Positions 1 through 64,000 of a stretch of 64,000 nucleotides of DNA are shown piece after piece. The stretch covers positions 1,403,620-1,467,619 of the forward strand of contig OX638319.1 of the NCBI GenBank assembly GCA_951812655.1, given 5' to 3'. The position numbers were made by a program, and so were the translations under genes. How positions within the stretch are numbered: position 1 is the first letter of the stretch; every line of letters begins with the position of its first letter. The notes under the pieces were generated by a model. That model did not search any database and was not told the origin of the DNA. It worked only from the letters and a program-made list of their open reading frames with translations. The stretch comes from an uncultured Candidatus Nitrosopumilus sp. GTDB taxonomy: Archaea; Thermoproteota; Nitrososphaeria; Nitrososphaerales; Nitrosopumilaceae.

Positions 1-5
1 GTCTG

Positions 6-365
6 TCACAGGTATTCAGTCAGAATAAGGATTCCAACGATTGCAAGGCCAACTGAAAACCAGAAATTTCTTTTCCTGAAGATTGAAGTTTTAGGCCTTA
101 TTTTCCTATCCTTGCTGGTCAGGATGTTTTGAAAACAGTAAAGACAGAGAATATGTTCTTCATATTTTTTTGCACCCCCATTTTTAGATACCAGTTTTTT
201 GCACTGAAAGCATTTTTCATTGTACGGTTTTTCAATTATGGCAATACAGCTACTGCATAAATTCATGTTACAATCATGCTCTTTGTAATGAGTTATTTTT
301 TCCACGTCACTTTCAGATTTATCGCATCTCTCACAATTCATATTCTCTATGCTCGAGGAATGCAT
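6..365 (-). CDS. Cys-rich zinc-binding protein with C-terminal membrane anchor
   Basis: A 119-residue protein with at least five CxxC-type pairs in the first 80 residues (CERC, CSSC, CFQC, CLYC), which suggests a double zinc-finger or treble-clef fold. One hydrophobic helix follows at about residues 100-118 (FSVGLAIVGILILTEYL), so the zinc domain would sit in the cytoplasm on a membrane anchor. I do not recognise a named family. The gene ends close to the window edge but its stop codon is inside. Function unknown. Confidence 0.6.
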   Translation of the reverse strand: MHSSSIENMNCERCDKSESDVEKITHYKEHDCNMNLCSSCIAIIEKPYNEKCFQCKKLVSKNGGAKKYEEHILCLYCFQNILTSKDRKIRPKTSIFRKRNFWFSVGLAIVGILILTEYL

Positions 366-492
366 TTATTTATTTTCGGACTTTTTTTTATTTGTGCGAT
401 CATTGCAGACAGCTTATTTTAAAATAAATATTGACGAACAGCTAATTCGCTCCAAACCTAATCTAAAAATACCCTATTTCCCAACCAAATAC

Positions 493-591
493 ATGAAGAC
501 CATGTGTAAATGCGGTTGTGAAACTCCTCTTACTGACTATGAGTATAGGAAATGGAGCGGATACAAACGAGGTCACGAACCCTTACCGTGA
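493..591 (+). CDS. 32-residue Cys-rich miniprotein
   Basis: A short ORF starting at the ATG at 493 encodes a peptide with a CKCGC knot followed by a GYKRGHEP ending. This CxCGC...GH pattern is common in small phage and archaeal zinc-knuckle peptides. A longer reading from 349 is open, but its upstream part is hydrophobic nonsense overlapping the start of the minus-strand neighbour, so the short form is preferred. The assignment is tentative. Confidence 0.35.
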   Translation: MKTMCKCGCETPLTDYEYRKWSGYKRGHEPLP

Positions 592-755
592 TTAGTTTCG
601 CCATAAATCGGGACTTGTTAATTTTAAAAACATGCTCAAGGAGTCAACCGGACATAACATTTTGAAAAAACCTAAGGAGCAAAGGTGCATACGTCATCAG
701 AGACATCCATCAGATCGTCATCGGAAAAATACCAGTGGTGCAGTATTGCTCACAA

Positions 756-1238
756 TTACTTGTCAACGACAACGTGAGCAAATTTTGAAGAGGATGACGT
801 CAGAAATTTTCTCAATTCCACATTCTGCTCGTCAAGGGGAGTATTTTCCCAAATTTTAAACTGGTTAAATTTTGCAAGATGGTAAAAAAGATCCTTGTCC
901 TCGTCACTAAATTCATCATGTCCTTTTTTGTTGATTTTTCCGCGTCTACGCAATACACCTTGGCTTCCTTGAGATTCTTCTTGATATTCAATGATGATTT
1001 TGTTCTTAAAATCAATCAAATCGGGTACAAACTGACGAAACCCCTTCTTCCTGTAATCATCAGCCTGTTCTTCAGTTAGCGAGGGGACTTTTTTCCAAGT
1101 CCCAAACTCATCAATCACAATTCTGGTCTTGCCTTCCTTCGTGTCAGTGTCAACGACAAAATTGTAATGGTTTTTCTCATCAAATTCTTCTATCTGCTGC
1201 TTTATGAAAAACAGCTTTTCAAGATCTTGAGTGCCCAA
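756..1238 (-). CDS. Putative PD-(D/E)XK-type endonuclease-like protein
   Basis: A 160-residue protein. The central stretch has PDLIDF, then IIIEYQEE about ten residues later, then GHDEFSDEDKD before an aromatic segment FNQFKIWENT. This order (PD...ExxE, then a GHDxxxDxxKD block and a final beta-strand) resembles small Vsr/DUF559-like nucleases of the PD-(D/E)XK fold, with D and E as candidate metal ligands. That is pattern resemblance only. It is a single-gene unit followed by an unrelated regulator. It could instead be a homing-type or repair nuclease. Confidence 0.4.
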   Translation of the reverse strand: MGTQDLEKLFFIKQQIEEFDEKNHYNFVVDTDTKEGKTRIVIDEFGTWKKVPSLTEEQADDYRKKGFRQFVPDLIDFKNKIIIEYQEESQGSQGVLRRRGKINKKGHDEFSDEDKDLFYHLAKFNQFKIWENTPLDEQNVELRKFLTSSSSKFAHVVVDK

Positions 1239-1309
1239 GAATTAATTAACAAACCAGGGTATTTGACCAGAAGGTTATCACACAATAAAGATTTGATCTC
1301 CAGAAGGGA

Positions 1310-1867
1310 TCATTCCATCATCTTCAAAGTGTCTGAAGCAGTAATTATCCCCATTATCTTGGATTTTTTTGAGACCAAGATGCATTTGGAATATCTGATT
1401 AACGGGACCAACACGTTTGCCGGGGTATCCCAATCCACAATAGGGGGAACAGGTTCCATGGTATCCTCCAACTTGGACTTTTTTAATTCGGTCTCACCAA
1501 GATCTGCCAGATGCTTTACGATGCCATCCTCAGAGACCATTCCGACCACATCAGAATCGTCAAAAACTGGAATTTGACTTATAGAAGACTGGTGCATTTT
1601 TTTAATTGCGTCATGAAGTGTGTTTGCAGGCCTTAGCTTTACGATTTCAGTGCTACAGAAGTCTCCAGCGGTGTGCGAAGAAGACTCGCCTTCCAGCTTT
1701 GTAAGATTCTCGAAGATCTTCTTGGCCGTCTCGTAACTGGGCTGACTCCTTCCAGATTCAATTTGGTTTATCATTGACGTACTCACCCCAGTCATGCTTG
1801 CGAGTTTTTTTTGAGTGATTCCGATTTTTAATCGGATTTGTTTGATAGAGTCTATTCTCGGCAGCAA
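1310..1867 (-). CDS. HTH-CBS transcriptional regulator
   Basis: A 185-residue protein. Residues about 8-60 form an XRE/Cro-type helix-turn-helix (IGITQKKLASMTGVSTSMIN, then QIESGRSQPSYETAKKI). Residues about 68-185 form a CBS pair with the usual IPVFDDSDVVGMVSEDGIVKH and ILVSKKSKIMGIITASDTLK patterns. This is the widespread archaeal HTH-CBS architecture, in which the CBS pair senses an adenosyl ligand. The target is unknown. The next gene downstream on the other side is PPDK, but a 280-bp gap separates them, so co-regulation is not implied. Confidence 0.85.
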   Translation of the reverse strand: MLPRIDSIKQIRLKIGITQKKLASMTGVSTSMINQIESGRSQPSYETAKKIFENLTKLEGESSSHTAGDFCSTEIVKLRPANTLHDAIKKMHQSSISQIPVFDDSDVVGMVSEDGIVKHLADLGETELKKSKLEDTMEPVPPIVDWDTPANVLVPLIRYSKCILVSKKSKIMGIITASDTLKMME

Positions 1868-2149
1868 GACGCATTCCTACAATTCCCATGTTTAAAAAAT
1901 TTGTTTTCAGGCAGATTGGAGTATCCACAATGTTTACAAAAACTTGTTTTTGGTTTCGATGTTCGTCGCATAGATTCAGAGAATTTCGCAGCAGAGAATC
2001 TTGGCAGAATTTATCTTTTATGCAAAAAGATGGAGTTTCGTGTTGAAAATATTTCAAAACCAATTAACAAAGACTAAAACGGAATTTTATCAGAAAGGAA
2101 AGCGCGATTGATCAACAACATGCTCAAGACAGACACAAGACGGAATAGT

Positions 2150-4840
2150 CTATTTCTTCTTTGTTTTTGACTTTGATTTTGTCTTTTTTGGTTGTTCGAT
2201 TGCTGCTTGCGCTGCTGCCACAATTGCGATAGGGATTCTGTGCGGAGATGCACTGACATAGCTAAGACCCTCGCCATGACAGAATTTTATAGAGCTCGGA
2301 TCACCGCCGTGTTCACCGCATATTCCGACCTCCATGTTTGGTCTCAGGCCCCTACCTGCGGCAACTCCAATTTTGATCAAACTGCCAACGCCGTTGACGT
2401 CAATTGATTGGAACGGGTTTCTTTCAAGCAATTCCTTTTCCATGTATTCTGGAAGGAATTTACCCTCGACGTCCTCTCTACTGAAACTAAATGTTCCCTG
2501 CGTAAGATCATTCGTACCAAAGCTGAAGAATTCAGCTGTAGTGGCAAGTTCGTTGGCGGTAAGTGCCGCCCTTACAACTTCAATCATGGTTCCAAAGTTA
2601 ATTTTCAATTTCATTTTGTGTTTTGCTTCTGTTTCTTTCTTGATTGAATCGTAGATTTTTTTGATGTGGTTTAGTTCTGCAATACTACTGATTTGAGGAA
2701 TCATGATTTGTGGATGCGCCTTGACTTTCTTCTTTGTCAACTCCACTAGTGCGTCAAATACGGATCTAATCTGCATCTCATATATTTCGGGATAGGTGAT
2801 TCCAACTCTTACACCACGGTGTCCCATCATAGGGTTAATTTCTGCCAGCTCTCGTGCTCTTTTTAAGACAACTTTGGCTTTGTTGACCTCAGCATCATCC
2901 CCGTCGGATTCCAGTTTCTGAATCTTTTCAACCAACTCCTCAGGATTAGGCAAGAATTCGTGTAAAGGAGGATCCAATAATCTAATCGTTACCTCATAGC
3001 CTTCCATGGCCTGAAGAATTTCAATAAAGTCACTCTTTTGTAACTGCCCCAGCTTGTTTAAGATCTTGTTTCTCTCTTCGATATTTTCAGCCATGATCAT
3101 TTCTACAAACAAGTTAATCCTGTCACTGCCATTGAACATCCTTTCCGTTCTGCACAAGCCAATTCCCTGACCGCCAAATCTCCTTGCAAGTTTTGCCCCT
3201 TCTGGAGTATCCGCATTAGCTCGAATTCCCAATGTCTTGACCTTCTGCGCCCAAGAAAGAATTTGCTCAAAGTCTTTTGTCATTTTTGGCTCAACAGTTG
3301 GAATTTCTCCGACATATACCGTGCCTGCACTTCCGTCAATAGATATCACATCACCCTCGTTAATTGTCACCCCGTTTGCAGTACCGGATGAATCATCGTA
3401 ATTGATCTTTAATTCAGGACAGCCCACAATGCACGGCTTGCCCATGCCTCTGGATACGATTGCAGCATGAGAGGACTTGCCACCCAAACTAGTCAAAATC
3501 CCTTCAGATGAGAAGAACGCAGGAACGTCTTCAGGCTTCGTTTCCTTTCTAACAAGAATGACTTTTTTTCCGGACTCGCCTAGTTCGATTGCCTTCTTGA
3601 CATCAAACACCACGATTCCACTTGCAGCACCCGGAGAGGCGGCAATTCCTTTTGCCAACAACTTGAAATCTTGGACTTTTGATTCATCCATGGTTCTGTG
3701 CAATAGAGCCTCAAGTTGCTGTGCGGGTATTCGGGTTAGCGCCTTGTTTCTGTCAATGAGCTTTTCTTTTACCATATCTACAGATGTCTTAACCAATGCC
3801 GATGCGCTCATCTTTGCAGTTCTGGTTTGCAGCAAGTAGAACTTTCCTTGCTCAATAGTAAATTCAATATCCTGAGGTTCTCTGAAATGCTTTTCCAATT
3901 TTGCACAGGCATTACTCAATTCCTTGTGGGATTTCGGCATGTCTTTTTTCAGCAACTCTATACTCATTCCGGTTCGTACACCGGCAACGACATCTTCGCC
4001 CTGCGCATTAATCAAATATTCACCCTCTATCTCCTTCTTTCCGTTGTGACCGTTTCTTGTGAAGACAACACCGGTCGCACTATCATCGCCCATATTCCCG
4101 AACACCATTGCAACGACATTCACCGCAGTTCCATTTGCAATGTCTTTTGTAATGTTATTTTTTTCACGATAAACTATTGCCCTTTCACCCATCCAGCTTT
4201 TGAAAACAGCCTCTATTGACAAAATCAGCTGCTCATCTGGAGAGTCAGGGAATTTTCTTTTAGTATGGCCCTCACAGATTTTTTTGTATTCTGATACTAT
4301 CACTTTCAAGGATTCTACGCTGAGTTTACTATCATCAGACACGCCTTGCTTGGTTTTTGCAGAATCCAACACCTCATCAAACTTCTCATCATTTACACCA
4401 AAAACAACTTTGCCAAATAACTGAATGAACCGCCTATACGAATCCCATGAAAACCGAGGATTTTTTGTCTGTACTGCAAATCCTTCAACAGTTTTCTCAT
4501 TCAATCCCAAATTCAAAATCGTATCCATCATTCCAGGCATCGAAATCGCAGCGCCAGAACGAACAGAGACCAGCAACGGGTTTTTTGTAGAATTCCATTT
4601 CTTACCTGTCTTTTTCTCCATTTTTTTGATATTTTTCATGACTGCAGGCATTACATCTTTGGGAAGTTTCCTGCCGTTATCATAATAGTTGTTACAAACT
4701 TCTGTGGTGATCGTAAAACCTGGAGGTACCGGCAGTTTTAATCGAGTCATCTCACTAAGTCCTGCACCCTTTCCACCCAGAAGCATTCTCTTCTTACTGT
4801 CTGCTTCTTCGAATGCATAAACCGGTTTGTTTTTTGCCAT
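2150..4840 (-). CDS. ppdK: Pyruvate, phosphate dikinase
   Basis: An 896-residue enzyme interconverting pyruvate + ATP + Pi and phosphoenolpyruvate + AMP + PPi; in these autotrophs it most likely makes PEP for gluconeogenesis. The N-terminal ATP-grasp domain begins GGKGAGLSEMTRLKLPVPPG. The phospho-carrier loop is TSLGGKSSHAAIVSRGMGKP with catalytic His near residue 458. The C-terminal PEP-binding barrel ends with GICGEHGGDPSSIKF, carrying the catalytic Cys. Length matches the family. The Lys/Ser tail (KTKSKSKTKKK) is a lineage-specific extension. TpiA lies 27 bp upstream on the same strand, consistent with a carbon-metabolism unit. Confidence 0.97.
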   Translation of the reverse strand: MAKNKPVYAFEEADSKKRMLLGGKGAGLSEMTRLKLPVPPGFTITTEVCNNYYDNGRKLPKDVMPAVMKNIKKMEKKTGKKWNSTKNPLLVSVRSGAAISMPGMMDTILNLGLNEKTVEGFAVQTKNPRFSWDSYRRFIQLFGKVVFGVNDEKFDEVLDSAKTKQGVSDDSKLSVESLKVIVSEYKKICEGHTKRKFPDSPDEQLILSIEAVFKSWMGERAIVYREKNNITKDIANGTAVNVVAMVFGNMGDDSATGVVFTRNGHNGKKEIEGEYLINAQGEDVVAGVRTGMSIELLKKDMPKSHKELSNACAKLEKHFREPQDIEFTIEQGKFYLLQTRTAKMSASALVKTSVDMVKEKLIDRNKALTRIPAQQLEALLHRTMDESKVQDFKLLAKGIAASPGAASGIVVFDVKKAIELGESGKKVILVRKETKPEDVPAFFSSEGILTSLGGKSSHAAIVSRGMGKPCIVGCPELKINYDDSSGTANGVTINEGDVISIDGSAGTVYVGEIPTVEPKMTKDFEQILSWAQKVKTLGIRANADTPEGAKLARRFGGQGIGLCRTERMFNGSDRINLFVEMIMAENIEERNKILNKLGQLQKSDFIEILQAMEGYEVTIRLLDPPLHEFLPNPEELVEKIQKLESDGDDAEVNKAKVVLKRARELAEINPMMGHRGVRVGITYPEIYEMQIRSVFDALVELTKKKVKAHPQIMIPQISSIAELNHIKKIYDSIKKETEAKHKMKLKINFGTMIEVVRAALTANELATTAEFFSFGTNDLTQGTFSFSREDVEGKFLPEYMEKELLERNPFQSIDVNGVGSLIKIGVAAGRGLRPNMEVGICGEHGGDPSSIKFCHGEGLSYVSASPHRIPIAIVAAAQAAIEQPKKTKSKSKTKKK

Positions 4841-4867
4841 GCAGAATTTGGTTATCTATTTGGCTTT

Positions 4868-5524
4868 TTAAACCAATGCCTTGGAAAATTCGGAAATGAT
4901 CTTATTCCAGCTTTTAGCTTTGATAATTCCACTTGCAACTAAGATGCCTTCTGATCCCAACTCTGATGCTTTTGCAACATCCTCGCCGGATACGATACCT
5001 GCACCACACAGCAGCTTGGTCTTGTTTTTTGAATCGTTTACGGCTTTTGCTGCTTTTGCAATCAATTCAGGCTTTTCTGTAGAAACGGCTTTTCCAGATC
5101 CGATTAGCTCCGGAGGTTCAATTGCAATGTAATCAGGATTGAGTTTGAGATATTTTTTGACTTCGGCCACATCCTTTACACATAGGATCGAAATCATCTT
5201 TAGTTCGCTCAACTTTGAAACTAGCTTTTCAATATCCTTGCTAGGAATTCTATGTTCGCTGTGATTTATCAGAGAGCCATTTACTTTTGATTTTTTTAGC
5301 AGCTCTGGAACAATGAATCCGGTTGTGCTTCCAACTTTAGAATCATCCACGTGTTGAGCAAGAATTGGAATGGAGCTGTTTGACACCAAACCGATGAGAT
5401 GTTGTGGCGGTGAAATTGCGATTTTTACCTTGTATTTTTTAGAAACCTTTTCGGCAATTTTTACAAATTTAATTATTTTGTCTCCAGATATTTCCTCATA
5501 GTTTTTGCAGTTAATTACAAACAT
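4868..5524 (-). CDS. tpiA: Triosephosphate isomerase (archaeal type)
   Basis: A 218-residue TIM barrel, the short archaeal form. It starts MFVINCKNY (substrate-binding N and K). It has the electrophilic His segment NHSEHR, the catalytic Glu in AIEPPELIGSG, and the phosphate loop LCGAGIVSGED. It interconverts DHAP and glyceraldehyde-3-phosphate in glycolysis/gluconeogenesis. It lies just upstream of ppdK on the same strand and is probably cotranscribed with it. Confidence 0.96.
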   Translation of the reverse strand: MFVINCKNYEEISGDKIIKFVKIAEKVSKKYKVKIAISPPQHLIGLVSNSSIPILAQHVDDSKVGSTTGFIVPELLKKSKVNGSLINHSEHRIPSKDIEKLVSKLSELKMISILCVKDVAEVKKYLKLNPDYIAIEPPELIGSGKAVSTEKPELIAKAAKAVNDSKNKTKLLCGAGIVSGEDVAKASELGSEGILVASGIIKAKSWNKIISEFSKALV

Positions 5525-5599
5525 GATTGCAACTAAAAACCACTATTTTATAACCTATTGTAAAATCTCGGATTTTCAAACAGATGTGTTTTCAAGGAT

Positions 5600-5884
5600 T
5601 TACTCAGTTTTTAGCTGAACATCATACATTCTTTTCATCCCCAACACAATCATCATCAAGACGATTGCGGCGATGTTTGTGCCTATGATGAACACGTCAG
5701 ACACTATGATTCCGTAAATCAGCCATAAAATTGCGCCTGCGGAGATGAATATCATGAGGAATTTGGACACGTCCTTTAGGCTTTTTGTCTTGTATCCCTT
5801 GTAGATTTGTTCAACCCATCCAGTGAGGATCAATATTCCTGCAGCTACACCCAATATGGTGAGCAACGTTCCATCAACTTCCAT
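5600..5884 (-). CDS. SemiSWEET / PQ-loop family membrane protein
   Basis: A 94-residue protein with three transmembrane helices (residues about 7-25, 41-60 and 66-84) and the short cytoplasmic loop EQIYKGYKTKSLKDVSKFL typical of SemiSWEETs. This family forms dimers that carry small sugars or other solutes. The gene starts 6 bp downstream of the polB stop codon on the same strand. Substrate unknown. Confidence 0.75.
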   Translation of the reverse strand: MEVDGTLLTILGVAAGILILTGWVEQIYKGYKTKSLKDVSKFLMIFISAGAILWLIYGIIVSDVFIIGTNIAAIVLMMIVLGMKRMYDVQLKTE

Positions 5885-5890
5885 AACATG

Positions 5891-8446
5891 CTAGCTCCAA
5901 AAGAATTCGTCCAATCCCGTTTGTTTGGGCTTTCCCAACATCGTGTCAAAATCCAAATCCATCGACGATGTGATTTGTTCCAATGTAGACTCCATGAATT
6001 CCATGTATTTCTTTGAGTCAATTTCATCTTTCCTTGCAAGCTCCACAGGCTTTACTCCGGGTTTGTTCAGAATTTTGATGAAAGAAATTTTATCACCTTT
6101 CTTAATTTCCCTAATAGACTCCAATTGTTTTGCGGCCCTAATGTGTTGAGGAATTGTTTTGACATATTCTGAAGGCGCCTTGCTTAGCATCACGTTAAAT
6201 GTCAAATCCTCCAACGGAATTTCTTTAGCTTCAACTTGTTTACCGCAGATGGAAATCTTTTCAGATATTTGCTGCTTTGCCTTTACAAAATCATCCATGG
6301 TCTGAACCTTGGATAAGATTTCGATGAGTTCGTAAAATAATTTTTTGATGAATGCCGGAGTATGTGATTTTTTTCCAGTCAATCCCTTTACATCAACCTT
6401 GCCAGAATTTGTCACTCCCAGATAGTTTTTCTTCCGGTTACTCAATACACAGTAGCGATACGTTTTGTCAATTTCCAAATCAACCCCATGATCCTTTTTT
6501 GCTTGCTCTATTACAAGTTGAATTTGTTCTTGTGTGGGCTTTTTAAGAAAAAGCGAGTCAGTGTCACCGTATAAGACTTCAATCCCACTATCTTCACATT
6601 TCTTAATCGTCTCCAAAATCGTGTACCTTCCAATTGCAGTGGTTGCTTCTGCCACAGGTAGAAAATACAATGGGAATATTTCTGCACCCATTACACCGTA
6701 GCTTGCATTTAAAATTACCTTCAGGGCCTGACTGACTACGGTATACTGTTGCCTTTGATCATCAGTCAGAGTTTCTTTTTTCGATAAGCTCTTGTAGTAG
6801 TTGACTCTCAGGTCTCGCAACGAACCGATTATCAGCGATGTAAGACCGTTTTTCTTGGAACATGCCCAGTGATTGGTTTGAGGAATGAGATCTTTTTTGC
6901 ATTCTTCGTGAACACATCTTACCGTCTCATATGACAGGTTTCTTACCTTGATTATACTGGGATACAGGCTAGCAAAGTCCATAACGACCACATCGAAATG
7001 GATTCCCTCCTTAGGTTCCACAACCAGGCCGCCTCGATATTTTTTGTCTTTGATTACGGCATCAGACATAACTCCTTCGGATCTTCTTTGCAGCTCTTCT
7101 CGTTTTGGAATTATGCAGTTTCGCCTTCTGTGCTCATAGTACAGCAAACTTCGAATCCATTGGGAGACGCCGAGTCTGGCGATGTCATCCATTGGCATCC
7201 TCCCTATCCTCGCAATAATCACAAGTATGTCGATTAGCAAGTCTTTGTTGAAGCTTGTCAGCTCATAGGTCAGCAATGCATCATTGTAACAATAGTTTGC
7301 AGTTTGATACAAAGACAGTTCTGCAAAGTCCAACCCGTAGTCTATCTTTTCTTTTCCGAGCAGTGCCTTTGAGACGCTGTTTAGCGAGAAGTCGGTGTAT
7401 TTTTGACTGAATACGTAAATTTGAAATGAGCGGTTAGAAAGAATTTTGTACAAATCCAGATGAACTCCTTCTTTCAAGGTTGCCGAATCCCTCATCATGT
7501 AGAAGGGATTTTCCGAATTTTTTATTCCCAACCTCTCTGCCCGATTGTAAAGATACGGCAAGTCAAATTCGTCTCCGTTATACGTTAAAACGAATGGAAA
7601 GGTCTTGACTATTTCAAACGCATCCTCGATCATTTTTTTCTCGTCGTTGGGCTCATAGAATGTCACTTTGATGCGAGGATCTAGCTCGTTTGTTCCTTCG
7701 TTTGTCCCCTCCGTTTTGAGTACAAAGATTTGATCAAATCCGTCGGAGCCCTTCAACCCTATAGCTGTGACTTTTTTTTCTGCAAGTTTTGGATCAGGAA
7801 TCCTACCGACTACGGCTTCAACCTCAATATCTACGCTAAGTCGTTTTAGCCTTGGGATGGGTTGGTTAAGCAAATCAGCCCATTGCGAAATGAACGTCTT
7901 GAATTCTTCTGCATCTACCATGTTGTCACTGTCAACCTTATCCCATAGCAGACTCTTCAATGCCAGTTTGACCTCCCCAGAGATTTCCAAGTCATGAGGA
8001 AGTATCTTCCCGTCTTTTACCTCGTAATATTTTCCTACAATCAGCTCCCTGTCGTAAAGATACGTTTCGTAATACTTGATGTCAGATTCCCAAGTCTCTA
8101 TTTTATTTCTAATGCTTTCTCCAAAATTTCCCCCTATCGCCAGCGGGTTATCCGCAACTATTTTTGACAGTTCCACCTCTTTGTCTTTTATTAGATCATA
8201 TTTTTTGACAGAGTCAATTTTTAGCACATCGTCTCGCTCTTGAAGAAAATCCAATTCGTCTACGGACAGCCGTGAATAACAATACGGTCTATGACCAGTC
8301 TCATCATGCCATAGAATGAGTTTTTTAGATTCTGGCTCATAGAACTTCAAAACGGTGGATTTTAAGATGCTGTCATATGCTGCAGAGACCAACATTGCAG
8401 GAAGCATAGACTCAATTTTTTTACTGTCATCAACACTTGCTTGCAT
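5891..8446 (-). CDS. polB: Family-B DNA polymerase (replicative type)
   Basis: An 851-residue polymerase with an N-terminal 3'-5' exonuclease domain (LSVDIEVEA for Exo I, LTYNGDEFDLPYLYNRA for Exo II) and the three polymerase motifs: DFASLYPSII (A), KVILNASYG (B) and YGDTDSLF (C). Length and motif order fit thaumarchaeal PolB. It is distinct from the casposon-type polymerases at 41.4 and 62.1 kb. It sits directly downstream of the dCMP deaminase gene (4-bp gap), which links nucleotide supply and DNA synthesis. The C-terminus ends KPKQTGLDEFF, a PIP-box-like PCNA-binding peptide. Confidence 0.96.
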   Translation of the reverse strand: MQASVDDSKKIESMLPAMLVSAAYDSILKSTVLKFYEPESKKLILWHDETGHRPYCYSRLSVDELDFLQERDDVLKIDSVKKYDLIKDKEVELSKIVADNPLAIGGNFGESIRNKIETWESDIKYYETYLYDRELIVGKYYEVKDGKILPHDLEISGEVKLALKSLLWDKVDSDNMVDAEEFKTFISQWADLLNQPIPRLKRLSVDIEVEAVVGRIPDPKLAEKKVTAIGLKGSDGFDQIFVLKTEGTNEGTNELDPRIKVTFYEPNDEKKMIEDAFEIVKTFPFVLTYNGDEFDLPYLYNRAERLGIKNSENPFYMMRDSATLKEGVHLDLYKILSNRSFQIYVFSQKYTDFSLNSVSKALLGKEKIDYGLDFAELSLYQTANYCYNDALLTYELTSFNKDLLIDILVIIARIGRMPMDDIARLGVSQWIRSLLYYEHRRRNCIIPKREELQRRSEGVMSDAVIKDKKYRGGLVVEPKEGIHFDVVVMDFASLYPSIIKVRNLSYETVRCVHEECKKDLIPQTNHWACSKKNGLTSLIIGSLRDLRVNYYKSLSKKETLTDDQRQQYTVVSQALKVILNASYGVMGAEIFPLYFLPVAEATTAIGRYTILETIKKCEDSGIEVLYGDTDSLFLKKPTQEQIQLVIEQAKKDHGVDLEIDKTYRYCVLSNRKKNYLGVTNSGKVDVKGLTGKKSHTPAFIKKLFYELIEILSKVQTMDDFVKAKQQISEKISICGKQVEAKEIPLEDLTFNVMLSKAPSEYVKTIPQHIRAAKQLESIREIKKGDKISFIKILNKPGVKPVELARKDEIDSKKYMEFMESTLEQITSSMDLDFDTMLGKPKQTGLDEFFWS

Positions 8447-8450
8447 TTTC

Positions 8451-8978
8451 TCACACAGAATTTTCGTATTTTGCCACTAGTTCCTTTGCCCATCTCTCGA
8501 TTTTGCTTTTGTCCAGATGGATCACTTCCACACCTGCTTCCTTTAGCAGTTCGTAATCAGTTTCAGGATACACATCGAGGCAGACAAACTTTTTGATCCC
8601 TATGGTAATTGCCATTTTGGTGCATTCCAAACAGGGAACAAATGTCGTGTAAAGAATCGCACCTTCAATTCCAGCCTCAATTCCCAGTATTGCGCAGTGC
8701 ATGATGGCATTTGCTTCTGCATGATTGCACAGACACCTTTCAAGTGAGTCCCCGGATTTGACCTTCCCCTCCATTCGAAGCTGGCATCTCGTGCATCCGC
8801 CCTCAAAGCAATTTTTGATACCAGGAGGAGTCCCATTATATCCGGTAGCCAGTTGCCTGTTGTTTCTTACGATTACTGCTCCAACTTGCCGAGTCAAACA
8901 GTTTGAACGCAGTTTTGCAAGTTCTGCCTGGAGCATAAAGTACTCATTCCAGTTCGGCCGGTCAAAAGAGACTTTCAC
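8451..8978 (-). CDS. Deoxycytidylate (dCMP) deaminase family protein
   Basis: A 175-residue zinc deaminase. The signature is HAEANAIMH (His ligand and proton-shuttle Glu) followed by PCLECTKMAI (two Cys ligands), with a further Cys-rich insertion (CFEGGCTRC, CLC) typical of ComEB-type dCMP deaminases. It makes dUMP for dTTP synthesis. Its stop is 4 bp before the polB start on the same strand, so the two are probably one transcript. Confidence 0.92.
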   Translation of the reverse strand: MKVSFDRPNWNEYFMLQAELAKLRSNCLTRQVGAVIVRNNRQLATGYNGTPPGIKNCFEGGCTRCQLRMEGKVKSGDSLERCLCNHAEANAIMHCAILGIEAGIEGAILYTTFVPCLECTKMAITIGIKKFVCLDVYPETDYELLKEAGVEVIHLDKSKIERWAKELVAKYENSV

Positions 8979-9150
8979 GCAAGTGCTTGGGGGCTGTTCA
9001 ATATATGGATCACTCTAATCGAATTTGCTTGTGCGATCAAGATGCAAATCACATACATGAAAACGAAATTAATCGTACAATAATGACAAAAACACAACAT
9101 TGTACCATACGAAAGCATAAAATCGATAAATTCTGATCTCATTATGTCCA

Positions 9151-10659
9151 ATGCCAGAATTCATTGAAAAAAAATATGTTCAAAAAGACTCCATCGAAAA
9201 AAGAGACTATCAGACAAATCTTGCGACACAGGCAATCAAGGAAAACTGCATCGTGGTGTTGCCTACGGGTCTGGGCAAAACCGCCGTAGCACTGCATGTC
9301 ATTGCAGAATACCTTTCAAGAGGATCTGGAGGAATCTTGTTTTTGGCGCCCACGAGGGTTTTAGTGAATCAGCATTATGAATTCCTAAAAAACAATCTTA
9401 CAATAGAAGACATCTCACTGATCACAGGCGAGGACACCATTCAGAACAGAGCAAAGCTCTGGACAAGTACCATAATTTGCGCAACGCCAGAGATTGCAAG
9501 AAATGACCTTGAAAGGGAACTTGTCTCACCAAAGCAATTCAGCCTCGTAATATTTGACGAGGTTCACAGGACAGTTGGAGAATACGCATATTCGGGAATC
9601 GCCCAGAGATTTGAGAATTCATCCGCAAGAATTGTCGGGATGACTGCCACATTGCCAAGCGAGAAAGAGAAGGCAACAGAGATTTTGACCAAGCTCAGAA
9701 TCACCAGCGTTGCTGAGAGGACCGAAGACAGCGAAGACGTAAGGCCATACACCCAAAAAACAAATACCGAATGGGTAAACGTAGAACTTCCACCAGAATT
9801 AAAAGAGATCCAGACGTTGATAAAATCCGCACTGGATCAAAGGTACGATACGCTAAGAAAAAACGGCATTCGTTTGACAGAGCAGCAGTCCCTATCTGCA
9901 CTTCTTAGAAACAGACCCATAGTGCTATCTCAGAACAGGCGCTCAGCAAAACCTCTATTCACCGCAATCAGGATCCACTACGCGTTAAACATCCTTGAAG
10001 CACACGGCATAACACCGTTCCTGAAATTCTGTGCGAGGGCGAAGGCAAAAAAAGGAATAGGGGTCAAGGATCTCTTCGAGCTTGACACCAACTTTACAAA
10101 AGCGATTGGTTTGGCAAGAGACGCACAGATGCAGGGAATTGAGCATTCAAAAATTCCAAAGCTGAAGGAAATCATCGAATCTGTTCCAGGCAAAGTTCTG
10201 ATATTTACGAGCTATAGGGATTCGGTTGATCTTATTCATGATCAGCTAGTCAAGCTAGGAATTCCTGCAGGAATATTGATTGGAAAAGCAGGTGCAACAG
10301 GATTGAAACAGAAAAAACAGATTGAGACGGTGCAGAATTTCAGAGAAGGGGTTTTTCGGGTTTTGATTGCCACCAGAGTGGGGGAAGAAGGACTGGACAT
10401 TGCAGAAGTGAATCAGGTAATTTTCTATGACAACGTGCCAAGCTCTGTCAGATTCATTCAGAGGAGAGGGAGAACGGGAAGAAAAGACACGGGAAAGCTT
10501 GTCGTTCTGATTGCAAAAAACACAATAGATGAGACGTATTACTGGATAGGACGACGAAAGATGACTGCGGCAAAATCCATGGGCAATCAGATGACCCAGG
10601 TTTTGGAAAAGAACCAGGGAATCGAATCTAAAAAGACGGGATTGGATGCATTTCTCTAG
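9151..10659 (+). CDS. Hef/FANCM-type superfamily-2 DNA helicase
   Basis: A 502-residue helicase with motif I VLPTGLGKT, motif II FDEVHR (DEVH), motif III TATLPS, the Hef-specific helical insertion between the two RecA domains, and motif VI QRRGRTGRKDTG. It acts on stalled forks and branched DNA. The XPF-type nuclease domain fused to Hef in Euryarchaeota is absent, as is usual for thaumarchaeal homologues. The C-terminal KKTGLDAFL is a probable PCNA-interacting peptide. Its 3' end overlaps the stop of the convergent downstream gene by 4 bp. Confidence 0.92.
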   Translation: MPEFIEKKYVQKDSIEKRDYQTNLATQAIKENCIVVLPTGLGKTAVALHVIAEYLSRGSGGILFLAPTRVLVNQHYEFLKNNLTIEDISLITGEDTIQNRAKLWTSTIICATPEIARNDLERELVSPKQFSLVIFDEVHRTVGEYAYSGIAQRFENSSARIVGMTATLPSEKEKATEILTKLRITSVAERTEDSEDVRPYTQKTNTEWVNVELPPELKEIQTLIKSALDQRYDTLRKNGIRLTEQQSLSALLRNRPIVLSQNRRSAKPLFTAIRIHYALNILEAHGITPFLKFCARAKAKKGIGVKDLFELDTNFTKAIGLARDAQMQGIEHSKIPKLKEIIESVPGKVLIFTSYRDSVDLIHDQLVKLGIPAGILIGKAGATGLKQKKQIETVQNFREGVFRVLIATRVGEEGLDIAEVNQVIFYDNVPSSVRFIQRRGRTGRKDTGKLVVLIAKNTIDETYYWIGRRKMTAAKSMGNQMTQVLEKNQGIESKKTGLDAFL

Positions 10660-10934
10660 TTTCGGTACCGTTTGGCAATGGTGTCAAAAATTACTTGCTT
10701 TCTTTGAATCACCTTATTTTTCATTCCAGACTCCAAGTGGTGAATACTGCTCTTTTTTGCGACCAGCAGATTCTCCAATCTCAGATCAAATTGATTTAAA
10801 AGAAAACTCTCTACACCAGAATAGCCTCCGTCAATTTCCAGATTTTCAAACGCCTCATTTGCCAAATTAAACATGGATTTGTCAAGATACGACAAAATTT
10901 CATCCAACATTTTCTCAGATAGAACCATGATCAT
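10656..10934 (-). CDS. Conserved small hypothetical protein
   Basis: A 92-residue, mainly helical soluble protein with no Cys and no membrane segment. The C-terminus is basic (MKNKVIQRKQVIFDTIAKRY). It is convergent with the helicase gene and overlaps its stop codon by 4 bp. Family not recognised. Confidence 0.55.
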   Translation of the reverse strand: MIMVLSEKMLDEILSYLDKSMFNLANEAFENLEIDGGYSGVESFLLNQFDLRLENLLVAKKSSIHHLESGMKNKVIQRKQVIFDTIAKRYRN

Positions 10935-11152
10935 GCAAATTCCAAGAGTGCAAAAAATGTTACGTGTAAACTTTTGATTTGAAATCTAAAATAAGCCTGA
11001 TGGTTTCAATTAGCTGATTTTAAAAACATATTCTTGTTGACATGTTGAAACGTGTTAAAAATACAAAGAGTGTTCAGCAACAAATACAAAAATAACAAAG
11101 CAACACGTGATTTTCAAAAATTTAATAATAAAATAAAAATCGCATGGGAAAG

Positions 11153-11431
11153 CTAGCCCATTCTTTTTATTATGTGATATCCAAACTCAGTCTTTATTGG
11201 TTCAGAAATTTCTCCAACTTGCAGCTTGAATGCAGCCTCCTCAAAAGGTTTAACCATCATGCCTTTTGTAAAATAGCCCAAGTTTCCATCTTTTTTTCCA
11301 CTACCCTTATCAGTTGAAAACTCTTTTGCCAGACTCCCAAATTTTTCACCATTTTTGATCTTCTCCAAAATAGAGAGGGATTCACTTTGTTTTTCAACTA
11401 GAATATGGGAACATTTTATTTTGTTGCTCAT
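11153..11431 (-). CDS. Parvulin-type peptidyl-prolyl cis-trans isomerase
   Basis: A 92-residue stand-alone PpiC/parvulin domain. It begins [12 protein letters not shown], has the [20 protein letters not shown] core and ends with [11 protein letters not shown], which includes the active-site His. No signal peptide or anchor is present, so it is cytosolic, as in other thaumarchaeal parvulins. The length equals a minimal parvulin. Confidence 0.93.
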
Positions 11432-11597
11432 TTTACTACTGTTTTTTGTCGTATCCTTGTTTTAATAAATCAATAATTAGTGCATAACTAGACATGATTT
11501 TGTAAATCTATGTTGGCGTGAAGGACAACAGAGAATTATACTACACATGTAATGCTCCTTAAGAGAATTGTTTGTATTGAGTTCAAATTTCATCAGG

Positions 11598-11652
11598 AGC
11601 ACAATGTTATTGGGGATATAGTTAAGGAAATTATTTCTGGACCCACGTGGAA
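11598..11652 (+). repeat. Half copy (A) of the 96-bp inverted-repeat element
   Basis: This is the right half of the element seen complete at 33144 and 53921. It has the loop sequence in the opposite orientation (AGCACAATGTTATT), then GGGGATATAGTT, then exactly 29 bases to the end of ACCCACGTGGAA. The left half cannot be recognised. The rest of the gap 11432-11811 is AT-rich with no gene visible. Confidence 0.8.
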
Positions 11653-11811
11653 ATAAACAATATTCTAAAATGTTCACAAAAAAACTTGTATTGTCACATA
11701 TATCGTAATTGCCAGTATTTTATTGACAACTCTTTTTAGATTTTAATTTAGGTATGAGACAATAACCAGATCAACAGTTCTTTTAAGCAAGCACATACTT
11801 GAATTTTTAGA

Positions 11812-12561
11812 TTGTATCATTTGTATTTAGATGAAAGTGGGGTGGAAGGACTTTCATCCAATCCAGATAAAAGAAATTTGGATGATGACTGGTTTACTTC
11901 TGGCGGAATCATAGTAAACGAGAAAGAAATCGGGGGATTTGAAACATCACATTCAGAAATAATATCTGAATTCTTTACAAAAAGAGGCGTTACATTACCA
12001 GAAGGTTTCAAGTTACATTATAGGGAAGCAAGGCAGAGACAATGGCCATATGATCATTTGTCTGAGAAAGAGATTGGGGAATTATCAAATTCAGTGTTTA
12101 ACGCAGTTAAGAAGATTAATTGTAAATTAGTATCTGCATCAATCAATAAAAGAAATCATTGTAGTAAACCGTATCCTTATACAGCGAGTGTAAGGGCATA
12201 TTCATTGCTATTATGTTTAGAAAGATTCCAATATTTTTTAGAGGAAAATGGTGAAGACGGTATTAGTATCTATGAAAAACTCACACGCAGTATGAGAAAA
12301 AACATTGAAAAAGATTTGAGAAATTTACGTGAATTGACAAGATTTCCGTTTTTTTCGGATCTCGATAAAATAAAAGGTAAGATCAGAAGTGGTGATCCCG
12401 TAAAAGAAAAAGTGTTACAGTTTGCTGATTATGTTGTCTACCCACCTCATATTTTCTTCTATACAAATCAAAAATGTTCAAACAGACTCAATGAGATTCA
12501 CTACAAATATTATAATGCAAAGGGAAATTGGAAAACTGGCGGTTGTGTGTATATACCATAA
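11812..12561 (+). CDS. DUF3800 family protein
   Basis: A 249-residue protein starting at TTG. It opens with YHLYLDESGVEG, the first acidic strand of the DUF3800 RNase-H-like fold, and has a late LQFADYVVYP segment matching the family's C-terminal conserved Asp. DUF3800 proteins are common cargo of prophages, plasmids and defence islands; a nuclease role is suspected but not proven. It lies between the half 96-bp element and a transposase tail, so it is probably mobile-element cargo. Confidence 0.75.
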   Translation: MYHLYLDESGVEGLSSNPDKRNLDDDWFTSGGIIVNEKEIGGFETSHSEIISEFFTKRGVTLPEGFKLHYREARQRQWPYDHLSEKEIGELSNSVFNAVKKINCKLVSASINKRNHCSKPYPYTASVRAYSLLLCLERFQYFLEENGEDGISIYEKLTRSMRKNIEKDLRNLRELTRFPFFSDLDKIKGKIRSGDPVKEKVLQFADYVVYPPHIFFYTNQKCSNRLNEIHYKYYNAKGNWKTGGCVYIP

Positions 12562-12687
12562 GTCGGTTCTTTGGGATGTTTTTTCAAACTCCCACAGCAT
12601 GTTTCCATGCAGAACCGTAATTTAACAACGTGTTTCTAATATATAGAATCTTTGGTTTTCAGTATAACCTAAACAAAAAATCGTTCG

Positions 12688-12864
12688 TCACTTTCTGCTT
12701 GCGTTCTGAATCAGGAATTTCCATTTGTTCCCTCCTTGAACGTCAACCCCACAAGCTTTGGAAGGTATCTTGTTGTGTAATCCCATGTGTGATCTGACGT
12801 AATTATGATAAATCTGGTATCTGTCAATGATTATAATATCTTCTTTTTTGATTATTCTTGAGAA
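12688..12864 (-). pseudogene. C-terminal remnant of a DDE transposase
   Basis: Reading the minus strand in frame gives about 59 residues ending at TGA (12688-12690). They contain RYQIYHNYVRSHMGLHNKIP and SKACGVDVQGGNKWKF. The HNYVRSHMGL...P...CG pattern is the last conserved block (with the third acidic helix lost upstream) of IS6/IS240-like DDE transposases. No start codon or catalytic core is present and a stop lies just upstream. It abuts the 3' flank of the solo casposase, so an IS has been deleted here. Confidence 0.7.
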
Positions 12865-12937
12865 ATGCTAACATGTAAGATCTTAACAGGCTTGTAATTA
12901 TTTCATTAAAAAGATATTCAAAAATTGAATAATTTTA

Positions 12938-14125
12938 TTAAATTTTTAAAAGGATTTTTTCATAGATTTTAGGGATTTTACCTTCAGACAAATTCTTCCG
13001 GATGTGCCACAATGTGGATTTGTTAATTCCAAATCTTTTCCTTTCTTCTGGAGTCATATTCAAAATCTTTTCTCTTAATTCCAGATTATACTTTCTGTTT
13101 ACTTTCATTTTAGGCATGACAAATTCAAATTCTTCCTTTTTCCCTACAATGAAATTAGATAACTGTTGTAGGTTATCTTGAAGAATAAATTGATATGAGT
13201 ATTGTTTACCATTCTTGTAACTATATTTAGCATTAAAGTTCGAATTAATCTTTTCAATTAATAATTTAGCAACATCTTCTCCTAACCTAGTATGATAGTT
13301 CTCCGTAATTATAAAATCAGATTTTTTAATCTTCTTTTCTTCCAATAATTGAATCACAGATACATCAATTAGCCATCTAAATAATTCTTGAACGTCGTAA
13401 ACTAACGGTGTTCTGCTCTGATTAATCTCATGCAAAAACCCGATAGAATAATCAAGACCTATTCCATTAATTCCTTTTCTAATCTCAGATTCCAATATGG
13501 CATAACCATAATTCAGCAATGCGTTAATCTCATCAGATGCATTATAATTTCTCGAATTTGATTTGTTCTTTCTTCCTGTAAACTGAAACTCTGGATTTAA
13601 TTGATTAAATATTGCAGTTAGATTCTCAAGATAAATTCCTGATATTCTTCCCTCATATGTCATCAGTTGCTTGATTAATTTTGAAATATCTTGTTTCTCA
13701 CTATTCTTCATTGTATCCAACAGAAACAAATCTTCCTTTTCTACTGCCTTTCTAATTTTGACAATATCTACAGATTCATAGAATCTTGATAATTCCTCCA
13801 ATAGATTCAGAGAATGCTCAACCTTTGCCTGTACTGTCTTCAGGGCAATCTCAAATCTAGATACAGAATCAAGGTACTTTTGGTACTGTTTTATGCGTAA
13901 TTTGCCTGATTTTGGCTGTTCAGGCATCACATTTGCCAATAATTGACCATTCCAATTCAATAATGTAACATTGATGCTGTGCTTTGAGAGCCACCTCATT
14001 GCCTCAAATGTAATGTTGCCAGTATGACCGTCAATGGTTATTCCGTCATGGTTTATCTTGTGAGGGAAAAATTCTAGTCTCATATTTTTTAATTTGTTTG
14101 TGATGATCAGTTTTCTCTTGTCCAC
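12938..14125 (-). CDS. cas1: Casposase-type Cas1 (solo copy)
   Basis: A 395-residue Cas1-fold integrase. The three catalytic positions are visible: E158 (MTYEGRIS), H232 (GFLHEIN) and D244 (LVYDVQELFR), within the Cas1 signature NALLNYGYAI. A C-terminal helix-turn-helix extension (MTPEERKRFGINKSTLWHIR), typical of casposases, ends the protein. No cas2 or CRISPR array is nearby, which argues for a transposon integrase rather than CRISPR adaptation. It starts at GTG (14123-14125), because an in-frame TAA lies upstream with no ATG. Its near-twin is at 58827. Homology between the two copies extends about 35 bp past the stop codon. Confidence 0.93.
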   Translation of the reverse strand: MDKRKLIITNKLKNMRLEFFPHKINHDGITIDGHTGNITFEAMRWLSKHSINVTLLNWNGQLLANVMPEQPKSGKLRIKQYQKYLDSVSRFEIALKTVQAKVEHSLNLLEELSRFYESVDIVKIRKAVEKEDLFLLDTMKNSEKQDISKLIKQLMTYEGRISGIYLENLTAIFNQLNPEFQFTGRKNKSNSRNYNASDEINALLNYGYAILESEIRKGINGIGLDYSIGFLHEINQSRTPLVYDVQELFRWLIDVSVIQLLEEKKIKKSDFIITENYHTRLGEDVAKLLIEKINSNFNAKYSYKNGKQYSYQFILQDNLQQLSNFIVGKKEEFEFVMPKMKVNRKYNLELREKILNMTPEERKRFGINKSTLWHIRKNLSEGKIPKIYEKILLKI

Positions 14126-14165
14126 GTTGATTGATGTTCCAAAACCTGTAATGGGTAACGGATTC
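14046..14165 (-). pseudogene. C-terminal tail of the casposon HTH gene, out of frame over cas1
   Basis: In the other reading frame over the 5' end of cas1, 40 codons run open to TGA (14046-14048) and match the C-terminus of the 300-residue regulator at 59938 (for example THYRFWNINQRGQEK versus THHRFWNVNQCGQEK). The match stops abruptly at 14165, leaving about 87% of that gene missing. This shows that the solo casposase came from a casposon with the same overlapping gene pair. Confidence 0.75.
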
Positions 14166-14217
14166 GATTATTTGGTATCTGGTTTGCCAATGTTATGCTT
14201 TACTATCAATTCAAAAT

Positions 14218-15561
14218 TTACTGACATGATGCGGGTTCACCCTGTATTGTCCCAAACTTTTCAAGGTCTTGTGAAATCATACGATACTGAATAGATTCAC
14301 GATCCCATAAACCAGATATTGAGACGGCATATCCGCCAGGAATTTTAAAAACATCTATGATGCGTTCTTCAAGAAAATAGGTTCCTCCAAATTGTGCAAT
14401 GGTACTTTGAGTGGATTGTTTGACATGTGCAGAGTCTAACTTGTTTTCAGTAATAATGTTCCAGTTTGTATCGCAATACATGTCATTTTCACTTGTTACA
14501 TCAGGAACATTAACTGGACTTCGTTTTTCTGCAATATCACGGATCAGGTTTCCATCTGAATCAAATTGAGATTGATCATGTGGGAAGCACCAATCAGGAT
14601 TATGCAAGTGCTCTAACAAGGACTCCATGTCATGAACAGATGAAGAGACAGGACCTCCGCATTGCATTATGTGAGGCGCTAGTTTTCCGTCATAATCCAA
14701 GTTAATTATCAGATTCTTGGTTCGAGTGGGGTTGGAACGATTAGGATCTTGTTCTATAAATCCCGATTTGGCATAGGTTATCGTATACCATTCTTTGTCT
14801 ATGCTGATTTCTGCATCAGGGTACAGAGATAAGAAATATTGAACAGAATCCATCTTTTTGGTTCCTTCGATGAATGTCTCAGCATTATGCACATTGACTT
14901 CTGTCTTCATCCATCCACGCTCAATTAGCCGTGGTTTTGTCTCCTCTCGGACGCATGCAGGTGTACCATCATACTTTAGAATTAATATTAGATCGTTTCT
15001 GCATGGAATGTCTTTGGGTTCGACTCCCTCCCTTGAAAACTTTAACGGGGGCTCAAGGAAATTAACGGGTACAGCATCATTACCAAAGTCTTTTCCTACA
15101 TGGAGTGAAAAGCCAGTTCCCATAAAATCGGAAATCTTTCCTTCCTCTTTCCACACTCCAACTAGATTTACGTTATACTTGCTTGATGGTGCTCTTTCTG
15201 AGACTTGTACAGTTACGTTAAGAGTTTGGTTTTGTCCGTTCAGAATCATTTGGTTTGGTTCAAGATGGATGTTTGCTCCCGGCGGAAATCGAATCTTCCC
15301 CATCTGATCATTGCCAATTGTTGCATGAAAGTCCACAGTTGTTCCAATAGCGTGTTTTGAGGTTATCACTATGGGAAAGGTTGCAGTCTCCCCTTTGTCA
15401 ACTTTAAAGTTTGGCTTGATCCCATCAACATAAAACCAAAGATCATCATACATTATTTCATCTGCCAGTCTAAAGTGAAATGGTGAAAAGTCTCTTGCAT
15501 CCACATATGAAACTACTGATACAAACAACAATGCAAAAACAGTAAACAATATGATTTTCAT
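14218..15561 (-). CDS. Secreted protein with thaumarchaeal Cys module
   Basis: A 447-residue protein with a signal peptide (KIILFTVFALLFVSVVSYV, cleaved near residue 22). A beta-rich N-terminal domain (residues about 50-160, NEAT/Ig-like spacing) is followed by the shared module at about 185-220 (IPCRNDLILILKYDGTPACV ... KLIERGW-like). The C-terminal part has further Cys and a repeat of basic/acidic strands. No C-terminal anchor is seen, so it is probably released or held by partners. It is the last of three minus-strand secreted genes (4-bp gap to the next). Function unknown. Confidence 0.75.
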   Translation of the reverse strand: MKIILFTVFALLFVSVVSYVDARDFSPFHFRLADEIMYDDLWFYVDGIKPNFKVDKGETATFPIVITSKHAIGTTVDFHATIGNDQMGKIRFPPGANIHLEPNQMILNGQNQTLNVTVQVSERAPSSKYNVNLVGVWKEEGKISDFMGTGFSLHVGKDFGNDAVPVNFLEPPLKFSREGVEPKDIPCRNDLILILKYDGTPACVREETKPRLIERGWMKTEVNVHNAETFIEGTKKMDSVQYFLSLYPDAEISIDKEWYTITYAKSGFIEQDPNRSNPTRTKNLIINLDYDGKLAPHIMQCGGPVSSSVHDMESLLEHLHNPDWCFPHDQSQFDSDGNLIRDIAEKRSPVNVPDVTSENDMYCDTNWNIITENKLDSAHVKQSTQSTIAQFGGTYFLEERIIDVFKIPGGYAVSISGLWDRESIQYRMISQDLEKFGTIQGEPASCQ

Positions 15562-15564
15562 TTT

Positions 15565-16293
15565 CTAATCCTGATTCCCACTCTCATAAATTGCGCAAAG
15601 CTCTGGCCTGTCAATGCTGATGTGAAAATCCACCATCTTGGCATAATCATCAGACAGAACGCCGCTAAATTCACGACCAAAGCTTGTCTTGCCGCAAAAC
15701 TCTGTGTATTTTTCACCAAAATCAAAGTTGTATTTTCCAACCACTAATTCAAACTCTGATGGAACGTTTGCAATATTTGTCTCAAATTCCTTCCTTACTA
15801 TCTCTGCTATTTTTTTCTCTTCGTTTTCATCAAAGTATGACAGTTCAGGTCCAAATCTTACAGATATTTCCTGTTCAAGACTGCAAATACAGGAATTCAT
15901 GTTGGGTATGCAAGGCATAGGATTCTCTTCTGTGATTTGGTTCTTGCCAAGTCTGTTATCTTTGTAGACACTCTGGTACCAGTAATCATTGGTTCCTTCT
16001 TCTGTAATGACATGCCCACAATAGTCGGTAATTGGAGGATATGACTCCAACGACATGCCTTGCATAAACACAAGATTGTCGGGATTGTACAGAATGTTTT
16101 TTTCATCTAGTTTTGCCTTAAATTCATTTAAGGATGCATCATAGCCTATTTTTTCATAATCAACCAAACCATGTTCTGTGTACGGCAAGCCAATGCCAAG
16201 AAAGTTTTCGGTTCCGTAAAACAAAGATGAGCCAGATATCAACAATACAAGTCCGGAAACAACTGCAACCATTATCAAAATTCTATTCTTCAA
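15565..16293 (-). CDS. Membrane-anchored extracytoplasmic protein, paralogue of the 16303 gene
   Basis: A 242-residue protein with an N-terminal hydrophobic segment (KNRILIMVAVVSGLVLLISG) acting as signal or anchor. The rest is extracytoplasmic with about seven Cys. The block GKYNFDF...FCG...FSGVLSDDY...LCAI parallels GKINFDY...FCG...FSGISDRY...LCAI in the next gene upstream, so the two are paralogues. The start follows the upstream stop by 9 bp. Function unknown. Confidence 0.7.
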   Translation of the reverse strand: MKNRILIMVAVVSGLVLLISGSSLFYGTENFLGIGLPYTEHGLVDYEKIGYDASLNEFKAKLDEKNILYNPDNLVFMQGMSLESYPPITDYCGHVITEEGTNDYWYQSVYKDNRLGKNQITEENPMPCIPNMNSCICSLEQEISVRFGPELSYFDENEEKKIAEIVRKEFETNIANVPSEFELVVGKYNFDFGEKYTEFCGKTSFGREFSGVLSDDYAKMVDFHISIDRPELCAIYESGNQD

Positions 16294-16302
16294 TTTATCA
16301 TC

Positions 16303-17583
16303 CTAGTAGTCACGCCACGTCCAGTCGGAATTTTCTTCATCAAAATCATAATTCTCAATATCCAGCCTAACCTCGATATTTGTAGAGTTTGCAGGTACTT
16401 TGAATATGGAATCGGTGTAATATTGTGGGTATGGTGCTTCTGGACTTTTCACGTACGGGAATTGGATGTATCGGGATTCCTTGCCATCAACCAAAACAGA
16501 AAGTCCCAACAGTTTACCGACATTCCAGTCCTCTGATCCATAACTTTGATAATAGCTAACTCCAGTATCGCGCAACCTAATCTTCATGTAGCTGTCTTTG
16601 TCAGAAGGGATGAATTCCAATACGGTGATGCTGTTTTTTGGCTGATAGTCAACATGCTCAAGTGTGAGGTGAGACGCATAACCTAGAATCGAATGGTTAA
16701 TCGAGTTGACATAAAAATAATTTCTCTCCATGAGTCTCTCGACTGATGCAGATTTCACATGTACGGTTTCCATCCTGCTGTTTTTCCAAGTCTGCAACGA
16801 TTCATCCCGATTGGGATTCTCTTTGAATTTTATGTCATAGAGTGTAGCATCATCACCAATTGCGCATAAAGAAGACATGCTTTGATTCAATCCAAAAGAC
16901 AGGTTGCCATACCTGTCTGAAATTCCTGAAAAATACTTTGACCCCGCCATTCGTCCGTCAAACTCTCCACAAAACGACAAGACATGCTCGTCTTTGTAGT
17001 CAAAATTGATCTTTCCTATCGTGAACTGATATTCGTTCAGGTTCTCATTGCCTCTCAGGTGATGCTTTACCAAGGCAGCTGCACGCAATTCCTCATCAGG
17101 CGTAAAGTATGATTTTTCTTCTAGGAATATTTCTGCCACCCGGATTTCCAAAGGAGAGAAGCAGTCCGTGTAGTTTGATTTATGATCATCGTCTCTTGGG
17201 ATTTCGGCATATGAATTAGCATATTCTATATGGGTGCTGTTGATTGCAGTCTCTAGCCAGTAAACTTGCTTGTCTCCCTGATCAATGACATAGCCGCAAT
17301 TGTAACTCCTTGGCTGATACGTTAAAATGTGAAATCCGCGATTAAGCACGATATCTTGACTATCCACATCGGCCCCAAAGTCACGTAGCATCTTCTCAAA
17401 AATGTCTGGCATTATTTTCGCTATGAGCAAGTCGTAGTCGATGTTTCCACCATGGGTGAATTCTATATTGTGATTTTCAGTATATGGTACATAGTCTCTG
17501 CCAGATGGTGAATAGTCATCTGATTGTGCATGTGCCAACCCAAAGAATCCCGCAAAAATTAAGAAAATGAGAAAATGTTTCAT
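16303..17583 (-). CDS. Secreted protein, extended paralogue of the 15565 gene
   Basis: A 426-residue protein with a clear signal peptide (KHFLIFLIFAGFFGLAHAQ). The first ~240 residues match the neighbouring paralogue. The C-terminal ~180 residues are a second beta-rich domain with no Cys, ending in an acidic aromatic tail (NSDWTWRDY). It is first in the minus-strand trio and starts at the edge of the repeat-rich intergenic region, so its promoter probably lies within or beside those repeats. Confidence 0.7.
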   Translation of the reverse strand: MKHFLIFLIFAGFFGLAHAQSDDYSPSGRDYVPYTENHNIEFTHGGNIDYDLLIAKIMPDIFEKMLRDFGADVDSQDIVLNRGFHILTYQPRSYNCGYVIDQGDKQVYWLETAINSTHIEYANSYAEIPRDDDHKSNYTDCFSPLEIRVAEIFLEEKSYFTPDEELRAAALVKHHLRGNENLNEYQFTIGKINFDYKDEHVLSFCGEFDGRMAGSKYFSGISDRYGNLSFGLNQSMSSLCAIGDDATLYDIKFKENPNRDESLQTWKNSRMETVHVKSASVERLMERNYFYVNSINHSILGYASHLTLEHVDYQPKNSITVLEFIPSDKDSYMKIRLRDTGVSYYQSYGSEDWNVGKLLGLSVLVDGKESRYIQFPYVKSPEAPYPQYYTDSIFKVPANSTNIEVRLDIENYDFDEENSDWTWRDY

Positions 17584-17639
17584 TGTTTGATTAAGTGAAT
17601 TATCAGAAGTTCATAAAGAATTCCATCCTTGGTACTGTT

Positions 17640-18140
17640 TTTGTTGATTTTTGACATCTTCCAGTTATCTTTTCGGTATCAATTCGGTATTTGATTTATC
17701 AATTCGGTAGCAACCTAGTTTTGGAACTTATCGATTAGGTATCTTTTCGACACACAAAATTATCAATTCGGAGAATCAAATTATCAATTCGGAGAGAAAT
17801 TTTATCAGTTTGGTATCAATTCGGTGGAATAATTTATTTTTCCGGTAACAGATTCTATCTTTCCGGTGTAACTTTCTATTTTTTTGGGGAAATATTCCGA
17901 AACGCCGGATTGATAATTATCTTTTCGGGGGGAAAATAATTTTTCAGAAATGATATTGTATATTTCTGGATTGACAATTCCGAAACTCTCGAGAGTTTGT
18001 TGATATTTTCCGAAACTTTTGATCGCAAATCTATATTTTCAATTATCAATTCGGGGATTTTGTCGAAACTTTGTCGATATTTTCCGAGAGATTGTCGAAA
18101 CTACCGGAAAGATACCGAAAAAATAATTGATCGCAATGAA
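17640..18140. repeat. Degenerate iteron-like repeat region between divergent genes
   Basis: The 773-bp gap 17584-18356 has no convincing gene. It holds at least six copies of TATCAATTCGG (starting at 17677, 17697, 17761, 17782, 17814 and 18044), variants such as TTATCTTTTCGG, one inverted copy CCGGATTGATAA (17905), and a second cluster of CCGAAAC/GTCGAAAC motifs from 17980 to 18120. Spacing is irregular. It separates the minus-strand secreted trio from the plus-strand array. It could be a multi-site operator, a replication or partition site, or decayed repeats. Confidence 0.75.
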
Positions 18141-18356
18141 TGATTTTTGAATAAATTTCAACAAATTTTACGGGAAACAAGTCAAGTAACTCACCAAACA
18201 CTCTAGATTTTATTTTGGACATGTCCAAAAATGTCCAGTTTTGTCCAAGGGTGTCCAATATTCTAAAAAATATTAATCAGGTACAGGTAATGCACAGACA
18301 ATCTGAGGGCGGAACATCAGGAGCACTTATGAGCATTCAGCCCAGAATTTTGTCGT

Positions 18357-19799
18357 ATGAAGTATGTTGTGATGCTGTTAATCCTGACAGGGTTTGTTGG
18401 AATGGCACATGCCTCACAGGACGAGGCAACACATTCCACCAGGATGTCTTTTGAGGAGCATTATGAAATTGAGATCCTGGGACTTGAAGATGAATACTCT
18501 ACAGATGAAGAATATTCTTTTGACTTTGTAATCTCAGGCTACGGGTATGGATGCGCAAACTATCAGGTGAGCTATCCTGATGGCAACGGCCTTCTCATTG
18601 GCACGGGCGCTCAATCACGATGTGCTGCTCAAACATCAATGTATGAATTTGAAATCAAATCCTTTGACAGGCATGGGACTCTTGGAAATGTCGCAATAAA
18701 AAAACCAGGGGCCTATGCTGTCACAGTAACGTTTGAAAAACCAAGCAAGTACTTTCCTACAACAGTCAACAAGGAGTTTCTTGTTGTAGACTCCCTTGAT
18801 AATAATTTCAATGAATTGACCCCGTTAAAGCAATTCAAATCGGGAGTTTTGATTGATGGAATCCAATGCAGAGAAAACTTGATCCTGATTCCAAAACATG
18901 ACAGTTCCCCGGCATGTGTGAAACCTGAAACCATTTCAAAACTCATTGAGCGAGGATGGACGACACAATCACTCGTACAGGATATTGTCATGAATACCAT
19001 GAGCAAAAAACTCGGTCCAGAATGTTCACAAAACACAATGGATGAGATAATGAGTGGAAAAATGGTTGACGAGAAATGTGCCAGATTCATCGACGAACTT
19101 TTCACTAAACGCCAGTCCGAGATGATGCGGCAAGGATATGTCTTTGATCAGGAAAGCAAGTCCTGGACCAAGGAAGGCCATCCGGACATGTTTATGAATA
19201 TCGCAGACTATTACCAGCAAAATCTAAAGAACTTGGAACCTAAACCCCTCTCTGAGATTAATCGAAGCTGTATGACATTAGAGCAAAGCAAGGAAACAGC
19301 TCCTTTTTTCAAAGTACCGTCTCATTTACCTGATGGCTATTCTATGAAATGCTCCATGTCTGGAACGCCTTCAGAATCTTACATCATTTATCACAACAAG
19401 GATGTTTCTGATGGATGGCTGGGAAAACTGCATGAACTGATTGATGGTGGTGCAATTTTCATTCATCAGGTAGATGAAAGAAATATTGTAGACAAAGAAA
19501 AGTATGCCACATTTGGTTCACCAGAGCAACGAATGCAGGATACGTATGATGATGTGATGATACAGAATCCATCATTGCAGCCACAGTTGATACGAATTAA
19601 TGAAATACTGGCATACGCAGTTGACTCTTGTACTGACTGCGGCATGCAGACTGCAGACTTTGCAGATGGAACCCTTATTCAAAAATCAACTTCGACTGAA
19701 ACTAAAATCAAATTCATTGATGAAGATGGTGTTACATACATGCTCAAAACAACTTTGCCGTTAGACGAGTTAATCTTGGTGGCAGAATCATTTCAATGA
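18357..19799 (+). CDS. Secreted protein with thaumarchaeal Cys module
   Basis: A 480-residue protein with signal peptide KYVVMLLILTGFVGMAHA. It has an N-terminal Ig-like beta domain to about 150, the shared module at about 155-205 (PLKQFKSGV, IQCRENLILI, PACV, KLIERGW), a helical middle with SHOCT-like spacing and Cys, and a C-terminal domain (residues about 300-480) with one CTDCGM pair. No C-terminal anchor. It is the first gene of the long plus-strand array. Confidence 0.75.
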   Translation: MKYVVMLLILTGFVGMAHASQDEATHSTRMSFEEHYEIEILGLEDEYSTDEEYSFDFVISGYGYGCANYQVSYPDGNGLLIGTGAQSRCAAQTSMYEFEIKSFDRHGTLGNVAIKKPGAYAVTVTFEKPSKYFPTTVNKEFLVVDSLDNNFNELTPLKQFKSGVLIDGIQCRENLILIPKHDSSPACVKPETISKLIERGWTTQSLVQDIVMNTMSKKLGPECSQNTMDEIMSGKMVDEKCARFIDELFTKRQSEMMRQGYVFDQESKSWTKEGHPDMFMNIADYYQQNLKNLEPKPLSEINRSCMTLEQSKETAPFFKVPSHLPDGYSMKCSMSGTPSESYIIYHNKDVSDGWLGKLHELIDGGAIFIHQVDERNIVDKEKYATFGSPEQRMQDTYDDVMIQNPSLQPQLIRINEILAYAVDSCTDCGMQTADFADGTLIQKSTSTETKIKFIDEDGVTYMLKTTLPLDELILVAESFQ

Positions 19800-19817
19800 T
19801 TGCATGAGAAATAGAAA

Positions 19818-20471
19818 ATGAAGACTAGGCTTTTGATAATTATCGTGTTTTTTGTTATTTTTGCAGGATATGCAAAACTAGAGGTTTACGGGCATGGAAC
19901 GGGACCTAAATTCAGCACAGGATTCTACAGGATTGAAGATGAGGCATTTTCAAAAACAACAGTGTCTGTAGGGGAATCCTTCTTCATAAATGGTACTCTT
20001 GTATCTTTGGTAGAAAAAAACATCCAGGGAAAAATGGATGTTAGATTCGATTATGCAAGTAACGAGTCATGGTTTGTTAATCTTTTAAAATCTAATTTTC
20101 TCTGTCTTGCTCAAGATATGTGTGCCAAACCAATCTATGTGGTACCAAACCAAAATCACTGGTACATGGATATCACGTCCAAACCAGACACATATGTGTT
20201 GGAAGGAAACAACATTTTCTCGTATTCAATAAAAATGACTTCTTTAAAGGGCGGAACATATCATATCCACACAGATCCCAATGCAGACATCTCGTCTTTT
20301 AGGCATATTGGTCCAGGCCAGACAATAATCGTAGAAGGTTCACAAGACATTACCGAGGGGGAATTGTTTGAATTTTACATTCCTTATGCGATAGGTTTTG
20401 TTTTAATGATAATCGGTTTAGTGTTGGGGGTTGTTTTCATGTACAGGAGAAAACAGAGAAAAATAAAATGA
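19818..20471 (+). CDS. AmoB-like copper-domain membrane protein
   Basis: A 217-residue protein: signal peptide ending near residue 25, a cupredoxin-like domain, then one C-terminal helix (about 188-208) and a basic tail. The mature N-terminus would begin HGTGP, followed by RIEDEAFSKTTVSVGESFF and INGTLVSLVE. Later it has GGTYHIHT and IGPGQTIIVEG. These blocks, in this order, are those I associate with archaeal ammonia monooxygenase subunit B. Candidate copper ligands are H26 plus H149 and H151 (HxH). It also has a Cys pair (C96, C102) and an insertion not expected in AmoB. The neighbours are secreted proteins, not amoA or amoC, so it is probably a diverged paralogue. It overlaps the next start by 4 bp. 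Confidence 0.6.
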   Translation: MKTRLLIIIVFFVIFAGYAKLEVYGHGTGPKFSTGFYRIEDEAFSKTTVSVGESFFINGTLVSLVEKNIQGKMDVRFDYASNESWFVNLLKSNFLCLAQDMCAKPIYVVPNQNHWYMDITSKPDTYVLEGNNIFSYSIKMTSLKGGTYHIHTDPNADISSFRHIGPGQTIIVEGSQDITEGELFEFYIPYAIGFVLMIIGLVLGVVFMYRRKQRKIK

Positions 20472-21832
20472 AAATTAAATTTTTGATAATCCTTGCATCT
20501 GTCGGTTTGTTTATTTCAATTCCAAATACATTTGCATCTGAACCTCAACTCATTCAAATTTTTCAACCCGATATTGAATTGCTGCCTGATGAGACGATCG
20601 AATATGGGGAGTCTTTCACAATACGTGCATGGTTGCAATCCTATGATGACAGACCTGAAGGTTTGGGATTTTTTGTAGATGTCTTGGATCCTCACCACAA
20701 TCAAGTTGACTCTACTTTATGGTTTGCAAGACAGGACTTTGTTTATGAATTTGACACCATGCATCCTGCTTACAATGTCACTCAAAGCGGCAACTATCTT
20801 GTTAAACTTGAAAGAGCAGACTTTATGGAGCGTACTGGAAGTTTTCCAAAGACAATCTCATTTGAAATTCTTTTTCCTGAACCCGAACAGGATAGGCCTT
20901 TAGGAAAAAATTGCGGGCCTGGAACATTACTGGAAGAGGGAATATGCGTAGTGGCTAAAGATGATAAAAAAGCAGAATCTTCTTCAAGATGGGGTACGTA
21001 TCAGGACATCACATCGCCTCTAAAACAAATCAAATCAGGCGTTGCTCTAGTTGATGTGCAATGCAGTGAAGGAAAATCTCCTGCTTACAAATACAATAGA
21101 ATGAGTGTCGCATGTGTTTCAGAAGAAACTTTGGTGGAATTGTGGGATAGAGGATGGGCGACAATGAGATTTTACACAGATGATGATACCTCATCGCATG
21201 CATTGTGTAATAATTACGAGGGAAAATGGCATCCCGAGCACAACGGATGCAGAGGGGATATTTCTGATTTACAGTGCTCTCTGATGGGAGGAAAATTTGT
21301 TGACAATCTCAAGATATGCTATAACGACATATGCCCTAAAAACAAGACATACACATTATGTGTTACAAATTCAAATTACCCCGAGCCTGAACCTCCATCC
21401 ACATCAACACAATGCAAACCTGGCCTTCCACCATTTCATTCGGATTTTTATTTAGACCAAGAACTTTGCAAATGGAAACTAATTCCAGAACCCATTCCAA
21501 ATGAAGTTATCCCATATGTCTGGAATAGTCATTTGCAAAAAAAGCAAATTGACTTTTCACCTAAAGACAGATCTTACTTTAATTTTGGCGAAGGGTTTGA
21601 TCCTGAAAATGAAAACAGAGCCTGTTCTCCAATAATTTTAACGAATAAAACTGAACTTTACATTTCATCAACATTTACCATTGAGCCTTTTGAAATAATC
21701 AATACAGTAACTAGTGAGATACAGCATGACGATTGCCATAAAATTTGGAAGGCCGAGACATTGCTTGTAGAGCCCAGTCCGGAACTGGGTGCATGGTTGA
21801 AAAATTATTGGGAAAAAGAAAATGAAGACTAG
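20468..21832 (+). CDS. Secreted multi-Cys protein with shared module
   Basis: A 454-residue protein with signal peptide (KIKFLIILASVGLFISIPNT). A beta domain (30-140) is followed by CGPGTLLEEGICV and the shared module (SPLKQIKSGV, VQCSEG, VACVSEETLVELWDRGW), then a Cys-rich linker with Pro/Glu (PEPEPPSTS) and a final domain. The module here has drifted (LWDRGW instead of LIERGW). The start overlaps the stop of the AmoB-like gene and its own stop overlaps the next start, so translation is probably coupled. Confidence 0.72.
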   Translation: MKIKFLIILASVGLFISIPNTFASEPQLIQIFQPDIELLPDETIEYGESFTIRAWLQSYDDRPEGLGFFVDVLDPHHNQVDSTLWFARQDFVYEFDTMHPAYNVTQSGNYLVKLERADFMERTGSFPKTISFEILFPEPEQDRPLGKNCGPGTLLEEGICVVAKDDKKAESSSRWGTYQDITSPLKQIKSGVALVDVQCSEGKSPAYKYNRMSVACVSEETLVELWDRGWATMRFYTDDDTSSHALCNNYEGKWHPEHNGCRGDISDLQCSLMGGKFVDNLKICYNDICPKNKTYTLCVTNSNYPEPEPPSTSTQCKPGLPPFHSDFYLDQELCKWKLIPEPIPNEVIPYVWNSHLQKKQIDFSPKDRSYFNFGEGFDPENENRACSPIILTNKTELYISSTFTIEPFEIINTVTSEIQHDDCHKIWKAETLLVEPSPELGAWLKNYWEKENED

Positions 21833-22262
21833 ATACAAAATCATACTCATTACAGTTTGTGGATATTTTGGAGTATTTTTTGGCCCTGTAACTGCAAGCA
21901 ATGTCTACTGTGATTTTATTTCACAAGAAACGTGCACATCAAGAATCACCGGAGTTGTCTTGCCACCGCTCAATCTGATAATGCCAAGCTTGCCAAGTGA
22001 TGATTGCATTGTAGACAATGATGGGGTGATGGAGCCTTGCTATGATGAAGCAGGCCTTTTGGAATGGCCGTTTCCCCCTCGCATGGAAGAACATCCAGAA
22101 AGAAGTTGTGATGAGCAATGTACTGATGTTGGAAAACCTCCTCTTTGTACCGGTGATAGAACCGCATGTTCTAATCAAGATGCCAATCTGTGTGATCCTT
22201 CAGGATGGGAATGTGGAGACAATGAAAGGATATTTGAGGAGATTAGGGGAGATGAAGGCTAG
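21822..22262 (+). CDS. Small secreted Cys-rich protein
   Basis: A 146-residue protein with a hydrophobic N-terminus (KTRYKIILITVCGYFGVFFG). The mature part has about 12 Cys (CDEQCTDVG, CTGDRTACS), suggesting a disulfide-bonded knot. It overlaps both neighbours by 11 bp. It shares the MKTR start cassette of the array. Function unknown. Confidence 0.62.
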   Translation: MKTRYKIILITVCGYFGVFFGPVTASNVYCDFISQETCTSRITGVVLPPLNLIMPSLPSDDCIVDNDGVMEPCYDEAGLLEWPFPPRMEEHPERSCDEQCTDVGKPPLCTGDRTACSNQDANLCDPSGWECGDNERIFEEIRGDEG

Positions 22263-22719
22263 GCTTTTGATAATATTTACAATCTCGATTACAATTGTGG
22301 CACTTTTTACAGTGAATTCTTTTATGAATTTGTACCATTACGGAGAATATCTCAAGATGGATGATGGCCATGTATGGCACTGCAGCTCTGATGGTCACAA
22401 ACAGTTTTGCGACAACACATCAATTAGGATGATGGAACTGTTTGGGCTTCTGCCTGACAGTGAGGAGCCCCCTTACCAACTTGAGAAAATAGAAGGCTAT
22501 GCGATTGACTATGGTAGAGAAGTAAAACATCTGCCATTTGCCGATGTTTGCACTGATCCGATGAAGATAATTTTACTGTCGTATTCCAACATATCTTCAA
22601 CGGATGAGGAATTCACAATTGAGGATGTGAAATTACCTTTTGGAATGAACTTAGAAGATTTTGAAAGATGCGCATTTGAAACATCATTTACAAAAGAAAG
22701 ATCCAACATGGTTCCTTGA
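22252..22719 (+). CDS. Membrane-anchored extracytoplasmic protein
   Basis: A 155-residue protein. The ATG at 22252 gives the array-typical start MKARLLIIFT and an N-terminal hydrophobic helix; a longer reading from 22042 would run through the preceding gene in another frame and lacks a signal. The mature part has four Cys (HCSSDGHKQFC, DVC, RC). It is the last gene of its sub-block: about 145 bp follow before the next gene. Confidence 0.62.
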   Translation: MKARLLIIFTISITIVALFTVNSFMNLYHYGEYLKMDDGHVWHCSSDGHKQFCDNTSIRMMELFGLLPDSEEPPYQLEKIEGYAIDYGREVKHLPFADVCTDPMKIILLSYSNISSTDEEFTIEDVKLPFGMNLEDFERCAFETSFTKERSNMVP

Positions 22720-22864
22720 GCGGGATTTGTAAAATGAGTTCAAATCCATAACTATGAAAAAATCAGTGTGTTTTTTCAACCCTATCCAGGGGATGTCCTA
22801 GATTCTCTTTATCGATAAAAAGTAGAATACTTTATGAACTATCTATAATTCATTTATTCAGATT

Positions 22865-24724
22865 ATGAAATTTTTTGTAATTTTATTGATTTTTCTAGGC
22901 TCTGCCATGCTTGCACCCAATGCATTTGGCTCTGAATTATTTTATGGAACATCAAGTATTGAAAGATTCCCGCAAGTTATAGATTCTGATGAACCACAAA
23001 TAATTGAAATCAAATTCCAATATCAAGAGGGGCCTTATTCACTTAACATTGAACCCCTCTTTGTTGTTAGTCCCAAAGAGGCAGTTCCATTTGTACAAAT
23101 TGAATTTGATGAAGTAGAAGGCATACCTCGCATGTCAGTTAAAAGAATGATTGGCACTATTACAGTAGATCAAGACATCACAAGTGAGAAAATATTTCTA
23201 AACATTTCTTATAATGGAACATATGCAGTAGCTCCTCCACAACCATTCAAAAGTTCATGGAGTGATACTATGATAATTGATATTGAAAAAAATCTTGTTC
23301 CTGAACCTGATGACAATCTTAATTTAGAAAAAGAGCCCTTTTGCGGGGAAGGAACTACATACACTGAAGGCATATGCGTTGTCGATGAAATAGACGATTC
23401 TACAGAAACATCTGAAAAATGGGGAAAATATTCATCTACAGTGTTTGAATCTCCACTAAAGCAATTCAGATCAGAAACTACATTTAATGAAACTCAATGC
23501 AGGGACTCTTTGATTCTCGTAATGAGACACAATGGCTCTCCCGCATGTGTTAATTTTGATACAATTCCAAAACTGATTCAAAGAGGATGGATAGACACAG
23601 ATCCAAGGGCAGAAGCAGACAAGAATATTCCAAAATATTTGTGTGAACTGTATGGAGGCGGATTCTTTGATGAAACTGGTGAATGCATGGATGTGGAAAG
23701 TTCTTACAAATGTCAAATGTCGGGTGGAGAATGGGACGGCAAGTGCATGATCCCAAACTATATGGGAAAAGGAATTGGAACAGAGGCGGACTTTGATCCT
23801 AATTTTAAACCTGATTGCATTGACGGCAAGTGCATGTGTCCTGATGGTTTTTCATACAACCAAGTCTTGTTCAAGTGTGTAATCTCATGTGAAGAGGATT
23901 TAGTGTATAATGGATATACTGATTCGTGCACTACAGAGTTTGAATTAAAGTATCATGGATTTTGCAATGATAGTTTCACATATTCTCCATCATCCCATGA
24001 ATGTTATTCTGATAATGATACATCACAAATCCCCCTAAAAGATCCCCCAAGAACTCCTCCTCCAGAACCAGAACCTACATACACCCTTACTGAAGTTAAC
24101 TGCTTTACAAATCAAGTAATCTACAATGATGAATGCATTTACGTGCTAAACCCAACTGATGAATTTCCAAAAAAAATGACCAAATATTTCTCGATGGTTG
24201 ATGATGTAATCGTTAATTTTTGTGAAATAAAACCTGTAACTGAATATGATGGAGAGGACAATAGTGGCGTTACTTTAGACAGATGTTTTGAGATTTCTCA
24301 TTATACAATATCTGATGTCAATGCTATAAAATTTCAAAGTACGACTCCTCCAACTTGGATAAATATACAAATGGAAAACTTGACAAGATATGTAGAACTT
24401 GGTTCTTCACCAACATTTAGAATAATAGAATCTGGATGGGGAAATGGTTGTACTTCTCCTACCTTAGAAGTATATCACATGAAACAAGAATTTGATACTG
24501 ATCCTCCCGTTGATGATCTTATCTATAAACATAGGATTGTGTATTCTTGTCCATATTATGAGCCGATATACCCACCTCAAGATGTTCTAAGAATTTGGGA
24601 CGAGTCTGATTTTCCAAATTTTCCAATTTGTGAAGAAGAAGGAAAATATTTGATAATTGGGGATTCGGGATATGAACGATTAGCATTGTATTATTATTAT
24701 TGTGGAATAGAAAATGAGAACTAG
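22865..24724 (+). CDS. Large secreted multi-Cys protein with shared module
   Basis: A 619-residue protein with signal peptide (KFFVILLIFLGSAMLAPNAF). It has a beta domain (25-150), then CGEGTTYTEGICV, the shared module (SPLKQFRSET, TQCRDSLILV, PACV, KLIQRGW), a run of EGF-like Cys spacings (CMSGG..., CIDGKCMCPDGFSYN), a Pro linker (RTPPPEPEPTY), and a C-terminal Cys domain. It starts a new transcription block after a 145-bp gap with AT-rich promoter-like sequence. Confidence 0.72.
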   Translation: MKFFVILLIFLGSAMLAPNAFGSELFYGTSSIERFPQVIDSDEPQIIEIKFQYQEGPYSLNIEPLFVVSPKEAVPFVQIEFDEVEGIPRMSVKRMIGTITVDQDITSEKIFLNISYNGTYAVAPPQPFKSSWSDTMIIDIEKNLVPEPDDNLNLEKEPFCGEGTTYTEGICVVDEIDDSTETSEKWGKYSSTVFESPLKQFRSETTFNETQCRDSLILVMRHNGSPACVNFDTIPKLIQRGWIDTDPRAEADKNIPKYLCELYGGGFFDETGECMDVESSYKCQMSGGEWDGKCMIPNYMGKGIGTEADFDPNFKPDCIDGKCMCPDGFSYNQVLFKCVISCEEDLVYNGYTDSCTTEFELKYHGFCNDSFTYSPSSHECYSDNDTSQIPLKDPPRTPPPEPEPTYTLTEVNCFTNQVIYNDECIYVLNPTDEFPKKMTKYFSMVDDVIVNFCEIKPVTEYDGEDNSGVTLDRCFEISHYTISDVNAIKFQSTTPPTWINIQMENLTRYVELGSSPTFRIIESGWGNGCTSPTLEVYHMKQEFDTDPPVDDLIYKHRIVYSCPYYEPIYPPQDVLRIWDESDFPNFPICEEEGKYLIIGDSGYERLALYYYYCGIENEN

Positions 24725-26159
24725 ATTATTGATAATTCCTGCATTGATGACATTACTATTTAGTTCTGTTGCATTTACACCACAACAATCTGATGCATTG
24801 TCTTGTGGAGTTGGACCTTTTGTTGAATCATTTGAAAGACATGATTTATTGTTGCATGGAATTTTAATTGAAAAACATATCGATAGAACTGAAGTTGGAA
24901 ATTCAAGAGATACCCCTTTGAGTACGCTGGTATTTGAGACGATATCGGTCTACAAAGGGGAACATCAAGACCAATTTACAATAAATGCAAATCTTTCTTG
25001 GGATGACTGGTATGTTGTAGGTGCAGAATACGTCCTCTTTGCAGAAAAATATGGCGATAGTTATCTGCGAGAATTGTGTGTGGGCCAATACATTGCATTT
25101 CCACAAATAATTCAATTCCTGGATAGTTATCCTTTGAATGTAACATCGGGAATTGGAATTCATTCCTTGTATGACTTAGTAACTGGTGATGATAAAATCA
25201 GACTTGATAATTTAATGAGTTTGTACAATGACATGAATCGAGGAAATACGGGACTAATCATGATGAAAAATATGAAAGACAAAAACAATTACAGTTGTGA
25301 TTTTCAAACAGATGTAAAACAAGCAGAAAAATATCTAATAAACGATAATCATCTTGCATCAAATATTTTAGAAGATTCTCCAGAGTACACTGTTTCTTCA
25401 GAGTACACTTTGGATACAAATCCGCCGACTGCAATCATTACATTTGAGGGGGATACACTAAAGGCAGAAGTATCTGTGTTAAACGGCAAAGAATTTGGAA
25501 ACTGTTTTTACGTTTACAATTCTAAGTTGATAAACAAAATCACAGGTGAAACAGAAAGAAATCATGATCTACTCCAAAGATTATGTAACGGTGAAAATGC
25601 TTACGAGTTAATCCCTGATCTATGTCCGATTAAAAGAACGTCTACTCTTCCAATAAATTCAGATCATGGGGGCGGTTATGTTAATCCTGAATGTCAGAAA
25701 GGACATGAACTGGCAAATGGAATCTGTCAGTCTGTAAATTATAATCATGGTGGTGGTGGTGGTGGTAGTGGCACTGTTAACCTGAATTCTGAGTTATCGC
25801 CATCATATGCTTTGGATTTTATGGGTACTTCATTTTATCGTGTAATTTTACCGCTTGCAGCTTTGTTTGCAGGTGTTGCAGCAGCATTTCTTGCCACATA
25901 TTTTATTCTAAAAAGAAAAAAAATCCCATCAAGACCTTACATGGCTCTGATGTTGGCAGGAGTATTGATGTTTTTTGGAATCCCTAATCTTACCTCGTCT
26001 TTGGAATCAATTTCAGTTATTTTGTCTCAACCTGAGCAAGCCATGAGATGGGTTTTTAATTTTCAGTTTATTCCACGATTAATATCAATCAGTATAGTAT
26101 CAGTTGCAGCTGTTTTACTGTACAGATCCTCAGTGATTAGGAAATTGATAAGGAAGTGA
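24714..26159 (+). CDS. TIMP/NTR-like domain protein with C-terminal helices
   Basis: A 481-residue protein: signal peptide, then an NTR/TIMP-like domain beginning LSCGVGPFVESFERHDLLLHG with the later VFETISVYKG and YVLFAEKY strands. A middle domain follows, then a Gly-rich linker (NHGGGGGGSG), and three C-terminal transmembrane helices (about 385-410, 420-440, 450-470). Archaeal NTR domains are of unknown function. The start overlaps the previous gene by 11 bp and the stop overlaps the next start by 4 bp. Confidence 0.7.
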   Translation: MRTRLLIIPALMTLLFSSVAFTPQQSDALSCGVGPFVESFERHDLLLHGILIEKHIDRTEVGNSRDTPLSTLVFETISVYKGEHQDQFTINANLSWDDWYVVGAEYVLFAEKYGDSYLRELCVGQYIAFPQIIQFLDSYPLNVTSGIGIHSLYDLVTGDDKIRLDNLMSLYNDMNRGNTGLIMMKNMKDKNNYSCDFQTDVKQAEKYLINDNHLASNILEDSPEYTVSSEYTLDTNPPTAIITFEGDTLKAEVSVLNGKEFGNCFYVYNSKLINKITGETERNHDLLQRLCNGENAYELIPDLCPIKRTSTLPINSDHGGGYVNPECQKGHELANGICQSVNYNHGGGGGGSGTVNLNSELSPSYALDFMGTSFYRVILPLAALFAGVAAAFLATYFILKRKKIPSRPYMALMLAGVLMFFGIPNLTSSLESISVILSQPEQAMRWVFNFQFIPRLISISIVSVAAVLLYRSSVIRKLIRK

Positions 26160-26632
26160 AGACTAGACTTTGGATGCTTGTTGGAATATTTTTTCTCCCT
26201 TTGATTATTCCACAGAGTTTTGCCATGTGTGCCATAAACGAGGATTGGCCTGATGCACCATGTCTTGATACAATCTCTAATGATTGTAAAGACGCAGAAG
26301 GCGTTGGAAAATGGGGCGAATATTATTACCTGAAAGGCGATAGTTTGATGGAGACAAAAAAATCTGAAATGCTAAATGCATTTGATGCTGGCACATTGGA
26401 AGATTGGATATCAAAATCCCACGAGAACTCTAACGTGTGGAGATATTATCACCTCAAAGGAGAAATCCCCGATGAACGAGGTGAGTATTATGATGTTGAC
26501 AAATGTATCCCCGCATTTCACATACCTGGAAATCCTATTTGGTCAATCCAATATTCATCCTGGTTAATTCTTGCATTGTTGGCGAGTATTTCCTCGATGA
26601 TCGTTGTTGTATTTTGGAGAAAAAGAAAATGA
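26156..26632 (+). CDS. Secreted, C-terminally anchored small protein
   Basis: A 158-residue protein starting at GTG (KTRLWMLVGIFF follows), with a signal peptide and a C-terminal helix followed by WRKRK. Two similar segments, VGKWGEYYYLKGD and VWRYYHLKGEIPD, suggest an internal duplication. The stop overlaps the start of the next gene (ATGA). The WRKRK ending is shared with the gene ending at 28060. Confidence 0.6.
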   Translation: MKTRLWMLVGIFFLPLIIPQSFAMCAINEDWPDAPCLDTISNDCKDAEGVGKWGEYYYLKGDSLMETKKSEMLNAFDAGTLEDWISKSHENSNVWRYYHLKGEIPDERGEYYDVDKCIPAFHIPGNPIWSIQYSSWLILALLASISSMIVVVFWRKRK

Positions 26633-27078
26633 GGAATAGAAACAAAATAATTGTAATAATTGCAGTAATTTCTTTTATCGGCATATTCCTACTTGAAATT
26701 TCAGACAGTCATCTCAATCGTATAATCCACGACATGGATAAATCCAATTCTATTAAAAATTATGAAATGCTAGAAACTGCTTGCAACGGTATCCATGGGA
26801 AACTAGATGGGGAATGCTTCATTAATGCATTTGATGAATGCAAATCTGCAAAAATAAAACAGATGAGCTCCACATTTGAGGGGGATCCGATATTTTATTA
26901 TGCCCACATCATACTGTCGGAACCTTGCACCATTCATTTTGCCATTGACACTTCACAAGATACATGGGGAGGAATAACCAAAGGATTCCATCAAAAAACA
27001 TGTACTGATGCACAACTTGACAAACATGCAATAAACCTCCAATGTGATGATGGACAACAGATGATCCCATTACGGTAG
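26629..27078 (+). CDS. Membrane-anchored extracytoplasmic protein
   Basis: A 149-residue protein. The ATG at 26629 sits in the conserved junction (GGAGAAAAAGAAAATGA) and gives MRNRNKIIVIIAVISFIGIF as N-terminal anchor. The mature part has six Cys. The upstream in-frame extension to 26503 lies inside the preceding gene and is rejected. Function unknown. Confidence 0.6.
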   Translation: MRNRNKIIVIIAVISFIGIFLLEISDSHLNRIIHDMDKSNSIKNYEMLETACNGIHGKLDGECFINAFDECKSAKIKQMSSTFEGDPIFYYAHIILSEPCTIHFAIDTSQDTWGGITKGFHQKTCTDAQLDKHAINLQCDDGQQMIPLR

Positions 27079-27090
27079 GCAAAAAAGAAA

Positions 27091-27510
27091 ATGAAGAGTA
27101 GAAACAAAATAATTTTGATTGCAGTAATATTCATAGTTGGAATATTTGTAATAAACTCAGTCATTCCTGGAATTTTATTTAGGCAACAAGACAATCTTGG
27201 TTTGATTTTGTATACGTGCACACTTGGCATAGATCGCATGGGTCCTTTAATGCTGATTACCTACAACAATGGAACCCATACAATTGATGAGAATTCATGT
27301 GCATGGAGAAACAATACGACATCCAAATCTTCTACTGGCGAATATCAGGAAATTAATAAAATGTCCTGTCCTGAACTTATAGAAAGACATACTTCTGGAG
27401 AGCCATATGCAAACAAAGAAAATAGAATATTTGCACAAGAGAAAATCTCAAACTGTAACTTTGTGGATAATTGGTCTGAAGCACAGAGAAAGGTTGAAGA
27501 TTGGAGATGA
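27091..27510 (+). CDS. Membrane-anchored extracytoplasmic protein
   Basis: A 139-residue protein with N-terminal anchor MKSRNKIILIAVIFIVGIFV, close to that of the preceding gene although the mature domains differ. Four Cys; one block (NCNFVDNWSEA) resembles CADIVDNWSYL in the gene at 28623. It lies 12 bp downstream of the previous stop with GAAAATGAAGAG at the start. Confidence 0.6.
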   Translation: MKSRNKIILIAVIFIVGIFVINSVIPGILFRQQDNLGLILYTCTLGIDRMGPLMLITYNNGTHTIDENSCAWRNNTTSKSSTGEYQEINKMSCPELIERHTSGEPYANKENRIFAQEKISNCNFVDNWSEAQRKVEDWR

Positions 27511-27514
27511 GAAA

Positions 27515-28060
27515 ATGAAAATAGGAATTTTGATTTTATTGTTGATTATTCTTACAATTTTCCAAGTTCATGATTCCTTTGCCTGCTCCTGCTCGTCACA
27601 CCCTGACTTTCTGATGGCTTGGATGGAATCTGATGGGGCATTTCAGGGCACGGTCAAAGGTATTCTGACTGACGAGGGTCCGCGAAAAGTCATTTTTGAC
27701 ATACATCATGTACAAAAAGGCAATTATCCATATGGCAATTACACACTGGGGGATTCAAGTATAATCCACCACGGTAAAGACATGATACGAGTGAGCAGCT
27801 GCAGTGTTGACTACAAAATAGGAGAAACATATCAGGTATTTGCGTACGGTGGAAGTCAAATGACGGGTGAGACGGGTATTTGCAGCACAAAGCAGATTTC
27901 AGGTTTTGAGGAATATTCTCATGAGGATGGCAATGGTCAAATTCAACAACACAGAGAAGATTACAACTTTCTTGCCCAATACAGCCTCTTCTCATTAATC
28001 ATGCCTGTAGCTATTGCAGCAATAGTTGCGGGAATTGTAATTTGGAGAAAAAGAAAATGA
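27515..28060 (+). CDS. TIMP/NTR-like single-domain protein with C-terminal anchor
   Basis: A 181-residue protein: signal peptide, then FACSCSSHPDFLMAWMESDG, FQGTVKGI, VIFDIHHVQKG, SSCSVDYKIGETYQVFAYGG and GICSTKQI. This is the TIMP/NTR pattern (N-terminal CxC, two further Cys, GExY strand). A C-terminal helix with WRKRK anchors it. It is the clearest NTR protein of the array. The ATG at 27515 is chosen over an upstream reading because it starts the signal peptide. Confidence 0.72.
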   Translation: MKIGILILLLIILTIFQVHDSFACSCSSHPDFLMAWMESDGAFQGTVKGILTDEGPRKVIFDIHHVQKGNYPYGNYTLGDSSIIHHGKDMIRVSSCSVDYKIGETYQVFAYGGSQMTGETGICSTKQISGFEEYSHEDGNGQIQQHREDYNFLAQYSLFSLIMPVAIAAIVAGIVIWRKRK

Positions 28061-28626
28061 CGAATTATTTTGAAAACTTGCGTAAAAGAGTCATCTGGAT
28101 TGCCGTTGGCATACTTTGCTATTTTTTTGCAATCATACCCGTGTCTCTGATACCTCATATTCTATTGCCTGTAACGGACATGAGTTATTTCTCAGGCTTT
28201 TCATTATACTCACTTGTAAGCATTGGGTTGTTGTTTTATTTTGTTTATCGTGCACTGTTCAAAGTCAATCCGTCATGGATGCCGTTGGTAAGAAAATACA
28301 AGAAAACAATGCTTGTTTTTGTCACAATAATTCCGACATTATTTATCGTATTGCCCAGTGGCTTAATCGTGCCAGAATGGGAACAGGGCCAATGCAGCAT
28401 ATCATCTAGCATGGTCATGCAAGATGGAACTTTTCAGGGAAGCACCACGTCTCAAACCATGTCGGATATATCTGAGTGTCTTGATCACTGCTACTATGAC
28501 GATTTTAATCCCAAACTGGAAAAGACATGCCAGTTTAGAGGATTGTTTGACTCTGCTCCTACAGTGATAACCAGTGAATCCGCAGAATATGACGGCAAAA
28601 TAGCATTTGATGGAAAAATAAGATGA
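28057..28626 (+). CDS. Multi-helix membrane protein with Cys-rich C-terminal domain
   Basis: A 189-residue protein starting at the ATGA overlap with the previous stop. Three hydrophobic helices (about 11-33, 42-63 and 80-102) precede an extracytoplasmic domain with five Cys (CSISSS, CLDHC, TCQF). It lacks the MKTR cassette but keeps the GGAGAAAAAGAAAATGA junction. The stop overlaps the next ATG. Confidence 0.6.
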   Translation: MTNYFENLRKRVIWIAVGILCYFFAIIPVSLIPHILLPVTDMSYFSGFSLYSLVSIGLLFYFVYRALFKVNPSWMPLVRKYKKTMLVFVTIIPTLFIVLPSGLIVPEWEQGQCSISSSMVMQDGTFQGSTTSQTMSDISECLDHCYYDDFNPKLEKTCQFRGLFDSAPTVITSESAEYDGKIAFDGKIR

Positions 28627-29774
28627 AGGCGTGGATTTTGATAATCATAGGAATTGTTTTTGCATCTGCAGGATTAGGATCACTTGCATATGTCACGTCT
28701 GTTCAAAACCAGTGCGATTCCTTGCTTGGAGATACACACTATCCCCGTTCGCTGACCTTTTGGAACTGTTTGGATTATCTGAGGATGATTGAACCGATTC
28801 CAGAATCGCCCATGGAATCAGGACCTATTGAAATTACTGGCGTCATTAATCACTGGGAACCAATAGATGGTCCTGCTTATGCATTGATTGCAGAGGAGCC
28901 AGTTAACGCACAAGTCAGCAATCCGGGGATTTTTCTTTATGGAGACATGCTACGACCACACATGAAAGACAAAACGGTAACAGTCAAGGGCACATTCATC
29001 TCAAACTATGTTGAATACAAGGCATCTTTGGGGTTAAGACTATTTGGTGGAGATCCTCGCACTGCAACCATCTTGGTAGATGAGATTCAAATCAACTCAG
29101 AATCACAAATATTCCAAATGGAATCTCAAACCAAAAACATAGAGTGTGCTGTAGAATACGATAAAATAATGAGCATCCCTTCATGTCCACCGCGTGATGA
29201 CGGGACTATTTGTGAGCCTACACCGGTGATTGACAGGTTTATTTTTCCAGATAAAGTGAATGAATCCTTTAGAAAAATGCATTGTGCGGACATTGTGGAT
29301 AACTGGTCCTACCTTCCTGAACATCTGGAAGGATTAATGGACGGGCAAATAGACTGGAATCTTGTATCAAGTATCCATCATGAAAAACCAACTTTTGACA
29401 TATACGGACTGAATGAAAAATTTCAGCCAATCAAGGTGGGACAAAAAATACGTCTGTCTGTCAGTTATTGGGATGAGATAGAGTGCTCAGATTATACAGT
29501 GAAGATCACTGACAAGTTAACAGGAGATACCATATATGATAAACAATATCATTATGATTGCAAGTCTAAGGACATAGAACGGTATGGCAAGATGATGTTA
29601 AGGCCTCTGTCTGGAATTGACTATAGATTGTCTCTTCCGGGAGAATATGTGTTTGAAATGAGTAATGATGACATGAAAATTTCTGAGGAATTTTTCGTAG
29701 AATGTACTTCTGGCGGATGTGAGTTTCTAACAGATGAACAGCTTGAAGGGAGACAAACATACAGATTGGATTAA
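28623..29774 (+). CDS. Secreted or anchored two-domain protein
   Basis: A 383-residue protein with N-terminal hydrophobic helix (KAWILIIIGIVFASAGLGSL). Residues about 60-160 have an OB-like pattern (ITGVINHWEPIDGPAYALIA, TVTVKGTFIS). The C-terminal third (about 260-383) is an Ig-like beta domain (VGQKIRLSVSYWD, LPGEYVFEMSND) with a CTSGGC pair. Function unknown. Confidence 0.62.
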   Translation: MKAWILIIIGIVFASAGLGSLAYVTSVQNQCDSLLGDTHYPRSLTFWNCLDYLRMIEPIPESPMESGPIEITGVINHWEPIDGPAYALIAEEPVNAQVSNPGIFLYGDMLRPHMKDKTVTVKGTFISNYVEYKASLGLRLFGGDPRTATILVDEIQINSESQIFQMESQTKNIECAVEYDKIMSIPSCPPRDDGTICEPTPVIDRFIFPDKVNESFRKMHCADIVDNWSYLPEHLEGLMDGQIDWNLVSSIHHEKPTFDIYGLNEKFQPIKVGQKIRLSVSYWDEIECSDYTVKITDKLTGDTIYDKQYHYDCKSKDIERYGKMMLRPLSGIDYRLSLPGEYVFEMSNDDMKISEEFFVECTSGGCEFLTDEQLEGRQTYRLD

Positions 29775-29775
29775 A

Positions 29776-30141
29776 ATGAAAACAAGACTTTTGATAATTT
29801 CAATTGCAGTAATTGTGGCAATGATAGTTACAATCATGTCGGCATCATATTTGACATATGAACCGTACAATCCTTTAGAGAAAATTGCATGTGAGAATAA
29901 GGGTGGAATATATGATCTGGATCATGGGACAGGTGGAAGGGACGATATCAGGACATGGTATTGCCAGATGCCTGTTAGTGACGAAGGAAAGGAATGCACT
30001 GATTCATCTCAGTGTATCGAGATATGTATTGCAGAAAATGAAATGGATGCAACAGGCATGTGTACAGGATACTATAATGCTGGATGCTATTTCTGGGAAA
30101 TGCGTAATGACAAGGCACATGAGGGTTGCATACTCAACTAG
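29776..30141 (+). CDS. Membrane-anchored Cys-rich protein
   Basis: A 121-residue protein with the array start MKTRLLIISIAVIVAMIVTI as N-terminal anchor. The mature part has eight Cys, including CTDSSQCIEICI and GMCTGYYNAGC, so it is disulfide-rich. One base separates it from the preceding stop codon. Function unknown. Confidence 0.6.
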   Translation: MKTRLLIISIAVIVAMIVTIMSASYLTYEPYNPLEKIACENKGGIYDLDHGTGGRDDIRTWYCQMPVSDEGKECTDSSQCIEICIAENEMDATGMCTGYYNAGCYFWEMRNDKAHEGCILN

Positions 30142-30150
30142 GATTGTAAA

Positions 30151-30624
30151 ATGAAAACCACCATTTTGATAATTATTGTTGGACTATCTGTTGCAGGAAT
30201 TTTTGGAGGATTATACACTGCAAATATGATCAAAAACATAGAAGACCAAAAAGCACAAGAAGAATGGCGTGAAAATAGAGCAGAATTTTTCTCAACAATA
30301 AAGAATAACAAGACAAACTCTGGACAGATTGCAGACGAAGTTAATTCCTCAATTTGGGTTTCACTGCCTATGACTTCGCACAGTTACCCTTGGCATAGCT
30401 CAAACCATCCAGAGTATGATCTGCATTTTGAGGAATACAAAAGCACGGTAAAAGACTATGACCCATCTGCTCCGCAAGATATTATGCTGTGGTTTCATTA
30501 TTTGATAGTAAGATACTACGAAGGTCAGGGAATTACCGTATCTGATGTCACGACAAGCTGGGACAGTTCGTTGAAAGGGATTGATGTGGATGGAACTCCT
30601 CATCTTGGGCAACCTGGCATTTGA
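30151..30624 (+). CDS. Membrane-anchored extracytoplasmic protein
   Basis: A 157-residue protein with N-terminal anchor MKTTILIIIVGLSVAGIFGG and no Cys. The sequence ends LGQPGI at a TGA that overlaps a TTG in the next frame. See the following ORF for a possible frameshift continuation. Confidence 0.6.
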   Translation: MKTTILIIIVGLSVAGIFGGLYTANMIKNIEDQKAQEEWRENRAEFFSTIKNNKTNSGQIADEVNSSIWVSLPMTSHSYPWHSSNHPEYDLHFEEYKSTVKDYDPSAPQDIMLWFHYLIVRYYEGQGITVSDVTTSWDSSLKGIDVDGTPHLGQPGI

Positions 30625-30875
30625 AAATATCTCCTTCTGATCTGGGCTATTTTTTGGATGATGGCTTTAGTGACTCCAAGGTGTTTTCTTTTTGTGGTGA
30701 GGACGGTCTTGATTCCAAAAGCAGTTTGAATAAGAACAATTCAACCCACATCTGGGACGAAAATGAATGTCAATGGCACAAAATAGAAAATGCAGAAAGA
30801 GATGCCAAATTAGCTGCTGGATACAAACTGTATCATAGTGTGGGATGGCTGTTTTCATTTATGGAAGAAAACTGA
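30621..30875 (+). CDS. Possible frame-shifted continuation or small separate ORF
   Basis: 84 codons open from a TTG that overlaps the TGA of the previous gene (TTGA). There is no signal peptide, unlike every other member of the array, but the composition (FSFCGEDG, ENECQWHKIE) looks like an extracytoplasmic domain. It is either translated by coupling or is the displaced C-terminus of the previous protein after a one-base shift. Confidence 0.35.
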   Translation: MKISPSDLGYFLDDGFSDSKVFSFCGEDGLDSKSSLNKNNSTHIWDENECQWHKIENAERDAKLAAGYKLYHSVGWLFSFMEEN

Positions 30876-30951
30876 GAAAATAAAGGCTGTTTTTTTTGAA
30901 CATTTTGATGTTTTAGTGTTGTACATGGTGTGCAATCTGCAAGTTGTTGTT

Positions 30952-31389
30952 TCATGTCCTCAGCTTGCAATCATTTAAGCCATGCTTTATCAACTCAATG
31001 CCTTTTTCATCATGAGTTTTTTGAAATATTTTTCCATCGTACTCTTCTTTGAACTGCTCACAATTCTCAAAGACTATTTCGTCCAATCTCTCAATACCGT
31101 CTTTATCTCTCTGGCAATCAGATAGCGTTTGTCTGACATCATTTCTCTCTTGATCAGATTCCCACTTGCCTATCGTGCTGTTTTTCTCTTTGAGTTCTTC
31201 ACAGTATTGAGGATCAATTTCCGGAGTCATCAACTCCGTTTTTTTATCCTCAAAGACTTGTTTTGAAGTATTGATTGCTTTATCTAATGTTGCATCATTG
31301 TAGTTGATGGAAGAATAAACAAATGCTGATGTTGCCACCATGCCAATGATTACAATTGCCATAACTGCAACTGAATTTTTCCTCTCCAC
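30952..31389 (-). CDS. Single-pass membrane protein, helical ectodomain
   Basis: A 145-residue protein with N-terminal hydrophobic helix (SVAVMAIVIIGMVATSAFVY). The rest is charged and mostly helical with four Cys (YCEELKEKN, DCQRDKDG, NCEQFKEE, NDCK). It is convergent with the array. Function unknown. Confidence 0.55.
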   Translation of the reverse strand: MERKNSVAVMAIVIIGMVATSAFVYSSINYNDATLDKAINTSKQVFEDKKTELMTPEIDPQYCEELKEKNSTIGKWESDQERNDVRQTLSDCQRDKDGIERLDEIVFENCEQFKEEYDGKIFQKTHDEKGIELIKHGLNDCKLRT

Positions 31390-31499
31390 TTGTTTTCGCT
31401 AATTTTTATTCACGTCAAATTATTAAATTGCACTACTGAAATAATCCTTATCTTAACATGTCCTGATGATAAATCCGTAATGCATATCAACTCTTAAAA

Positions 31500-32447
31500 T
31501 TGCAAACTTTCGTGGTCGCAAGAATCTTCGCTGTCGGAATAATTGCCAGCATGATCATTGCAGTAGTTTTAACATCCTTTGCATTTACACAGTTTTCTCT
31601 AGACAACGATTCCAAAGTATTGGAATCTCCACAGGTAAAGTATGAGGGCAATCACAGTTTCAGAGGAGATCCTCTTGGCAACTATGAGGAATGGTGTATT
31701 GCAAACGACGGTGACTGGTTTGATGAGATGTTCCAATGCAGCTTCGAGCACAAAAAAGACTACCTGAAAGCCACCGCCTCGCTGGATGACCTAAAGTCCC
31801 ATCAGATTGGTGGCAAGTTTGCATTTGGCATCTGTGATGTGGTCGGACTGAAATGTGGCAATTTTGATGTGTTTGATGGAACCGCAAGCCTCGACGATAA
31901 CCGCATAACGTATAGCCATGTCACCAAGGTTGCAGATTATGACTTTATGATTTCTGATGGGGACATGTATTACAAAAACAACAATGCAGTAGTTCCAGAA
32001 TTTGCATTGTATGACTTTTCAGAGGCACAGATTCTCAAAGAAATCCAGTCACAAACACCAGATTATTCTGTAGTGTTTGATTTTGATGGCGACGAGCTGG
32101 GAAACTATGAAAAGTGGTGCTTTGATAATCATGGCTTGTTCACCAAAAACTTGTCTAACAAAGTCTCATGTGAGTTTGTTACTGCAGAGGATAACGCAAG
32201 GGCAAGCAAGCAGTTGTCTGCAATGGAGAACCATTTTGTCACCGGAGAATTGGCACAAAATCTATGCAATGCATATCAGGATGACTGCAGTGATGACATT
32301 AGTATCGGCATGAAGGTTGATCTTAGGACAGGGTACATGATGAAAACAGAAAAGATAGGGGAAAAGTTCTTTGAGTTTAGAATCAAGGATAACATCATAG
32401 AGTTCAGACCAGTAAAAATTCCTGAAACTCAGTGGACTCGTCTCTGA
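31500..32447 (+). CDS. Secreted protein with internal duplication
   Basis: A 315-residue protein starting at TTG with N-terminal hydrophobic helix (FAVGIIASMIIAVVLTSFAF). Two similar halves follow: GDPLGNYEEWCIANDGDWF (about residue 58) and GDELGNYEKWCFDNHGLF (about 200). In both, CxF/CSF, a helical stretch and a G-N/IC pair with D-rich strands follow in order. No anchor at the C-terminus. Function unknown. Confidence 0.62.
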   Translation: MQTFVVARIFAVGIIASMIIAVVLTSFAFTQFSLDNDSKVLESPQVKYEGNHSFRGDPLGNYEEWCIANDGDWFDEMFQCSFEHKKDYLKATASLDDLKSHQIGGKFAFGICDVVGLKCGNFDVFDGTASLDDNRITYSHVTKVADYDFMISDGDMYYKNNNAVVPEFALYDFSEAQILKEIQSQTPDYSVVFDFDGDELGNYEKWCFDNHGLFTKNLSNKVSCEFVTAEDNARASKQLSAMENHFVTGELAQNLCNAYQDDCSDDISIGMKVDLRTGYMMKTEKIGEKFFEFRIKDNIIEFRPVKIPETQWTRL

Positions 32448-32623
32448 TTGACAGAAGATTTTGTCACATACTAATCCCAATCATGATCCCAGACATCACC
32501 ATAAAAATCAGTATTGCTAACATCAAGGCCAATGCCCAAGCTGTGCTGAATAATATCGGGAAATTTGCATTCTATGTCATCTGAAATATATCCTGCCTCA
32601 TGATCAAATCCGTAGTACTTGAC

Positions 32624-32884
32624 TTATTCCTTCTCAGTAATGCCCTCGTATCTCAGTACGTGAATTTGTTTGACAGGAACCCTTTCTTTTGTGCCGTCAT
32701 CATTCAGAGAAAAAGAATTGCAACCTGCAATAAATGTCTCATGTTCATTTAGTGTTGCGATACATTCCAAGTTGTCTTGCGATTGAGGCTGGAGGGATTC
32801 CCCATTCCTGTCCCCTTGAAAGTGATTTGCGTCAAATGTTATCTCAATCGAGCCGTCGTTGCCAACAGATTTGATGTCAGTCAT
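32624..32884 (-). CDS. Small hypothetical protein, perhaps a fragment
   Basis: An 86-residue ORF with two Cys (LECIAT, AGCNSF) and beta-rich composition like the secreted genes, but no signal peptide. It may be the C-terminal remnant of an extracytoplasmic protein. The ORF just upstream on the same strand (32877-33062) overlaps its start by 8 bp and is not convincing. Confidence 0.3.
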   Translation of the reverse strand: MTDIKSVGNDGSIEITFDANHFQGDRNGESLQPQSQDNLECIATLNEHETFIAGCNSFSLNDDGTKERVPVKQIHVLRYEGITEKE

Positions 32885-33143
32885 CGAAGCAAAATATTTT
32901 TTTCTGCATCTCCCCTTTCATAATGCGTGTCATTGTTTCCGAATTCACCATAATCCATATTTTTAGAGCATTGATGATGACGGCATCACGTGGGGTCACC
33001 TGAGATAGTTTATCAAAATTGATGATGGATACAGTTCCTGTTGCCAATAATTCAACAGTCACAATTTATCCCAGTGTAAATCTGTCCAATACTACACCAA
33101 CTGTTTTTCAAAATTGTTTGTCTTGCATATATTTTGAAATGGG

Positions 33144-33239
33144 TTACACGTGGGTCCTAAATCATACCCATTAACTATAACCCCAATAACATTGTGCTGG
33201 GGATATAGTTAAGGTGTTTGAAAACATACCCACGTGGAA
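33144..33239 (+). repeat. Complete copy (B) of the 96-bp inverted-repeat element
   Basis: Ends are TTACACGTGGGT and ACCCACGTGGAA (12-bp terminal inverted repeats with one mismatch). The centre is a dyad ACTATAACCCC / GGGGATATAGT around the loop AATAACATTGTGCT. The length is exactly that of copy D at 53921. It lies 53 bp beyond the 3' end of the TFB gene. No flanking direct repeat is obvious. Confidence 0.85.
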
Positions 33240-33291
33240 CAAAGAATCATGTCAAAATAGAAAAAATCGGGAAAAATATTAGATATTACTA

Positions 33292-34218
33292 TTAAAATAA
33301 TTCAAGATATTTTATGTAATCTTGGCACCTGTTACGAATAGTCACTGCAGATATTCCTGAAACTTGTGAAATCTGTTGTTTAGATAAATTTACACCTGTT
33401 TTGACACTTGCAATGTAGATGACAGTAGATGCAACCGCATTTGGTCTTTTTCCTGCAGTTAGTTTTCTTTCCTTTAGAATGTCGAAAATATGTATTGCCT
33501 CTCGTTTTGTATTCTCGGGTATTTCTAAATTATTTGCAATTTTTACAATACATTTGATCGGATCCTGTACAGATACAGTAAGTCGGAGATGTTGAAACAA
33601 CATTCTATAGTTTCTTGCAATGGACCTTCTAGACTCTTGAAGATTTTTTGAAATATCCATGATTGTACGTGCGGTATCCATCTCTCTGCATGCCACATAC
33701 ACACATGCCCCAATCACTCCTTTGACGCTTCTGCCACGTATCAGTTGGTCTCTGGAAGCTTTTCTATAGAGATATGCAGATCGTTCCGTGATGGCATCAG
33801 ACAGAGATAGTTTTTCTTTTAATTTTTCCATTTCGGATAATGCCATCCTTAGATTGCGTTCAGCAGAATTTTTTGCTTGACTTCTTGTATTCCATAGCCG
33901 CATTCTTCTCATTTCCTGTCTCATTTTGTATTCTATGGGCCTTCCTTTGGAATCACTATTGAATTTGTCAATAACTGTTGCCAGTCCCATGTCATGTAAC
34001 CTGAGATTTGGCCTGTTGCCAACCTGAGAATAATCTGCGCTCTGTGTAAACGTATTATCATCTCTTTCATCGTATGAAATCTTGTCTTGTAAGACCGCTC
34101 CACAGTTTTGACAGATCATTTCCCCTGTTTCAAAATCGGTAATTGTAGTGCTATCTGAATACGAAGAATTTCTCTTTTTCTGAGAATCAATTTCTTGAAC
34201 TATAGGTACCCTAACCAT
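33292..34218 (-). CDS. tfb: Transcription initiation factor B with half zinc ribbon
   Basis: A 308-residue TFIIB-family protein. After the ribbon come the B-reader-like linker and two cyclin repeats (about 115-205 and 210-308), with SVKGVIGACVYVACREM, KRPNAVASTVIYIASVKTG and the C-terminal HTH ISQVSGISAVTIRNRCQDY. In the N-terminal ribbon only the second Cys pair (MICQNCGAVL) is present. The stretch where the first CxxC should stand reads YSDSTTITDFETGE. The protein may still bind TBP-DNA but could recruit RNA polymerase differently, like a specialised paralogue. Confidence 0.9.
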   Translation of the reverse strand: MVRVPIVQEIDSQKKRNSSYSDSTTITDFETGEMICQNCGAVLQDKISYDERDDNTFTQSADYSQVGNRPNLRLHDMGLATVIDKFNSDSKGRPIEYKMRQEMRRMRLWNTRSQAKNSAERNLRMALSEMEKLKEKLSLSDAITERSAYLYRKASRDQLIRGRSVKGVIGACVYVACREMDTARTIMDISKNLQESRRSIARNYRMLFQHLRLTVSVQDPIKCIVKIANNLEIPENTKREAIHIFDILKERKLTAGKRPNAVASTVIYIASVKTGVNLSKQQISQVSGISAVTIRNRCQDYIKYLELF

Positions 34219-34462
34219 CTAAAAAATCTAGATAGTAATCTTGTAAAATCAAGCATAAATTCTTTGACCGATGTCCATCGATACTCTTAATCTCTCGATG
34301 TTTTCTTGTAGATTACTACCTCAAGTTAGTACAACATCATAAAATAAAAATCATATTTTAGAGAAATGAATATTCGTTTAGTTTTTTCATTATTATTAAA
34401 TAATTTGAAGTCATGTTAATGTAGTAATTTTTAGATATGATAATAGATAGCATTATCAAGAT

Positions 34463-34630
34463 ATGACAAAAACAACCAAACTCATAAAACAAAACAATGG
34501 CACATATGAAATCAAAATTCCAGAAGAATACGTATCCAAACTTGGTTGGGCGTCAGGGATTGTTCTAAAAATAGATGCTGATGATGGCAAGATAATAATT
34601 GGAAAATTGACTGGATTTATGGGAATGTAA
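34463..34630 (+). CDS. AbrB-like (SpoVT-AbrB) DNA-binding protein
   Basis: A 55-residue protein. The order KLIKQNNGTYEIKIPEEYVS then LGWASGIVLKIDAD and KIIIGKL is the swapped-hairpin AbrB fold (beta strand, IPxxYxxxLGWxxG, two strands) found in archaeal transcriptional regulators and antitoxins. No toxin-like gene is adjacent. It is preceded by an AT-rich promoter region. Confidence 0.7.
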   Translation: MTKTTKLIKQNNGTYEIKIPEEYVSKLGWASGIVLKIDADDGKIIIGKLTGFMGM

Positions 34631-34978
34631 TCTGGATTGAGGAATTTATAGACATACATGGATCTGATGTTAACGAACTGCCAGCCCTTGCTCGTTTTAG
34701 ATGTAAAGGCAATATGAAATTTAGTCTTGACGTAATGATCGCCTTACATTTGTTTGCAAACAACAACCAAAATTAGAATCAATGAGAAATATTTAGAGTA
34801 GATACCTTAATCATTCTGTTACCACTGATAGGACACAGCACGTTTGCAATGTGGTTTGAAGAAATTAGATTCATGTCAAAATCATCACAATATCATTAAC
34901 GTGTAATGTATTGAGCATGTAAACATGAAATAAGAATATTATCATGTAAAAATTTAATATTTGTTCAATAAAGAATGT
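34631..34978. other. Intergenic, no gene seen
   Basis: An AT-rich 348-bp stretch between the AbrB-like gene and a convergent zinc-ribbon gene. I found no ORF with family-like features and no strong inverted repeat. Confidence 0.5.
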
Positions 34979-35104
34979 TCATCTAGACGGCCTGAACATA
35001 AACATACTCTTGTCACATTGTGGACATATTGCAGATTGAATGCTATCATTTAGTAGCAATGCCAAAGAGCACTCTACACATTTCCATAATTGCATTATGT
35101 CCAT
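34979..35104 (-). CDS. 41-residue zinc-ribbon miniprotein
   Basis: The ORF reads WKCVECSLAL ... ICPQCDKSMFMF, a rubredoxin-like two-CxxC knuckle with about 18 residues between the pairs. The same layout recurs in the ORFs at 36068 and 37223. Such tiny proteins are abundant in Nitrosopumilales. Function unknown. Confidence 0.55.
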   Translation of the reverse strand: MDIMQLWKCVECSLALLLNDSIQSAICPQCDKSMFMFRPSR

Positions 35105-35269
35105 AATTGATGAACATAATACATTAGATTATCTGCACCATAATTAAAAAATATTTAAAAATCCTTGATTATCTTAACGGTTTACTGTGCTTTCTTTCTA
35201 TGCAATGGAATATCGACACATTTGTCACAGGATGTAAAAAAAACAATGTCAGGACAAACATAATTCCTC

Positions 35270-35707
35270 TTAGGTTAGTCGGTCATCTTCTTTTACTGTG
35301 TTCAGCACGATATGAGTTAGAGTGTTTTCAACATTTGCAATGGCAGACAGCTTTTTTACAAAAATACTCAAATCTTCCCTGTCCTTGAATTTTGCAATTA
35401 TCATGGTGTCTGTATTTCCAGTAATGTCATAGACTGCAATGACATTTTCATGTTTTGCAATTTTGTTTTCAATCTCCAACATTTTTCCCTGATTGGTTTT
35501 GACTTCAATTATTGCCGTGATCCCATATCCAAGTAATTCATGATCAAGACGAGCAGAATACCCCTTGATGATCTTTTTTTCCTCAAGTTTATTTATCCTG
35601 GAGATTATGGTAACAGTGGATACTCCCAATCTAAGAGATAGCTGTCTTGCAGATTGTCTCGCATCAGCTAGAAGATATTTTAAAATTTGTTTGTCTTTAT
35701 CGTCCAT
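35270..35707 (-). CDS. Lrp/AsnC family transcriptional regulator
   Basis: A 145-residue regulator: N-terminal winged HTH (DKDKQILKYLLADARQSARQ, VSTVTIISRINKLEEKKII) and C-terminal RAM ligand-binding domain (AIIEVKTNQGK, VIAVYDITGNTDTMIIAKF). The ATG at 35707 is chosen over two upstream in-frame ATGs because a TATA-like TATTT(A) box at about 35733-35742 would place the transcript start near 35710. It probably regulates amino-acid or energy metabolism; the ligand is unknown. Confidence 0.9.
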   Translation of the reverse strand: MDDKDKQILKYLLADARQSARQLSLRLGVSTVTIISRINKLEEKKIIKGYSARLDHELLGYGITAIIEVKTNQGKMLEIENKIAKHENVIAVYDITGNTDTMIIAKFKDREDLSIFVKKLSAIANVENTLTHIVLNTVKEDDRLT

Positions 35708-35722
35708 AGTCATATAATACAA

Positions 35723-36067
35723 TTGATAAACAAATATTTAAAAATATTAGAAACTTGTGTATATTCTTAATTCATAATAACAAAATACCTTATAGTCATT
35801 TAATTCACGTAAGATAGATTCTATCATGAATTAACTTAAAAAAATATGGGAAATTTTCCAGGTATTGAACAGCTGGTTCTCACCCGTGCAATGCGAGAGG
35901 CAAATATCGTATCTATGCTACCATCAGTAAGTTTGGTTTTACTGAGGAGTTCCAACTGCTTAAACATCTAATCCTGTACAATTTCCTTATTGGTCACTCC
36001 AACCAGAACACCTGGGATTGGAAGCGTCACAAGTTTTGGAATTGCATTTTCAAGAATCAGAAGACAT
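35723..36067. other. Intergenic, no gene seen
   Basis: 345 bp upstream of the Lrp gene. It begins with the AT-rich Lrp promoter, then holds short interrupted ORFs only. No RNA gene recognised. Confidence 0.45.
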
Positions 36068-36205
36068 TCAGTGAACCAATGAGAAGTGTTTACAGTCAGA
36101 CATTCTGATCATCTGTATCCCACATCCATGACACATCACCTTTGAAATATGTTCTCCAGCAACCAGACTCATGTCACAATACCTGCAATACCATTTCTGC
36201 ATCAT
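36068..36205 (-). CDS. 45-residue zinc-ribbon miniprotein
   Basis: Starts MMQKWYCRYCDMSLVAGE and continues VMCHGCGIQMIRM. It has two CxxC pairs spaced as in the ORFs at 34979 and 37223. A further Cys and two His lie near the end. Too short for firm assignment. Confidence 0.5.
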   Translation of the reverse strand: MMQKWYCRYCDMSLVAGEHISKVMCHGCGIQMIRMSDCKHFSLVH

Positions 36206-36240
36206 GCAGTATCTTGACGAAACTGGAATATTAAGAAGAC

Positions 36241-36402
36241 ATGAAACAAACTAAACAGACGTTTAGGATTTATTCAGTCAATGTTAAATTCCATTATTGT
36301 CCTCATGTGTCAAGGAGTGAGTCTTGTCAATTCTTGCAGAAATTGACCAAGGCATACTCGCCTTTTGCTCTCACTCCTGAAAATAATTATCTAATGAAAT
36401 AA
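36241..36402 (+). CDS. Small hypothetical ORF with a degraded neighbour copy
   Basis: A 53-residue ORF containing YSVNVKFHYCPHVSRSESC. A related DNA segment about 310 bp downstream (36553-36620) reads TRSIDVKFHVVPYATRSRGD and then stops, so the unit seems to be duplicated and the second copy broken. Not recognised. Confidence 0.3.
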   Translation: MKQTKQTFRIYSVNVKFHYCPHVSRSESCQFLQKLTKAYSPFALTPENNYLMK

Positions 36403-37219
36403 TTCATTCCCCACATTGTGGATTATGACGACCAGGATGATCAGTACAGTATATCAAGCAGCAGTTTGCACAGAACTTTCTGACCTTCATTCATGTCTTG
36501 TCATCTAGTATAATTGCATTTAAGAAGATTTCCCAATCTCATCAAACGAATGTACGGAACGCGTTCAATTGATGTTAAATTCCATGTTGTCCCATACGCC
36601 ACAAGGAGTAGGGGGGACTGACATTCTAGACACAGAAATGTCAGGCAATGCTCATCAAAGATTCCAAAAATCCTTTCCCTCACTCCTGAGCTTTCATGAC
36701 GGTTGGAGAAGAATTTACATTGATCAAAGTAAAAATAACAAAAGGAAAAACATGTCGGCCCTAAGGCTGACTCACGAACGTCCGAACCTAATTCTGGGCA
36801 TTGTATATGATTATCCTCGATGTATGTGTACGTGGACATGTTTGGCTCACTTATTCCCAAACTAGATAATGTATGCACATCTTCTTTTGCTGAATCTCAA
36901 GCCAGGAAAAACTATGAACGTGTCCTTTCTTGCAATCCGTCAAGATACAGTCATGGTGCAGGGAATTTGAACCATCATGGATGATATTCATATCGATCAT
37001 GGTGCAATGTTGTCTCGATCATCCCAATCCAATTAAATCTACATTAGATCCCAAGCAGTGGAATTAGTAGAAAGGTGTTATTCCCTTCTGTTATTTAGAT
37101 GATCTAAGATAACAGTCGAATAAATTGCAATAAATGTTGAATTTTTAATAGATAATTCCTGAACATTTGTTTAGTTTTTCTCTGATCTGATTATTATTTT
37201 ACTTTCACGTAATGATGTT
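36403..37219. other. Gene-poor stretch with decayed sequence
   Basis: 817 bp with overlapping long but unconvincing ORFs on both strands (36501-36878 minus, 36569-36865 plus). Neither has a recognisable domain. The plus strand at 36553-36620 is the decayed copy of the ORF at 36241. The rest shows no structured RNA that I can recognise. Confidence 0.4.
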
Positions 37220-37222
37220 ATG

Positions 37223-37336
37223 ATGATATCCCAGACCATCTGGAGATGTGTTGGATGTGAAGTAGTGCTGTTTCTAAACAGCGAAATTGCAATTTCCATA
37301 TGTCCCACATGCAAGACATTGATGAGCAAATATTAA
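37223..37336 (+). CDS. 37-residue zinc-ribbon miniprotein
   Basis: Reads IWRCVGCEVVLFLNSEIAIS then ICPTCKTLMSKY: two CxxC pairs 20 residues apart, nearly the same layout as the minus-strand ORF at 34979. An ATG three bases upstream (37220) is an alternative start. Confidence 0.55.
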   Translation: MISQTIWRCVGCEVVLFLNSEIAISICPTCKTLMSKY

Positions 37337-37395
37337 ACACATGTCATTGAATTAAATAAGAAAATTAGATGTTCAAATTATCATCATTATCAAAA

Positions 37396-37617
37396 ATGAA
37401 CGACTCCATCTAAAAAGAAGAATTTGAAGACCCTCATCAATATATTCAAATTTTGTATTCTCATCTCTTTTTCAATGAAATGATAAAGAGTCAATTAAAC
37501 ATCGAAGTAAAAGAGCAAGCCATTGAAAAATAGAAATACATTCTCAACAAATTTCGGGCCTATGCAAGATTCCTAAAATCCATCTCACATGCTATTACAA
37601 AGATTTTTTCTAATCTC
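37396..37617 (+). pseudogene. Small gene interrupted by two in-frame stops
   Basis: From the ATG at 37396, one frame gives a coherent helical sequence (EDPHQYIQILYSHLFFNEMI, then YILNKFRAYARFLKS) broken by TAA at 37411 and TAG at 37531. The second stop falls where Trp would fit (TGG to TAG). It looks like a decayed gene of about 70 codons. Confidence 0.35.
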
Positions 37618-38033
37618 TATTCGATATTTTTACTTTGTATTTCTTTCCAATGTTTCTGTATCATTTGTAACACTTCAAGGTATATTTTAAATTCTTCATT
37701 GGTGGTGTTTTTCCAAAATTCATCCCAATCCTGCATGGATTGTTTTGCTATTTCAAAATTAGAATTTCGAATCGAATATGCCCACATTTCAAAAAATTGT
37801 TGTGTTTGAATTGATGCAATTTGTTTTGTATTTTTCTCTCTAATCTGTTTTATTTTTTCCATCATTTCAAAGTTGGATGTCATGATTTTTTTCCAAACTA
37901 ACGGATAATTCAATGGGGAATTCACGTATTTTTTATGCCAATATTCAAAACTTTGTTTCATACTCTCTTCAAAAGAATTATCTGTAGAGAGAATATTTGA
38001 TTGAGATGTTTCATTATTTTCATTTGTCTTCAT
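37617..38033 (-). CDS. Helical protein, possibly phasin/PhaE-like
   Basis: A 138-residue all-helical protein rich in Trp, Gln and Met (FEYWHKKYVNSPLNYPLVWK, WDEFWKNTTNEEFKIYLEVL). The composition and repeated aromatic amphipathic helices resemble small phasin or PhaE subunits of polyhydroxyalkanoate granules, but no phaC is in the window, so this is a weak analogy. Confidence 0.4.
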   Translation of the reverse strand: MKTNENNETSQSNILSTDNSFEESMKQSFEYWHKKYVNSPLNYPLVWKKIMTSNFEMMEKIKQIREKNTKQIASIQTQQFFEMWAYSIRNSNFEIAKQSMQDWDEFWKNTTNEEFKIYLEVLQMIQKHWKEIQSKNIE

Positions 38034-38153
38034 TATGATAATATGTGAATTCTAAATGAAAAGAGTCATTCCATTAAATATTCACATCTATTCAAATTAA
38101 TCTAAAAAAGAGAATAAATTTAAAGAAAATTTTGGTGACACTTATCATTCATC

Positions 38154-38321
38154 ATGATGCATTATCATGTAAGAATGAATGAAGATTTTGCTGAATATAC
38201 AGAATGCATTGGGTGTGAATCACCACTGTTACTTTGTGACTGTAATTGTCCTAAATGTGGTAAAAGAGTGAATTGTGAATGTGAATTGATGCAAATTCAT
38301 CAGAATTATTTGCATTACTGA
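38154..38321 (+). CDS. 55-residue Cys-rich miniprotein
   Basis: Contains ECIGCESPLLLCDCNCPKCG and VNCECELM: nine Cys in 30 residues, enough for two zinc sites. It is preceded by an AT-rich promoter-like region. Not recognised as a named family. Confidence 0.5.
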   Translation: MMHYHVRMNEDFAEYTECIGCESPLLLCDCNCPKCGKRVNCECELMQIHQNYLHY

Positions 38322-38434
38322 TTTATTGTTGGATTGAAACATCTTAGAAATTCTTTATCATTATGGACTTGTATGGATTCAGCCACCATTTTGTGGATGT
38401 AAATTGAAGAAGGTAAATGTAGAAGATAGATTGT

Positions 38435-38959
38435 TTATTCTTGTTCAACAATAACATTCAAGGTCATACTTGTTAGAATATTGGGCAATGCCCGAATTGC
38501 CTTTGTAATTACTTTTTCTAACGTTTGATATCCTGGTGCTTCTACCTTACAAAGTACATCATAGAATCCAAATACCACATCTGCTTCTTTTACTTCTGGA
38601 ATGTGACTGAGATTTCTTAACACATTATATTCTTCTCCTTTTTCAGTATGAATCACAACATATGCTTGAGCTGAATTTCTTCCAAGCATTGCAGAGACAA
38701 TCTTCTCAGATGGTTGAAATAATTCTTCGGATTCTGAGCGGGTCAAAGTCATTGTGGAATGGATTTCAGGCATTTTACGTATTGTATCAGTCACTATGTC
38801 TTGGATTCCTTTCTCTGAATCAGATTCTACCTTTGCCACAATATCGTAGAGACCAAGCGTACCATGTGATTCGACAACACCGTCAATTGCGTTTAATGAA
38901 GAGAGAATGTTTCTTTCAGATCCCATGACACAGTTCATTAAAACATAAGCTGTTGCCAT
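38435..38959 (-). CDS. Tandem RAM-domain protein (Lrp/AsnC ligand domain without HTH)
   Basis: 174 residues made of two RAM domains (about 1-80 and 95-174), each with the AYVLMNCVMGSE / AYVVIHTEKGEE start and a G-LYD / GFYD turn before the third strand. No DNA-binding domain. Such stand-alone RAM proteins are thought to bind amino acids and modulate Lrp partners. It is followed 13 bp upstream by a single-domain paralogue. Confidence 0.8.
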   Translation of the reverse strand: MATAYVLMNCVMGSERNILSSLNAIDGVVESHGTLGLYDIVAKVESDSEKGIQDIVTDTIRKMPEIHSTMTLTRSESEELFQPSEKIVSAMLGRNSAQAYVVIHTEKGEEYNVLRNLSHIPEVKEADVVFGFYDVLCKVEAPGYQTLEKVITKAIRALPNILTSMTLNVIVEQE

Positions 38960-38972
38960 CTTGATACCTCAA

Positions 38973-39212
38973 CTAATTTTGTCCCTCTATTCCCATTAAC
39001 GTAAGCGTCGAACGAATTTTTGGAATCTTTCTAATCTTCCAGGTGATGGTCTCACGCAATGCCTCCACCTGACCCGATTCCACCTTGGTCATAATATCAT
39101 ATGCGCCAAAGGTTCCATGCACTTCCTTGACGCCTTCAATGGATTTTAATTCTGAAATCACTGCTTCCTCGGATCCTAGTTCACAGTTTATGAGAACATA
39201 AGCTGTTGCCAA
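38973..39212 (-). CDS. Single RAM-domain protein
   Basis: 79 residues: AYVLINCELGSEEAVISELK, VKEVHGTFGAYDIMTKVESG and a final IPKIRSTLTL strand. It is a paralogue of each half of the following gene and probably its operon partner. It may form decamers or mixed oligomers with the tandem protein. Confidence 0.8.
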   Translation of the reverse strand: MATAYVLINCELGSEEAVISELKSIEGVKEVHGTFGAYDIMTKVESGQVEALRETITWKIRKIPKIRSTLTLMGIEGQN

Positions 39213-39638
39213 TTATGATTTCACCTTCATACACAGAATATCATTTTGATATATTTAAATTATAATCCTTTTTTACTAAACAATTAACATATTAATCAAT
39301 TTTATATCAAACAAATATTTATCTTTTAGAGAAATTATTATTAAATAATTTATTCATAAAATAACAAAATCATAATTTTCATGAATAATTTTAATTCTTA
39401 AACAATGTCTGACTAATTGTTATCACGGTAAATGAAATGTCAATTTTTCGCCTACCAAACATTTGTAATGATTTTATTCATTTTGTTTTATTTTTCAATA
39501 TGTAATTCATAGATCTACATTTTCAATGAAACATAGCATAAGAATAATGAAAACCTGTCATATTTTCCAATATCAAATCAAACAAATTTTTTATTTTTAC
39601 ACCGTCAAGTTTATTGTATATATTGTGTTAGGGATTTC
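39213..39638. promoter_or_regulatory. Divergent AT-rich intergenic region with strong TATA-like box
   Basis: 426 bp between the RAM gene and the 36-residue membrane peptide. No gene is seen. A TATA-like TTATTGTATATATTG lies at 39611-39625, about 14-28 bases before the peptide's ATG, implying a nearly leaderless, probably strongly expressed transcript. Confidence 0.4.
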
Positions 39639-39749
39639 ATGGCAGAAGCTGGAGTTGCCGCATATGGTGCCGCAATTGGAGTTGCGATTACATTGGCAAT
39701 AGTGTTATTTGCACTTCGTGGAAAAGGACATCCTGAACCTCTAGATTAG
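39639..39749 (+). CDS. 36-residue single-helix membrane peptide
   Basis: Reads MAEAGVAAYGAAIGVAITLA then IVLFALRGKGHPEPLD: a Gly/Ala-rich transmembrane helix with a short charged tail, the shape of accessory subunits of membrane complexes. The TATA-like box just upstream supports real expression. Partner unknown; a respiratory or monooxygenase accessory role is conceivable but unproven. Confidence 0.5.
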   Translation: MAEAGVAAYGAAIGVAITLAIVLFALRGKGHPEPLD

Positions 39750-39934
39750 GAAAAGAGTCGGATCAAACCCCAATAATGTCACAAATGCGATAAGAAACTA
39801 CAACAAAGTCAGAGGATATTCCCCCCATGTGGAAAAGACAGCAGTTATGATGACATGAACAAAAGAATATGAAAACATCGTAACTCAAATCAAAACAATA
39901 ATCTTGAATCCACTGAACTTCAATCTTGTTGCTG

Positions 39935-40096
39935 CTACTTGGGGACTTTCAAATTGTAATTAAAGTATGGATATCGTACGTCATCCCATTTCATGAATGT
40001 GACACATACACTACAATACTCTTGGTCCTTGATGTATTTTGTTCCATCATAAGGTTTTGATGCCTTGTATTGGTCCAAGAACATGACATGTCCCAT
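39935..40096 (-). CDS. 53-residue small protein
   Basis: An ORF with one CSVC pair in the middle (DQEYCSVCVTFMKWDDVRYP) and no membrane segment. An aromatic-rich C-terminus (YPYFNYNLKVPK). It may dimerise through a shared metal. Not recognised. Confidence 0.4.
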   Translation of the reverse strand: MGHVMFLDQYKASKPYDGTKYIKDQEYCSVCVTFMKWDDVRYPYFNYNLKVPK

Positions 40097-40252
40097 TTCA
40101 ATTCATGAGATCCACGTATTGTTTTTAGTTTGATTCAAATTTGTTTGTTGTTTTAAAATAATTTGGACAAATGTCCAGAAATCAAGACATCGATAATAAA
40201 TCACATAATTTCCTAGATACAACGATTCTAATTGTTATGGTCTTGGCTTGAG

Positions 40253-40522
40253 ATGGGATTTGGGCTATTGGTAATAATGACGTTATTAGGTCTTGCAGTA
40301 AAACCCTCAAAAGAAAAAGATGCAATTACAAATGATGATGAAATTGCTCTAAACAAGGCAAGGCAGGAACTTGACAGCTATGACTATTATGAAATTGAGT
40401 CAGTAGAATCACTTGGAAAAAACACCACAGTAATTGCCAATACCGGATCTTTGGAAGTTGCCATAGACATTGATAACAAAACTGGGAAAACACTCAGCAA
40501 AGAAAAGATTGCAAGGCAATGA
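40253..40522 (+). CDS. Anchored PepSY-like small protein
   Basis: 89 residues from the ATG at 40253: hydrophobic N-terminal helix (GFGLLVIMTLLGLAV), then a charged domain ending GSLEVAIDIDNKTGKTLSKE, which matches the final strand-turn of PepSY-like domains (D-x-xTGK). An upstream TTG start would add seven residues with no gain. Confidence 0.45.
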   Translation: MGFGLLVIMTLLGLAVKPSKEKDAITNDDEIALNKARQELDSYDYYEIESVESLGKNTTVIANTGSLEVAIDIDNKTGKTLSKEKIARQ

Positions 40523-40584
40523 CATGACTTTAAGTTATTTTGAAAACTTTGAGAGGGATAAATGGATGGTTTAGGTGGGATGTG

Positions 40585-40752
40585 ATGGTAAAACTAAGAT
40601 GTAATGATTATGGATTTGAGTGTGATTTTGAAGTAGATGGGGATGAGGATCAGGTCATGGCACAGTTTATGCAACATAACAATGAAGAACACGGGATAGA
40701 CTATAGAAAAGAAGCCGTGAAACAATTCATATTGAGAAAACACTCCACATAG
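40585..40752 (+). CDS. DUF1059 family small protein
   Basis: 55 residues beginning MVKLRCNDYGFECDFEVDGD and continuing with QFMQHNNEEHGID. This is the DUF1059 pattern: Cys, G-F-x-C, then a helix ending HxxEEHG. The start at 40585 is chosen to match the family; an upstream ATG at 40540 adds 15 residues without similarity. Confidence 0.7.
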   Translation: MVKLRCNDYGFECDFEVDGDEDQVMAQFMQHNNEEHGIDYRKEAVKQFILRKHST

Positions 40753-40924
40753 TCCTCATAATATCTGTATTAGCACAAATCCCAACATATGTGGCCGTAG
40801 ATGCAACATCGGATACTTTCAAGGGAAATGATACATGCTTTGAATTTTATCTACTGTTTTGTAACTTTGGTTAAAACGTGTTTCTGATATTTGTTGTTCT
40901 GCTATTCTGATTATTTTTTCTGTC

Positions 40925-41257
40925 TTGTCTTTGCTGCAATCACTTTACTATTCCTATTCCTCTCGTAACAATTACAAGTTTGCACTAAGAACATCTTTGC
41001 TAATTGACAAAGATTTTGAAAAAAGAAAGAATACATTTGAATTTCTAAAACAAATCTACAGCATACGAAGTAATCTTGTTCATGGTTCTGAGATTTCTTT
41101 TGAGGGTCTTTTAGATGATGATTATGGAATAATACTAAGTCTTGAGAATATCGTAAAACGCGCTTTGTTAGTGTATGTTGAATTGGTGTATTCGGGATTA
41201 ACTAAAAAAGACATTATTGCAAAATTAGATTCAATGGCTTTAGGACTTTCCAATTAA
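40925..41257 (+). pseudogene. C-terminal fragment of a HEPN (ApeA-like) protein
   Basis: 110 codons from a TTG with no good start. The sequence ALRTSLLI, then KNTFEFLKQIYSIRSNLVHG, matches the C-terminal helix pair of ApeA-like HEPN domains, with RSNLVH as the RX4-6H catalytic motif. An intact homologue would be two to three times longer. The fragment ends about 65 bp before repeat copy C. HEPN RNases often belong to anti-virus systems. Confidence 0.5.
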
Positions 41258-41323
41258 AATTAATGATAAGGGGGTTTCCACTCAATTTTGAACCATTTTA
41301 GTTAGTGCAAAATCTTTGCCACT

Positions 41324-41391
41324 AACTATATCCCCAATAACATTGTGCTGGGGATATAGTTAGGGGTGATAAAAAAAGACCCACGTGGAAC
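41324..41391 (+). repeat. Partial copy (C) of the 96-bp element, abutting polB
   Basis: The central dyad AACTATATCCCC / GGGGATATAGTT with loop AATAACATTGTGCT and the right terminal repeat CCACGTGGAA are intact at the standard spacing. The left 29 bases (expected from 41295) do not match. Similarity to the second casposon polymerase resumes within three bases of the right end. Confidence 0.85.
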
Positions 41392-43615
41392 AAATGTGTT
41401 CTATCCCTATGTCTACAAAGCCCGAGCAAAATGTGTATCATTTAACTTGCCATACGAGTTAAGCAGACTTGCAGCATCATGGGGAACTGCACGAAAAATT
41501 CAGGATGCATTTTCAATGAAACTAGTTGATGGCATCCCACGTCTTCCCGCAATCAGGATAAAAAGCATAAATGGAAATGCGGCATTTGCCCAGTTTGCAA
41601 CTCCGCTGAGAACAAAAAGCGAGAAGAAGAAAGTTCCGACTCATAAGGTGTACCGAGGATACTTTCTTGATTTGAAAACACTAGGTTATGCGATGAGCAA
41701 CAAATCCTTTGATGGGATAAATGACCTTGCAAGAACATTTGAGGTTGATGCAAACTTGAAAAGCAAGAAGGGGATTACTGAAGCTGCAATCCGAAGCAAT
41801 ATGGACAAAACACTAACCGTGCACAACATCTATTGTAAGATTATTTCTGTGTTACAGGATACGTTTTTGGTAAAACCAAACAATGCAAACAAGTTGTATT
41901 CACCAGCTTCAATTGGGAAACTCTATCTTGAGAAGCTAAACATCAAGCCGTTCCTGGAGAAAAATCCAGACTTTTCAAAGAAGGTTATGGGACATTTGAT
42001 GTCTGCATTTTATGCAGGCAGAGTGGAAACAAGAATCAGAAAAACTCCCGTTCCAGTTACGTATCTGGACTGCACAAGCACCTATCCAACATTATTTTGC
42101 CTGATGGACATGTACTCGTTTTTGAGTGCAGAAAAAATTGAAAACTCTGTCACTACAGAACATACCCAGAAATTCCTTGATGATGTTGCCTTACAGAACA
42201 TTTCCAGAAAGGAAACATGGAAAAATCTTGCCACAATCTGCAAAATAGTTCCCGACGGCTCCATGATTGTGCCTGTGCGTTCCGGTTACGGCTCCAATAA
42301 AACCCAGAATACAGGCGTAGACTATCTCAAAAGCACTGATGGAACGAGCCTGTGGTATACGGTATCTGATTTGATAGCCTCAAAGTTACTTACAGGTCAT
42401 CCTCCGACCATCGAGAAGGCAATCACGTTTGTCCCCGTAGGAATACAGCAGAACATTCCTAATGAGGATGTGGAGATTTTCAAGGGAGTGACCGTCAATC
42501 CACGAAAGGGGAATTTCATCAAGCAGTTAATCAAGAAGCGATTGGATATGAAGCAATCGTCATCATCCTCTGTAAATTCTGAAATTGACAAAACGATACA
42601 GAACACGATAAAAATAATTGCAAATACCGCTGCTTATGGAATACACATTCAGGTAAACTCTGAAAAATCTGAGAAGCAGAAAGAACCCGTAACGGTTTAT
42701 GGTATTGATGATGAACCGTTTTCAGTAGATCAAAGCACTCTGGCAAGAAAGGAAATTCCTGCAAAACATTTCAATCCCGTATTAGGAGTGTTCTTGCCTG
42801 CCGCTGCAAGGTTGGTTTTGGCAGCAGCTGAAAGCATAGTTACGTCACACAGGGATGGATATGTGGCTTACATGGATACTGATTCCATAATGGTATCGCC
42901 AAAGCATGCAAAAGAAATTCAGGAGTTTTTTCAGAAACTCAATCCATATGAAAACAAGTACGTGCAGGTTTTCAAGGTTGAAAAATCTGATGATGGAAAA
43001 CTGCTGGAGAACGTGTTTTTCTTTGGAATTTCTTCGAAGAGGTATGTTCTGTTTGAACACGATAATGCGGAAAACAAATTCAATATTCACAAGTTTACGT
43101 CTCACGGATTTGCACATCTATTGGATGTGAATGCAGAGAAATGGTGGAATGACATACTTGCAATGCATTACTTTCCAGAAAGAAGGCAGGACATACTTGG
43201 CAAGTATGATGACAAGTATGCAGCATCTGAGATGAGCATCACGACGCCAAACGTGCTGAAGAGATTTTCCAAACTCAGACCATTCAACAAAATACTTGTC
43301 GGTGCAGGATACAAAAGCGACGACAAGGGCAACGTGGTAATTCCAACCTTGCCACATATTGATGCAAAAAATAGAGAATGCATTCAGTACATGCCATTTA
43401 CGAATTATTCTACAGGTGAGAATTATTCAGACTCTGTGGATACTGTTCCCTACTGGAAGCCACTGAACGAAACACTAGATGACTATGCCAACCACAAGGA
43501 GGTAAAGTCATGTGGAGATGTGGGATTGTTGCCCCGATTACGCATGAAAATAGACAAAAACCTGATAAAATATGTGGGAAAGGAGGTATCAAACATCGAT
43601 GCTTCCAACATCTAG
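41366..43615 (+). CDS. Casposon-type family-B DNA polymerase, N-terminally truncated copy
   Basis: 749 codons. The polymerase motifs are intact: YLDCTSTYPT (motif A, D235), KIIANTAAYG (motif B, K416/N420) and YMDTDSIMV (motif C, D504/D506). The roughly 180 residues between A and B fit an insertion such as the TPR regions of protein-primed polymerases. Compared with the copy at 62074, about the first 115 residues (Exo I region) are missing. The first nine codons here are read out of the right end of repeat C. The twin copy is very similar throughout. It may still polymerise but lacks a complete proofreading domain. Confidence 0.9.
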   Translation: MIKKDPRGTNVFYPYVYKARAKCVSFNLPYELSRLAASWGTARKIQDAFSMKLVDGIPRLPAIRIKSINGNAAFAQFATPLRTKSEKKKVPTHKVYRGYFLDLKTLGYAMSNKSFDGINDLARTFEVDANLKSKKGITEAAIRSNMDKTLTVHNIYCKIISVLQDTFLVKPNNANKLYSPASIGKLYLEKLNIKPFLEKNPDFSKKVMGHLMSAFYAGRVETRIRKTPVPVTYLDCTSTYPTLFCLMDMYSFLSAEKIENSVTTEHTQKFLDDVALQNISRKETWKNLATICKIVPDGSMIVPVRSGYGSNKTQNTGVDYLKSTDGTSLWYTVSDLIASKLLTGHPPTIEKAITFVPVGIQQNIPNEDVEIFKGVTVNPRKGNFIKQLIKKRLDMKQSSSSSVNSEIDKTIQNTIKIIANTAAYGIHIQVNSEKSEKQKEPVTVYGIDDEPFSVDQSTLARKEIPAKHFNPVLGVFLPAAARLVLAAAESIVTSHRDGYVAYMDTDSIMVSPKHAKEIQEFFQKLNPYENKYVQVFKVEKSDDGKLLENVFFFGISSKRYVLFEHDNAENKFNIHKFTSHGFAHLLDVNAEKWWNDILAMHYFPERRQDILGKYDDKYAASEMSITTPNVLKRFSKLRPFNKILVGAGYKSDDKGNVVIPTLPHIDAKNRECIQYMPFTNYSTGENYSDSVDTVPYWKPLNETLDDYANHKEVKSCGDVGLLPRLRMKIDKNLIKYVGKEVSNIDASNI

Positions 43616-43621
43616 GAGTTA

Positions 43622-43884
43622 CAGGAGATTCTGGTAGTTGTACCGTCTATGACAATCTCGAGGAGAGGATACTTGGGATTAGACCGAGGGATTCACACAG
43701 ATTTGGAATATCCAGAAGCAACCTGATTGCAATACAAAGGAAAATCAAATGTAAGGACTCACAGGTAAAACTCCAGAAAGGAACCGTCAGAAAACTCCGA
43801 AAGGCATTTTCTGATGCTGTTTCGGGAAATTTCCGGAATGATAGAAAAACTATGATTGAACCGGAGGTGATAATGAAACAATGA
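43622..43884 (+). CDS. ORF with casposase-like C-terminal HTH
   Basis: An open frame (continuing from 43510 inside the polB 3' end) whose unique part reads LEERILGIRPRDSHRFGISR then SNLIAIQRKIK. It lines up with the casposase tail LREKILNMTPEERKRFGINK followed by STLWHIRKNL. No ATG starts the unique part cleanly, so it may be a remnant or be translated by readthrough/coupling from polB. The stop overlaps the next ATG (ATGA). Confidence 0.45.
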
Positions 43885-44312
43885 CCGGAATGATAGACGA
43901 GAATGCCGGATTGATAAATCAAGATGCCGGATTGATAACTGACAACACCGGAATGATAGAAAGTTCTACCGGAATGATAGACGAGAATGCCGGATTGATA
44001 ACCGAAACTAATGACACAAAACATATCGTAAACGGGAGAAGAAGACGGAGTAAGGAAAGGGGAAAGGACAGCAAACCGAGAAACTTTCCACTACATACGA
44101 TGAAGAATCTGCCACAGTTCAGAAATAAATCTCATCAGGAAGTTAGACAGTACATACTAGAAAAGAAAGGAGTAGATATTGGCAGTAACTTTGACTTTGG
44201 AAATTTAATGTTGGGGGTTTTTGTGGTACTTGCAATCATTGCAGGGACAATCGGTATCGCAAAATGGTTGCAGCAGCGACAAGAAACAAAAAAATTAGAA
44301 ATACCTAATTAG
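43881..44312 (+). CDS. Membrane protein with heptad repeats at N-terminus
   Basis: 143 residues. The first 42 are six 7-residue repeats of the pattern (T/A)G(M/L)I-x-x-x (TGMIDEN, AGLINQD, AGLITDN, TGMIESS, TGMIDEN, AGLITET). A basic stretch (GRRRRSKERGKDSKPR) and a C-terminal helix (about 112-132) follow. It is coupled to the upstream ORF by ATGA. The coding repeats are also perfect 21-bp DNA repeats (separate entry). Function unknown; a membrane-tethered DNA-associated protein is possible. Confidence 0.6.
   Translation: MTGMIDENAGLINQDAGLITDNTGMIESSTGMIDENAGLITETNDTKHIVNGRRRRSKERGKDSKPRNFPLHTMKNLPQFRNKSHQEVRQYILEKKGVDIGSNFDFGNLMLGVFVVLAIIAGTIGIAKWLQQRQETKKLEIPN
43885..44010 (+). repeat. 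Six 21-bp tandem repeats (iteron-like) inside a coding region
   Basis: CCGG(A/T)ATGATAG or CCGGATTGATAA begins at 43885, 43906, 43927, 43948, 43969 and 43990, exactly 21 bp apart (two helical turns). A further single copy lies at 43832. The core is almost the reverse complement of the TTATCAATTCGG repeats at 17.6-18.1 kb. Confidence 0.85.
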
Positions 44313-44364
44313 GCAAATCTAATTTTCGCATTATTTTTAAACCACGTTGCACATAGTATGCCTC

Positions 44365-44547
44365 ATGGAAAACAAGTCATGTAAAATTTGCAACTCTAAA
44401 CTAGAAGTGGAAAGAGTATGCAAGGTATGTGCTGAGCCAACAAGACTTTTCTGCCACACTTGTGGGATCATGGCAGAAAAAAGAATGCATTCTGCATGTA
44501 TGGTAGCAGATGTCAATTCTATGTTGGTGCAAACCCATTCCCACTAG
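44365..44547 (+). CDS. 60-residue Cys-rich zinc protein
   Basis: CKICNSKLEVERVCKVCAEP then LFCHTCGI and MHSACM: four Cys pairs or partners giving two zinc sites. It is a clear paralogue of the protein at 46688 (same spacing and HSxCM ending). The ATG at 44365 is preferred to 44347 because of the homologue and a TATA-like TTTTTAAA upstream at 44334. Confidence 0.65.
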   Translation: MENKSCKICNSKLEVERVCKVCAEPTRLFCHTCGIMAEKRMHSACMVADVNSMLVQTHSH

Positions 44548-44599
44548 CATCATTTTTTTATTTTATTTTTTTAAACAAGCTATTCTTTACCATATCTAA

Positions 44600-44755
44600 A
44601 TGATGACAGACCCCTCAGAACCAAAAGAGGAAGATGATATCTGCCCAATGTGCAAAAGGCCAAAAGACAGTCATAGCAATGAAGAGATGCTTGTATGCTC
44701 CAAAAAGATGATGGAGTTTGAGAAGAATAAGACAGGAGGTGCAGGAATAGAATAA
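44600..44755 (+). CDS. 51-residue zinc-knuckle miniprotein
   Basis: MMTDPSEPKEEDDICPMCKR followed by DSHSNEEMLVCSKKMMEFEK. One CxxC plus His and a late Cys could bind a single zinc. Acidic start and basic end. Seen as a single unit before the convergent Hsp20 gene. Confidence 0.5.
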   Translation: MMTDPSEPKEEDDICPMCKRPKDSHSNEEMLVCSKKMMEFEKNKTGGAGIE

Positions 44756-44801
44756 ACTTTCTGCGTTTAAAAAAATAAAAAATAGGTTGAGAATGTTGTT
44801 C

Positions 44802-45302
44802 TTATTCTATGCTGATTTTGGTCGTTTTTGGCTGAGGAGTGGGGTTTTCCTTTAGAAGATCAACTGTGAGCATGCCGTTGTCTAGCTTGGCCCTTACCTC
44901 TGATGATTTCACTCTGCCAGGAAGAGACATCCGCCTGTGGATTGATACCTCGCTGTGCTCCTTTTTGATGTATTTTTTCTTTTTTTCTTCTTCGGATTCC
45001 TTGTGTTGTGCTGAAATGTCTATGTAGTCATCTCCAACGTCTAGGTTTATCTCTTCTTTTTTTATTCGTGGCATGTCTGCTGTTACTACGAATTTGTCAC
45101 CTTCGTCTACAAGATCACATGCCGTAGAAGATGATTCAAACATATCGCCAAATGTCTTTGTTGCTCCAAATGCAGGTGTGAAGATATGTTCGCAGTCTCT
45201 TTTGAAGTTGTCAAAGACTTTGTCCAGATCATTGAACCCCGAATTCCAAAACGGAATAAGTTTTCCTTTTTCATTGTTGTCGTCTTGATTATTATCGGTC
45301 AT
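44802..45302 (-). CDS. Small heat-shock protein (Hsp20/alpha-crystallin)
   Basis: 166 residues from the ATG at 45302 (MTDNNQDDNNEKGKLIPFWN). The alpha-crystallin domain runs about 65-155: DEGDKFVVTADMPRIKKEEI, YIDISAQHKE, RRMSLPGRVKSSEVRAKLDN and GMLTVDLLKENP. It is an ATP-independent holdase. The upstream in-frame ATG at 45368 would add 22 residues unlike the family. A perfect palindrome lies in the divergent promoter region. Confidence 0.92.
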   Translation of the reverse strand: MTDNNQDDNNEKGKLIPFWNSGFNDLDKVFDNFKRDCEHIFTPAFGATKTFGDMFESSSTACDLVDEGDKFVVTADMPRIKKEEINLDVGDDYIDISAQHKESEEEKKKKYIKKEHSEVSIHRRMSLPGRVKSSEVRAKLDNGMLTVDLLKENPTPQPKTTKISIE

Positions 45303-45470
45303 TAGGGTAATCATAGGTAAGATAGAAATTTTAATTTTTTGCAGATTATCATAATTGGTTGTCATCATTTGAAAACCAACATCTCTTTTAATATTGTAAA
45401 TGTCCCCGAGTGTGGAAACGTATGGCTCTCGGGAACTAACGAGTGCATATTGCGTTTTGGCTAATGAAGC

Positions 45471-45488
45471 ACACTCGTTGTCGAGTGT
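45471..45488. promoter_or_regulatory. Palindromic operator candidate upstream of hsp20
   Basis: ACACTCG-TTGT-CGAGTGT is a perfect 7-bp inverted repeat. Related CGAGTG boxes occur nearby (about 45404 and 45439). It lies between divergent Hsp20 (minus) and zinc-miniprotein (plus) genes, with an AT-rich TATTTTATAAA box at about 45501. A stress regulator could bind here. Confidence 0.5.
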
Positions 45489-45568
45489 ACATGCAACAAA
45501 ATATTTTATAAATTTTTTCCAAAAACTTTATTTTTTAATTTTACACACATTTCCAAGGAAGTGAACAG

Positions 45569-45685
45569 ATGAAGCAACATACATGTCCAGTTTGCGGAAA
45601 GGAATTTCTGTGTCCTATGGGTGAAGATTGCGATACCCGTGAGAGCGAGTTTTGTTCCCTGAGATGCAGAAAAGAATTCTCATGA
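45569..45685 (+). CDS. 38-residue zinc-finger miniprotein
   Basis: MKQHTCPVCGKEFLCPMGED then CDTRESEFCSLRCRKEFS. It has CPVCGKEF as first knuckle and FCSLRC as second, the layout of small treble-clef or MYND-like proteins. A TATA-like box lies at about 45505. It overlaps the stop of the convergent gene. Confidence 0.6.
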   Translation: MKQHTCPVCGKEFLCPMGEDCDTRESEFCSLRCRKEFS

Positions 45686-45898
45686 TGTGGGCTGATACGA
45701 TTCCGTGAAAATCACATCTACCAGATCATTGTTGCTCCTTTTTGTAACCGTGTCTCGGCTTGCATTGTGAAAGTTCTGCAGGTGCGACTTTCTTGTTTTT
45801 ATGTTATATTTTCTGCACAACCTGCAAAAATACGTCACCTGCCTTTCTGATCTTGGCTTTGCCTGCATCTTGTCATGTTCAAAAATCTGAGATTGCAT
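45680..45898 (-). CDS. C2H2-like zinc-finger protein
   Basis: 72 residues with FCRLCRKYNIKTRKSHLQNF followed by H: a Cys2-His2 finger (CxxC-x12-HxxxxxH). Basic residues around it suggest DNA or RNA binding. The gene is convergent with the 45569 miniprotein and overlaps it by 6 bp. Confidence 0.6.
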   Translation of the reverse strand: MQSQIFEHDKMQAKPRSERQVTYFCRLCRKYNIKTRKSHLQNFHNASRDTVTKRSNNDLVDVIFTESYQPTS

Positions 45899-46031
45899 TG
45901 CTGCAATACGACTCTATCGGATATTTTAATTTTGTCATAAATAGGACATTATGTAATTTATAGTTGAATTCTGAATAAATTATCAGAAAAATTTATATTT
46001 TGTAAGTCACATGACATACATTCAGTGATAA

Positions 46032-46541
46032 ATGATGTGGTTTGATGACCAATTTGAAAATACATTTCGAAGAATGTCGAATCGATTTTTTAACACGGGC
46101 GACATCTTTGAAAATCCAAACGGGAACCAAGTCCATACTTGTGGTCCCCATTACTACGGCTATCAGATTACCGTAGGCCCTGATGGCAAACCCAGGGTAA
46201 AGGAATGGGGAAATGTCAGGCCCACAAGCGCATCATCTTTGGCCAATGATGCAGGTGCAAAGAAACCTTACGTAGATGAGACCCTCAATGAAAAGGAAAA
46301 GACACTCCATCTGGTAACTGAAATGCCAGGCATTGAAAAGTCAGACATTCAGGTAAATGTGTTTGACGGCATTGTCTCAATATGTGCAGGGCATGATGAC
46401 CGAAAATATGATGTCAAGATTCCATTGAAATACAAAGTGGATGAAGATTCTGCAAAAGCAAAATACAAAAACGGAATACTGGAGCTGACGTTTGCCCTTG
46501 CCGAAGAAAGGATCAAGGGTAGAGTCGTATCAGTAGAATGA
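46032..46541 (+). CDS. Hsp20-family protein
   Basis: 169 residues. The N-terminal ~60 residues include GYQITVGPDGKPRVKEWGNV, a block typical of archaeal Hsp20 paralogues. The alpha-crystallin domain follows (TLHLVTEMPGIEKSDIQVNV, VSICAGHDDRKYDVKIPLKY, AKYKNGILELTF). It is a second small heat-shock chaperone near the first but on the opposite strand, with its own promoter gap. Confidence 0.85.
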   Translation: MMWFDDQFENTFRRMSNRFFNTGDIFENPNGNQVHTCGPHYYGYQITVGPDGKPRVKEWGNVRPTSASSLANDAGAKKPYVDETLNEKEKTLHLVTEMPGIEKSDIQVNVFDGIVSICAGHDDRKYDVKIPLKYKVDEDSAKAKYKNGILELTFALAEERIKGRVVSVE

Positions 46542-46558
46542 TCGAGAGGGAGTAAAGG

Positions 46559-46678
46559 ATGGACACAAATTCATCACTCATGCAGATCAAAAAGTATGTA
46601 GAGTCTTCCGTGCAAAGAGTTTCTTCAGGACGCAAAGCTATTTCCAAATGGAGTATTGGTGGGAAAAATCTTCCCTGA
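46559..46678 (+). CDS. Possible 39-residue basic peptide
   Basis: ORF between the Hsp20 and zinc-miniprotein genes on the same strand: SLMQIKKYVESSVQRVSSGR then KAISKWSIGG. Spacing of 18 and 10 bp to its neighbours suits an operon, but nothing supports a family. Confidence 0.3.
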   Translation: MDTNSSLMQIKKYVESSVQRVSSGRKAISKWSIGGKNLP

Positions 46679-46687
46679 GGTGAAAAA

Positions 46688-46870
46688 ATGCCAGATACAT
46701 TATGTAGACAATGTGGAGGTGAATTGGATATCGCAAAGAAATGTTTTCATTGCAGCCAGCCGATTCAACTAGTTTGTACACGATGTACAGAGCCAACTGA
46801 GGTCAGATTGCACAGTAGATGCATGTATGATGTGGAGATGGTATGTCGCACAGTGACTCCTATGGCATAA
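46688..46870 (+). CDS. 60-residue Cys-rich zinc protein
   Basis: CRQCGGELDIAKKCFHCSQP followed by LVCTRCTEPTEVRLHSRCM. It is a paralogue of the protein at 44365 with the same two zinc-site layout and ending. Probably cotranscribed with the upstream Hsp20 gene. Confidence 0.65.
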   Translation: MPDTLCRQCGGELDIAKKCFHCSQPIQLVCTRCTEPTEVRLHSRCMYDVEMVCRTVTPMA

Positions 46871-47034
46871 GATATAGAACATGCAATTCAGCCATGTGGG
46901 GAGATCCTTCCTCCCTGCATGTCCAAACTGCTATGGGACTAGGTCACAGATGTTGGTCAGACAAGGAATGTGCATCTCCAAATGATGCATGTGTAATACC
47001 GTGTAACAAGTGTTCGGGAGGCAATTCAAGATGA
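46843..47034 (+). CDS. Possible small Cys-rich ORF
   Basis: 63 codons overlapping the end of the preceding gene and sharing an ATGA with the next. The C-terminal part has CWSDKECASPNDACVIPCNK and C, a disulfide or metal knot. It lacks a signal peptide. Coupled position suggests it may be translated. Confidence 0.35.
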   Translation: MSHSDSYGIRYRTCNSAMWGDPSSLHVQTAMGLGHRCWSDKECASPNDACVIPCNKCSGGNSR

Positions 47035-47540
47035 ATATCAGAATTCCCAAAATTATTTTTGTAATTCCACTAATTATCTTAGCAGCGATAGTCCTCGGCA
47101 TTGTTTTGGATGTTGCATATACTGAGAATCTAATTTCCATGCATTCAACGAATTTGGAACTTGAAGAGATCTTAATAGATGATGAATATGAAACAATTGC
47201 AAATAATTTGTATTCTGGACCATTTGCAATTTTGGAAGATTCATACGGCATTGACGATACCTTGTTTCTTATTGGAAGTGAGATTCCATTGGATTCAAAT
47301 GGCATAATTACGTTCATTCGACCTGATGGCGAGATTGATCACAAACATCCTTTTGATGGATCAAAAAGTGCAGTAAATCACTACTTTACTCCTGTATCTT
47401 CAAGTGACTTGGAAGAATGTCCAAAATGTGAATTCTTTGGAACTTGGGCTATTTCTTTTGAATCCCAGCATGGATCTACGTATTCACCAATCAATTTTAA
47501 AGTGATAAGCGAGAATTCTGAAAAGGAGAAACTGCAATGA
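47031..47540 (+). CDS. Membrane-anchored beta-rich protein at head of MoxR operon
   Basis: 169 residues with N-terminal helix (PKIIFVIPLIILAAIVLGIV) and an Ig-like extracytoplasmic domain (FLIGSEIPLDSNGIITFIRP, FFGTWAISFESQHGSTYSPI), with one CPKC pair. The fold suggests a bacterial NPCBM/Ig-like adhesion or assembly role. The stop overlaps the MoxR start by 4 bp. Confidence 0.6.
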   Translation: MNIRIPKIIFVIPLIILAAIVLGIVLDVAYTENLISMHSTNLELEEILIDDEYETIANNLYSGPFAILEDSYGIDDTLFLIGSEIPLDSNGIITFIRPDGEIDHKHPFDGSKSAVNHYFTPVSSSDLEECPKCEFFGTWAISFESQHGSTYSPINFKVISENSEKEKLQ

Positions 47541-48523
47541 ATCAAGAAATTGAATCATTAACAAGCAAGGCCAAGGAATTTTCCACGATTATCCAAACCT
47601 TGCACAAGGAAATATCTACAATAATTGTGGGCCAGGATAAAATCATTGAAAAATTAATCGTGGCATTATTGTCCGGAGGGCATGTTTTACTTGAAGGCGT
47701 TCCAGGATTGGCCAAAACACTGCTCATCCAAACATTGTCTGATTGCATTGATTCAAAATTTGTAAGGCTTCAGTTCACGCCAGATCTTTTACCTGCAGAC
47801 ATCACAGGAACAAAGATCTATGAGCATGATTCTGCCTCATTCAGTACGATAAAGGGCCCAATTTTTTCTAACTTTATACTTGCAGATGAGATTAATCGTG
47901 CCCCTCCGAAAGTACAGTCCGCGCTGTTGGAGGCCATGCAAGAAAATCAAGTAAGCATTCAAGGAGAAACGTATCAATTAAAAAAACCGTTTTTTGTAAT
48001 GGCAACTCAAAACCCTGTGGAATCAGAAGGAACCTACAATCTTCCAGAGGCACAAGTAGATCGTTTCATGTTCAAATTACTAATCACCTATCCCAGTAAA
48101 GAGCAAGAATCGGAGATAATTCAGAGATTTACTGATGGCGTTTCACACAAAGCGACAAAGATCCTACCTGATGAAAAACTGATGGAAATGCAGGATTTTG
48201 TACCAAAAATCTATGCTGATGAAAAGATTCGAAATTATATAACAGATATTGTCGATGCGACAAGATTTCCTGACAAGTATGATCTTTCACTTTCTGAGCA
48301 AATTGAATACGGTGCATCACCCAGGGCATCAATTTGGTTGACAGTTTCTGCAAAAGCAAGTGCACTTTTGCATGGAAGAGGATACGTGATTCCAAATGAT
48401 GTACAGGACGTGGCTTTTGATGTTTTGCGTCACAGGATTGTTCTTACTTATGAGGCAGAATCAGAAGAAATCACAACAGACAACATAATACAAAAAATTC
48501 TAGAGAAAGTCACAGTGCCATAA
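47537..48523 (+). CDS. MoxR-type AAA+ ATPase
   Basis: 328 residues: Walker A LEGVPGLAKT, Walker B/MoxR signature FILADEINRAPPKVQSALLE, AMQENQVSIQG, sensor-1 FFVMATQNPVESEGTYNLPE and arginine finger in AQVDRF. MoxR proteins are chaperone-like ATPases working with DUF58 and von Willebrand A (VWA) proteins, which follow here. Confidence 0.93.
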   Translation: MNQEIESLTSKAKEFSTIIQTLHKEISTIIVGQDKIIEKLIVALLSGGHVLLEGVPGLAKTLLIQTLSDCIDSKFVRLQFTPDLLPADITGTKIYEHDSASFSTIKGPIFSNFILADEINRAPPKVQSALLEAMQENQVSIQGETYQLKKPFFVMATQNPVESEGTYNLPEAQVDRFMFKLLITYPSKEQESEIIQRFTDGVSHKATKILPDEKLMEMQDFVPKIYADEKIRNYITDIVDATRFPDKYDLSLSEQIEYGASPRASIWLTVSAKASALLHGRGYVIPNDVQDVAFDVLRHRIVLTYEAESEEITTDNIIQKILEKVTVP

Positions 48524-48540
48524 ACGTACAGTATTTTTCG

Positions 48541-49422
48541 ATGAAAACAATGTCCCAAACAAAAGAAATTCTAAAAAGAATAAAAAAATTGGACATCAAA
48601 ACAAAGCAGCTAGTCGACGGCATTATTTCTGGTAACTATAATTCAATTTTCAAAGGACAGGGAATGGAGTTCTCAGAGATTAGAGACTACAGGGCAGGTG
48701 ATGACATACGAGCAATAGACTGGAAAGTAACTGCCAGATTCAATCATCCATACATCAAGGAATTCATCGAGGAAAGGGATCTGCAGGTTTATCTCGTCAT
48801 TGATGTGTCCGGCTCTGGAAATTTTGGCACAAGCATCTCAAAACAAGAAAAATCCCTTGAAATCATTGCCAGTCTAATGTTTACAGCATTACAAAATAAT
48901 GATGGTGTCGGGATCTTTTTGATCACCGACAACATGGAAAAATATATTCCTTCAAAAAAGGGTCGAAAACACATTCTACAACTGCTGAATGTAATCACCA
49001 CTTTTACGCCTAATTCTTCAAAAACCAGCCTGAAAAAGCCACTTGAACAGGTATCAAAAATAATTAAGAGAAAAAGTATCGTTTTTGTAATTTCTGACTT
49101 TATGGACACAAGTGCATATCAAATGCCGTTGAAAATACTACGAAAACGCCATGACCTAATTGCTATGAGGATTGTTGATCCAAGAGAGCGAGAAATTCCT
49201 GATGTGGGGATGATTGAATTAGAAGATAATGAGACAGGCGAACAAATTCTTGTGAACACGTCTGACAGAGAATTTAGAAACTCCTATTCTAAACTAATTG
49301 CTGAAAACGATTCACGATTTCTAACCAGTATGATGAAAAACAAGATTGATACGGTTTCATTGTCAACTGATCAAAATTCATTTACGTCGATGAAGAAATT
49401 CTTTAAAAAAAGGAATGGGTGA
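48541..49422 (+). CDS. DUF58 family protein
   Basis: 293 residues. The DUF58 hallmark is FSEIRDYRAGDDIRAIDWKV, and a VWA-like fold follows (VYLVIDVSGSGNF, SIVFVISDFMDTS). It is the usual partner of MoxR, 17 bp downstream of it. Its stop overlaps the next start by 4 bp. Confidence 0.9.
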   Translation: MKTMSQTKEILKRIKKLDIKTKQLVDGIISGNYNSIFKGQGMEFSEIRDYRAGDDIRAIDWKVTARFNHPYIKEFIEERDLQVYLVIDVSGSGNFGTSISKQEKSLEIIASLMFTALQNNDGVGIFLITDNMEKYIPSKKGRKHILQLLNVITTFTPNSSKTSLKKPLEQVSKIIKRKSIVFVISDFMDTSAYQMPLKILRKRHDLIAMRIVDPREREIPDVGMIELEDNETGEQILVNTSDREFRNSYSKLIAENDSRFLTSMMKNKIDTVSLSTDQNSFTSMKKFFKKRNG

Positions 49423-50375
49423 AAATGGCCGGATTCGATAATCAGCTTATCCTTCTTTTACTTTTACTTTTACCCGGATTATTCTATTTGTATAACAAGG
49501 TTCTTACAAAAAAGAAAAAAGCTGCAATTCAATTTAGCAATCTGTCTTACATCAAATCCGCAATGGGAAGCAAGAAGAAAACCAAACGAGATTCATTGCT
49601 ATTTTACATGTCCATTGCAATTATCACATTGATGATAGTAGGATTTGCAGATCCTCACATTCCATTAGAGCAAACAAAAGATGGAGTCAACGTTGTTCTG
49701 GTCATTGATGTTTCTGGAAGTATGCAGGCTGAGGATTATCCTCCCAATCGACTGGAATCTGCCAAAAGTTCAGCTGCGACATTGCTTGATTCCCTTCAAC
49801 CAAAAGACAATGCAGGCATCGTGACTTTTGAGACAGGGGCCACCACCGCAGCATACCTCAGTCCGTACAAGGACAAGGTGATAGAAAAACTGGAAGGCAT
49901 CTTGCCGCGAGATGGAAAAACCGCAATCGGAGATGGCCTGAGTCTGGGTATCGACATGGCGACATCTGTTCCAAACAAACAAAAAGTTGTCATTTTACTC
50001 AGTGACGGGGTCAACAATGCAGGTGTAATTACGCCTGGAGAAGCAATTGCGTTTGCCAAATCCAATGACATTCAAGTTTACACCATTGGATTGGGTTCTG
50101 AAAACAAAGTGATATTGGGATATGATTTTTTTGGGAGGGCTCAATATGCGGAGCTAGATGAGACCACACTCAAGGCAATTGCAGAAAATACTGGCGGTAA
50201 ATATTTTAAATCAATAGATTCCGAGACCCTTGAAAACATCTACAAAAACATCAGCAAAGACATCAAACGAGAACAAGAGGATACCAGCATAAAGGATTGG
50301 TTATTTGTAGCGTCACTTGGTTTGTTTCTTGCACAAATCTACATGAGGTATGGAAAGGGGAGAATAATCCCATGA
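49419..50375 (+). CDS. VWA-domain membrane protein (BatA-like)
   Basis: 318 residues with two N-terminal helices (about 5-25 and 55-75) and a VWA domain with the metal-ion site VVLVIDVSGSMQAEDYPPNR, followed by ILLSDGVNNAG. A C-terminal helix (about 292-310) closes it, as in bacterial BatA. It sits in the cell envelope with its VWA domain exposed. The stop overlaps the next start. Confidence 0.9.
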   Translation: MKMAGFDNQLILLLLLLLPGLFYLYNKVLTKKKKAAIQFSNLSYIKSAMGSKKKTKRDSLLFYMSIAIITLMIVGFADPHIPLEQTKDGVNVVLVIDVSGSMQAEDYPPNRLESAKSSAATLLDSLQPKDNAGIVTFETGATTAAYLSPYKDKVIEKLEGILPRDGKTAIGDGLSLGIDMATSVPNKQKVVILLSDGVNNAGVITPGEAIAFAKSNDIQVYTIGLGSENKVILGYDFFGRAQYAELDETTLKAIAENTGGKYFKSIDSETLENIYKNISKDIKREQEDTSIKDWLFVASLGLFLAQIYMRYGKGRIIP

Positions 50376-51910
50376 ACAAATCATTTTTACTTCTTTTTTT
50401 ATTCACAGTATCCTTTCCGTCAGTATTTGCAGAAGATCTTGTAATGTATGTTGACCAGTCTGAATACTATTTCCAGGTGGGAGAAAATGCAATTGTTCCT
50501 TTAGAGATTGAAAACAACTACGGTCAACAAATATCTGGCATGCTCCAATACACAATCAGTCAACAAATTATTCAATCCAACACGCAGATTTCAAGTTCCA
50601 ACACACAGGCATCTACATTTGCCATAGATGATGGAAATCAAACGGTCTCATTGGAGTTTGGAATCGGTAATTCCCCATCCACACTTGTAGTGAATTTAAA
50701 TTTCATATACGATGATGATGGCATCCAGACAAATGTGTCGCTTGATCCCATAACAATTCATTTTGTCTCAGATGAATCTCAAAAAAACAACATGGAAAAC
50801 AGAATGCAGAGTTCGTCTCAGAAGGGATCGCCCTCTCAGAATAATCCGTCAAACCAACAACAACAATCCATCCAGCAGAAATTAGACGAATTGATGAATC
50901 AGCAATCAGACCATCTGCAAGATCCGCAACAAAGACTTCAAAACAATCAATTGGCACAAGATAGCAGTTCACTAAAAAAAGAAATTCAGCAACAGTTGCA
51001 AGAGGAAAACGCCCTCAAACAAGAATTTGAAAAACAACTTTTAGACAATGAAGATTTTTCAAAATTCCACCAGCAATTTTTACAGCAAGGATACAATGCA
51101 ACCAGTGCAAACCTGAGCCCAAATTCTCCCTCAACAGGGGATTTTGAGGTAAATTATGAAAATGAACATGATAAATGGGCCAAAATTCATGGTAGCATGG
51201 TAAATGGCACATTAACAGATATAGAAAAACAAACCCAGGAAGAACAGGACGGATTGGTGTCAAAACTACGAGAAGATGTAACTTTTCAAGAATATGAAAA
51301 GCGATTGGCATCAGAGGGATTTGTGGAACAGAATTTAGAATTTATTTCCAATAAAAATACGATGTCCATATCACTGGAATATCAAAATGAAGAAATTCAA
51401 ACTGCAAAAATAACTGCCGAATTTGACGGAGATGAATTAACTAAAATTCATCTGGAAAAACCCGAGGATGATTATTCCTATTTGTCATATCCTTTAGGTC
51501 TCATACCATTAGTTGTCATCGGATACTTTTTGTACAAAAAACTGAAAAGAAGCAAAAAGATATCCGTAAATCCCATAGTTCCAAACAACATGCCAAAGAA
51601 ATTTGATTATGTTTTGGCATCAAATGATTTGATTCGAGAGGCAAAAGACGATTTTCAAGAAAAGCAATACAAAGATGCCTATGGAAAAGTCAGCAAAGCC
51701 ATCAGACTCTTTTTGAGTTATGAGTTAAACTTGAACCGAGAAATTACTAACGAGGGTATTTTATTGCATCTTGCCAACACAAAATACCCTGTAAATGATA
51801 TTGAGCATTGTTTCAAACTTTCAAGTTTGGTGGAGTTTGCCAAGCATCATCCCGACAAAAAAGAATTTGACGAAATAATCACAATGGCAAAATACATCAT
51901 TCATGTTTGA
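50372..51910 (+). CDS. BatD-like secreted/anchored protein with Gln-rich linker
   Basis: 512 residues from the ATG at 50372: signal peptide (KSFLLLFLFTVSFPSVFAED), Ig-like domain (30-140), a long Gln/Asn-rich region (150-230; NQQQQSIQQKLDELMNQQSD), a middle helical domain, a membrane helix (about 370-390; YPLGLIPLVVIGYFLYKKLK) and a cytoplasmic helical domain. It closes the MoxR-DUF58-BatA operon. An upstream in-frame start at 50297 lies inside the previous gene. Confidence 0.75.
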   Translation: MNKSFLLLFLFTVSFPSVFAEDLVMYVDQSEYYFQVGENAIVPLEIENNYGQQISGMLQYTISQQIIQSNTQISSSNTQASTFAIDDGNQTVSLEFGIGNSPSTLVVNLNFIYDDDGIQTNVSLDPITIHFVSDESQKNNMENRMQSSSQKGSPSQNNPSNQQQQSIQQKLDELMNQQSDHLQDPQQRLQNNQLAQDSSSLKKEIQQQLQEENALKQEFEKQLLDNEDFSKFHQQFLQQGYNATSANLSPNSPSTGDFEVNYENEHDKWAKIHGSMVNGTLTDIEKQTQEEQDGLVSKLREDVTFQEYEKRLASEGFVEQNLEFISNKNTMSISLEYQNEEIQTAKITAEFDGDELTKIHLEKPEDDYSYLSYPLGLIPLVVIGYFLYKKLKRSKKISVNPIVPNNMPKKFDYVLASNDLIREAKDDFQEKQYKDAYGKVSKAIRLFLSYELNLNREITNEGILLHLANTKYPVNDIEHCFKLSSLVEFAKHHPDKKEFDEIITMAKYIIHV

Positions 51911-52014
51911 ACGTATTTTGATAAATCGGTCTTTGTTTGTAGTGATGTTTGCAATCAGTCTGAATCTATTTTTATGATACGGATTGATTTTGTTTTTGCC
52001 AATAATCTACACCA

Positions 52015-52575
52015 CTATTCGTAAACCATCAGGTTTTTCTGCTCAAGCTCGTTGTGGATGCTGTTGACCGAACGATGTATCGCATCTTCTTGCTTTGCAC
52101 CAGCACAGACTATCTTTCCTGAAGCAAAAATCAGAATAACCGTCTTTGGATCAATCATCCGGTGAATCACTCCTGGGAACTGCTCTGGCTCATACATGCT
52201 TCTAGGAAGAACTCTGGCTGCCTGCTCCAGACTCACCTTGCCTCCCAGATTGATTGATGATACTATGTTTTGTATCGTCACTATGGGCTTGTTTTTTATT
52301 TTGATCTTGCCCTTTCTTAGCTTTTGAACAACCGTATTTACGGCCTTGACTGCCATCTCTTTGGATTTGCCGCCAGTGCACACCATATTTCCGGAACGAA
52401 AGAGCAGTGTGGTGGTCTTTGGATTCTGAAGTCAGAATATTGCTCCTGGAAATTGTTCCGGATCATATTCCACGGATGGGAATTTTTCGGTTATGTCATC
52501 GAGGTCAAGTGGTTGTTCTATCGTTGCAGAAGCCACCACGTTGACTATCTCGATTATCGGTTTGGTCTGCGCCAT
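52015..52575 (-). pseudogene. tbp: TATA-binding protein gene with in-frame TGA
   Basis: The minus-strand frame from the ATG at 52575 reads [20 protein letters not shown] then [11 protein letters not shown], then TGA (52432-52434, codon 48), then LQNPKTTTLLFRSGNMVCTG and the whole second repeat (MYEPEQFPGVIHRMIDPKTV). Repeat 1 and repeat 2 align, and Arg (CGA) is expected where TGA stands (compare GVIHRM). A single C-to-T change explains it. Without it the product would be a normal 186-residue TBP. Internal starts after the TGA would give only about 1.3 repeats. Confidence 0.85.
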
Positions 52576-52658
52576 GGTAATTTCTTAGAAATGGACCCTT
52601 TCCTACAATAAAAAAAGTTAACGATTCTTGCGTGAAAATAAAAAAAGAGGATTGTTTG

Positions 52659-52766
52659 CTAATCCTCAAGATCATACTCTGATTCTGAGTCATCGTCATA
52701 ATGATCAAAACCATCATCATGATCGAAATCATCATAATCGTATCGAACTTTTTTGTAAGAGTCCAT
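52659..52766 (-). CDS. 35-residue acidic peptide
   Basis: MDSYKKVRYDYDDFDHDDGF then DHYDDDSESEYDLED: over half Asp, Glu, Tyr and His. The regular DxxD/DD pattern may bind calcium, metal or basic DNA-binding partners. Short and repetitive, so the call is cautious. Confidence 0.4.
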   Translation of the reverse strand: MDSYKKVRYDYDDFDHDDGFDHYDDDSESEYDLED

Positions 52767-52902
52767 ATCAAATGTGGGTTGTAATTATTGGATTTAAGCA
52801 ATACGGATAATTTGTCCACAATATTTTTAAATTATTTCAGATGATGTCTTTTTTGGCGACTACAAAATGTGGTTAGAGTAAAAAATTAAAAATGTTTGAG
52901 AA

Positions 52903-53097
52903 TTGTCGGATCAGTATTTTCCAAAATCGGACCTCTTTGAAAAGTATCTAAATAAGATACGAAATTTTGAGAAACCTAAAACTCAGTTGGGAGATAATGA
53001 TATGCCAGATGAGTCATGCAAATATTGGGATGGAAAACTATGCATGTTCTCACAGATGAAAAAATCTCAAAAACAAGAGGGTAACAAATCACAGTGA
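52903..53097 (+). CDS. Small hypothetical protein
   Basis: 64 residues from a TTG with no better start upstream in frame: helix DLFEKYLNKIRNFEKPKTQL, then SCKYWDGKLCMFSQMKKSQK. Two Cys eight residues apart. Not recognised. Confidence 0.4.
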   Translation: MSDQYFPKSDLFEKYLNKIRNFEKPKTQLGDNDMPDESCKYWDGKLCMFSQMKKSQKQEGNKSQ

Positions 53098-53162
53098 ACT
53101 GTGATAAGATGTCAAGATTTAGAATGATCTAGTTTTCTGAAAAGAAATTACATGGCTCTCAT

Positions 53163-53744
53163 TCATCTAAATGACTTTACCAAATCTATGATTTCCCCTA
53201 GCAAAATATCATCTGGATTCACAAAGAAAGTTCCGAGTGCTGCAATAACAATCAAGGAAACCGCACCCACTATTCTTATCAGGATATCTCTTTTGTTGTG
53301 TTTTTTCTGTTCTTTTGACAGTCCATCAAGAATGGTCTTGGCAATTTTCTTTGTCAGATCTTTCTCATCAACCAAAGATCCATTCAGTTTGACTGAATCA
53401 ATGTTGATATCAGTTACAAACGGAAAATTTCTTGCACTGCATTCCTTGCAATTGGTATTTCTTATCGTAATTTTAAACAAAATGCCGATAAAAAATACGG
53501 AATAGACTGTAACAATGCTAAGAAAGGGAATCAAGTCTCCCTGGACAAACAGATAACCATAAACCAATACAAAGAAGCCCAAAGGAGGCAAAATGAAGGC
53601 AAAGTTCTGTTTTGCTCGAGATGTTTGAAAGCTCCTTTTTTTATGAGTCTGTAGTTTTAACGAGCCACAGTTAGAGCAGTGTCTTAATGGGCAAACCTTG
53701 GCCATGTCGTTGTATTCTGTTTGACATAGGAGACATCTCTTCAT
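53163..53744 (-). CDS. Zinc-binding membrane protein
   Basis: 193 residues from the ATG at 53744 (MKRCLLCQTEYNDMAKVCPL). It has three CxxC-type sites at the start and a fourth (NCKECSA) after two central helices (about 48-70 and 76-95), and a C-terminal helix (about 160-180). Cytoplasmic zinc ribbons on a membrane protein; the closest pattern is archaeal DUF-type zinc-ribbon membrane proteins. Function unknown. Confidence 0.55.
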   Translation of the reverse strand: MKRCLLCQTEYNDMAKVCPLRHCSNCGSLKLQTHKKRSFQTSRAKQNFAFILPPLGFFVLVYGYLFVQGDLIPFLSIVTVYSVFFIGILFKITIRNTNCKECSARNFPFVTDINIDSVKLNGSLVDEKDLTKKIAKTILDGLSKEQKKHNKRDILIRIVGAVSLIVIAALGTFFVNPDDILLGEIIDLVKSFR

Positions 53745-53920
53745 TTCTGTGGTAAAGTCTTGTTCATTTATTGATAAAAGTGTAAACTTGAACCTGTCCA
53801 AAAAACATGGAATGTTTTTGAACTGATCTGTTATTACCTGATGAAAGATCTGTATAAAATCATCTATGGGGGATAATTACAAGATTGGGACATGATCATT
53901 TTTCATCAGAATAGATTTTT

Positions 53921-54016
53921 TTACACGTGGGTATGGGAATGACCTCCTTGACTATATCCCCAATAACATTGTGCTGGGGATATAGTTAGTATAGTAGAAA
54001 TCAGACCCACGTGTAA
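53921..54016 (+). repeat. Complete copy (D) of the 96-bp inverted-repeat element
   Basis: TTACACGTGGGT at the left and ACCCACGTGTAA at the right are perfect 12-bp terminal inverted repeats. The central dyad ACTATATCCCC / GGGGATATAGT encloses the loop AATAACATTGTGCT. It lies just left of the RusA-to-casposon gene island. Core genes stand on its left side. Confidence 0.88.
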
Positions 54017-54100
54017 CTATCATGTTTCAGAATTTGGAAAAATGAGTTCTTTTAAGATGGATGTATTTAATAGATTATTTACAATATGTGTCAATAAATC

Positions 54101-54517
54101 TTGAAATCTAAGAAACTTGAAAACCTGTATAGGCCAGTACGAATTAACTTCAACCCTTTAACATCAGGCAACAAAGTAATTGAAAGAAAAATAAAATTGC
54201 GTAATTTACTCAAAGAAGCATACGGAAAAGATATTGAAAAAGTTAGGAATAAGTCAAAGAATTCTCAAAAATTATCAATTGATGCTTGTTTTTACCTACA
54301 AAAAACCAATGAGATTGGAAGAGCAAAAAAAGATTTGGACAATCTATTAAAAATTCTGTGCGATGTGTTGCCCAAGTACATGACTGCCTCAAATGAGCAT
54401 GAGGGTTTAGGCATAATAGAAGATGATGATCAGATATTTGAGATACATTGCAAAAAGGAAATTATTGAATTTGAAAAAGAGGAGGGTTTGGAATTTACAA
54501 TATCAAAAATAACTTAA
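54101..54517 (+). CDS. RusA-like Holliday-junction resolvase
   Basis: 138 residues from a TTG. The RusA signature is present: KKDLDNLLKILCDVL (metal-binding D-x-DN) and later GIIEDDDQIFEIHCKKE (DD-Q). RusA homologues process branched DNA and are typical of phages and mobile elements. It is the first gene to the right of repeat copy D and faces away from the receiver-kinase pair. The TTG start is the best available. Confidence 0.7.
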   Translation: MKSKKLENLYRPVRINFNPLTSGNKVIERKIKLRNLLKEAYGKDIEKVRNKSKNSQKLSIDACFYLQKTNEIGRAKKDLDNLLKILCDVLPKYMTASNEHEGLGIIEDDDQIFEIHCKKEIIEFEKEEGLEFTISKIT

Positions 54518-54694
54518 CAGATTCGAACTTGTGTGAAGTATTGAACCTGTTCTGTAATACTCTATGAGGGAATTATTCAAAAATTATTAAATATTTTTCA
54601 ACAGGGCATTCTGATTATAGAAAATAAAAGTTCGTTAATAAATTTAAGATGAATTTTGTTTTTTAATATTCTTCATACGTAAAATGATTCTCTT

Positions 54695-55351
54695 TTAATT
54701 GTCTGAGCGTAAAAATCCTTTACCATGATCTTCTTCTAATCGGGAATTTTTTATACATTCATCAGTAATTACCTGTTTAATCGATGATTCTCTTTCTTTT
54801 GAAATTTTTCCTGAGACAATTTCATGCATCCATTCTTGGATGGATTTTGTTTCATTTTCAACAGTTACTGTATTCTGATGTATTCGTAATCCTTCAACAA
54901 TATTCCTAATCTGTAGTATTCGTTCTGCCCCACTTCCCAAAACTTCACAGATTTTTCTTACAATTTCCTCTGATAGTTTTTCAGTTTTCCACTTGTCGAT
55001 AATGACTGAAATTCCTTTTGCATGTATTTCTTCAATCCTTTTTGGGGATGTAGCAAATGCTGAAACTACTATAGCTGGGATGGCCTTTCCCAGATAGAAT
55101 AATTTATCATATTCTTGATGGCCTTCTTTGGCATACTTTAGTTCTATGTCCAATATCATCAAATCAATTTGATTTTTCTCATCATTAATTATGTCAAATG
55201 CTTCTTCGGGCTCTTTTATTATGGTGATTTCAATATCGTTAATTTCGGTGTCTAAAGATTTGAAAAATTCGGTCTCTAATGCACAAATATTATATCTTAA
55301 ATCCTCTACAAATTCAACTTCATCATCAAGCCACAATACCCTAACTTTCAT
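54695..55351 (-). CDS. Receiver-domain protein with unknown output domain
   Basis: 218 residues. The receiver fold is visible: acidic pair D9/D10 (LWLDDEVEF), phospho-acceptor D68 (LMILDIEL), S97 (VVSAFAT) and K120 (VIIDKWK). Residues about 125-218 are helical with no DNA-binding motif that I recognise (IVEGLRIHQNTVTVENETKS, IQEWMHEIVSGKISKERESS). Its start overlaps the stop of the kinase gene (ATGA), so the two are cognate. No HTH means the output is probably protein-protein or enzymatic. Confidence 0.8.
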   Translation of the reverse strand: MKVRVLWLDDEVEFVEDLRYNICALETEFFKSLDTEINDIEITIIKEPEEAFDIINDEKNQIDLMILDIELKYAKEGHQEYDKLFYLGKAIPAIVVSAFATSPKRIEEIHAKGISVIIDKWKTEKLSEEIVRKICEVLGSGAERILQIRNIVEGLRIHQNTVTVENETKSIQEWMHEIVSGKISKERESSIKQVITDECIKNSRLEEDHGKGFLRSDN

Positions 55352-57516
55352 TTTTTCAATTCCTCTAACGGTATTGTAATATTAAATGTTGCACCTTCTT
55401 CTATCTCGCTATTTTCTGACAATTCTATTTTACCCCCATAATCATCTAACATTTCTCTTATTATTGGTAATCCTAACCCTGTTCCCTGTTTATTAGTCGT
55501 ATAAAATACTCTAAAGATTTTTTCTTTGTTGATCGGCTTTATACCATGGCCATTATCACTAAATTTTACTTTGAAATTTTTTGAGTCTTTCAAAATTGTT
55601 ATTTTCATTTTTCTTTTTACTCCTTCAGGTAGTTTTTGAACAGATTTCAAAGCATTTGTAAATAAATTGAGAAACATTGATGAGAAATCTGCCCTATGCA
55701 TATAGATTGAAAAGTTTTCTGGAGTAATTTTTGCAGATATAGTAGTCTCGTTTCTTTTGGTAATTCCTGTAAAATCTTCTAAAAATTTATTTAATTCTTT
55801 AGATACATTGATTTTTTCTCTTTCACGTTTTAATTCATTTTCTGACGATAAACTTTCTACAAAATGAATTATGAATCCCATGTAATATCTAATTGTGTTA
55901 ATCCTGTCATTTGCAGTTTCAAGATCTTTTTCTATTAGTTCTCTTGCTTCTGCGTCTTTCTTTAGTTTATTCATCACTTTTTCTGGAATTGCACCTAAAT
56001 GACCTATGGCTTCTTTAATTTCATGTGCTGTTGTTGCTGAAGAAATTCCTAATGATGCTAAATTTCTATAAGATCTTTGAGTAGATTCTAAAATGTCTAT
56101 TTCGTCTTCTGATGTCCTTTCATAATCATTAAACGTGTCTAGAATATCTTTAACTACACTTCTGAATCTCTTTTTATCTTCAACTGGTAATGGACTGGTA
56201 TTAATCATATCTTTCAAATGTTTAATGTCTGAAGAAATTAGATTCTCATGTTGTTTTTTTGTTTGTTTTTCTTTTATTTTTCTGTTAAGTTCTTTTCTGT
56301 AAAAACTCATAGAATCAATTGATTCTTTTACAAATGTGCGCATACTATGAAACCCTGTATTTTCTACTAATCTTTCTCTAGTTGTGGTATCTACTATCAA
56401 TGGATTCCCATCTTTGGATAACTGAACAAATCCAATTACTTGTGAATTTCCAATTTTGTAATTTGCTTGAACTCTTTCTCCTTCTAAACTGAGCCAATCA
56501 TCATTTAATTCTCCATAGGGTCTTACCCAAAAACCATCTCGATAAATTTTGACTCCGTGTAAATCTGATAATGTTTGTCTTATGTTGTTGATATTGAGTG
56601 ATTTTTTGTAATATTTGTTCCAATCTTCGTATTTTGATTGTCCCGGAAAGAAGTAAATTGTTAACTTGCATTTTCCAAACGGTGTCCATTTTTCACCATT
56701 TTCCATAACCACATCTGAAAAATCAATTTTTTCTTCAAAAATTATGTCCCTTTCCTGTCTTACGCTAACTTTTCCTGAATAACCATTTTCTGAAATTGTT
56801 GCAACAATTTTGTATGGTGCATATCTAAATAAAATACTTTGAACTTTAGGAGATTCCACGCCTTCAAATTCATCTGCAAATACATTTACTTCAAATTTAT
56901 CGTCTTTGATATCTGCTAATTCTTTTGGAAGAACTAGTGATCCTAATGCTAAACGTAATCGATTGATTTTTTGTGTAGCCCATTCTTCTCTTAGTCTTTC
57001 TAAAACAATTGTTACTCCCTCATCGTTTTTATCTTCACGATTTTTAATTTCTAAAGGATTTACTATTTTATCAAATGTTACTGAATCTTTTTCATATTCG
57101 TCCCAATCTACTGTTAATTTAATTTCATCTTGAGTTCTACGTGGCTTTGAGATTATTGTTACAGTTTTACATAATTTTTCGGTTGCAAATCTTCCTATTC
57201 CTTTATTTCCTATGACTCTTCTTTTTTTGTATTTAGTTACAGGGTGCCTTTCTTTATCATCTGTTCCAATCACCATCCATTTGTTCTCAATTGAATCTGC
57301 ATCCATCCCATGACCATTGTCTTTAATTGTGATTTTTGCATTTTTTCCATCATCTACGGTAAAATTTTCAAATATTACATCAACATTTCTTGCATCTGCA
57401 TCATATGCATTTTTAATCAATTCAAACAATGCTGCTACGTCACTTGAAACCGATTCTCGTCCGAGTAATCGAGCCATTTTCCCACTGAATTTGAATTGTA
57501 TGGATTTTTTTTGCAC
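55348..57516 (-). CDS. Kinase with two GHKL ATPase domains (Hsp90-like plus histidine kinase)
   Basis: 722 residues. The N-terminal GHKL domain has LFELIKNAYDADARNVDV (N-box), KDNGHGMD and GNKGIGRFATEKL, as in Hsp90/MORC/MutL-type ATPases. A middle domain to about 420 follows. The C-terminus is a histidine kinase: ATTAHEIKEAIGHL with phospho-acceptor H498, N-box LNLFTNALKSV, G1 DNGHGIKP and G2 GTGLGLPI. There is no membrane segment or PAS sensor, so the Hsp90-like part is presumably the sensor. This architecture has been seen near restriction and defence genes. It is the partner of the receiver protein. Confidence 0.85.
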   Translation of the reverse strand: MQKKSIQFKFSGKMARLLGRESVSSDVAALFELIKNAYDADARNVDVIFENFTVDDGKNAKITIKDNGHGMDADSIENKWMVIGTDDKERHPVTKYKKRRVIGNKGIGRFATEKLCKTVTIISKPRRTQDEIKLTVDWDEYEKDSVTFDKIVNPLEIKNREDKNDEGVTIVLERLREEWATQKINRLRLALGSLVLPKELADIKDDKFEVNVFADEFEGVESPKVQSILFRYAPYKIVATISENGYSGKVSVRQERDIIFEEKIDFSDVVMENGEKWTPFGKCKLTIYFFPGQSKYEDWNKYYKKSLNINNIRQTLSDLHGVKIYRDGFWVRPYGELNDDWLSLEGERVQANYKIGNSQVIGFVQLSKDGNPLIVDTTTRERLVENTGFHSMRTFVKESIDSMSFYRKELNRKIKEKQTKKQHENLISSDIKHLKDMINTSPLPVEDKKRFRSVVKDILDTFNDYERTSEDEIDILESTQRSYRNLASLGISSATTAHEIKEAIGHLGAIPEKVMNKLKKDAEARELIEKDLETANDRINTIRYYMGFIIHFVESLSSENELKREREKINVSKELNKFLEDFTGITKRNETTISAKITPENFSIYMHRADFSSMFLNLFTNALKSVQKLPEGVKRKMKITILKDSKNFKVKFSDNGHGIKPINKEKIFRVFYTTNKQGTGLGLPIIREMLDDYGGKIELSENSEIEEGATFNITIPLEELKK

Positions 57517-57573
57517 AAATAATTACTAATTTCTAACCTTAAATTCTCATTGGTTGTTGTGGATAATTCGTAC

Positions 57574-58599
57574 CTAATTTCCGATTAAAATTTCTGGTTT
57601 TTTGATATTTTTGCATTTTGAATTGATTTTTAATGTCTTGATAATCTCATATCCGATCAAAAATATGATTGGAACCACCACAGAATTTCCAAATTGCTTG
57701 TATGCTTGTGTGTCTGAAACCTGAATCACAAATTCTTCAGGAAATCCCATCAATCTTGCACATTCTCTGGGAGATAATTTTCTTGGATTGCTGTTTCTTC
57801 TAGGGATTAATATTTCTGATCCATCCTTACCATATCTCGCACTAAGTGTACATGATGTCTTTTTTGGATCAGCCATCCTAAATCCAAAACCATTGCCCTT
57901 TGCAGAATGTTTCTTTGCGTGGTTTTGCAACCAATTCCAAGTGTTATCTGATAAAATGTATTTTTTATTTACATTTTTTTCAAATACTTGTTTTAACTGG
58001 GGTTTTAGATCAGGTATTTCTGGAAATTCAAAATTAATTCCTTTTCTTGTTGCGACAATGTATAACCTTTCTCTTCTTTGTGGTACTATGGTTTCCGCAC
58101 TGATTATTTTCCATTTACAATCATATCCTAATTTTTTTAATTCATTCAAAATTATGTCAAATGTTTTTCCTTTGTTCATTTTTACAAGACGTGGAACATT
58201 TTCTAAAAATATCACTTTGGGATTTTTCTCTTCAATGATTTTTATAATTCTAAAAAATATTTGTCCTTGAGTGTCATCTGCAAACCCATCTTTTTTATTT
58301 AGGAATTTTCTTGTTGCAAACCCACTTTTTGAAAACGGCTGACAAGGAAATCCTGCAAGTAAAACGTCATGTTTGGGAATATCTTTAATTGGGATTTTTG
58401 TAATGTCTCCATATGGTGTGTTACCAAAGTTTTCACGGTATGTTATTTGACAATATTTATCCCATTCAGATGTAAATACACATTCTCCTCCTAAATTCTC
58501 AAATGCTAAACGCATCCCGCCAATCCCACTACAGATATCACTAAACGTAAATTTTGTCTTGCCTATCTTTGGAGAAAAATCAAACCTAACTCTACTCAT
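57574..58599 (-). CDS. DNA (cytosine-5-)-methyltransferase
   Basis: 341 residues with the C5-methyltransferase motifs in order: I FSDICSGIGGMRLAFENLGG, IV GFPCQPFS with catalytic C86, VI FLENVPRL, VIII QRRERLYIVA, a target-recognition region (about 200-260) and X YKQFGNSVVVPI. It methylates cytosine in a sequence that cannot be read from the protein. No restriction endonuclease is visible beside it. It is the gene next to the kinase on the same strand, 57 bp upstream. The cargo looks like a methylation-linked defence or stabilisation module. Confidence 0.93.
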   Translation of the reverse strand: MSRVRFDFSPKIGKTKFTFSDICSGIGGMRLAFENLGGECVFTSEWDKYCQITYRENFGNTPYGDITKIPIKDIPKHDVLLAGFPCQPFSKSGFATRKFLNKKDGFADDTQGQIFFRIIKIIEEKNPKVIFLENVPRLVKMNKGKTFDIILNELKKLGYDCKWKIISAETIVPQRRERLYIVATRKGINFEFPEIPDLKPQLKQVFEKNVNKKYILSDNTWNWLQNHAKKHSAKGNGFGFRMADPKKTSCTLSARYGKDGSEILIPRRNSNPRKLSPRECARLMGFPEEFVIQVSDTQAYKQFGNSVVVPIIFLIGYEIIKTLKINSKCKNIKKPEILIGN

Positions 58600-58826
58600 A
58601 ATTTTGATTCAAAAATTCCAGGTTAAGTGTCCAGGTTTGTCATTGCAGATCAAAAGATCTAAGAACTTTAACCAGTTTTTTTGTTCAGACATTATTTTTT
58701 ATTTTTTCTAAAAATTTATTTATTCTCACCATCTAGTGAGGAATATAAGTCAACCAAGGTCTCTATATTTTACGCTCTTTCATTTGCAATTACCTTATTA
58801 AAAATATCTTCAAAATTTGAATGATT

Positions 58827-60059
58827 TCATTGAATTTTTAAAAGAATTTTTTCATAAATTCTGGAAGTTTTACCTTCAGACAAATTCTTCTTGATATGCC
58901 ATAGTGTTGATTTGTTAATTCCAAATTCTTTCCTTTCTTTTGCAGTCATACTCATAATCTTTTCTCTTAATTCTAAGTTATCATTTCTATTCAACTTCAT
59001 TTTAGGAATGGTAATTCCAAATTCTTTCTTTTTCTCTACAATGAAATTTGATAATTGTTGTAGATTATCTTGTAAGATAACTTGATATGAATAATTTTTA
59101 CCATTCTTGTAATTGCATCTAGAATTAAAATTTGAATTAATCTTCTCAATGAATAATTTGGCAACATTCTCACCCAGTCTAATATGATAGTTCTCTGTAA
59201 TGATGAAATCGGATTTTTTGATCTTCTTTTCTTCTAATAATTGAATTATCGATACATCGATGAGCCATCTGAACAATTCTTGAATGTCATAGACTAATGG
59301 TGTTCTGCTTTGGTTAATCTCATGTAGAAATCCAATTGAATAGTCCAATCCAACAGAATTAATTGACTTTCTAATCTCTGATTCTAAAATTGCATAACCA
59401 TAATTCAGCAAGGCATTTACTTCATCTGATGCATTATAGTTTCTAGAGTTTGTTTTGTTTTTTCTTCCAGTAAAGTGAAACTCTGAATTTAGTTTATTGA
59501 ATATTGCAGTCAGATTTTCATGGTAAATTTTAGCAATTCTTCCCTCGTATGTCATAAGTTGTTTGATTGATTTTGAAATATCCTGACTTTCACTATTCTT
59601 CATTATATTCAACAAAAACAAGTCTTCCTTTTCTGCTGTCTTTCTAATACGGATAATATCCACAGATTTATAGAATCTTGACAATTCTTCTAACAGATTC
59701 ATGGAATGTTCTACCTTGGTCTGTACTATTTTCAGAGCAATCTCAAATCTAGCCTCAAAATCAAGATATTTTTGATACTGTTTTACGCGTAATTTGCCTG
59801 ATTTTGGCTGCTCTGGCATGACATTTGCAAGCAACTGACCATTCCAGTTCAATAAAGTTAGATTGATGTTGTGCTTTGAGAGCCATCTCATTGCCTCAAA
59901 TGTTATGTTGCCAGTGTGGCCGTCTATGATAATTCCGTCATGATTTATCTTGTGAGGATAAAATTCCAGTCTTGTATCTTTGAGTCTGTTTGTAATGATC
60001 AGCTTTCTCTTGTCCACATTGATTGACGTTCCAAAACCTGTGATGAGTAACGAATTCAT
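58827..60059 (-). CDS. cas1: Casposase-type Cas1
   Basis: 410 residues from the ATG, or 396 from the internal GTG at 60017, which is the only possible start in the twin copy at 12938. Numbered from the GTG, catalytic residues are E158 (MTYEGRIA), H232 (GFLHEIN) and D244 (LVYDIQELFR). The C-terminal HTH (MTAKERKEFGINKSTLWHIK) is conserved. Without gaps it aligns over its whole length with the solo copy. It integrates the casposon by its Cas1 activity. The 5' end overlaps the regulator gene out of frame by 122 bp. Confidence 0.94.
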   Translation of the reverse strand: MNSLLITGFGTSINVDKRKLIITNRLKDTRLEFYPHKINHDGIIIDGHTGNITFEAMRWLSKHNINLTLLNWNGQLLANVMPEQPKSGKLRVKQYQKYLDFEARFEIALKIVQTKVEHSMNLLEELSRFYKSVDIIRIRKTAEKEDLFLLNIMKNSESQDISKSIKQLMTYEGRIAKIYHENLTAIFNKLNSEFHFTGRKNKTNSRNYNASDEVNALLNYGYAILESEIRKSINSVGLDYSIGFLHEINQSRTPLVYDIQELFRWLIDVSIIQLLEEKKIKKSDFIITENYHIRLGENVAKLFIEKINSNFNSRCNYKNGKNYSYQVILQDNLQQLSNFIVEKKKEFGITIPKMKLNRNDNLELREKIMSMTAKERKEFGINKSTLWHIKKNLSEGKTSRIYEKILLKIQ

Positions 60060-60840
60060 CTGGATGCCTCACGTCTTCTGCCCCAATAGTTTTTAGAAAT
60101 GCCTTTAGATGCTTCTTGAATTTGGCATATGTTATCTTGCCTTCTCTGTACTGATGAATCAGTCTTCTCTCCTCATCATATGCCGTACCATTGTCCATGT
60201 TTTCGCAAATGTCAAGCTCTTCTTTTGTTACCTTTTTGTATTTTTCAAGGGAATTCCTCTCTATTGATTTTATCAGTTCCGGGTAGTCAATAGAGAGTTC
60301 AAGTATTACGCTTCCGTGTTTTGTCTTGTCCAGTTTGATCTTTTTGTTTTTTACATCATCACATATTTTCTCAAACAGAAACTCGTTTACTGCAATTGCC
60401 GTATCCTTGGTGATTGGATTTGCATCAATCATGGTCTTGTCTAAGATAAGATCGTCCTCTATTCCCCACGGATAGTAGGTACTGATGACCGAAAGGTTTT
60501 GTTTTGAATAATCATTATGGTACTGTCCCCCATCTTCGAGCATCTCTGTTCTTTTGTGATAGATGAATTCTAGAATCTTGTATTTTTTTGTCCCGTTGTC
60601 GGTAATCTCATAGGCCTGATGTCCCTCATGAATTATTTTTGCAATTCTCTTTTGAGACAACAGATCCTTTAACATCAAATTCAATCCCCTGGGGGATTTT
60701 CCAGCTAATCGTTCCAGATCCTTGAATCTTTGCGGCCCATGCTTGTTTAGAATCTTCAGAATCTTGAACCGGTTGTATTCCTTTCTGGACATGATGAGCG
60801 GCTCATCAATCTTTGATAAAGTATCATTTGCTATACTCAT
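59938..60840 (-). CDS. Casposon winged-HTH regulator overlapping cas1
   Basis: 300 residues. Residues about 20-90 are a winged HTH (FKILKILNKHGPQRFKDLER, GKSPRGLNLMLKDLLSQKRI, wing IIHEGHQAYEITDNGTKKY), as in ArsR/HxlR-like regulators. A helical domain follows. The last 40 residues are read out of frame over the start of cas1. It starts 10 bp from a perfect palindrome, so it probably represses its own and the divergent polymerase-side operon. Confidence 0.72.
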   Translation of the reverse strand: MSIANDTLSKIDEPLIMSRKEYNRFKILKILNKHGPQRFKDLERLAGKSPRGLNLMLKDLLSQKRIAKIIHEGHQAYEITDNGTKKYKILEFIYHKRTEMLEDGGQYHNDYSKQNLSVISTYYPWGIEDDLILDKTMIDANPITKDTAIAVNEFLFEKICDDVKNKKIKLDKTKHGSVILELSIDYPELIKSIERNSLEKYKKVTKEELDICENMDNGTAYDEERRLIHQYREGKITYAKFKKHLKAFLKTIGAEDVRHPDEFVTHHRFWNVNQCGQEKADHYKQTQRYKTGILSSQDKS

Positions 60841-60850
60841 TTACATAATA

Positions 60851-60865
60851 CTATACCAAGTATAG
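60851..60865. promoter_or_regulatory. Palindromic operator in the casposon divergent promoter
   Basis: CTATAC-CAA-GTATAG, a perfect 6-bp inverted repeat, lies between the regulator start (60840) and the AT-rich TATTAAATATT box at 60868-60878. A half-site-like ATAGTAT occurs at 60893. Only 57 bp separate the two divergent start codons, so one bound protein could silence both operons. Confidence 0.6.
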
Positions 60866-60897
60866 CGTATTAAATATTGCGCAGGCTTCTTTATAGT

Positions 60898-61098
60898 ATG
60901 CAAGCAACAAAAATTGTAAAAAATAAGGAAAAAAATCATGAGAATGCAAGAAGAATCAGTTGCCTTCGATGCGACCATGATTGGATTTATTCTGTAGCTA
61001 CAAAGCCCAGATACAGAATCAGGTGTCCTATGTGCCACTCGTCTCAAAACGAGTTTAACCGCAGGACCTTTGGCAAGTGGAGTGCGCCGTATTCATGA
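60898..61098 (+). CDS. Zinc-ribbon protein of the casposon
   Basis: 66 residues from the ATG at 60898: basic N-terminus, then ISCLRCDHDWIYSVATKPRY and IRCPMCHSSQNEF. The two CxxC pairs form a zinc ribbon with an R-x-R-CPxC pattern like DNA-binding zinc ribbons. The stop overlaps the next ATG (ATGA). It is the first gene of the polymerase-side operon. Role unknown; possibly origin or end binding. Confidence 0.65.
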   Translation: MQATKIVKNKEKNHENARRISCLRCDHDWIYSVATKPRYRIRCPMCHSSQNEFNRRTFGKWSAPYS

Positions 61099-61586
61099 CG
61101 CCGTTGTTTCAGAGATCATGGAGAAAACTGTCTCCGCGGCAAAAAATGCTGCGTGAGAGGTCACTTGCAGTGATTAGCGAACTGCGCAACACAAAAAGCA
61201 AAACATTACCGCAAGCAGCAAACGACAATAACGTCACTGTCAAGAATGTCATCAAGCACACAAACGGTTTCAAGAAAGTAAATGGCAAACCCGTCGTAAA
61301 GCGATGGGACAGAATCAAAAGGGTGATGAGAGTCAACTCTGGCGGCAAAGAGAAAAGTTTAGAGGTTCAAGATTCCAGAACTGCGTCAGTTGTGGGACGA
61401 TACCACAATGCAGTGAAGCAGTTCTTGAATACCGGAGATAAATCCAAACTATCCAAGTTCAGAAATAAGAAAGTTAAGGATAGTAAGGGGAAACTACATC
61501 AACTCGAAACCAATCCCGATGAGATAATCAGGATAAACCAAAGGATTGAGGAACCCGAGTTTTACGAGGTGTACAATACAAAATGA
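61095..61586 (+). CDS. Putative HTH DNA-binding protein of the casposon
   Basis: 163 residues from the coupled ATG at 61095. The N-terminal part reads LSPRQKMLRERSLAVISELR, then TLPQAANDNNVTVKNVIKHT, an HTH-like pattern (LPQAAxxxxVTVxxV) resembling homing-nuclease and transposon DNA-binding segments. The rest is strongly basic (FRNKKVKDSKGKLHQLETNP). It shares a 4-bp overlap with the HNH gene. Not a named family to me. Confidence 0.6.
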   Translation: MTPLFQRSWRKLSPRQKMLRERSLAVISELRNTKSKTLPQAANDNNVTVKNVIKHTNGFKKVNGKPVVKRWDRIKRVMRVNSGGKEKSLEVQDSRTASVVGRYHNAVKQFLNTGDKSKLSKFRNKKVKDSKGKLHQLETNPDEIIRINQRIEEPEFYEVYNTK

Positions 61587-62077
61587 CTGTCAATCAAACC
61601 GCCCAGGTAAACAAGATTGTCAGTTTGCAAACATTGTTAGGATTCTGCATCGGCAGACTCAGAGACGATACCCTTGACACCGTTGATGACATAGAATCAT
61701 GGATAAACGAGATTGTCTGCAAATCCAAGAACAGGTCAATGCAAGAAAAGAAGAACAGATGTGAGATTTGCAATTCCAAGGAAGAACCGTACAACCTGGA
61801 ATTGCACCACATCGCAGGAAGAAAGCATGATTACCGCACCATTACAGTGGACAGGAAATGCCATCATGAATTAAGCGAATCTCAGAAAACTTGGGACAGT
61901 AGGTGGTTGCAGGAAAACCAGTCCGAGAATGTCCGTCTGGGGTTCTTGCTCATGGGGATTCATGACGTGCTGATGCTCAAGGGCCAAAACACCAGAAATA
62001 ACGCATATGAGGAACTGGCAAGGAAACTGCGCCAAAGAATCTACCAGTCGCTGAACGTGGAGGAAGAATACGCATGA
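61583..62077 (+). CDS. HNH endonuclease of the casposon
   Basis: 164 residues. The HNH core is at about 59-97: RCEICNSKEEPYNLELHHIA and CHHELSESQKTWD, with zinc Cys C60/C63 and C93 region and the catalytic His pair H75/H76. It is a nicking or cleavage enzyme probably used in replication, excision or target cleavage. Overlaps both neighbours by 4 bp. Confidence 0.88.
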   Translation: MTVNQTAQVNKIVSLQTLLGFCIGRLRDDTLDTVDDIESWINEIVCKSKNRSMQEKKNRCEICNSKEEPYNLELHHIAGRKHDYRTITVDRKCHHELSESQKTWDSRWLQENQSENVRLGFLLMGIHDVLMLKGQNTRNNAYEELARKLRQRIYQSLNVEEEYA

Positions 62078-64000
62078 AACTGGGCAAAATGGGCGTGATC
62101 AATGTACCTCAGGCAGAGTCAATCAGCCTCAGATGCTATACTGGAAACTACAGGCCTGTCTCACGCTATTCCCACAACGAAAATGCCAATAATGGAATGG
62201 TGTTAACTTTCAGCACTGAGACCACTTCTGACCAGCAACAGACCCTGACCTTTGGCTCCTGTGCAGTCTGGATTAACGGCACATTGTATAAGATTTGTCT
62301 TTTCCATGATGAGAATCGGGACTCCGAGAAAGTTGATATGATAAAAAAAGTTGGAGAAACACTGCAAAAAGAAAAGGACTGCATTGTAACCGTATCATCC
62401 AAGGATGAGTTTGTGACAAGGGTCTTCTATCCGTATGTCTATGAGGCAAGGGCAAAGTATGTCGGCTTTGACTTGCCATACGAGTTGTCTAGACTTGCAT
62501 CATCATGGGGAACTGCAAGAAAAATCCAAGATGCGTTTTCAATGAAACTAGTTGATGGCATTCCACGTCTTCCCGCAATCAGGATTAAGAGCATAAACGG
62601 AAATGCGGCATTCATCCAGTTTGCAACTCCGCTAAGGACAAAAAGCGAGAAGAAGAAATTCCCAACCCGCAAGGTGTACAGAGGGTATTTCCTGGATTTG
62701 AAAACAATAGGACATGCAATGAGCAACAAGTCCTTTGATGCAATGGATGGACTTGCAAGAACGTTTGATGTAGATGCAAACCTGAAAAGCAAGAAAGGGA
62801 TTACGGAAGCTGCAATCAGAAGCAATGTGGACAAAACACTGACAATGTATAATATCTACTGCAGAATTATTTCCGTGTTACAGAATACGTTTTTGGTAAA
62901 ACCAAACAATGCAAACAATCTGTACTCTCCAGCTTCAATTGGGAAACACTATCTAGAGAAGCTAAACATCAAGCCGCTCCTGGAGAAAAATCCAGATTTT
63001 TCAAAAGAAATTCTAGGAAACATGATGACTGCATTTTATGCAGGACGGGTCGAAACCAGAATCAGAAAAACACCCGTTCCAGTTACTTATCTGGATTGCA
63101 CCAGTACCTATCCTACAATGTTCTTGCTGATGGAAATGTATCCGTTTTTGACTGCAGAGAAAATTGAACATTCTGTCACTACACAACAGACGCAGAAATT
63201 CCTTGATGGGGTCACCCTGCAGGACGTTTCACAAAAGGAGACATGGAGGCAGCTGACCACAATCTGCAAGGTAGTTCCAGACGGCAACATGATTGTGCCT
63301 GTACGCTCCGGATACGGCTCCAAGAAAGCCCAAAACATAGGCGTAAACCCTCTCAAAAGCACCGATGGAACGAGCCTGTGGTATACCGTATCTGACCTGA
63401 TAGCCTCAAAGTTGCTTACGGGTCACACATCAATAATTGAAAAGGCAATTACATTCTCTCCTGCAGGAATACAGCAAAACATTCCTGATGAGGACGTGGA
63501 AATTTTCAAGGGAGTGACAGTCAATCCGAGAAAAGAGAATTTCATCAAGCAACTAATCGAGAAGCGGTTGGAGATGAAGCGACCCTCAGAAAATTCTGAA
63601 ATTGATAGCACAATACAGAACACGATAAAAATAATCGCAAACACCGCAGCATACGGCATACACATCCAGGTAAACTCTGAAAAATCTGAGAAGCAAAACG
63701 AACCAGTAAAGGTCTATGGAATTGATGAATCGTTTTCCATAGATCAAAACACAGTATCAAGAAAGGAGATTCCTGCAAGGCACTTCAATCCCATATTGGG
63801 AGTCTTCTTGCCTGCAGCTGCAAGGTTAGTTTTGGCAGCCGCCGAAAGTATCGTTACATCACACAGAGACGGATACGTTGCCTACATGGATACAGACAGC
63901 ATTATGGTTTCACCAAAACATGCAAGTGGGATTCAGAAGTTTTTCCAGAAACTCAATCCATATGAAAACAAGGACGTGCAGATTATGAAAGTTGAAAAAT
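62074..64000 (+). CDS. Casposon-type family-B DNA polymerase, 3' end off window
   Basis: The open frame from the ATG at 62074 (coupled to the HNH stop) runs to the window edge with 642 codons. Residues about 40-75 are the likely Exo I region (VLTFSTETTSDQQQTLTFGS, where DTET would be expected), followed by an Exo II-like GFDLPYELSRLA near 130. Motif A is YLDCTSTYPT (D341), motif B KIIANTAAYG and motif C YMDTDSIMV. It copies casposon DNA. About 115 residues at its N-terminus are missing in the sister copy at 41366. Whether it is protein-primed rests on family knowledge, not on anything seen here. Confidence 0.92.
   Translation, partial: MKLGKMGVINVPQAESISLRCYTGNYRPVSRYSHNENANNGMVLTFSTETTSDQQQTLTFGSCAVWINGTLYKICLFHDENRDSEKVDMIKKVGETLQKEKDCIVTVSSKDEFVTRVFYPYVYEARAKYVGFDLPYELSRLASSWGTARKIQDAFSMKLVDGIPRLPAIRIKSINGNAAFIQFATPLRTKSEKKKFPTRKVYRGYFLDLKTIGHAMSNKSFDAMDGLARTFDVDANLKSKKGITEAAIRSNVDKTLTMYNIYCRIISVLQNTFLVKPNNANNLYSPASIGKHYLEKLNIKPLLEKNPDFSKEILGNMMTAFYAGRVETRIRKTPVPVTYLDCTSTYPTMFLLMEMYPFLTAEKIEHSVTTQQTQKFLDGVTLQDVSQKETWRQLTTICKVVPDGNMIVPVRSGYGSKKAQNIGVNPLKSTDGTSLWYTVSDLIASKLLTGHTSIIEKAITFSPAGIQQNIPDEDVEIFKGVTVNPRKENFIKQLIEKRLEMKRPSENSEIDSTIQNTIKIIANTAAYGIHIQVNSEKSEKQNEPVKVYGIDESFSIDQNTVSRKEIPARHFNPILGVFLPAAARLVLAAAESIVTSHRDGYVAYMDTDSIMVSPKHASGIQKFFQKLNPYENKDVQIMKVEK

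Follow-up and report, generated by a model that had tools for sequence, protein, structure and literature searches.

A solo casposase gene without partner genes or start codon in a Nitrosopumilus genome, probably a decaying half of a casposon

A solo cas1 gene that encodes a casposase, has no partner genes beside it and has lost its start codon was found in a stretch of 64,000 nucleotides (the window), which belongs to the complete 1.67 Mb genome of an ammonia-oxidizing archaeon (G000; C1:1403620-1467619). The gene is probably the cas1-side half of a family 1 casposon whose replicative half has been replaced, and is now decaying. CRISPR adaptation is thought to derive from casposases; what is missing on this path is a casposase that lives on once its transposon is gone. 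The partnerless casposases of a single genus allow this step to be examined, in how often they originate, whether they decay and whether any stay intact. The window copy speaks for decay; worth testing are the undamaged ones at 1481084 in the same genome and at 1730866 in genome G036.

Identity of the solo gene and absence of its partners

The open reading frame lies on the minus strand at 12938-14125 and comprises 395 codons from its first usable start, GTG15. It matches Pfam family PF01867 (2e-54), and its nearest solved structure is the M. mazei casposase (PDB 6opm, 2e-65), far ahead of the best CRISPR Cas1 (1.8e-26). Casposases belong to the Cas1 family and have catalytic E, H and E/D residues, and alignment to 6opm revealed that the E, H and E residues of the solo protein are intact. 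We assign it to the family 1 type of casposases. The nearest relatives that carry the gene are Nitrosopumilus assemblies, and none was found in the viral contigs searched. Repeat and tandem-repeat scans of the window yielded no CRISPR-like array. An AlphaFold model of the solo protein, built from 16 sequences, had a mean pLDDT of 64, too poor for a fold search. Elsewhere, the same genome holds a third full-length cas1 at 1481084 and a cas1 fragment at 1519662.

A casposon at 58.8-64.6 kb of the window served for comparison. Its cas1 (58827-60059, minus strand) is 83% identical in DNA to the solo gene over 12892-14165; it begins with ATG and overlaps an HTH gene (59938-60840, minus strand), which is without a counterpart at the solo locus. 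Family 1 casposons link cas1 to a polB of the protein-primed kind and carry three to four small conserved genes beside polB. No polB was detected within 27 kb of the solo gene, the nearest and only other polB of the stretch being a truncated one at 41366-43615, and homologues of o60877, o61077 and the HNH gene are absent from the locus. The whole replicative half (wHTH, HNH, polB and neighbors) is missing. The sequence-only reading had described a solo casposase with intact catalytic residues and no partner genes, which holds for the residues and for the absence of polB or any other adjacent partner, but it missed the loss of the start codon.

Neither terminal inverted repeats (TIR) nor target site duplications (TSD) were found around the solo gene, nor for the polB-bearing elements of its close clade; this comparison is a weak one, as the window casposon itself shows none apart from its flanking palindromes. 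Candidate TIRs around that casposon were rejected, being mimicked by two palindromes, and nothing convincing was seen around the solo gene, around the solo gene taken together with the distant polB, or in relatives. Likewise, we discarded the possibility that the truncated polB at 41.4 kb belongs to the same element as the solo cas1 at 12.9 kb, the two halves having been stretched apart by 27 kb, since no matching ends beyond the palindromes were present. Element ends were therefore deduced from gene content.

Regarding this stand-alone polymerase gene, it lacks about 190 N-terminal residues and starts at the right edge of a palindrome copy. The gene that follows polB (43884-44005 in the window; L033:3527-3988) contains 21-bp in-frame repeats, CCGGAWTGATAR..., which resemble the reverse complement of the iteron core described below. 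Beyond the polB end, a small heat-shock protein (Hsp20) gene is found at 44802-45368 and at L045:2638-3126, with its 3′ end towards the element, and is possibly an insertion target.

Loss of the start codon

Comparison of the flanks of 18 copies revealed that most close relatives start with TTG, where the solo gene has TCG (14165-14167, minus strand), and that an in-frame TAA stands directly upstream, so that the nearest start is GTG15. The region reads ATAATTGAACCC in the solo copy of G036 at locus L042 and ATAATCGAATCC in the window. Judging from the family alignment, a protein initiated at GTG15 would be without the first beta strand of its N-terminal domain. The full-length protein is probably no longer made, and the window copy is probably past use.

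Identity to the window casposon drops sharply at 14165, from 17/20 to 6/20 matching bases per bin, and this position is that of the cas1 start codon. An abrupt end there, with similarity reaching some 35 bp past the cas1 stop, had been noted from the sequence; the drop is genuine relative to the window casposon, but similarity continues for about 40-46 bp beyond the stop and, relative to L042, extends upstream to 14213 (84% over 12932-14213), a few bases short of the upstream gene. This upstream flank (14168-14213, minus strand) is common only to L042 and is not casposon-like, while the short 3′ flank (12892-12937, minus strand) is common to the window casposon, L036 and L045.

The stretch at 14052-14165 (minus strand) had been taken for the amputated tail of an HTH regulator gene, inside which similarity would end. 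It is the 5′ end of cas1 in the +2 frame and not a gene remnant. Both overlapping frames had been said to stay open for 40 codons, and the HTH frame is indeed open for 39, in the solo gene, in the window casposon and equally in the third copy of the genome (C3_own), which has no HTH gene. The apparent match corresponds to the stretch where the casposon HTH gene overlaps cas1, and since it is also found in copies without any HTH gene, it represents cas1 read out of frame. An ATG start with HTH overlap was seen in the cas1 of the window casposon and in that of L043; the other close-clade copies, with or without polB, use a TTG start behind an intergenic flank, without HTH overlap.

The class of partnerless copies

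Six full-length cas1 genes were found with no adjacent polB or with a polB fragment only, two each in the window's own genome, G036 and G068. Most of the related assemblies are fragmented, so that a missing polB may sit on another contig, the own genome and G036 excepted; the latter genome is complete and carries two full-length solo cas1 genes, but no polB was detected in it. Disabling lesions affect three of the six partnerless copies, drawn from three genomes, and none of the ten polB-linked copies (Fisher p 0.036, in a small test whose lesions were defined after the sequences had been seen). These are the lost start of the window copy, the replacement of a catalytic E by K in G036 (aligned to 6opm) and an internal TAA in G068. 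The remaining three look intact, one in each of the same genomes. Beyond these, the three genomes hold many truncated or stop-bearing cas1 fragments, and cas1 of this kind occurs in 28 of 95 genomes, a count that includes fragments and distant homologues.

The six copies do not form one clade (AU p 0.043). The window copy (SOLO_win) pairs with the other solo of G036 (85/85), with which it shares the upstream flank, and the third copy of the own genome pairs with a G068 solo, the support being moderate. Given this pairing and the shared flank, the solo state may be old.

A polB fragment adjoins or follows some cas1 fragments, with both on one strand (G000:C1:1519662-1520332, corresponding to L035:9621-10333, with similar cases in G074:C38 and G073:C146). 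In intact casposons cas1 and polB lie on opposite strands, and the same-strand fragments represent a recurrent rearrangement.

Genomic setting of the solo gene

On the left, gene order is the same in relatives up to a parvulin gene (11153-11431), and synteny stops beyond. The edge is marked, 166 bp past the parvulin, by half of a palindromic repeat (11598-11657), which folds no better than shuffled sequence. Between this half-palindrome and cas1 lie a DUF3800 gene (11812-12561, plus strand; PF12686, 1.8e-8) and, beside cas1, a possible remnant of the C-terminus of an insertion-sequence transposase (12688-12867, minus strand), a resemblance seen by eye and without Pfam match. In G036 the same parvulin is found about 12 kb from a solo cas1, in the same orientation, and in G072 about 3 kb from a polB fragment. 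The parvulin side is a recurrent site for casposon material. A search of the own genome for the ancestral right-hand neighbor of the parvulin, meant to gauge the length of the insertion, gave no match.

Downstream of cas1, most loci have a palindromic repeat, and at several of them defence-like genes stand in between: SIR2, AbiV, KAP/QatA, a methyltransferase with a GHKL ATPase, and here DUF3800. Solo loci and polB-bearing loci alike have such genes on the side of cas1. The complete repeat, of about 100 bp, consists of outer CACGTGGGT arms, an inner TATATCCCC stem and a 12-nt loop. Full copies are present in the window at 33154-33243, 41305-41394 and 53916-54020, and in the rest of the genome at G000:C1:1478053 and 1497924; two of the three window copies tested fold as double-stem hairpins (z about -6.5). 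The five cores of the own genome are all within 1.436-1.498 Mb, and G068 has 12.

On the other side, all six partnerless cas1 genes close a co-directional run of mostly secreted-protein genes, with a gap of 50-97 bp before cas1. The gene directly before cas1 has a hydrophobic N-terminus in five cases, and in the sixth (G068C89) the gene one further has one; the background is 13% of host-region genes. In the polB-linked copies of the close clade, this position is taken by a gene without hydrophobic N-terminus, an HTH-type regulator where recognizable by eye. In the window, the run comprises three minus-strand genes for secreted proteins: the first at 16303-17583; a second at 15565-16293, 83% identical in DNA to a gene upstream of the G036 solo cas1 at the same locus; and a WING-49 protein gene (14218-15561; NCBIfam NF058652, 3.7e-15), which ends 50 bp from cas1. 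In relatives, the run at solo loci includes a serpin (protease inhibitor) gene (L038:3479-4726, by Pfam match; homologues in L036, L042 and L035). Beyond the run, a long row of genes at 18357-30624, all read in one direction, encodes membrane-anchored or secreted proteins; several of them begin with one MKTRLLII-like signal, and their starts have a DNA motif in common that overlaps the stop of the gene before.

A repeat-rich intergenic region (17609-18141) precedes the run and contains TATCAATTCGG iterons, most of which lie at multiples of about 10.5 bp from each other. These repeats are present 3.5-5.8 kb upstream of cas1 in all six cases, and three casposons carry them at the polB end in the same orientation; iterons at this end were seen in casposons of relatives. 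Clusters of the iteron core are found in genomes with such a cas1; other genomes have almost none of it, G030 and G072 excepted. Iterons as a tag specific to cas1 units were rejected, because clusters also occur at loci without cas1, mostly beside secreted-protein genes. The promoter-like 5′ flank of cas1 is conserved between four solos and four casposons, although the preceding genes differ.

This layout could be read as that of a casposon that lacks polB and is still mobile, its casposase moving secreted-protein cargo between the cas1 end and the iteron end, while the host or a full casposon would provide replication. The constancy of the arrangement in six of six cases, the iteron orientation and the conserved 5′ flank are consistent with such a unit, as is the lateral spread indicated by the dS values below. 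Against it, no TIR or TSD was detected, the iterons that also occur without cas1 may be promoters or targets rather than element ends, three of the six solos are disabled, and no near-identical pair of units was seen. We regard a still-mobile unit as unlikely.

Alternatively, homologous recombination within a repeat-rich island could have put the solo cas1 at the 3′ end of a secreted-gene operon, the layout then being a matter of hitch-hiking. Palindromic and iteron repeats abound in the island, as do casposon fragments and secreted-gene arrays, and its flank types are mosaic, the 5′ flank being shared with one copy and the 3′ flank with another. The tight arrangement of all six loci, in gap, direction and iteron distance, is nevertheless more regular than random recombination predicts, which makes this origin quite improbable.

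The explanation that we favor places the cas1-side half of a family 1 casposon in a hypervariable island that would begin just past the parvulin. The replicative half would be gone, secreted-protein genes now filling the space between cas1 and the iteron-rich region, and partnerless casposases would arise and vanish repeatedly in sediment Nitrosopumilus.

Divergence and selection

Pairwise dS between the solo gene and every other copy of its clade ranged from 0.79 to 1.30, in a range where dS is a rough measure and approaches saturation above 1. With 0.89 relative to the window casposon, the gene is no closer to it than to copies in other species and is not a recent copy of it; the recent stranding proposed by the sequence-only reading is refuted in this sense. 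That it is a stranded casposase was supported: it belongs to the casposase family, has no partners in cis and has lost its start codon, and partnerless copies show an excess of lesions.

For the branches of a codon tree, dN and dS were obtained by a fit to pairwise distances. The solo branch showed a dN/dS of 0.10 (bootstrap 0.07-0.16), at the upper end of the other close-clade copies (0.04-0.10), and six unique changes at otherwise conserved sites, with no excess over the 0-10 of the other copies. The low ratio and the lack of excess changes indicate purifying selection through nearly all of the visible history. Frameshifts or a neutral dN/dS had been named as signs of simple decay, and the outcome is mixed: the ratio is low and not neutral, yet disabling lesions are present. 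The absence of relaxation on this branch speaks against decay; under the favored explanation, the intact frame and low dN/dS would stem from a long past as an active element gene, followed by a recent loss. We infer that the solo gene once had its replicative half here, that it lies untranslated and that the loss is recent.

Purifying selection of this strength would also suit a domesticated integrase, that is, a casposase kept by the cell without its transposon for cellular DNA integration, which had been offered as the other possibility. The full-length solos of the complete G036 genome without detectable polB, and the solo cas1 at the same chromosomal position and in the same orientation in both genomes, point the same way. 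Domestication predicts an intact, expressible gene, vertical descent and a single clade, with the element ends lost. The start codon is missing, the G036 copy at the same locus has its catalytic E replaced by K, the solos are not one clade, and only 28 genomes carry such a cas1. Finally, cas1 dS between the own genome and G036 (0.92) is below that of neighboring host genes (1.2-2.2), which indicates lateral rather than vertical spread. Domestication is thus not supported, and we consider it very unlikely.

By analogy with the insertion of spacers by Cas1 next to a CRISPR leader, partnerless casposases could be the integrases of a cassette system that inserts or shuffles secreted-protein genes beside leader-like iteron regions, in which case the class would be a live one (the own copy at 1481084, and copies in G036 and G068) and the window copy a dead member of it; this, too, we hold to be very improbable.

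Comparison with known systems

Among the papers searched, none was found on polB-less casposases of such layout. The family 1 casposons described in Nitrosopumilus (NitAR1-C1, NitNF5-C1/C2; PMC4046053, PMC6563490) have the same kind of Cas1 and belong to the same genus, and sister copies of the solo gene, in its own and related genomes, adjoin HNH and a large polymerase gene, with a methyltransferase or other defence-like cargo. In contrast, the solo gene has no polB, no HNH, no TIR or TSD that could be found, and no start codon.

The M. mazei casposase (6opm; PMC6977970) is the best structural relative by sequence, with the E/H/E residues aligned and the C-terminal region aligning up to about residue 383 of 395, but this enzyme is of family 2 and comes from a complete casposon.

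Finally, the Cas1-solo group 1 of Methanomicrobiales was reported to lack both horizontal transfer and a complete set of active-site residues (PMC4046053). Like its members, the genes studied here appear to lie outside CRISPR and complete casposons, and one of them, in G036, also lacks a catalytic residue; unlike them, the solos described here have spread laterally, and most retain these residues.

Follow-up and report, generated by a model that had tools for sequence, protein, structure and literature searches.

Genes for secreted and membrane-anchored proteins in an archaeon of the genus Nitrosopumilus lie in what are probably integrase-free cassette arrays, in which whole genes appear, from sequence comparison, to be reshuffled by homologous recombination within a short adapter. 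This adapter is conserved as DNA, is used in all three reading frames, and stands between genes whose neighbors have been swapped, with breakpoints lying inside it.

In the proposed unit, a conserved promoter-like module and a leader gene would head a polycistronic row whose genes encode secreted or membrane-anchored proteins, with consecutive genes joined by one adapter of ~35 nt. The adapter is composed of a GAG at -12 to -10 (a possible ribosome-binding site), a TAG at -6, an ATGA whose TGA is at +1, and an ACTAG whose TAG is at +8, and it includes the opening codons of the signal peptide that follows (MKTRLLII). An upstream gene would halt in any frame and the ribosome could restart at the ATG, presumably by translational coupling, so that any two cassettes could be joined regardless of frame. 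Because the junctions are near-identical DNA, one gene could be inserted, deleted, or replaced by homologous recombination between them, with its neighbors unharmed. General homologous recombination of the RadA type would be the agent, and a variable cell surface or secretome would be the benefit.

Organization of the arrays

The window is a stretch of 64,000 nucleotides, positions 1403620-1467619 of contig C1 in a complete 1.67-Mb genome (G000) of a Nitrosopumilus-genus archaeon. For one array gene, the closest relative with a name (82% protein identity) is found on contig C45 of Nitrosopumilus MAG OFTM383 (G105), and the genus is assigned on this basis. A preliminary description of window positions 18357-30875 counted at least ten plus-strand genes with MKTRLLII-like starts. 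Junction-like DNA is in fact carried by 12 starts (ATG or GTG) in this interval: 19818, 20468, 21822, 22252, 24714, 26156, 26629, 27091, 27515, 28623, 29776, and 30151. The interval spans two plus-strand units, led by the genes at 18357 and 22865, and the array continues past it with a third, divergent unit on the minus strand, led from 17583. The features are as follows.

14218-17583, minus: divergent sister unit (leader 16303-17583, junction-type gene 15565-16293, gene 14218-15561)
17584-17633, minus: promoter-like module of the sister unit, heading leader 16303-17583
18307-18356, plus: promoter-like module of unit 1, aacatcaggagcacttatgagc...gtcgt then ATG; related to the leader elements, match weaker than at 22818
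18357-19799, plus: leader-type gene of unit 1 (MKYVVM...), secreted, WING-49 (NF058652, E=3.6e-20)
19806-19844, plus: junction 1 (ATG 19818), score 26 on the junction scale
19818-20471, plus: cassette, AmoB-like secreted protein, C-terminal TM segment, tail RKQRKIK-stop
20468-21832, plus: cassette, WING-49 domain, tail KENED-stop read from the next junction
21822-22262, plus: cassette, MKTRYKII type, overlapping the upstream gene by 11 nt
22252-22719, plus: last cassette of unit 1, with a 76% amino acid homolog at G000:1300945 among other neighbors
22818-22864, plus: promoter-like module of unit 2, AGAATACTTTATGAAC...TTCAGATT then ATG; leader-element match
22865-24724, plus: leader-type gene of unit 2, WING-49 domain, tail ENEN-stop
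24702-24740, plus: junction (ATG 24714), upstream TAG at +8
24714-26159, plus: cassette, 84% identical to a gene on G105:C45 with other neighbors
26156-26632, plus: cassette, GTG start, TM anchor, tail RKRK-stop
26629-27078, plus: cassette, MRNRNKII, homolog in G105:C28
27091-27510, plus: cassette, MKSRNKII, homolog in G096
27515-28060, plus: cassette, CSC-type secreted domain, TM anchor, tail RKRK-stop
28057-28626, plus: cassette lacking the MKTR head (MTNYFENLRKR)
28623-29774, plus: cassette, MKAWILII
29776-30141, plus: cassette, MKTRLLIIS
30151-30624, plus: cassette, MKTTILII
30621-30875, plus: small ORF ending the row, TTG start, weak

In leader genes, the start (MKYF, MKHF, and similar) is unlike that of junction genes and is preceded by a conserved upstream element, and the gene after the leader is a junction gene in most cases. 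This promoter-like element, seen for example at window positions 22818-22864 and 17584-17633, comes in two clade-specific forms. One, ctttatgaac...ttagtcatatt-ATG, is found in G000, G013, G083, and G105, and the other, acatcagaagcacttttcaatga...tttcatac...-ATG, in G064, G066, G095, and G096. We read the element as a putative promoter that precedes the leader gene. Such a module and leader-gene start for each unit were absent from the preliminary description. The homolog of the 22865 leader at G000:1501255 begins with a junction-type start instead. Short direct repeats (AATTATCAATTCGGAGA and others) occupy the gap between the divergent units at 17665-18087.

The junction element and its occurrence

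The junction is ~35 nt long, with the consensus GAGAAATAGAAAATGAARACTAGRCTTTTGATAATT. In a scan of 244 kb around the window that allowed up to 8 mismatches, 43 matches were found over the two strands versus 3 for the reversed sequence. The motif falls in three islands of the genome, at ~1.298-1.316, 1.420-1.434, and 1.499-1.514 Mb, so that sister islands lie ~110 kb upstream and ~75 kb downstream of the window array. With at most 3 mismatches, the 25-nt core AAATGAARACTAGRCTTTTGATAAT is present in 45 of 95 genus genomes, and half of the genus genomes lack it at this threshold, which counts against the explanation given above; the reversed-pattern control gave 0 in every genus genome. Copies of the 25-mer number 17 in G000, 28 in G096, 29 in G013, and 83 in G105, the maximum. 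Genomes outside the genus, in a 200-genome sample of the phylum, hold at most 3 copies each. Viral carriage of the cassettes was considered and rejected, as the exact 25-mer had no match in IMG/VR contigs. Literature searches found no description of such a junction.

A stop and restart in three frames

For a gene that arrives in frame 0, the stop is the TAG at -6, followed immediately by AAA-ATG. A gene arriving in frame 1 stops at the TGA of ATGA at +1 and ends in (R)K(R)K-stop, and one arriving in frame 2 stops at the TAG of ACTAG at +8 and ends in ENEN-stop, NED-stop, and the like. Among 288 junction genes with a same-strand upstream neighbor, the stop of that neighbor occupies +1 (92 genes), +8 (53), or -6 (35), together 180; the 396 non-junction genes from these stretches give 42 for +1, at most 4 for +8, and 5 for -6. 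Stops in all three frames are present at 113 of 307 junctions versus 37 of 624 controls.

The claim that stops overlap starts holds for the +1 TGA and the +8 TAG. In the window, the ATGA overlap precedes 20468, 26156, 26629, 28057, and 28623, and the 11-nt overlap at +8 precedes 21822, 22252, and 24714. Three genes had also been described as ending in similar RKRK tails. Two do so: GGAGAAAAAGAAAATGA, at 26616 and 28044, encodes RKRK-stop in the genes ending at 26632 and 28060. The third, ending at 20471, has the tail RKQRKIK-stop. Similar DNA, GGGAAAAAGAAAATGA at 21808, is read in another frame as EKENED-stop. Since RKRK and EKENED come from similar DNA in different frames, the tails are frame readings of one DNA element and not one protein motif. 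With a stop for each of the three upstream frames, the tails are explained and a joint no longer depends on frame, a point absent from the preliminary description. From this pattern the junction reads as a stop/restart adapter, in which an upstream gene is predicted to end whatever its frame.

Stop/start overlaps are a general coupling device in archaea, and a review of coupled genes lists enriched overlaps of -4, -1, and -8 nt, a set in which the 11-nt overlap used here is absent (PMC12548453). It could be that the adapter is kept solely as a termination-reinitiation signal, that genes move by ordinary transfer or duplication, that only intergenic breaks survive, and that the junctions are not recombination sites. 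The upstream GAG and the stops in every frame fit such a signal. We regard this account as unlikely on the evidence of the codons and breakpoints described below.

Conservation as DNA

Codon use was compared in nine genomes for genes picked by an amino acid rule only, with other signal-peptide-like genes of the same sequence stretches as background. Leu6 is TTG in 113 of 126 genes (background 0.28, P=4e-47) and Ile7 is ATA in 94 of 106 (background 0.27, P=1e-40). Leu5 is CTT in 66/89 (0.21), Thr3 is ACT in 90/100 (0.40), Ser3 is AGT in 17/22 (0.13), and Arg4 is AGR in 117/117 (0.76). With one representative for each of 39 mature-domain clusters, conservation was strongest over 34 nt, from -12 to +22, and weaker beyond. 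The clusters were made by single linkage at E 1e-5 from 156 junction genes; one of 91 genes is probably chained through shared sub-domains such as WING-49, and the count of truly unrelated families is uncertain.

The junction is therefore conserved at the level of DNA. All of these starts are hydrophobic N-termini beginning with MK, and signal-peptide constraint plus chance could in principle make them alike. This is scarcely credible: the junctions are far more alike than such constraint predicts, the codons are nearly fixed, the conserved block includes -12 to -1, which is outside the coding part, and the MKYF signal-peptide starts of the same islands use different DNA.

The codons also speak against the adapter being only a termination-reinitiation signal, as CTT, TTG, and ATA are fixed although they lie past the stops. 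ACT and AGR are kept whatever frame the upstream gene uses, and the ACTAG is retained where the upstream gene ignores it and the +8 stop is not needed. The motif also heads 12 genes that have no close upstream gene, with TTG in 11/11 and ATA in 7/8. These genes are what would be expected if the junction were the binding site of a common RNA or protein regulator and the likeness reflected co-regulation. We hold that to be improbable, since it leaves the three-frame stop pattern and the breakpoints inside the junction unexplained, and an Rfam scan of the window found no family.

Exchange of cassettes and position of breakpoints

Island DNA selected by the motif, ~0.9 Mb in total over nine genomes, was compared all against all. 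At junctions aligned in both sequences lay 167 of 1040 similarity ends, which are not independent of one another; circularly shifted junctions held 0.11 on average (maximum 1 in 100 shifts), and 809 other ORF starts held 27. Gene order is far from conserved. Homologous junction genes had homologous neighbors in 8 of 313 comparisons. Non-junction genes of the same islands did little better (19 of 361), so the low figure characterizes the islands. The core region surrounding the PPDK gene behaves differently, with alignments of 3.35-5.1 kb in 36 of 36 genome pairs.

In 27 swapped pairs with body identity of at least 85%, identity is 0.29-0.38 upstream of -12, where unrelated genes give 0.27-0.30, and ~0.8 or more from the ATG on. 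On the right side it stays above 0.8 to the next ATG, except for one 6-nt bin at 0.75, and reaches background by ~+70. These limits indicate that a cassette spans from junction to junction with its own stop included. Of 23 swapped pairs, 16 have kept the same stop offset and 7 have a different one. Exchange of heads, with the body kept and the signal-peptide head changed, was rejected as a general pattern: mean head identity was no lower than that of the adjoining codons, and single pairs only were suggestive.

Several cassettes are more alike between genomes than the core region is, a sign of recent exchange between species. G066 and G095 share pieces at 97, 96, and 95% (core region 82%), and G083 and G105 share one cassette at 95% (core 85%). 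The 20468 cassette is 94% identical in DNA to a gene on G105:C6 that lies in a different context (core 82% between G000 and G105). The closest pair, G013 and G061 (core 91%), have almost no island DNA in common. Within single genomes, copies at 96% stand in different contexts (G096:345051 and 378990; G066:635631 and 987714), and the 28057 cassette has a 91% DNA copy at G000:1502478-1503078, flanked by other genes. The match of the 24714 cassette to G105:C45 starts at -8 of the cassette's own junction and extends to +14 of the one after it, and the 27515 cassette has homologs in 3 other genomes with differing neighbors.

For gain and loss at the strain level, the observations are the assembly branch points of one MAG, G105. 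Here, 17 pairs of contig ends are identical over exactly 141 nt and then unrelated, and 8 of the 17 branch points are situated between -4 and +25 relative to a junction (for one of the 8, in one contig only), though junction windows make up ~0.9% of the sequence compared (131 junctions x 40 nt of 616 kb). In one example, ...ggaaaatgaagactaggcttttgataat continues as TGTCACAATT versus AGATGCAGTC. The whole MAG has 83 junctions in 2.3 Mb, and of its 92 contig ends 18 are no more than 250 nt away from a junction ATG, where ~5 are expected. By eye, three more branch points (C2/C86, C89/C90, C3/C6) lie near a ctttatgaa-like leader element. G105 is fragmented, with an estimated contamination of 8%, and its branch points may come from mixed strains of the sampled population or from very recent duplicates; with either origin, one gene end is joined to two different genes, and the break falls within the adapter.

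Breaks within genomes, between species, and at branch points thus support the earlier proposal that the junctions would let whole cassettes be added or swapped. The two conditions named beforehand as refuting it, a strictly fixed gene order and junctions no more alike than signal peptides require, were both contradicted. Where genes are packed this closely, selection against broken ones also leaves surviving breakpoints at gene ends. New joints, however, place the upstream stop inside the downstream start, at +1 or +8, which blind end-joining would rarely restore exactly, and the branch points split inside the motif after 141 identical bases; both count against a mere termination-reinitiation signal.

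What moves the cassettes

Tyrosine recombinases (PF00589) had no match in the complete 1.67-Mb genome, where 14 of 14 control genomes matched, and serine recombinases (PF00239) had none in it either; both families were rejected as movers. A folded attC-like site was likewise rejected, as junction single strands fold no better than shuffles. Solo Cas1 was rejected because its presence does not track junction number: no Cas1 match was obtained at E 1e-3 in the junction-rich G064, G095, and G118, and a single junction is present in the Cas1-rich G009. An arrangement that functions like an integron array would suit a dedicated site-specific recombinase or mobile element, integron-like or casposase-like, acting at the junction, and three solo Cas1-type genes do lie in the window or within 20 kb of it. 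Given the results above, we judge such an agent very improbable, a little more so than co-regulation.

The three Cas1-type genes (PF01867, E down to 1e-61) are at window positions 12938-14125 (minus) and 58827-60059 (minus) and at G000:C1:1481387-1482301, and are 81-84% alike in DNA. They lie beside a C5 methylase (57574-58599), a sensor-kinase-like ATPase (55348-57516), and a DUF3800 gene (11812-12561). They are possible casposon-like remnants; no clear long terminal inverted repeats were found at these loci. A 749-aa ORF at 41366-43615, with no Pfam match at 1e-3, resembles by eye a protein-primed family-B DNA polymerase and adjoins a repeat-rich ORF at 43881-44312 (TGMIDENAGLI repeats).

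The simplest mechanism that remains is general homologous recombination between adapters of 35 nt that are almost identical, and we infer it on that ground. A homology of 35 nt with mismatches is short for recombination of the RecA type, which counts against this explanation. A more specific form of it is plausible, if slightly short of an even chance: the three-frame stop/restart adapter would itself be the recombination site, with no site-specific recombinase, and secreted-protein genes from a genus-wide pool would click into promoter-led rows, giving an exchangeable surface repertoire that includes relatives of the AmoB copper domain.

Encoded proteins

The mature domains had been described as unrelated. 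This is true of most, but the products of 18357, 20468, and 22865 share a 49-aa domain (NF058652, WING-49). The cassette products belong mostly to unnamed families, and several end in a membrane segment and a basic tail. The 19818 cassette is AmoB-like: a four-copy profile matches the solved archaeal AmoB (4o65) over residues 26-175 with E=1.7e-6 and retains a histidine where the mature N-terminus probably lies. Three AmoB-like copies are found in arrays (window 19818-20471, G000:C1:1503716, and G000:C1:1310959). A separate and better PF04744 match at 260 kb is probably the true amoB, and the array protein is possibly a copper-domain paralog of ammonia monooxygenase subunit B. The CSC-type cassette at 27515 has no solved relative at a convincing E-value, and the Pfam and NCBIfam scans gave no Ig family over cut-off.

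Relation to known systems

The sequence-variable mosaic (SVM) secreted proteins of phytoplasmas have a conserved signal-peptide start, unrelated mature parts, and a location on mobile islands. The conserved start before unrelated mature parts is the feature in common. To our knowledge, SVM proteins have not been described as polycistronic junctions with stops in three frames. The casposon or solo-Cas1 element differs in that Cas1 does not accompany the arrays, junction-rich genomes being without it.

The arrays work like an integron but are not a member of that class. Like integrons, including archaeal ones (PMC9668308), they hold promoterless genes, mostly of unknown function, behind a common promoter, with single genes exchanged at a short repeated site. 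Unlike integrons, they come with no tyrosine recombinase that could be found and no folded attC, and the site is a start-codon region that doubles as a three-frame stop. In the type VII secretion system (T7SS) immunity arrays esaG and tipC, the genes of a row are multiplied, lost, and mixed through homologous recombination between conserved blocks, which in tipC lie at the 5' and 3' ends (PMC9484751). Conserved blocks at gene ends with breakpoints in them are found here as well, but those arrays are composed of paralogs of one family, whereas here mostly unrelated genes have ~35 nt in common. The VARTIG modules of Thermococcales are also lineage-specific, hypervariable archaeal loci for secreted proteins with variable downstream genes (PMC8416519). 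They are centered on an Ig protein with a variable C-terminus, whereas no large Ig-domain protein heads the module here. The survey of other archaea for VARTIG targeted Ig/CARDB proteins and reported no such junction (PMC8416519).

Significance

A junction that is independent of frame would explain both the gain of genes without an integrase and the operon expression of promoterless genes. A possible use is the building of operons from interchangeable parts. Nitrosopumilus-type archaea are among the most abundant nitrifiers of the ocean, and a large part of their variable genome has no annotation. The junction would account for rows of "hypothetical" secreted genes as one system, and a single 25-nt motif would serve as a handle for finding every cassette and measuring how they are shuffled in populations.

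Follow-up and report, generated by a model that had tools for sequence, protein, structure and literature searches.

The genes for a soluble dual-ATPase histidine kinase, a response regulator and a C5-cytosine DNA methyltransferase form a recurrent module, and in the archaeal genome studied here that module travels as the cargo of a casposon. We lean toward seeing it as defence cargo akin to restriction-modification, with a His-Asp phosphorelay that would gate the cutting. The window, i.e., the whole stretch of DNA that was analysed, is a 64-kb part of a 1.67-Mb genome in a single contig; coordinates above 64000 continue its numbering. Genes for TATA-binding protein and TFIIB mark the genome as archaeal, and its size, gene content and casposon family suggest a Nitrosopumilus-like thaumarchaeon. 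On the minus strand, the methylase (57574-58599, 341 aa; PF00145 DNA_methylase, 300 bits), the kinase (55348-57516, 722 aa; HATPase_c_3, 93 bits, and HATPase_c, 90 bits) and the receiver (54695-55351, 218 aa; Response_reg, 25.4 bits, under the cut-off of 30.2) follow one another in that order, and the coordinates of the open reading frames describe one compact operon. A gene for a RusA-like Holliday-junction resolvase (54101-54517, plus strand; PF05866 RusA, 26.8 bits, cut-off 22.8) lies beyond them. The initial annotation had placed the kinase, receiver and methylase genes in an island between a repeat copy, termed D, and a casposase, and had named RusA along with them. Pfam and the reading-frame positions agree on all four genes, and both flanks were found: repeat D at 53916-54017 and the casposase, a 410-aa Cas1-solo protein (Pfam Cas1, PF01867, 207 bits), at 58827-60059 on the minus strand.

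The association of these genes was assessed in 92 loci, 80 of which came from a kinase-alignment scan of bacterial and archaeal genomes of many phyla; the other 12 were added plasmid and thaumarchaeal loci. For these locus counts, a small profile together with motif rules served to identify methylases. The motif rules that we wrote for HNH and metallo-beta-lactamase proteins missed nearly all of them, and Pfam tallies are used for both. In 66 of the 92 loci a methylase is encoded no more than three genes from the kinase, versus 5 of 490 background genes taken at least five genes away, and it is the immediate upstream gene in 37 of 75 testable loci. The gene that follows the kinase (at least 100 aa, same strand) begins no more than 60 bp after it in 89 of the 92, and overlaps it or lies within 5 bp in 82. 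Pfam recognised N6_Mtase (19), DNA_methylase (14) and Eco57I (10) among the 67 upstream neighbours scanned, Response_reg in 26 of 88 first downstream genes, and HNH (14) and Lactamase_B (10) in 73 second downstream genes. Within a sample of the same order, 17 of 400 genomes have the kinase. A C5 or N6/N4 methylase stands within four genes of it in 13 of the 17 thaumarchaeal kinase genomes; G105, G336 and G302 have the kinase and no methylase nearby. Kinase, receiver and methylase are therefore a recurrent module, far above chance. Chance adjacency, with kinase and receiver homologues never found beside the methylase, had been named in advance as the outcome that would undo the proposed neighbourhood; the co-occurrence counts (66/92 vs 5/490; 13/17 in Thaumarchaeota) rule it out.

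The kinase had been described as a soluble protein with an Hsp90/MORC-like ATPase fused to a histidine kinase, and the Pfam matches to HATPase_c_3 and HATPase_c bear this out. Its HATPase_c_3/paraMORC-like ATPase occupies residues 28-145 and is followed by a middle region, His498 and HATPase_c (611-718). Nine residues (E32, N36, D39, D66, R380, His498, N617, N621 and G680) are invariant in all 90 aligned kinases; thus, both ATPase sites and the phospho-acceptor are retained. The suggestion that the Hsp90-like domain is the input side is reasonable in view of this invariance of the catalytic residues, and a 2021 paper (PMC8011034) had already put it forward. The N-terminal ATPase (residues 18-190) also matches the ATPase part of the BbrUII/HgiDII restriction family (NCBIfam NF050001) at 86.5 bits. 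This is well below the family cut-off of 550, and the kinase differs from those enzymes in having a kinase core where the rest of the profile is unmatched.

The methylase retains the PCQ and ENV motifs and is, by sequence, an active-looking C5 DNA methyltransferase. Its top PADLOC model is DrmMII (413 bits), a likeness to DISARM, and PADLOC found no other DISARM components in nine neighbouring proteins. No cognate restriction endonuclease, as would define a Type II restriction-modification system, was present among the proteins scanned at the locus. Indeed, the claim of a methylase without a visible restriction enzyme holds: no restriction-enzyme family occurs in the ten genes scanned, save for one whose ATPase part is also present in the kinase. 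The methylase is 83-85% identical to that of the G070 operon. Between the window and G070, identity falls from 83% in the methylase to 42% in the kinase and 26% in the receiver, and dN rises from 0.12 to 0.55 and 0.87, respectively; kinase residues 330-400, at 70% identity, exceed the kinase-wide value. Synonymous changes in this comparison are saturated or almost so, and a dN/dS reading was dropped, with dS of the methylase saturated. A conserved methylase beside a diverging kinase and receiver fits the notion of an unchanging mark and a fast-changing detector; because dS is saturated, gene exchange could also have caused the unequal divergence.

An AlphaFold model of the receiver built with 30 relatives has a mean pLDDT of 82.8; modelled alone, without an alignment, the protein reaches 42. 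Residues 1-147 of the model match solved receiver domains (best Z 14.6, rmsd 2.3), and the modelled structure thus confirms the receiver fold despite the sub-threshold Pfam score. The list of solved structures that match covers mainly these residues. The C-terminus is modelled as a helix, a beta-hairpin and two helices. Phospho-acceptor Asp68 is invariant; with His498 of the kinase (90/90), the residues of a two-component His/Asp pair are present in the sequences. The C-terminal module is common to the window, G070 and G269 and is without a detectable match in other clades. Comparison of profiles between clades gave probabilities of at most 2.2 for the C-termini, whereas whole receivers match at 93. 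On these non-matches, we rejected one C-terminal domain shared by receivers across clades.

Like the receiver C-termini, the neighbouring genes are clade-specific. In a kinase tree made by a quick method, the window groups with G070 (support 99), and G087 and G105 come next. The closest relatives, G070 and G269, have C5 methylase, kinase, receiver and Vsr genes, with Vsr adjoining the methylase. Elsewhere the further genes vary with the kinase clade and encode HNH, metallo-beta-lactamase or Vsr proteins, or an unnamed protein of ~250 aa that, in a large kinase clade, follows a receiver of ~370 aa. Bacterial operons with the full set of methylase, kinase, receiver and HNH are seen, for instance, in the Pantoea and Flavobacterium loci L076 and L059. 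In G033, genes for N6/N4 and C5 methylases, a restriction enzyme of the LlaMI family and Vsr are clustered behind kinase and receiver (L021 12297-15968); a G033 methylase with 57% identity to that of the window adjoins a LlaMI-family enzyme, which makes a CCNGG-like target site a weak guess. Two DPANN archaeal loci (L032 7965-9665 and L033 7983-9707) have the same N-terminal ATPase fused to DUF4145, without the kinase core, and also carry Vsr-like and C5 methylase genes. Because DUF4145 stands in place of the kinase core in these two proteins, the comparison suggests that the N-terminal ATPase is the constant part and that the output is exchanged. The unnamed protein has the conserved pattern W-H-x-D-[RK]-H ... 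H-P-x-Y-H ... P-R-[IL] ... P-x-D; it is found at L039 11301-12014 and as the second gene after the kinase in L050, L043, L047, L067, L095 and L104, and the single one scanned alone had no Pfam match.

How might these parts work together? In the mechanism that we propose, the methylase would mark resident DNA, and the paraMORC/MORC-like ATPase, working as a dimer clamp driven by ATP, would detect DNA that is unmarked or foreign in some other way. Closing of the clamp would switch the C-terminal kinase, leading to phosphorylation of His498, and the receiver would then take over the phosphate at Asp68. Once phosphorylated, the receiver would engage an effector nuclease via its clade-specific C-terminal module; candidates in the relatives are the HNH, metallo-beta-lactamase-fold or Vsr proteins, which we infer, from position alone, to be the effectors. 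The sequences establish the components and how often they occur together; marking, DNA sensing, phosphotransfer, cutting and protection are proposed on that basis. Nuclease-family genes of restriction-system type in the relatives make a defence role plausible, and a restriction-type immune system with a phosphorylation switch is suggested because the module recurs beside DNA-cutting enzymes in both bacteria and archaea. More tentatively, a MORC-like clamp-kinase may sense unmarked DNA and free an interchangeable nuclease via receiver phosphorylation, with the whole moved among archaea by casposons and other elements. If the relay does gate cutting, it would link two-component signalling to the discrimination of self from non-self DNA, the sensor being a soluble DNA-clamp ATPase, and casposons would carry immune cargo, as other mobile elements do. 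Because receiver C-termini and neighbouring genes go together clade by clade, the target of each receiver can be tested directly. Together, interchangeable neighbours, matched receiver C-termini and an archaeal casposon carrier amount to a specific, testable mechanism.

The carrier is defined by its ends. Repeat D is read as the junction of two casposon ends and forms the left end of the unit that holds the module; its inverted TIRs, CACGTGGGT...ACTATATCCCC and GGGGATATAGTTA...GACCCACGTG, enclose a 14-bp duplication, AATAACATTGTGCT (53962-53975). The same 14 bp lie between TIRs at 33185, at 41336, at 74444 (~10 kb past the window) and once more ~20 kb further. Five TIR-TIR junctions were located, at 33144-33243, 41310-41394 and 53916-54017 in the window and at L004 11018-11124 and L114 11397-11486, and we read them as the TIR-duplication-TIR joints of a tandem casposon array. 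Judged by its ends, the 20-kb stretch from 53976 to ~74443 is probably one casposon. It holds the module, the casposase, a gene with a hint of an HxlR-like winged HTH (59938-60840, minus strand; PF01638, 15.3 bits, under cut-off), an HNH-like gene (61583-62077, plus strand; weak DUF968 and AI2M-like HNH matches, under cut-off) and an intact family-B DNA polymerase (62074-64000 and on to ~64908, plus strand; 944 aa, motifs NTAAYG and YMDTDS). Cas1, PolB, TIRs and a target-site duplication thus surround the cargo, and together with the HNH/HTH genes they resemble the family 1 casposons of Thaumarchaeota (PMC4046053, PMC6563490). The island had been placed merely next to the casposon; it is instead casposon cargo, inside a TIR-bounded unit. 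A half copy of the junction, with its 14 bp inverted, was also seen at 11598-11657 in the window, as were weaker matches near genome position 1.30 Mb.

The array as a whole has three casposase copies (window 12892-14165 and 58784-60057; L004 14079-15311, genome position ~1.481 Mb), 81-83% identical in DNA and spread over ~65 kb, and two polymerases. Among the stretches read, only the unit from 53976 to ~74443 combines a casposase with a full-length polymerase. That polymerase is 82% identical in DNA to the copy at 41390-44209. The reading frame of the second copy (41366-43615) is shorter (749 vs 944 aa) and had no Pfam match; repeat C (41310-41394) overlaps its start, as if the start had been removed by a junction. 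In the three casposase-bearing units the cargo slot, which runs from the 3' end of the casposase to the nearer end of the unit, is filled differently: by a DUF3800 gene in one, by the module plus RusA in another, and by small genes along with a Swt1-like HEPN gene in the third. The DUF3800 gene (11812-12561) sits in this position between repeat A and the first casposase, and the Swt1-like HEPN gene (L004 11154-11999) adjoins junction E and occupies the corresponding slot of the next unit that has a casposase.

The module lies between the left end of the casposon and its casposase gene, which raises the question of whether it serves the element instead of the host. Methylase and relay could retain the casposon by addiction, killing cells that lose the methylase, or could tie transposition to the host state, with no antiviral role; tyrosine integrases close to related copies in G033, and probably also in G070, are consistent with such a function. 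We consider this explanation doubtful. The modules are borne by different mobile elements, and because its relatives are found in diverse phyla, on elements of many types and in varied genomic surroundings, the module is not tied to casposons. Further, defence and addiction are not mutually exclusive in restriction-modification systems, which weighs against maintenance as the sole role.

If the module is a phosphorylation-gated restriction system, as we favour, the window copy is in want of a nuclease: no effector nuclease gene was found among the genes scanned in its operon. For this reason the effector may have been lost or may act in trans. A Vsr gene on the chromosome at genome position 501996, which has no adjoining methylase, is a candidate for an effector in trans. 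A search of the casposon itself found no trace of Vsr (best tblastn E 0.40), which rules out a remnant there. Loss of the effector could also mean that the module has decayed to a solitary methylase that continues to methylate, perhaps beside an idle relay; G070 and G269 have Vsr, whereas the window operon has no nuclease. Such decay is unlikely, given that the motif residues of kinase, receiver and methylase are all intact; under drift, the kinase should have lost its own.

Transcription is the usual target of two-component systems, and the kinase and receiver could be a regulatory pair that controls expression of the methylase or the casposon and nothing else. KdpE and VanR, which are OmpR-type proteins, align along the whole receiver model, albeit at 5 A rmsd. 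This explanation is nonetheless very unlikely. The receiver, correctly described at the outset as overlapping the kinase gene (by 4 bp) and lacking a DNA-binding domain, has no DNA-binding family by Pfam; enzyme genes are the partners of its relatives; and methylases of different types (C5, N6, N4) replace one another freely, which a promoter-specific regulator would leave unexplained. That RusA is the effector nuclease of the window copy is extremely improbable: it is the closest nuclease gene, ~180 bp from the receiver gene, but it is convergent to the module, not co-directional, and its closest relatives do not adjoin the module. RusA had been named together with the three genes of the island; its relatives in G009, G030 and G010 have no kinase, receiver or methylase nearby and stand apart from the module, which rules it out as a member.

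Modules of this kind have a precedent in bacteria. Bellieny-Rabelo (2021; PMC8011034) described HEF_HK kinases and their Response_reg_2 partners in the vicinity of genes for C5 methylases, Vsr and HNH proteins, observed that HATPase_c_3 stands where a sensor would, and suggested that these systems are functionally tied to restriction-modification. Like those proteins, the window kinase is soluble and has the order HATPase_c_3, DHp-like region and HATPase_c, with an adjacent receiver and a C5 methylase nearby. Unlike them, the window proteins are archaeal, casposon-borne and outside both Pfam models: the kinase has no match to HEF_HK (PF19191) up to E = 1, and the receiver matches Response_reg (25.4 bits), not Response_reg_2 (PF19192). 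Across our loci, one of 13 kinases scanned matched HEF_HK, weakly, and one of 88 downstream proteins matched Response_reg_2; N6/Eco57I methylases and metallo-beta-lactamase neighbours are common in the loci surveyed here. The system had been called uncharacterised. The word fits insofar as no experimental test of such kinase/receiver/methylase systems was found in the literature within reach, which excludes most subscription papers and bioRxiv, but the kind itself has been described for bacteria since 2021; what is new is archaeal proteins outside both models and a casposon as carrier.

Other GHKL ATPases offer further parallels. The paraMORC ATPases have been assigned to restriction systems (Iyer 2008; PMC2292703), and the window protein shares with paraMORC/MORC families an N-terminal GHKL ATPase and a setting of methylases, Vsr and HNH nucleases. 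In those families, paraMORC1-5 are described as having S5 domains, in some cases with a nuclease or TIR domain at the C-terminus, and SFII helicases are frequent in MORC operons; the window protein instead has a full histidine-kinase core and a receiver partner. VcSduA, a GHKL-nuclease of the paraMORC3 type, protects against phages (PMC12137116), and GHKL ATPases can therefore serve defence, in another architecture. Casposons with DNA methylases are already known (AciBoo-C1 and HenMar-C1; PMC4046053). A kinase-receiver-methylase cargo appears not to be described in PMC4046053, the main text of which does not contain the term "response regulator", or in PMC6563490, the main text of which does not contain "kinase".

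Outside the casposon unit, an ORF at 52015-52386 encodes a TATA-binding-protein-like product of 123 aa that matches the later part only of the family models. A full-length paralogue of 186 aa is encoded at L004 18520-19080, ~30 kb from this shorter ORF.

Follow-up and report, generated by a model that had tools for sequence, protein, structure and literature searches.

The DNA analysed here, a window of 64,000 nucleotides from an uncultured Candidatus Nitrosopumilus sp. (contig OX638319.1, positions 1,403,620 to 1,467,619), carries the left part of an element, E3, which on its sequence features is very probably a family-2 casposon and one of at least six elements arrayed in tandem at a single target. 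Casposons are mobile DNA elements whose insertion is carried out by an enzyme related to Cas1 of CRISPR systems.

Boundaries and gene content of E3

E3 occupies the middle of the casposon array and extends from window position 53976 to window-equivalent position 74443 (20,468 bp; genome 1457595-1478062), flanked on both sides by identical 14-bp target-site duplications (TSDs), AATAACATTGTGCT, in direct orientation. The first-pass annotation had read this region as a casposon, a reading borne out by the terminal inverted repeats (TIRs), the direct TSDs, the casposase, the PolB and the occupied versus unoccupied host locus. The TIRs, which it had proposed as a check, are 42 bp long and present at both ends (left, 53976-54017; right, ending at 74443), so that its element limits of 58827-64000 were wrong; because the TIR positions enclose the methyltransferase and kinase genes, these lie inside E3. 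A comparison with the phage collection gave no DNA match. The genes and the main intergenic region are as follows.

54101..54517, plus strand: RusA-type resolvase (PF05866, E=8.6e-6)
54695..55351, minus strand: response-regulator-like protein, cargo (PF00072, E=1.6e-5, under the gathering score)
55348..57516, minus strand: protein with two GHKL/HATPase domains, cargo (domain matches)
57574..58599, minus strand: C5-cytosine DNA methyltransferase, cargo (PF00145, E=4e-89)
58827..60059, minus strand: casposase Cas1, 410 aa, with a C-terminal HTH module (PF01867, E=5e-61)
59938..60840, minus strand: winged-HTH-like regulator (weak HxlR match), overlapping cas1 by 122 bp in a different frame
60841..60876: divergent intergenic region, 36 bp, between the wHTH-like and zinc-ribbon ORFs
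60877..61098, plus strand: small zinc ribbon (CxxC...CxxC; orthologues in G009 and G058)
61077..61586, plus strand: conserved 169-aa casposon protein (present in 9 of 9 related casposons compared)
61583..62077, plus strand: HNH-nuclease relative (weak PHROG HNH matches; partly degenerate zinc/catalytic site)
62074..64000 in the window, ending at window-equivalent 64908, plus strand: PolB, 944 aa (motifs, relatives, C-terminal module common to the casposase)

The core genes originally named, namely Cas1, the wHTH-like and zinc-ribbon proteins, the 169-aa protein, the HNH-like protein and a PolB-like protein running beyond the window, are all present, and their divergent layout is real and also seen in relatives. 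A shared control region with an operator was not confirmed: the divergent region measures 36 bp, or 57 bp should translation begin at the ATG at 60898, and a repeat scan detected no inverted repeat of at least 10 bp in it. Residues ~20-246 of the wHTH-like protein are conserved in relatives G015, G030 and G036. The 169-aa protein is possibly a second HTH protein, judging from a very weak HTH_23 match (E=0.12) to its G030 orthologue. Among the cargo, the N-terminal domain of the GHKL/HATPase protein also matches restriction-enzyme ATPase models.

The suggestion that the catalytic residues are intact holds in part. Cas1 residues E172, H246, D258 and E261 are invariant in the casposase alignment, and polymerase motifs A/B/C are present in PolB; the three PolB exonuclease motifs, by contrast, are degenerate (FDTE->FSTE, GFNLPFD->GFDLPYE and YxxxD->SxxxK), and in the HNH protein one zinc Cys is missing, as is the residue that would align to the relatives' Asn. 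The proofreading site of PolB looks dead in the sub-clade of E3. The complete PolB ORF (L004 6694-9528) yields a protein with no PolB match in Pfam, PHROGs or NCBIfam, whereas relatives alignable to it do match PolB profiles; its identity rests on these relatives, on the motifs and on a poor, low-confidence fold model (mean pLDDT 49). The relatives include proteins of Methanolobus, Methanococcoides and Methanosarcina, most with a full-length Cas1 close by.

Family assignment

Published criteria for family-2 casposons comprise a C-terminal HTH on the casposase, the same module on PolB, an HNH gene, HTH proteins and a tRNA-type target (PMC4046053, PMC6614799, PMC6563490), and our assignment was made with these criteria and the M. 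mazei casposase 6opm. The casposase profile aligned end to end with 6opm (residues 1-409, C-terminal HTH included, E=6e-91), the next match being 4n06 (residues 4-340, E=5e-35). A similar HTH module was recovered at the C-terminus of PolB, which aligned with that of Cas1 at E=5.8e-12 (hhalign, probability 97.5), compared with E>=0.06 for four control windows. The gene complement includes an HNH-like gene with altered residues, the wHTH and the weakly HTH-like 169-aa protein, and the target trait is seen in a TCAAATC-like motif at the array's own site and a tRNA-Glu 3' end at the leader of a relative. In a casposase tree that leaves out the named references AciBoo-C1 and NitNCS1-C1, the E3 Cas1 groups at 100/99 with casposases from Micrarchaeota, Nanoarchaeota, Thermoplasmata and other thaumarchaea, in a clade sister to methanogen casposases (Methanolobus etc.).

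The gene set had initially been described as known from family-1 casposons of Nitrosopumilus, and E3 does share with these (NitAR1-C1) its host genus and the pairing of Cas1 with PolB; one of seven relatives of its PolB also matches DNA_pol_B_2. That E3 is a family-1 casposon is nevertheless very improbable. Its casposase falls outside the family-1 casposases, which form a separate group in the tree (100/100, branch 2.1), and family-1 elements are distinguished by a casposase without the HTH, a protein-primed PolB and an EF-2 target. Family-1-type elements in relatives encode a Cas1 of 338-356 aa with no C-terminal HTH, several of them beside EF-2, and a PolB of ~594-628 aa against 944 aa here; the PolBs of G051 and G013, the two tested, match DNA_pol_B_2 (PF03175) at 1e-23 and 9e-22, whereas that of E3 has no such match. 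Family-1 elements target protein-coding genes at their 3' ends, most often ef-2, whereas the present site is intergenic. EF-2 was ruled out as the target, as it lies >250 kb away.

In addition to the module-bearing casposase and PolB and the HNH-like and HTH-like genes, the family-2 elements AciBoo-C1, MetMaz-C1 and NitNCS1-C1 resemble the present casposons in a ~14-bp TSD, a leader motif TCAAATC/T 9-15 bp upstream and a tRNA-type target (PMC4046053, PMC6614799, PMC6563490). In contrast to those known elements, the casposons described here reside in Nitrosopumilus, form long arrays and carry large cargo, degeneration affects the PolB exonuclease as well as some of the HNH site, and their sites are mostly tRNA-3'-end-like sequences outside recognised tRNA genes.

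The array and its target site

E3 belongs to a series of at least six elements with TIR boundaries (E0-E5), arranged head to tail in a single 109-kb block, which is built from five TIR-TSD-TIR junctions and a leader-bearing left end, with copies of one 14-letter target sequence separating the elements. Three of the elements have cas1. The TIR model gave 12 matches in this genome, every one within the array island, and the part of the array to the left of E3 is laid out as follows.

11581..11597, plus strand: target-recognition leader GTTCAAATTTCATCAGG; the host PPIase gene lies ~150 bp away
11598..11611: leader-proximal TSD copy AGCACAATGTTATT, reversed with respect to the five copies inside the array
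11612..11653, plus strand: left TIR of the array, in E0 (TIR matches)
11612..33184: E0, 21.6 kb, with TIRs at both ends
12938..14167, minus strand: third cas1 copy, in E0; an open frame that lacks a normal start codon and begins SNPLPITG
33143..33240: junction E0 to E1, TIR - AATAACATTGTGCT (33185-33198) - TIR
33199..41335: E1, 8.1 kb, TIR-bounded
33292-34218, minus strand: TFB gene in E1
35270-35722, minus strand: Lrp/AsnC regulator in E1
41305..41391: junction E1 to E2, with a degenerate left TIR arm, TSD 41336-41349 and right TIR 41350-41391
41350..53961: E2, 12.6 kb, with a PolB remnant, Hsp20, a MoxR-DUF58-vWA operon and a TBP gene
41366..43615, plus strand: PolB remnant of E2, 5'-truncated and frameshifted, beginning inside the TIR
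53920..54017: junction E2 to E3, with TIRs 53920-53961 (E2 right) and 53976-54017 (E3 left) around TSD AATAACATTGTGCT at 53962-53975

E1, E2 and E5 retain TIRs but lack a cas1 or polB of their own or have it in damaged form; neither gene was found in E1. At the right end of the array no recognisable right TIR was detected, and E5 ends somewhere in 1520970-1524356. A cas2 gene and CRISPR array nearby, which had been named as evidence against a casposon, were not encountered: the genome has no cas2, and a tandem-repeat scan covering L004 showed no CRISPR-like array.

The insertion site is intergenic, beside a gene whose translated sequence identifies a parvulin-type PPIase, and the leader motif TCAAATT at 11583-11589 occupies -15 to -9 from the TSD, equivalent to the leader position at which the A. 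boonei casposase requires TCAAATC (PMC6614799). ARAGORN and Rfam detected no tRNA or other RNA in this leader; the leader of one relative is a tRNA-Glu 3' end, and the same 20-bp end recurs at a second leader. The leader and its flank have no second copy in the genome, and a 26-bp leader-plus-TSD pattern recovered only this site from 95 genus genomes. That pattern was replaced by a TIR profile, which matched in 20 of the 95, with up to 57 copies per genome. Across the genus, which holds many arrays with differing TSDs, exactly 14 bp separate the TIRs in 33 of 39 distinct junctions, and TCAAAT stands exactly at -15 in 28 of 45 non-junction ends (shuffled mean, 0.024).

With the right host flank located by synteny, the two flanks lie 109 kb apart here versus 0.5-5 kb in twelve relatives. 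At the level of the whole island the locus is element-free in these relatives, whose two host genes have no such block between them. The leader was not seen in the unoccupied stretches read, so the state before insertion could not be reconstructed to the base. In G016, G038 and G049 an E3-type TIR stands at the same site next to the PPIase gene. A G053 casposon considered as a same-site insertion was rejected, as it lies at a neighbouring site (a 22.5-kb insertion against 190 bp in the present genome) and has no recognisable leader.

Origin of the array

The boldest reading, somewhat less likely than not, is that Nitrosopumilus genomes host polarised, growing, CRISPR-like casposon arrays, in which 1-25-kb cargo elements are moved in trans by shared casposases, tRNA-3'-end mimics serve as insertion sites, and the target copy is often reversed through a TSD-carrying intermediate. 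In the mechanism favoured for E3 itself, the casposase would recognise TCAAATY in the leader, 9-15 bp upstream of where insertion occurs, and join the TIR 3' ends by 14-bp-staggered strand transfer, after which gap repair would leave the TSD; the presumed role of PolB is to copy the element at about the time it transposes. Since leader and TSD are thereby regenerated, the site would be reusable and the array would grow by the logic of CRISPR adaptation, with the newest element expected to adjoin the leader. E1, E2 and E5 were probably inserted by casposase in trans, or lost their genes afterwards.

The five internal TSD copies run opposite to the leader-side one, an inversion that plain repeated insertion does not predict. 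For the inverted TSDs specifically, an origin from excised circles that carry the TSD and bring it in reversed, as opposed to a later inversion, is on balance unlikely. Inverted TSDs occur in three of five leader-proximal elements examined (G000, G053, G089:C45), and a reverse-complement TSD after movement was reported in M. mazei (PMC10359463); yet one inversion event with E0 and E5 as its partners, two elements that have inverted homologous blocks in common, explains all five flipped copies of this array, a palindromic junction could flip unaided, and the sample is small.

That the whole array arose from one casposon through segmental duplication or recombination, as opposed to repeated insertion, is very unlikely. 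The Cas1 copies of the array are 84-87% identical and the PolB copies 82% identical as DNA, and the inverted blocks of E0 and E5 would also fit duplication. However, cargo differs between elements, and homology extends only over cas1, polB and some blocks; in the tree, Cas1 sequences from other genomes fall between those of this array, though modestly supported; the junctions have the form TIR-14 bp-TIR; and the genus has many arrays that differ in their TSDs. It is scarcely credible that MITE-like or regulatory repeats of independent origin, with ordinary chromosome between them, account for the 98-bp palindromes, for despite their palindromic form and the chromosomal-looking genes of E1 and E2, they are restricted to islands, their 14-bp centres are identical within this array and different between arrays, single-ended copies stand at a leader with a fixed motif offset, and relatives have the two host genes without the block between them.

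Returning to growth by repeated insertion, casposon tandem pairs are already known: NitNF5-C1/C2 (ef-2) and Methanosarcina elements are separated by the TSD at one target, and those reports describe pairs (PMC6563490, PMC9939771), against at least six elements at one target here, genomes with as many as 57 TIR matches, and elements that have TIRs but no cas1/polB. We found no description of arrays as long, nor of inverted TSDs in them. The likeness to CRISPR arrays, in which spacers are stacked much as the elements are here, is an analogy of function only: in both, leader and repeats are regenerated by Cas1-type integration, but the units inserted here are 8-22-kb mobile elements, in a genome without Cas2.

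The favoured origin of CRISPR adaptation lies in casposons. In these arrays a Cas1-type integrase appears to have stacked many elements behind a leader, with a fixed recognition motif and a 14-bp repeat that is regenerated, which is near the intermediate that the CRISPR-origin hypothesis needs, and the insertion order, polarity and target use of casposon arrays become readable from genomes. Casposons are also a sizeable source of accessory DNA in abundant ammonia-oxidising archaea, amounting here to 6.5% of the genome, TFB and TBP genes included.

Element boundaries and the tandem array

The studied genome is a single contig (C1) of 1,672,661 bp, with the window at C1:1403620-1467619, so the sequence to the right of the window could be read. 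Self-comparison of 145 kb recovered ~98-bp palindromes sharing identical centres. A profile derived from these palindromes splits each one into a pair of 42-bp inverted repeats, GGGGATATAGTTA...GACCCACGTGGAA, pointing away from a 14-bp centre; taken as casposon ends, the palindromes read as junctions between two terminal inverted repeats (TIRs) separated by a target-site duplication (TSD). Six elements are bounded by five such junctions plus an end that bears the leader (window 11581-11653):

E0, 21.6 kb: cas1 frame lacking its start codon
E1, 8.1 kb: TFB at window 33292-34218
E2, 12.6 kb: PolB remnant and TBP (L003 16635-17194)
E3, 20,468 bp: casposon genes of the first-pass annotation
E4, 19.9 kb: cas1 and TBP (L005 6520-7080)
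E5: cas1-polB fusion relic at 1519620-1520946

In the E5 relic (L045 9621-10947), the first ~43 cas1 codons are fused, on a single strand, to the polB C-terminal part; no right TIR of E5 was found. E3 occupies genome positions 1457595-1478062 (window 53976 to 74443) and is flanked on both sides by the direct repeat AATAACATTGTGCT, and the inverted repeats and TSD that the first-pass annotation asked for are present. With these boundaries, E3 includes the RusA gene as well as those for the methyltransferase, the kinase-like protein, and the response-regulator-like protein, and the narrower extent of 58827-64000, beside a neighbouring methylation/kinase cargo, no longer holds. In window 54695-58599, genes for a C5 methyltransferase, an ATPase/kinase with two GHKL domains, and a response-regulator-like protein are adjacent; this set may constitute a defence cassette, since the N-terminal ATPase domain of the double-GHKL protein matches type II restriction-enzyme models.

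Tandem casposons with TSDs between them have been described as pairs (PMC6563490, PMC9939771), whereas this array comprises at least six elements; we found no description of arrays of this length in the open-access papers searched.

Gene content and family assignment of E3

The core genes were recovered where they had first been placed:

Window 58827-60059, minus strand: Cas1 (PF01867, 5e-61)
Window 59938-60840, minus strand, with 59938-60059 shared with cas1: winged-HTH-like ORF upstream of cas1
Divergent from these: small zinc ribbon, 169-aa protein, HNH-like protein, and a long ORF encoding PolB

The winged-HTH ORF extends 122 bp into cas1 in a different frame; its counterpart in G036:C30 ends at the cas1 start. 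The claim that catalytic residues are intact needs qualifying. PolB retains all three polymerase motifs (A, B, and C), whereas its exonuclease motifs are degenerate (FSTE, GFDLPYE, and SxxxK versus FDTE, GFNLPFD, and YxxxD in more distant relatives). The HNH site is also altered: Asp replaces the third zinc Cys of most relatives and the Asn is also absent. The protein encoded downstream of PolB has NSTGMIE-like tandem repeats of 21 bp at its start (L004 9532-9646); their number varies among copies.

A CRISPR locus, which a cas2 gene and CRISPR array beyond the window would have indicated, finds no counterpart here: cas2 is absent from the whole contig, all three Cas1 matches in the genome are of the casposase type, and a tandem-repeat scan of L004, the stretch carrying the complete E3 polB, detected no CRISPR-like array.

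The best match to a casposase profile of eleven relatives was 6opm, the casposase of M. mazei (6e-91), aligned from position 1 to 409 with the C-terminal module included; 4n06 came second (4-340). Cas1 and PolB have homologous C-terminal ends (hhalign 5.8e-12, against 0.06 or worse for four control windows), a trait E3 has in common with family-2 casposons (PMC4046053), the family to which the HTH is confined (PMC6614799). Relatives of PolB come from Methanolobus, Methanococcoides, Methanosarcina, Micrarchaeota, and other lineages, and in most cases a full-length Cas1 is encoded close by. Family-1-type casposons also exist in this genus, with a 338-351-aa Cas1 near an EF-2 gene (identified by sequence) in G051, G007, and G035, accompanied in two of the three by a ~594-aa PolB; the family-1-type PolBs of G051 and G013 match DNA_pol_B_2. 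In our tree, E3-type casposases are clearly apart from the family-1 type. The full 6opm match, the Cas1/PolB homology, and this separation therefore overturn the initial attribution of the gene set to family 1. NitNCS1-C1 was the first thaumarchaeal family-2 casposon (PMC6563490); we found no description of family 2 in Nitrosopumilus in the open-access papers searched. Stand-alone casposase C-terminal HTH stretches lacking the rest of Cas1 occur at G053:C1:377196-378942 and 1733134-1733331. A PolB 79% identical to that of E3 lies on L106 (JAJDDX010000210.1), binned as a Phycisphaerae bacterium but probably a misbinned Nitrosopumilus contig.

Target site, host locus, and spread in the genus

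The leader, at the left end of the array, carries TCAAATT at -15 to -9 before the TSD; the A. boonei casposase requires TCAAATC at the same offset, 9-15 bp upstream (PMC6614799). Across the genomes read, we collected 45 distinct non-junction ends and 39 distinct junctions. TCAAAT lies at exactly -15 in 28 of the 45 ends and at -14 in three (shuffled mean at -15, for a slightly looser motif, 0.024), and exactly 14 bp separate the TIRs in 33 of the 39 junctions. In G087:C87, the 3' end of a tRNA-Glu gene (ARAGORN) serves as leader, and G080:C21 shares this 20-bp end; most other sites have a sequence resembling such an end, and searches for tRNAs and Rfam families returned nothing at the present site.

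The adjacent host gene (about 1414770-1415050) is, by sequence, a parvulin-type PPIase. It lies 109 kb from the region beginning at 1524356, versus 0.5-5 kb in twelve relatives; by this comparison, which is not base-exact, the locus is occupied here and unoccupied there. The leader is absent from the unoccupied loci in the stretches read, which may reflect intergenic divergence or arrival of the leader itself with something. The site beside the PPIase gene also carries this TIR in G016, G038, and G049, and the G053 casposon lies a few kb beyond, as a 22.5-kb insertion where the present genome has 190 bp.

Of 95 genomes from the genus, 20 contain matches to the TIR profile, four of these having one weak match each near the cut-off. 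The present genome has 12, G089 27, and G087 57, the last being a MAG with about 8% contamination in which strains may be mixed. A 1.3-kb element at G087:C25:8721-10039 (L211 722-2040) has casposon TIRs, a leader, and near-identical TSDs, and is too small for cas1 plus polB.

Array growth and orientation

TIRs, TSDs, leader motif, tandem order, and family traits are all present. We infer that the casposase would insert elements at the leader plus TSD, regenerating a target site that could be used repeatedly, and that elements without their own genes would be inserted in trans. Given the CRISPR parallel and the M. mazei mini-casposon inserted into the left TSD (PMC10359463), the array would be expected to be polar, with the newest element beside the leader. 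All five internal TSDs are reverse complements of the leader-side copy (C1:1415217-1497947, window-equivalent 11598-94328). E0 and E5 have inverted homologous blocks in common, and a single inversion between them could produce all five flipped TSDs. Inverted TSDs also flank leader-proximal elements in G053 and G089:C45, and direct ones those in G087:C51 and G087:C25, giving three inverted among five in a small sample that includes this array; a reverse-complement TSD was likewise observed after movement in M. mazei (PMC10359463).

Genes for the basal transcription factors TFB and TBP are located within E1, E2, and E4; casposon arrays may supply the TFB/TBP expansion in these archaea.
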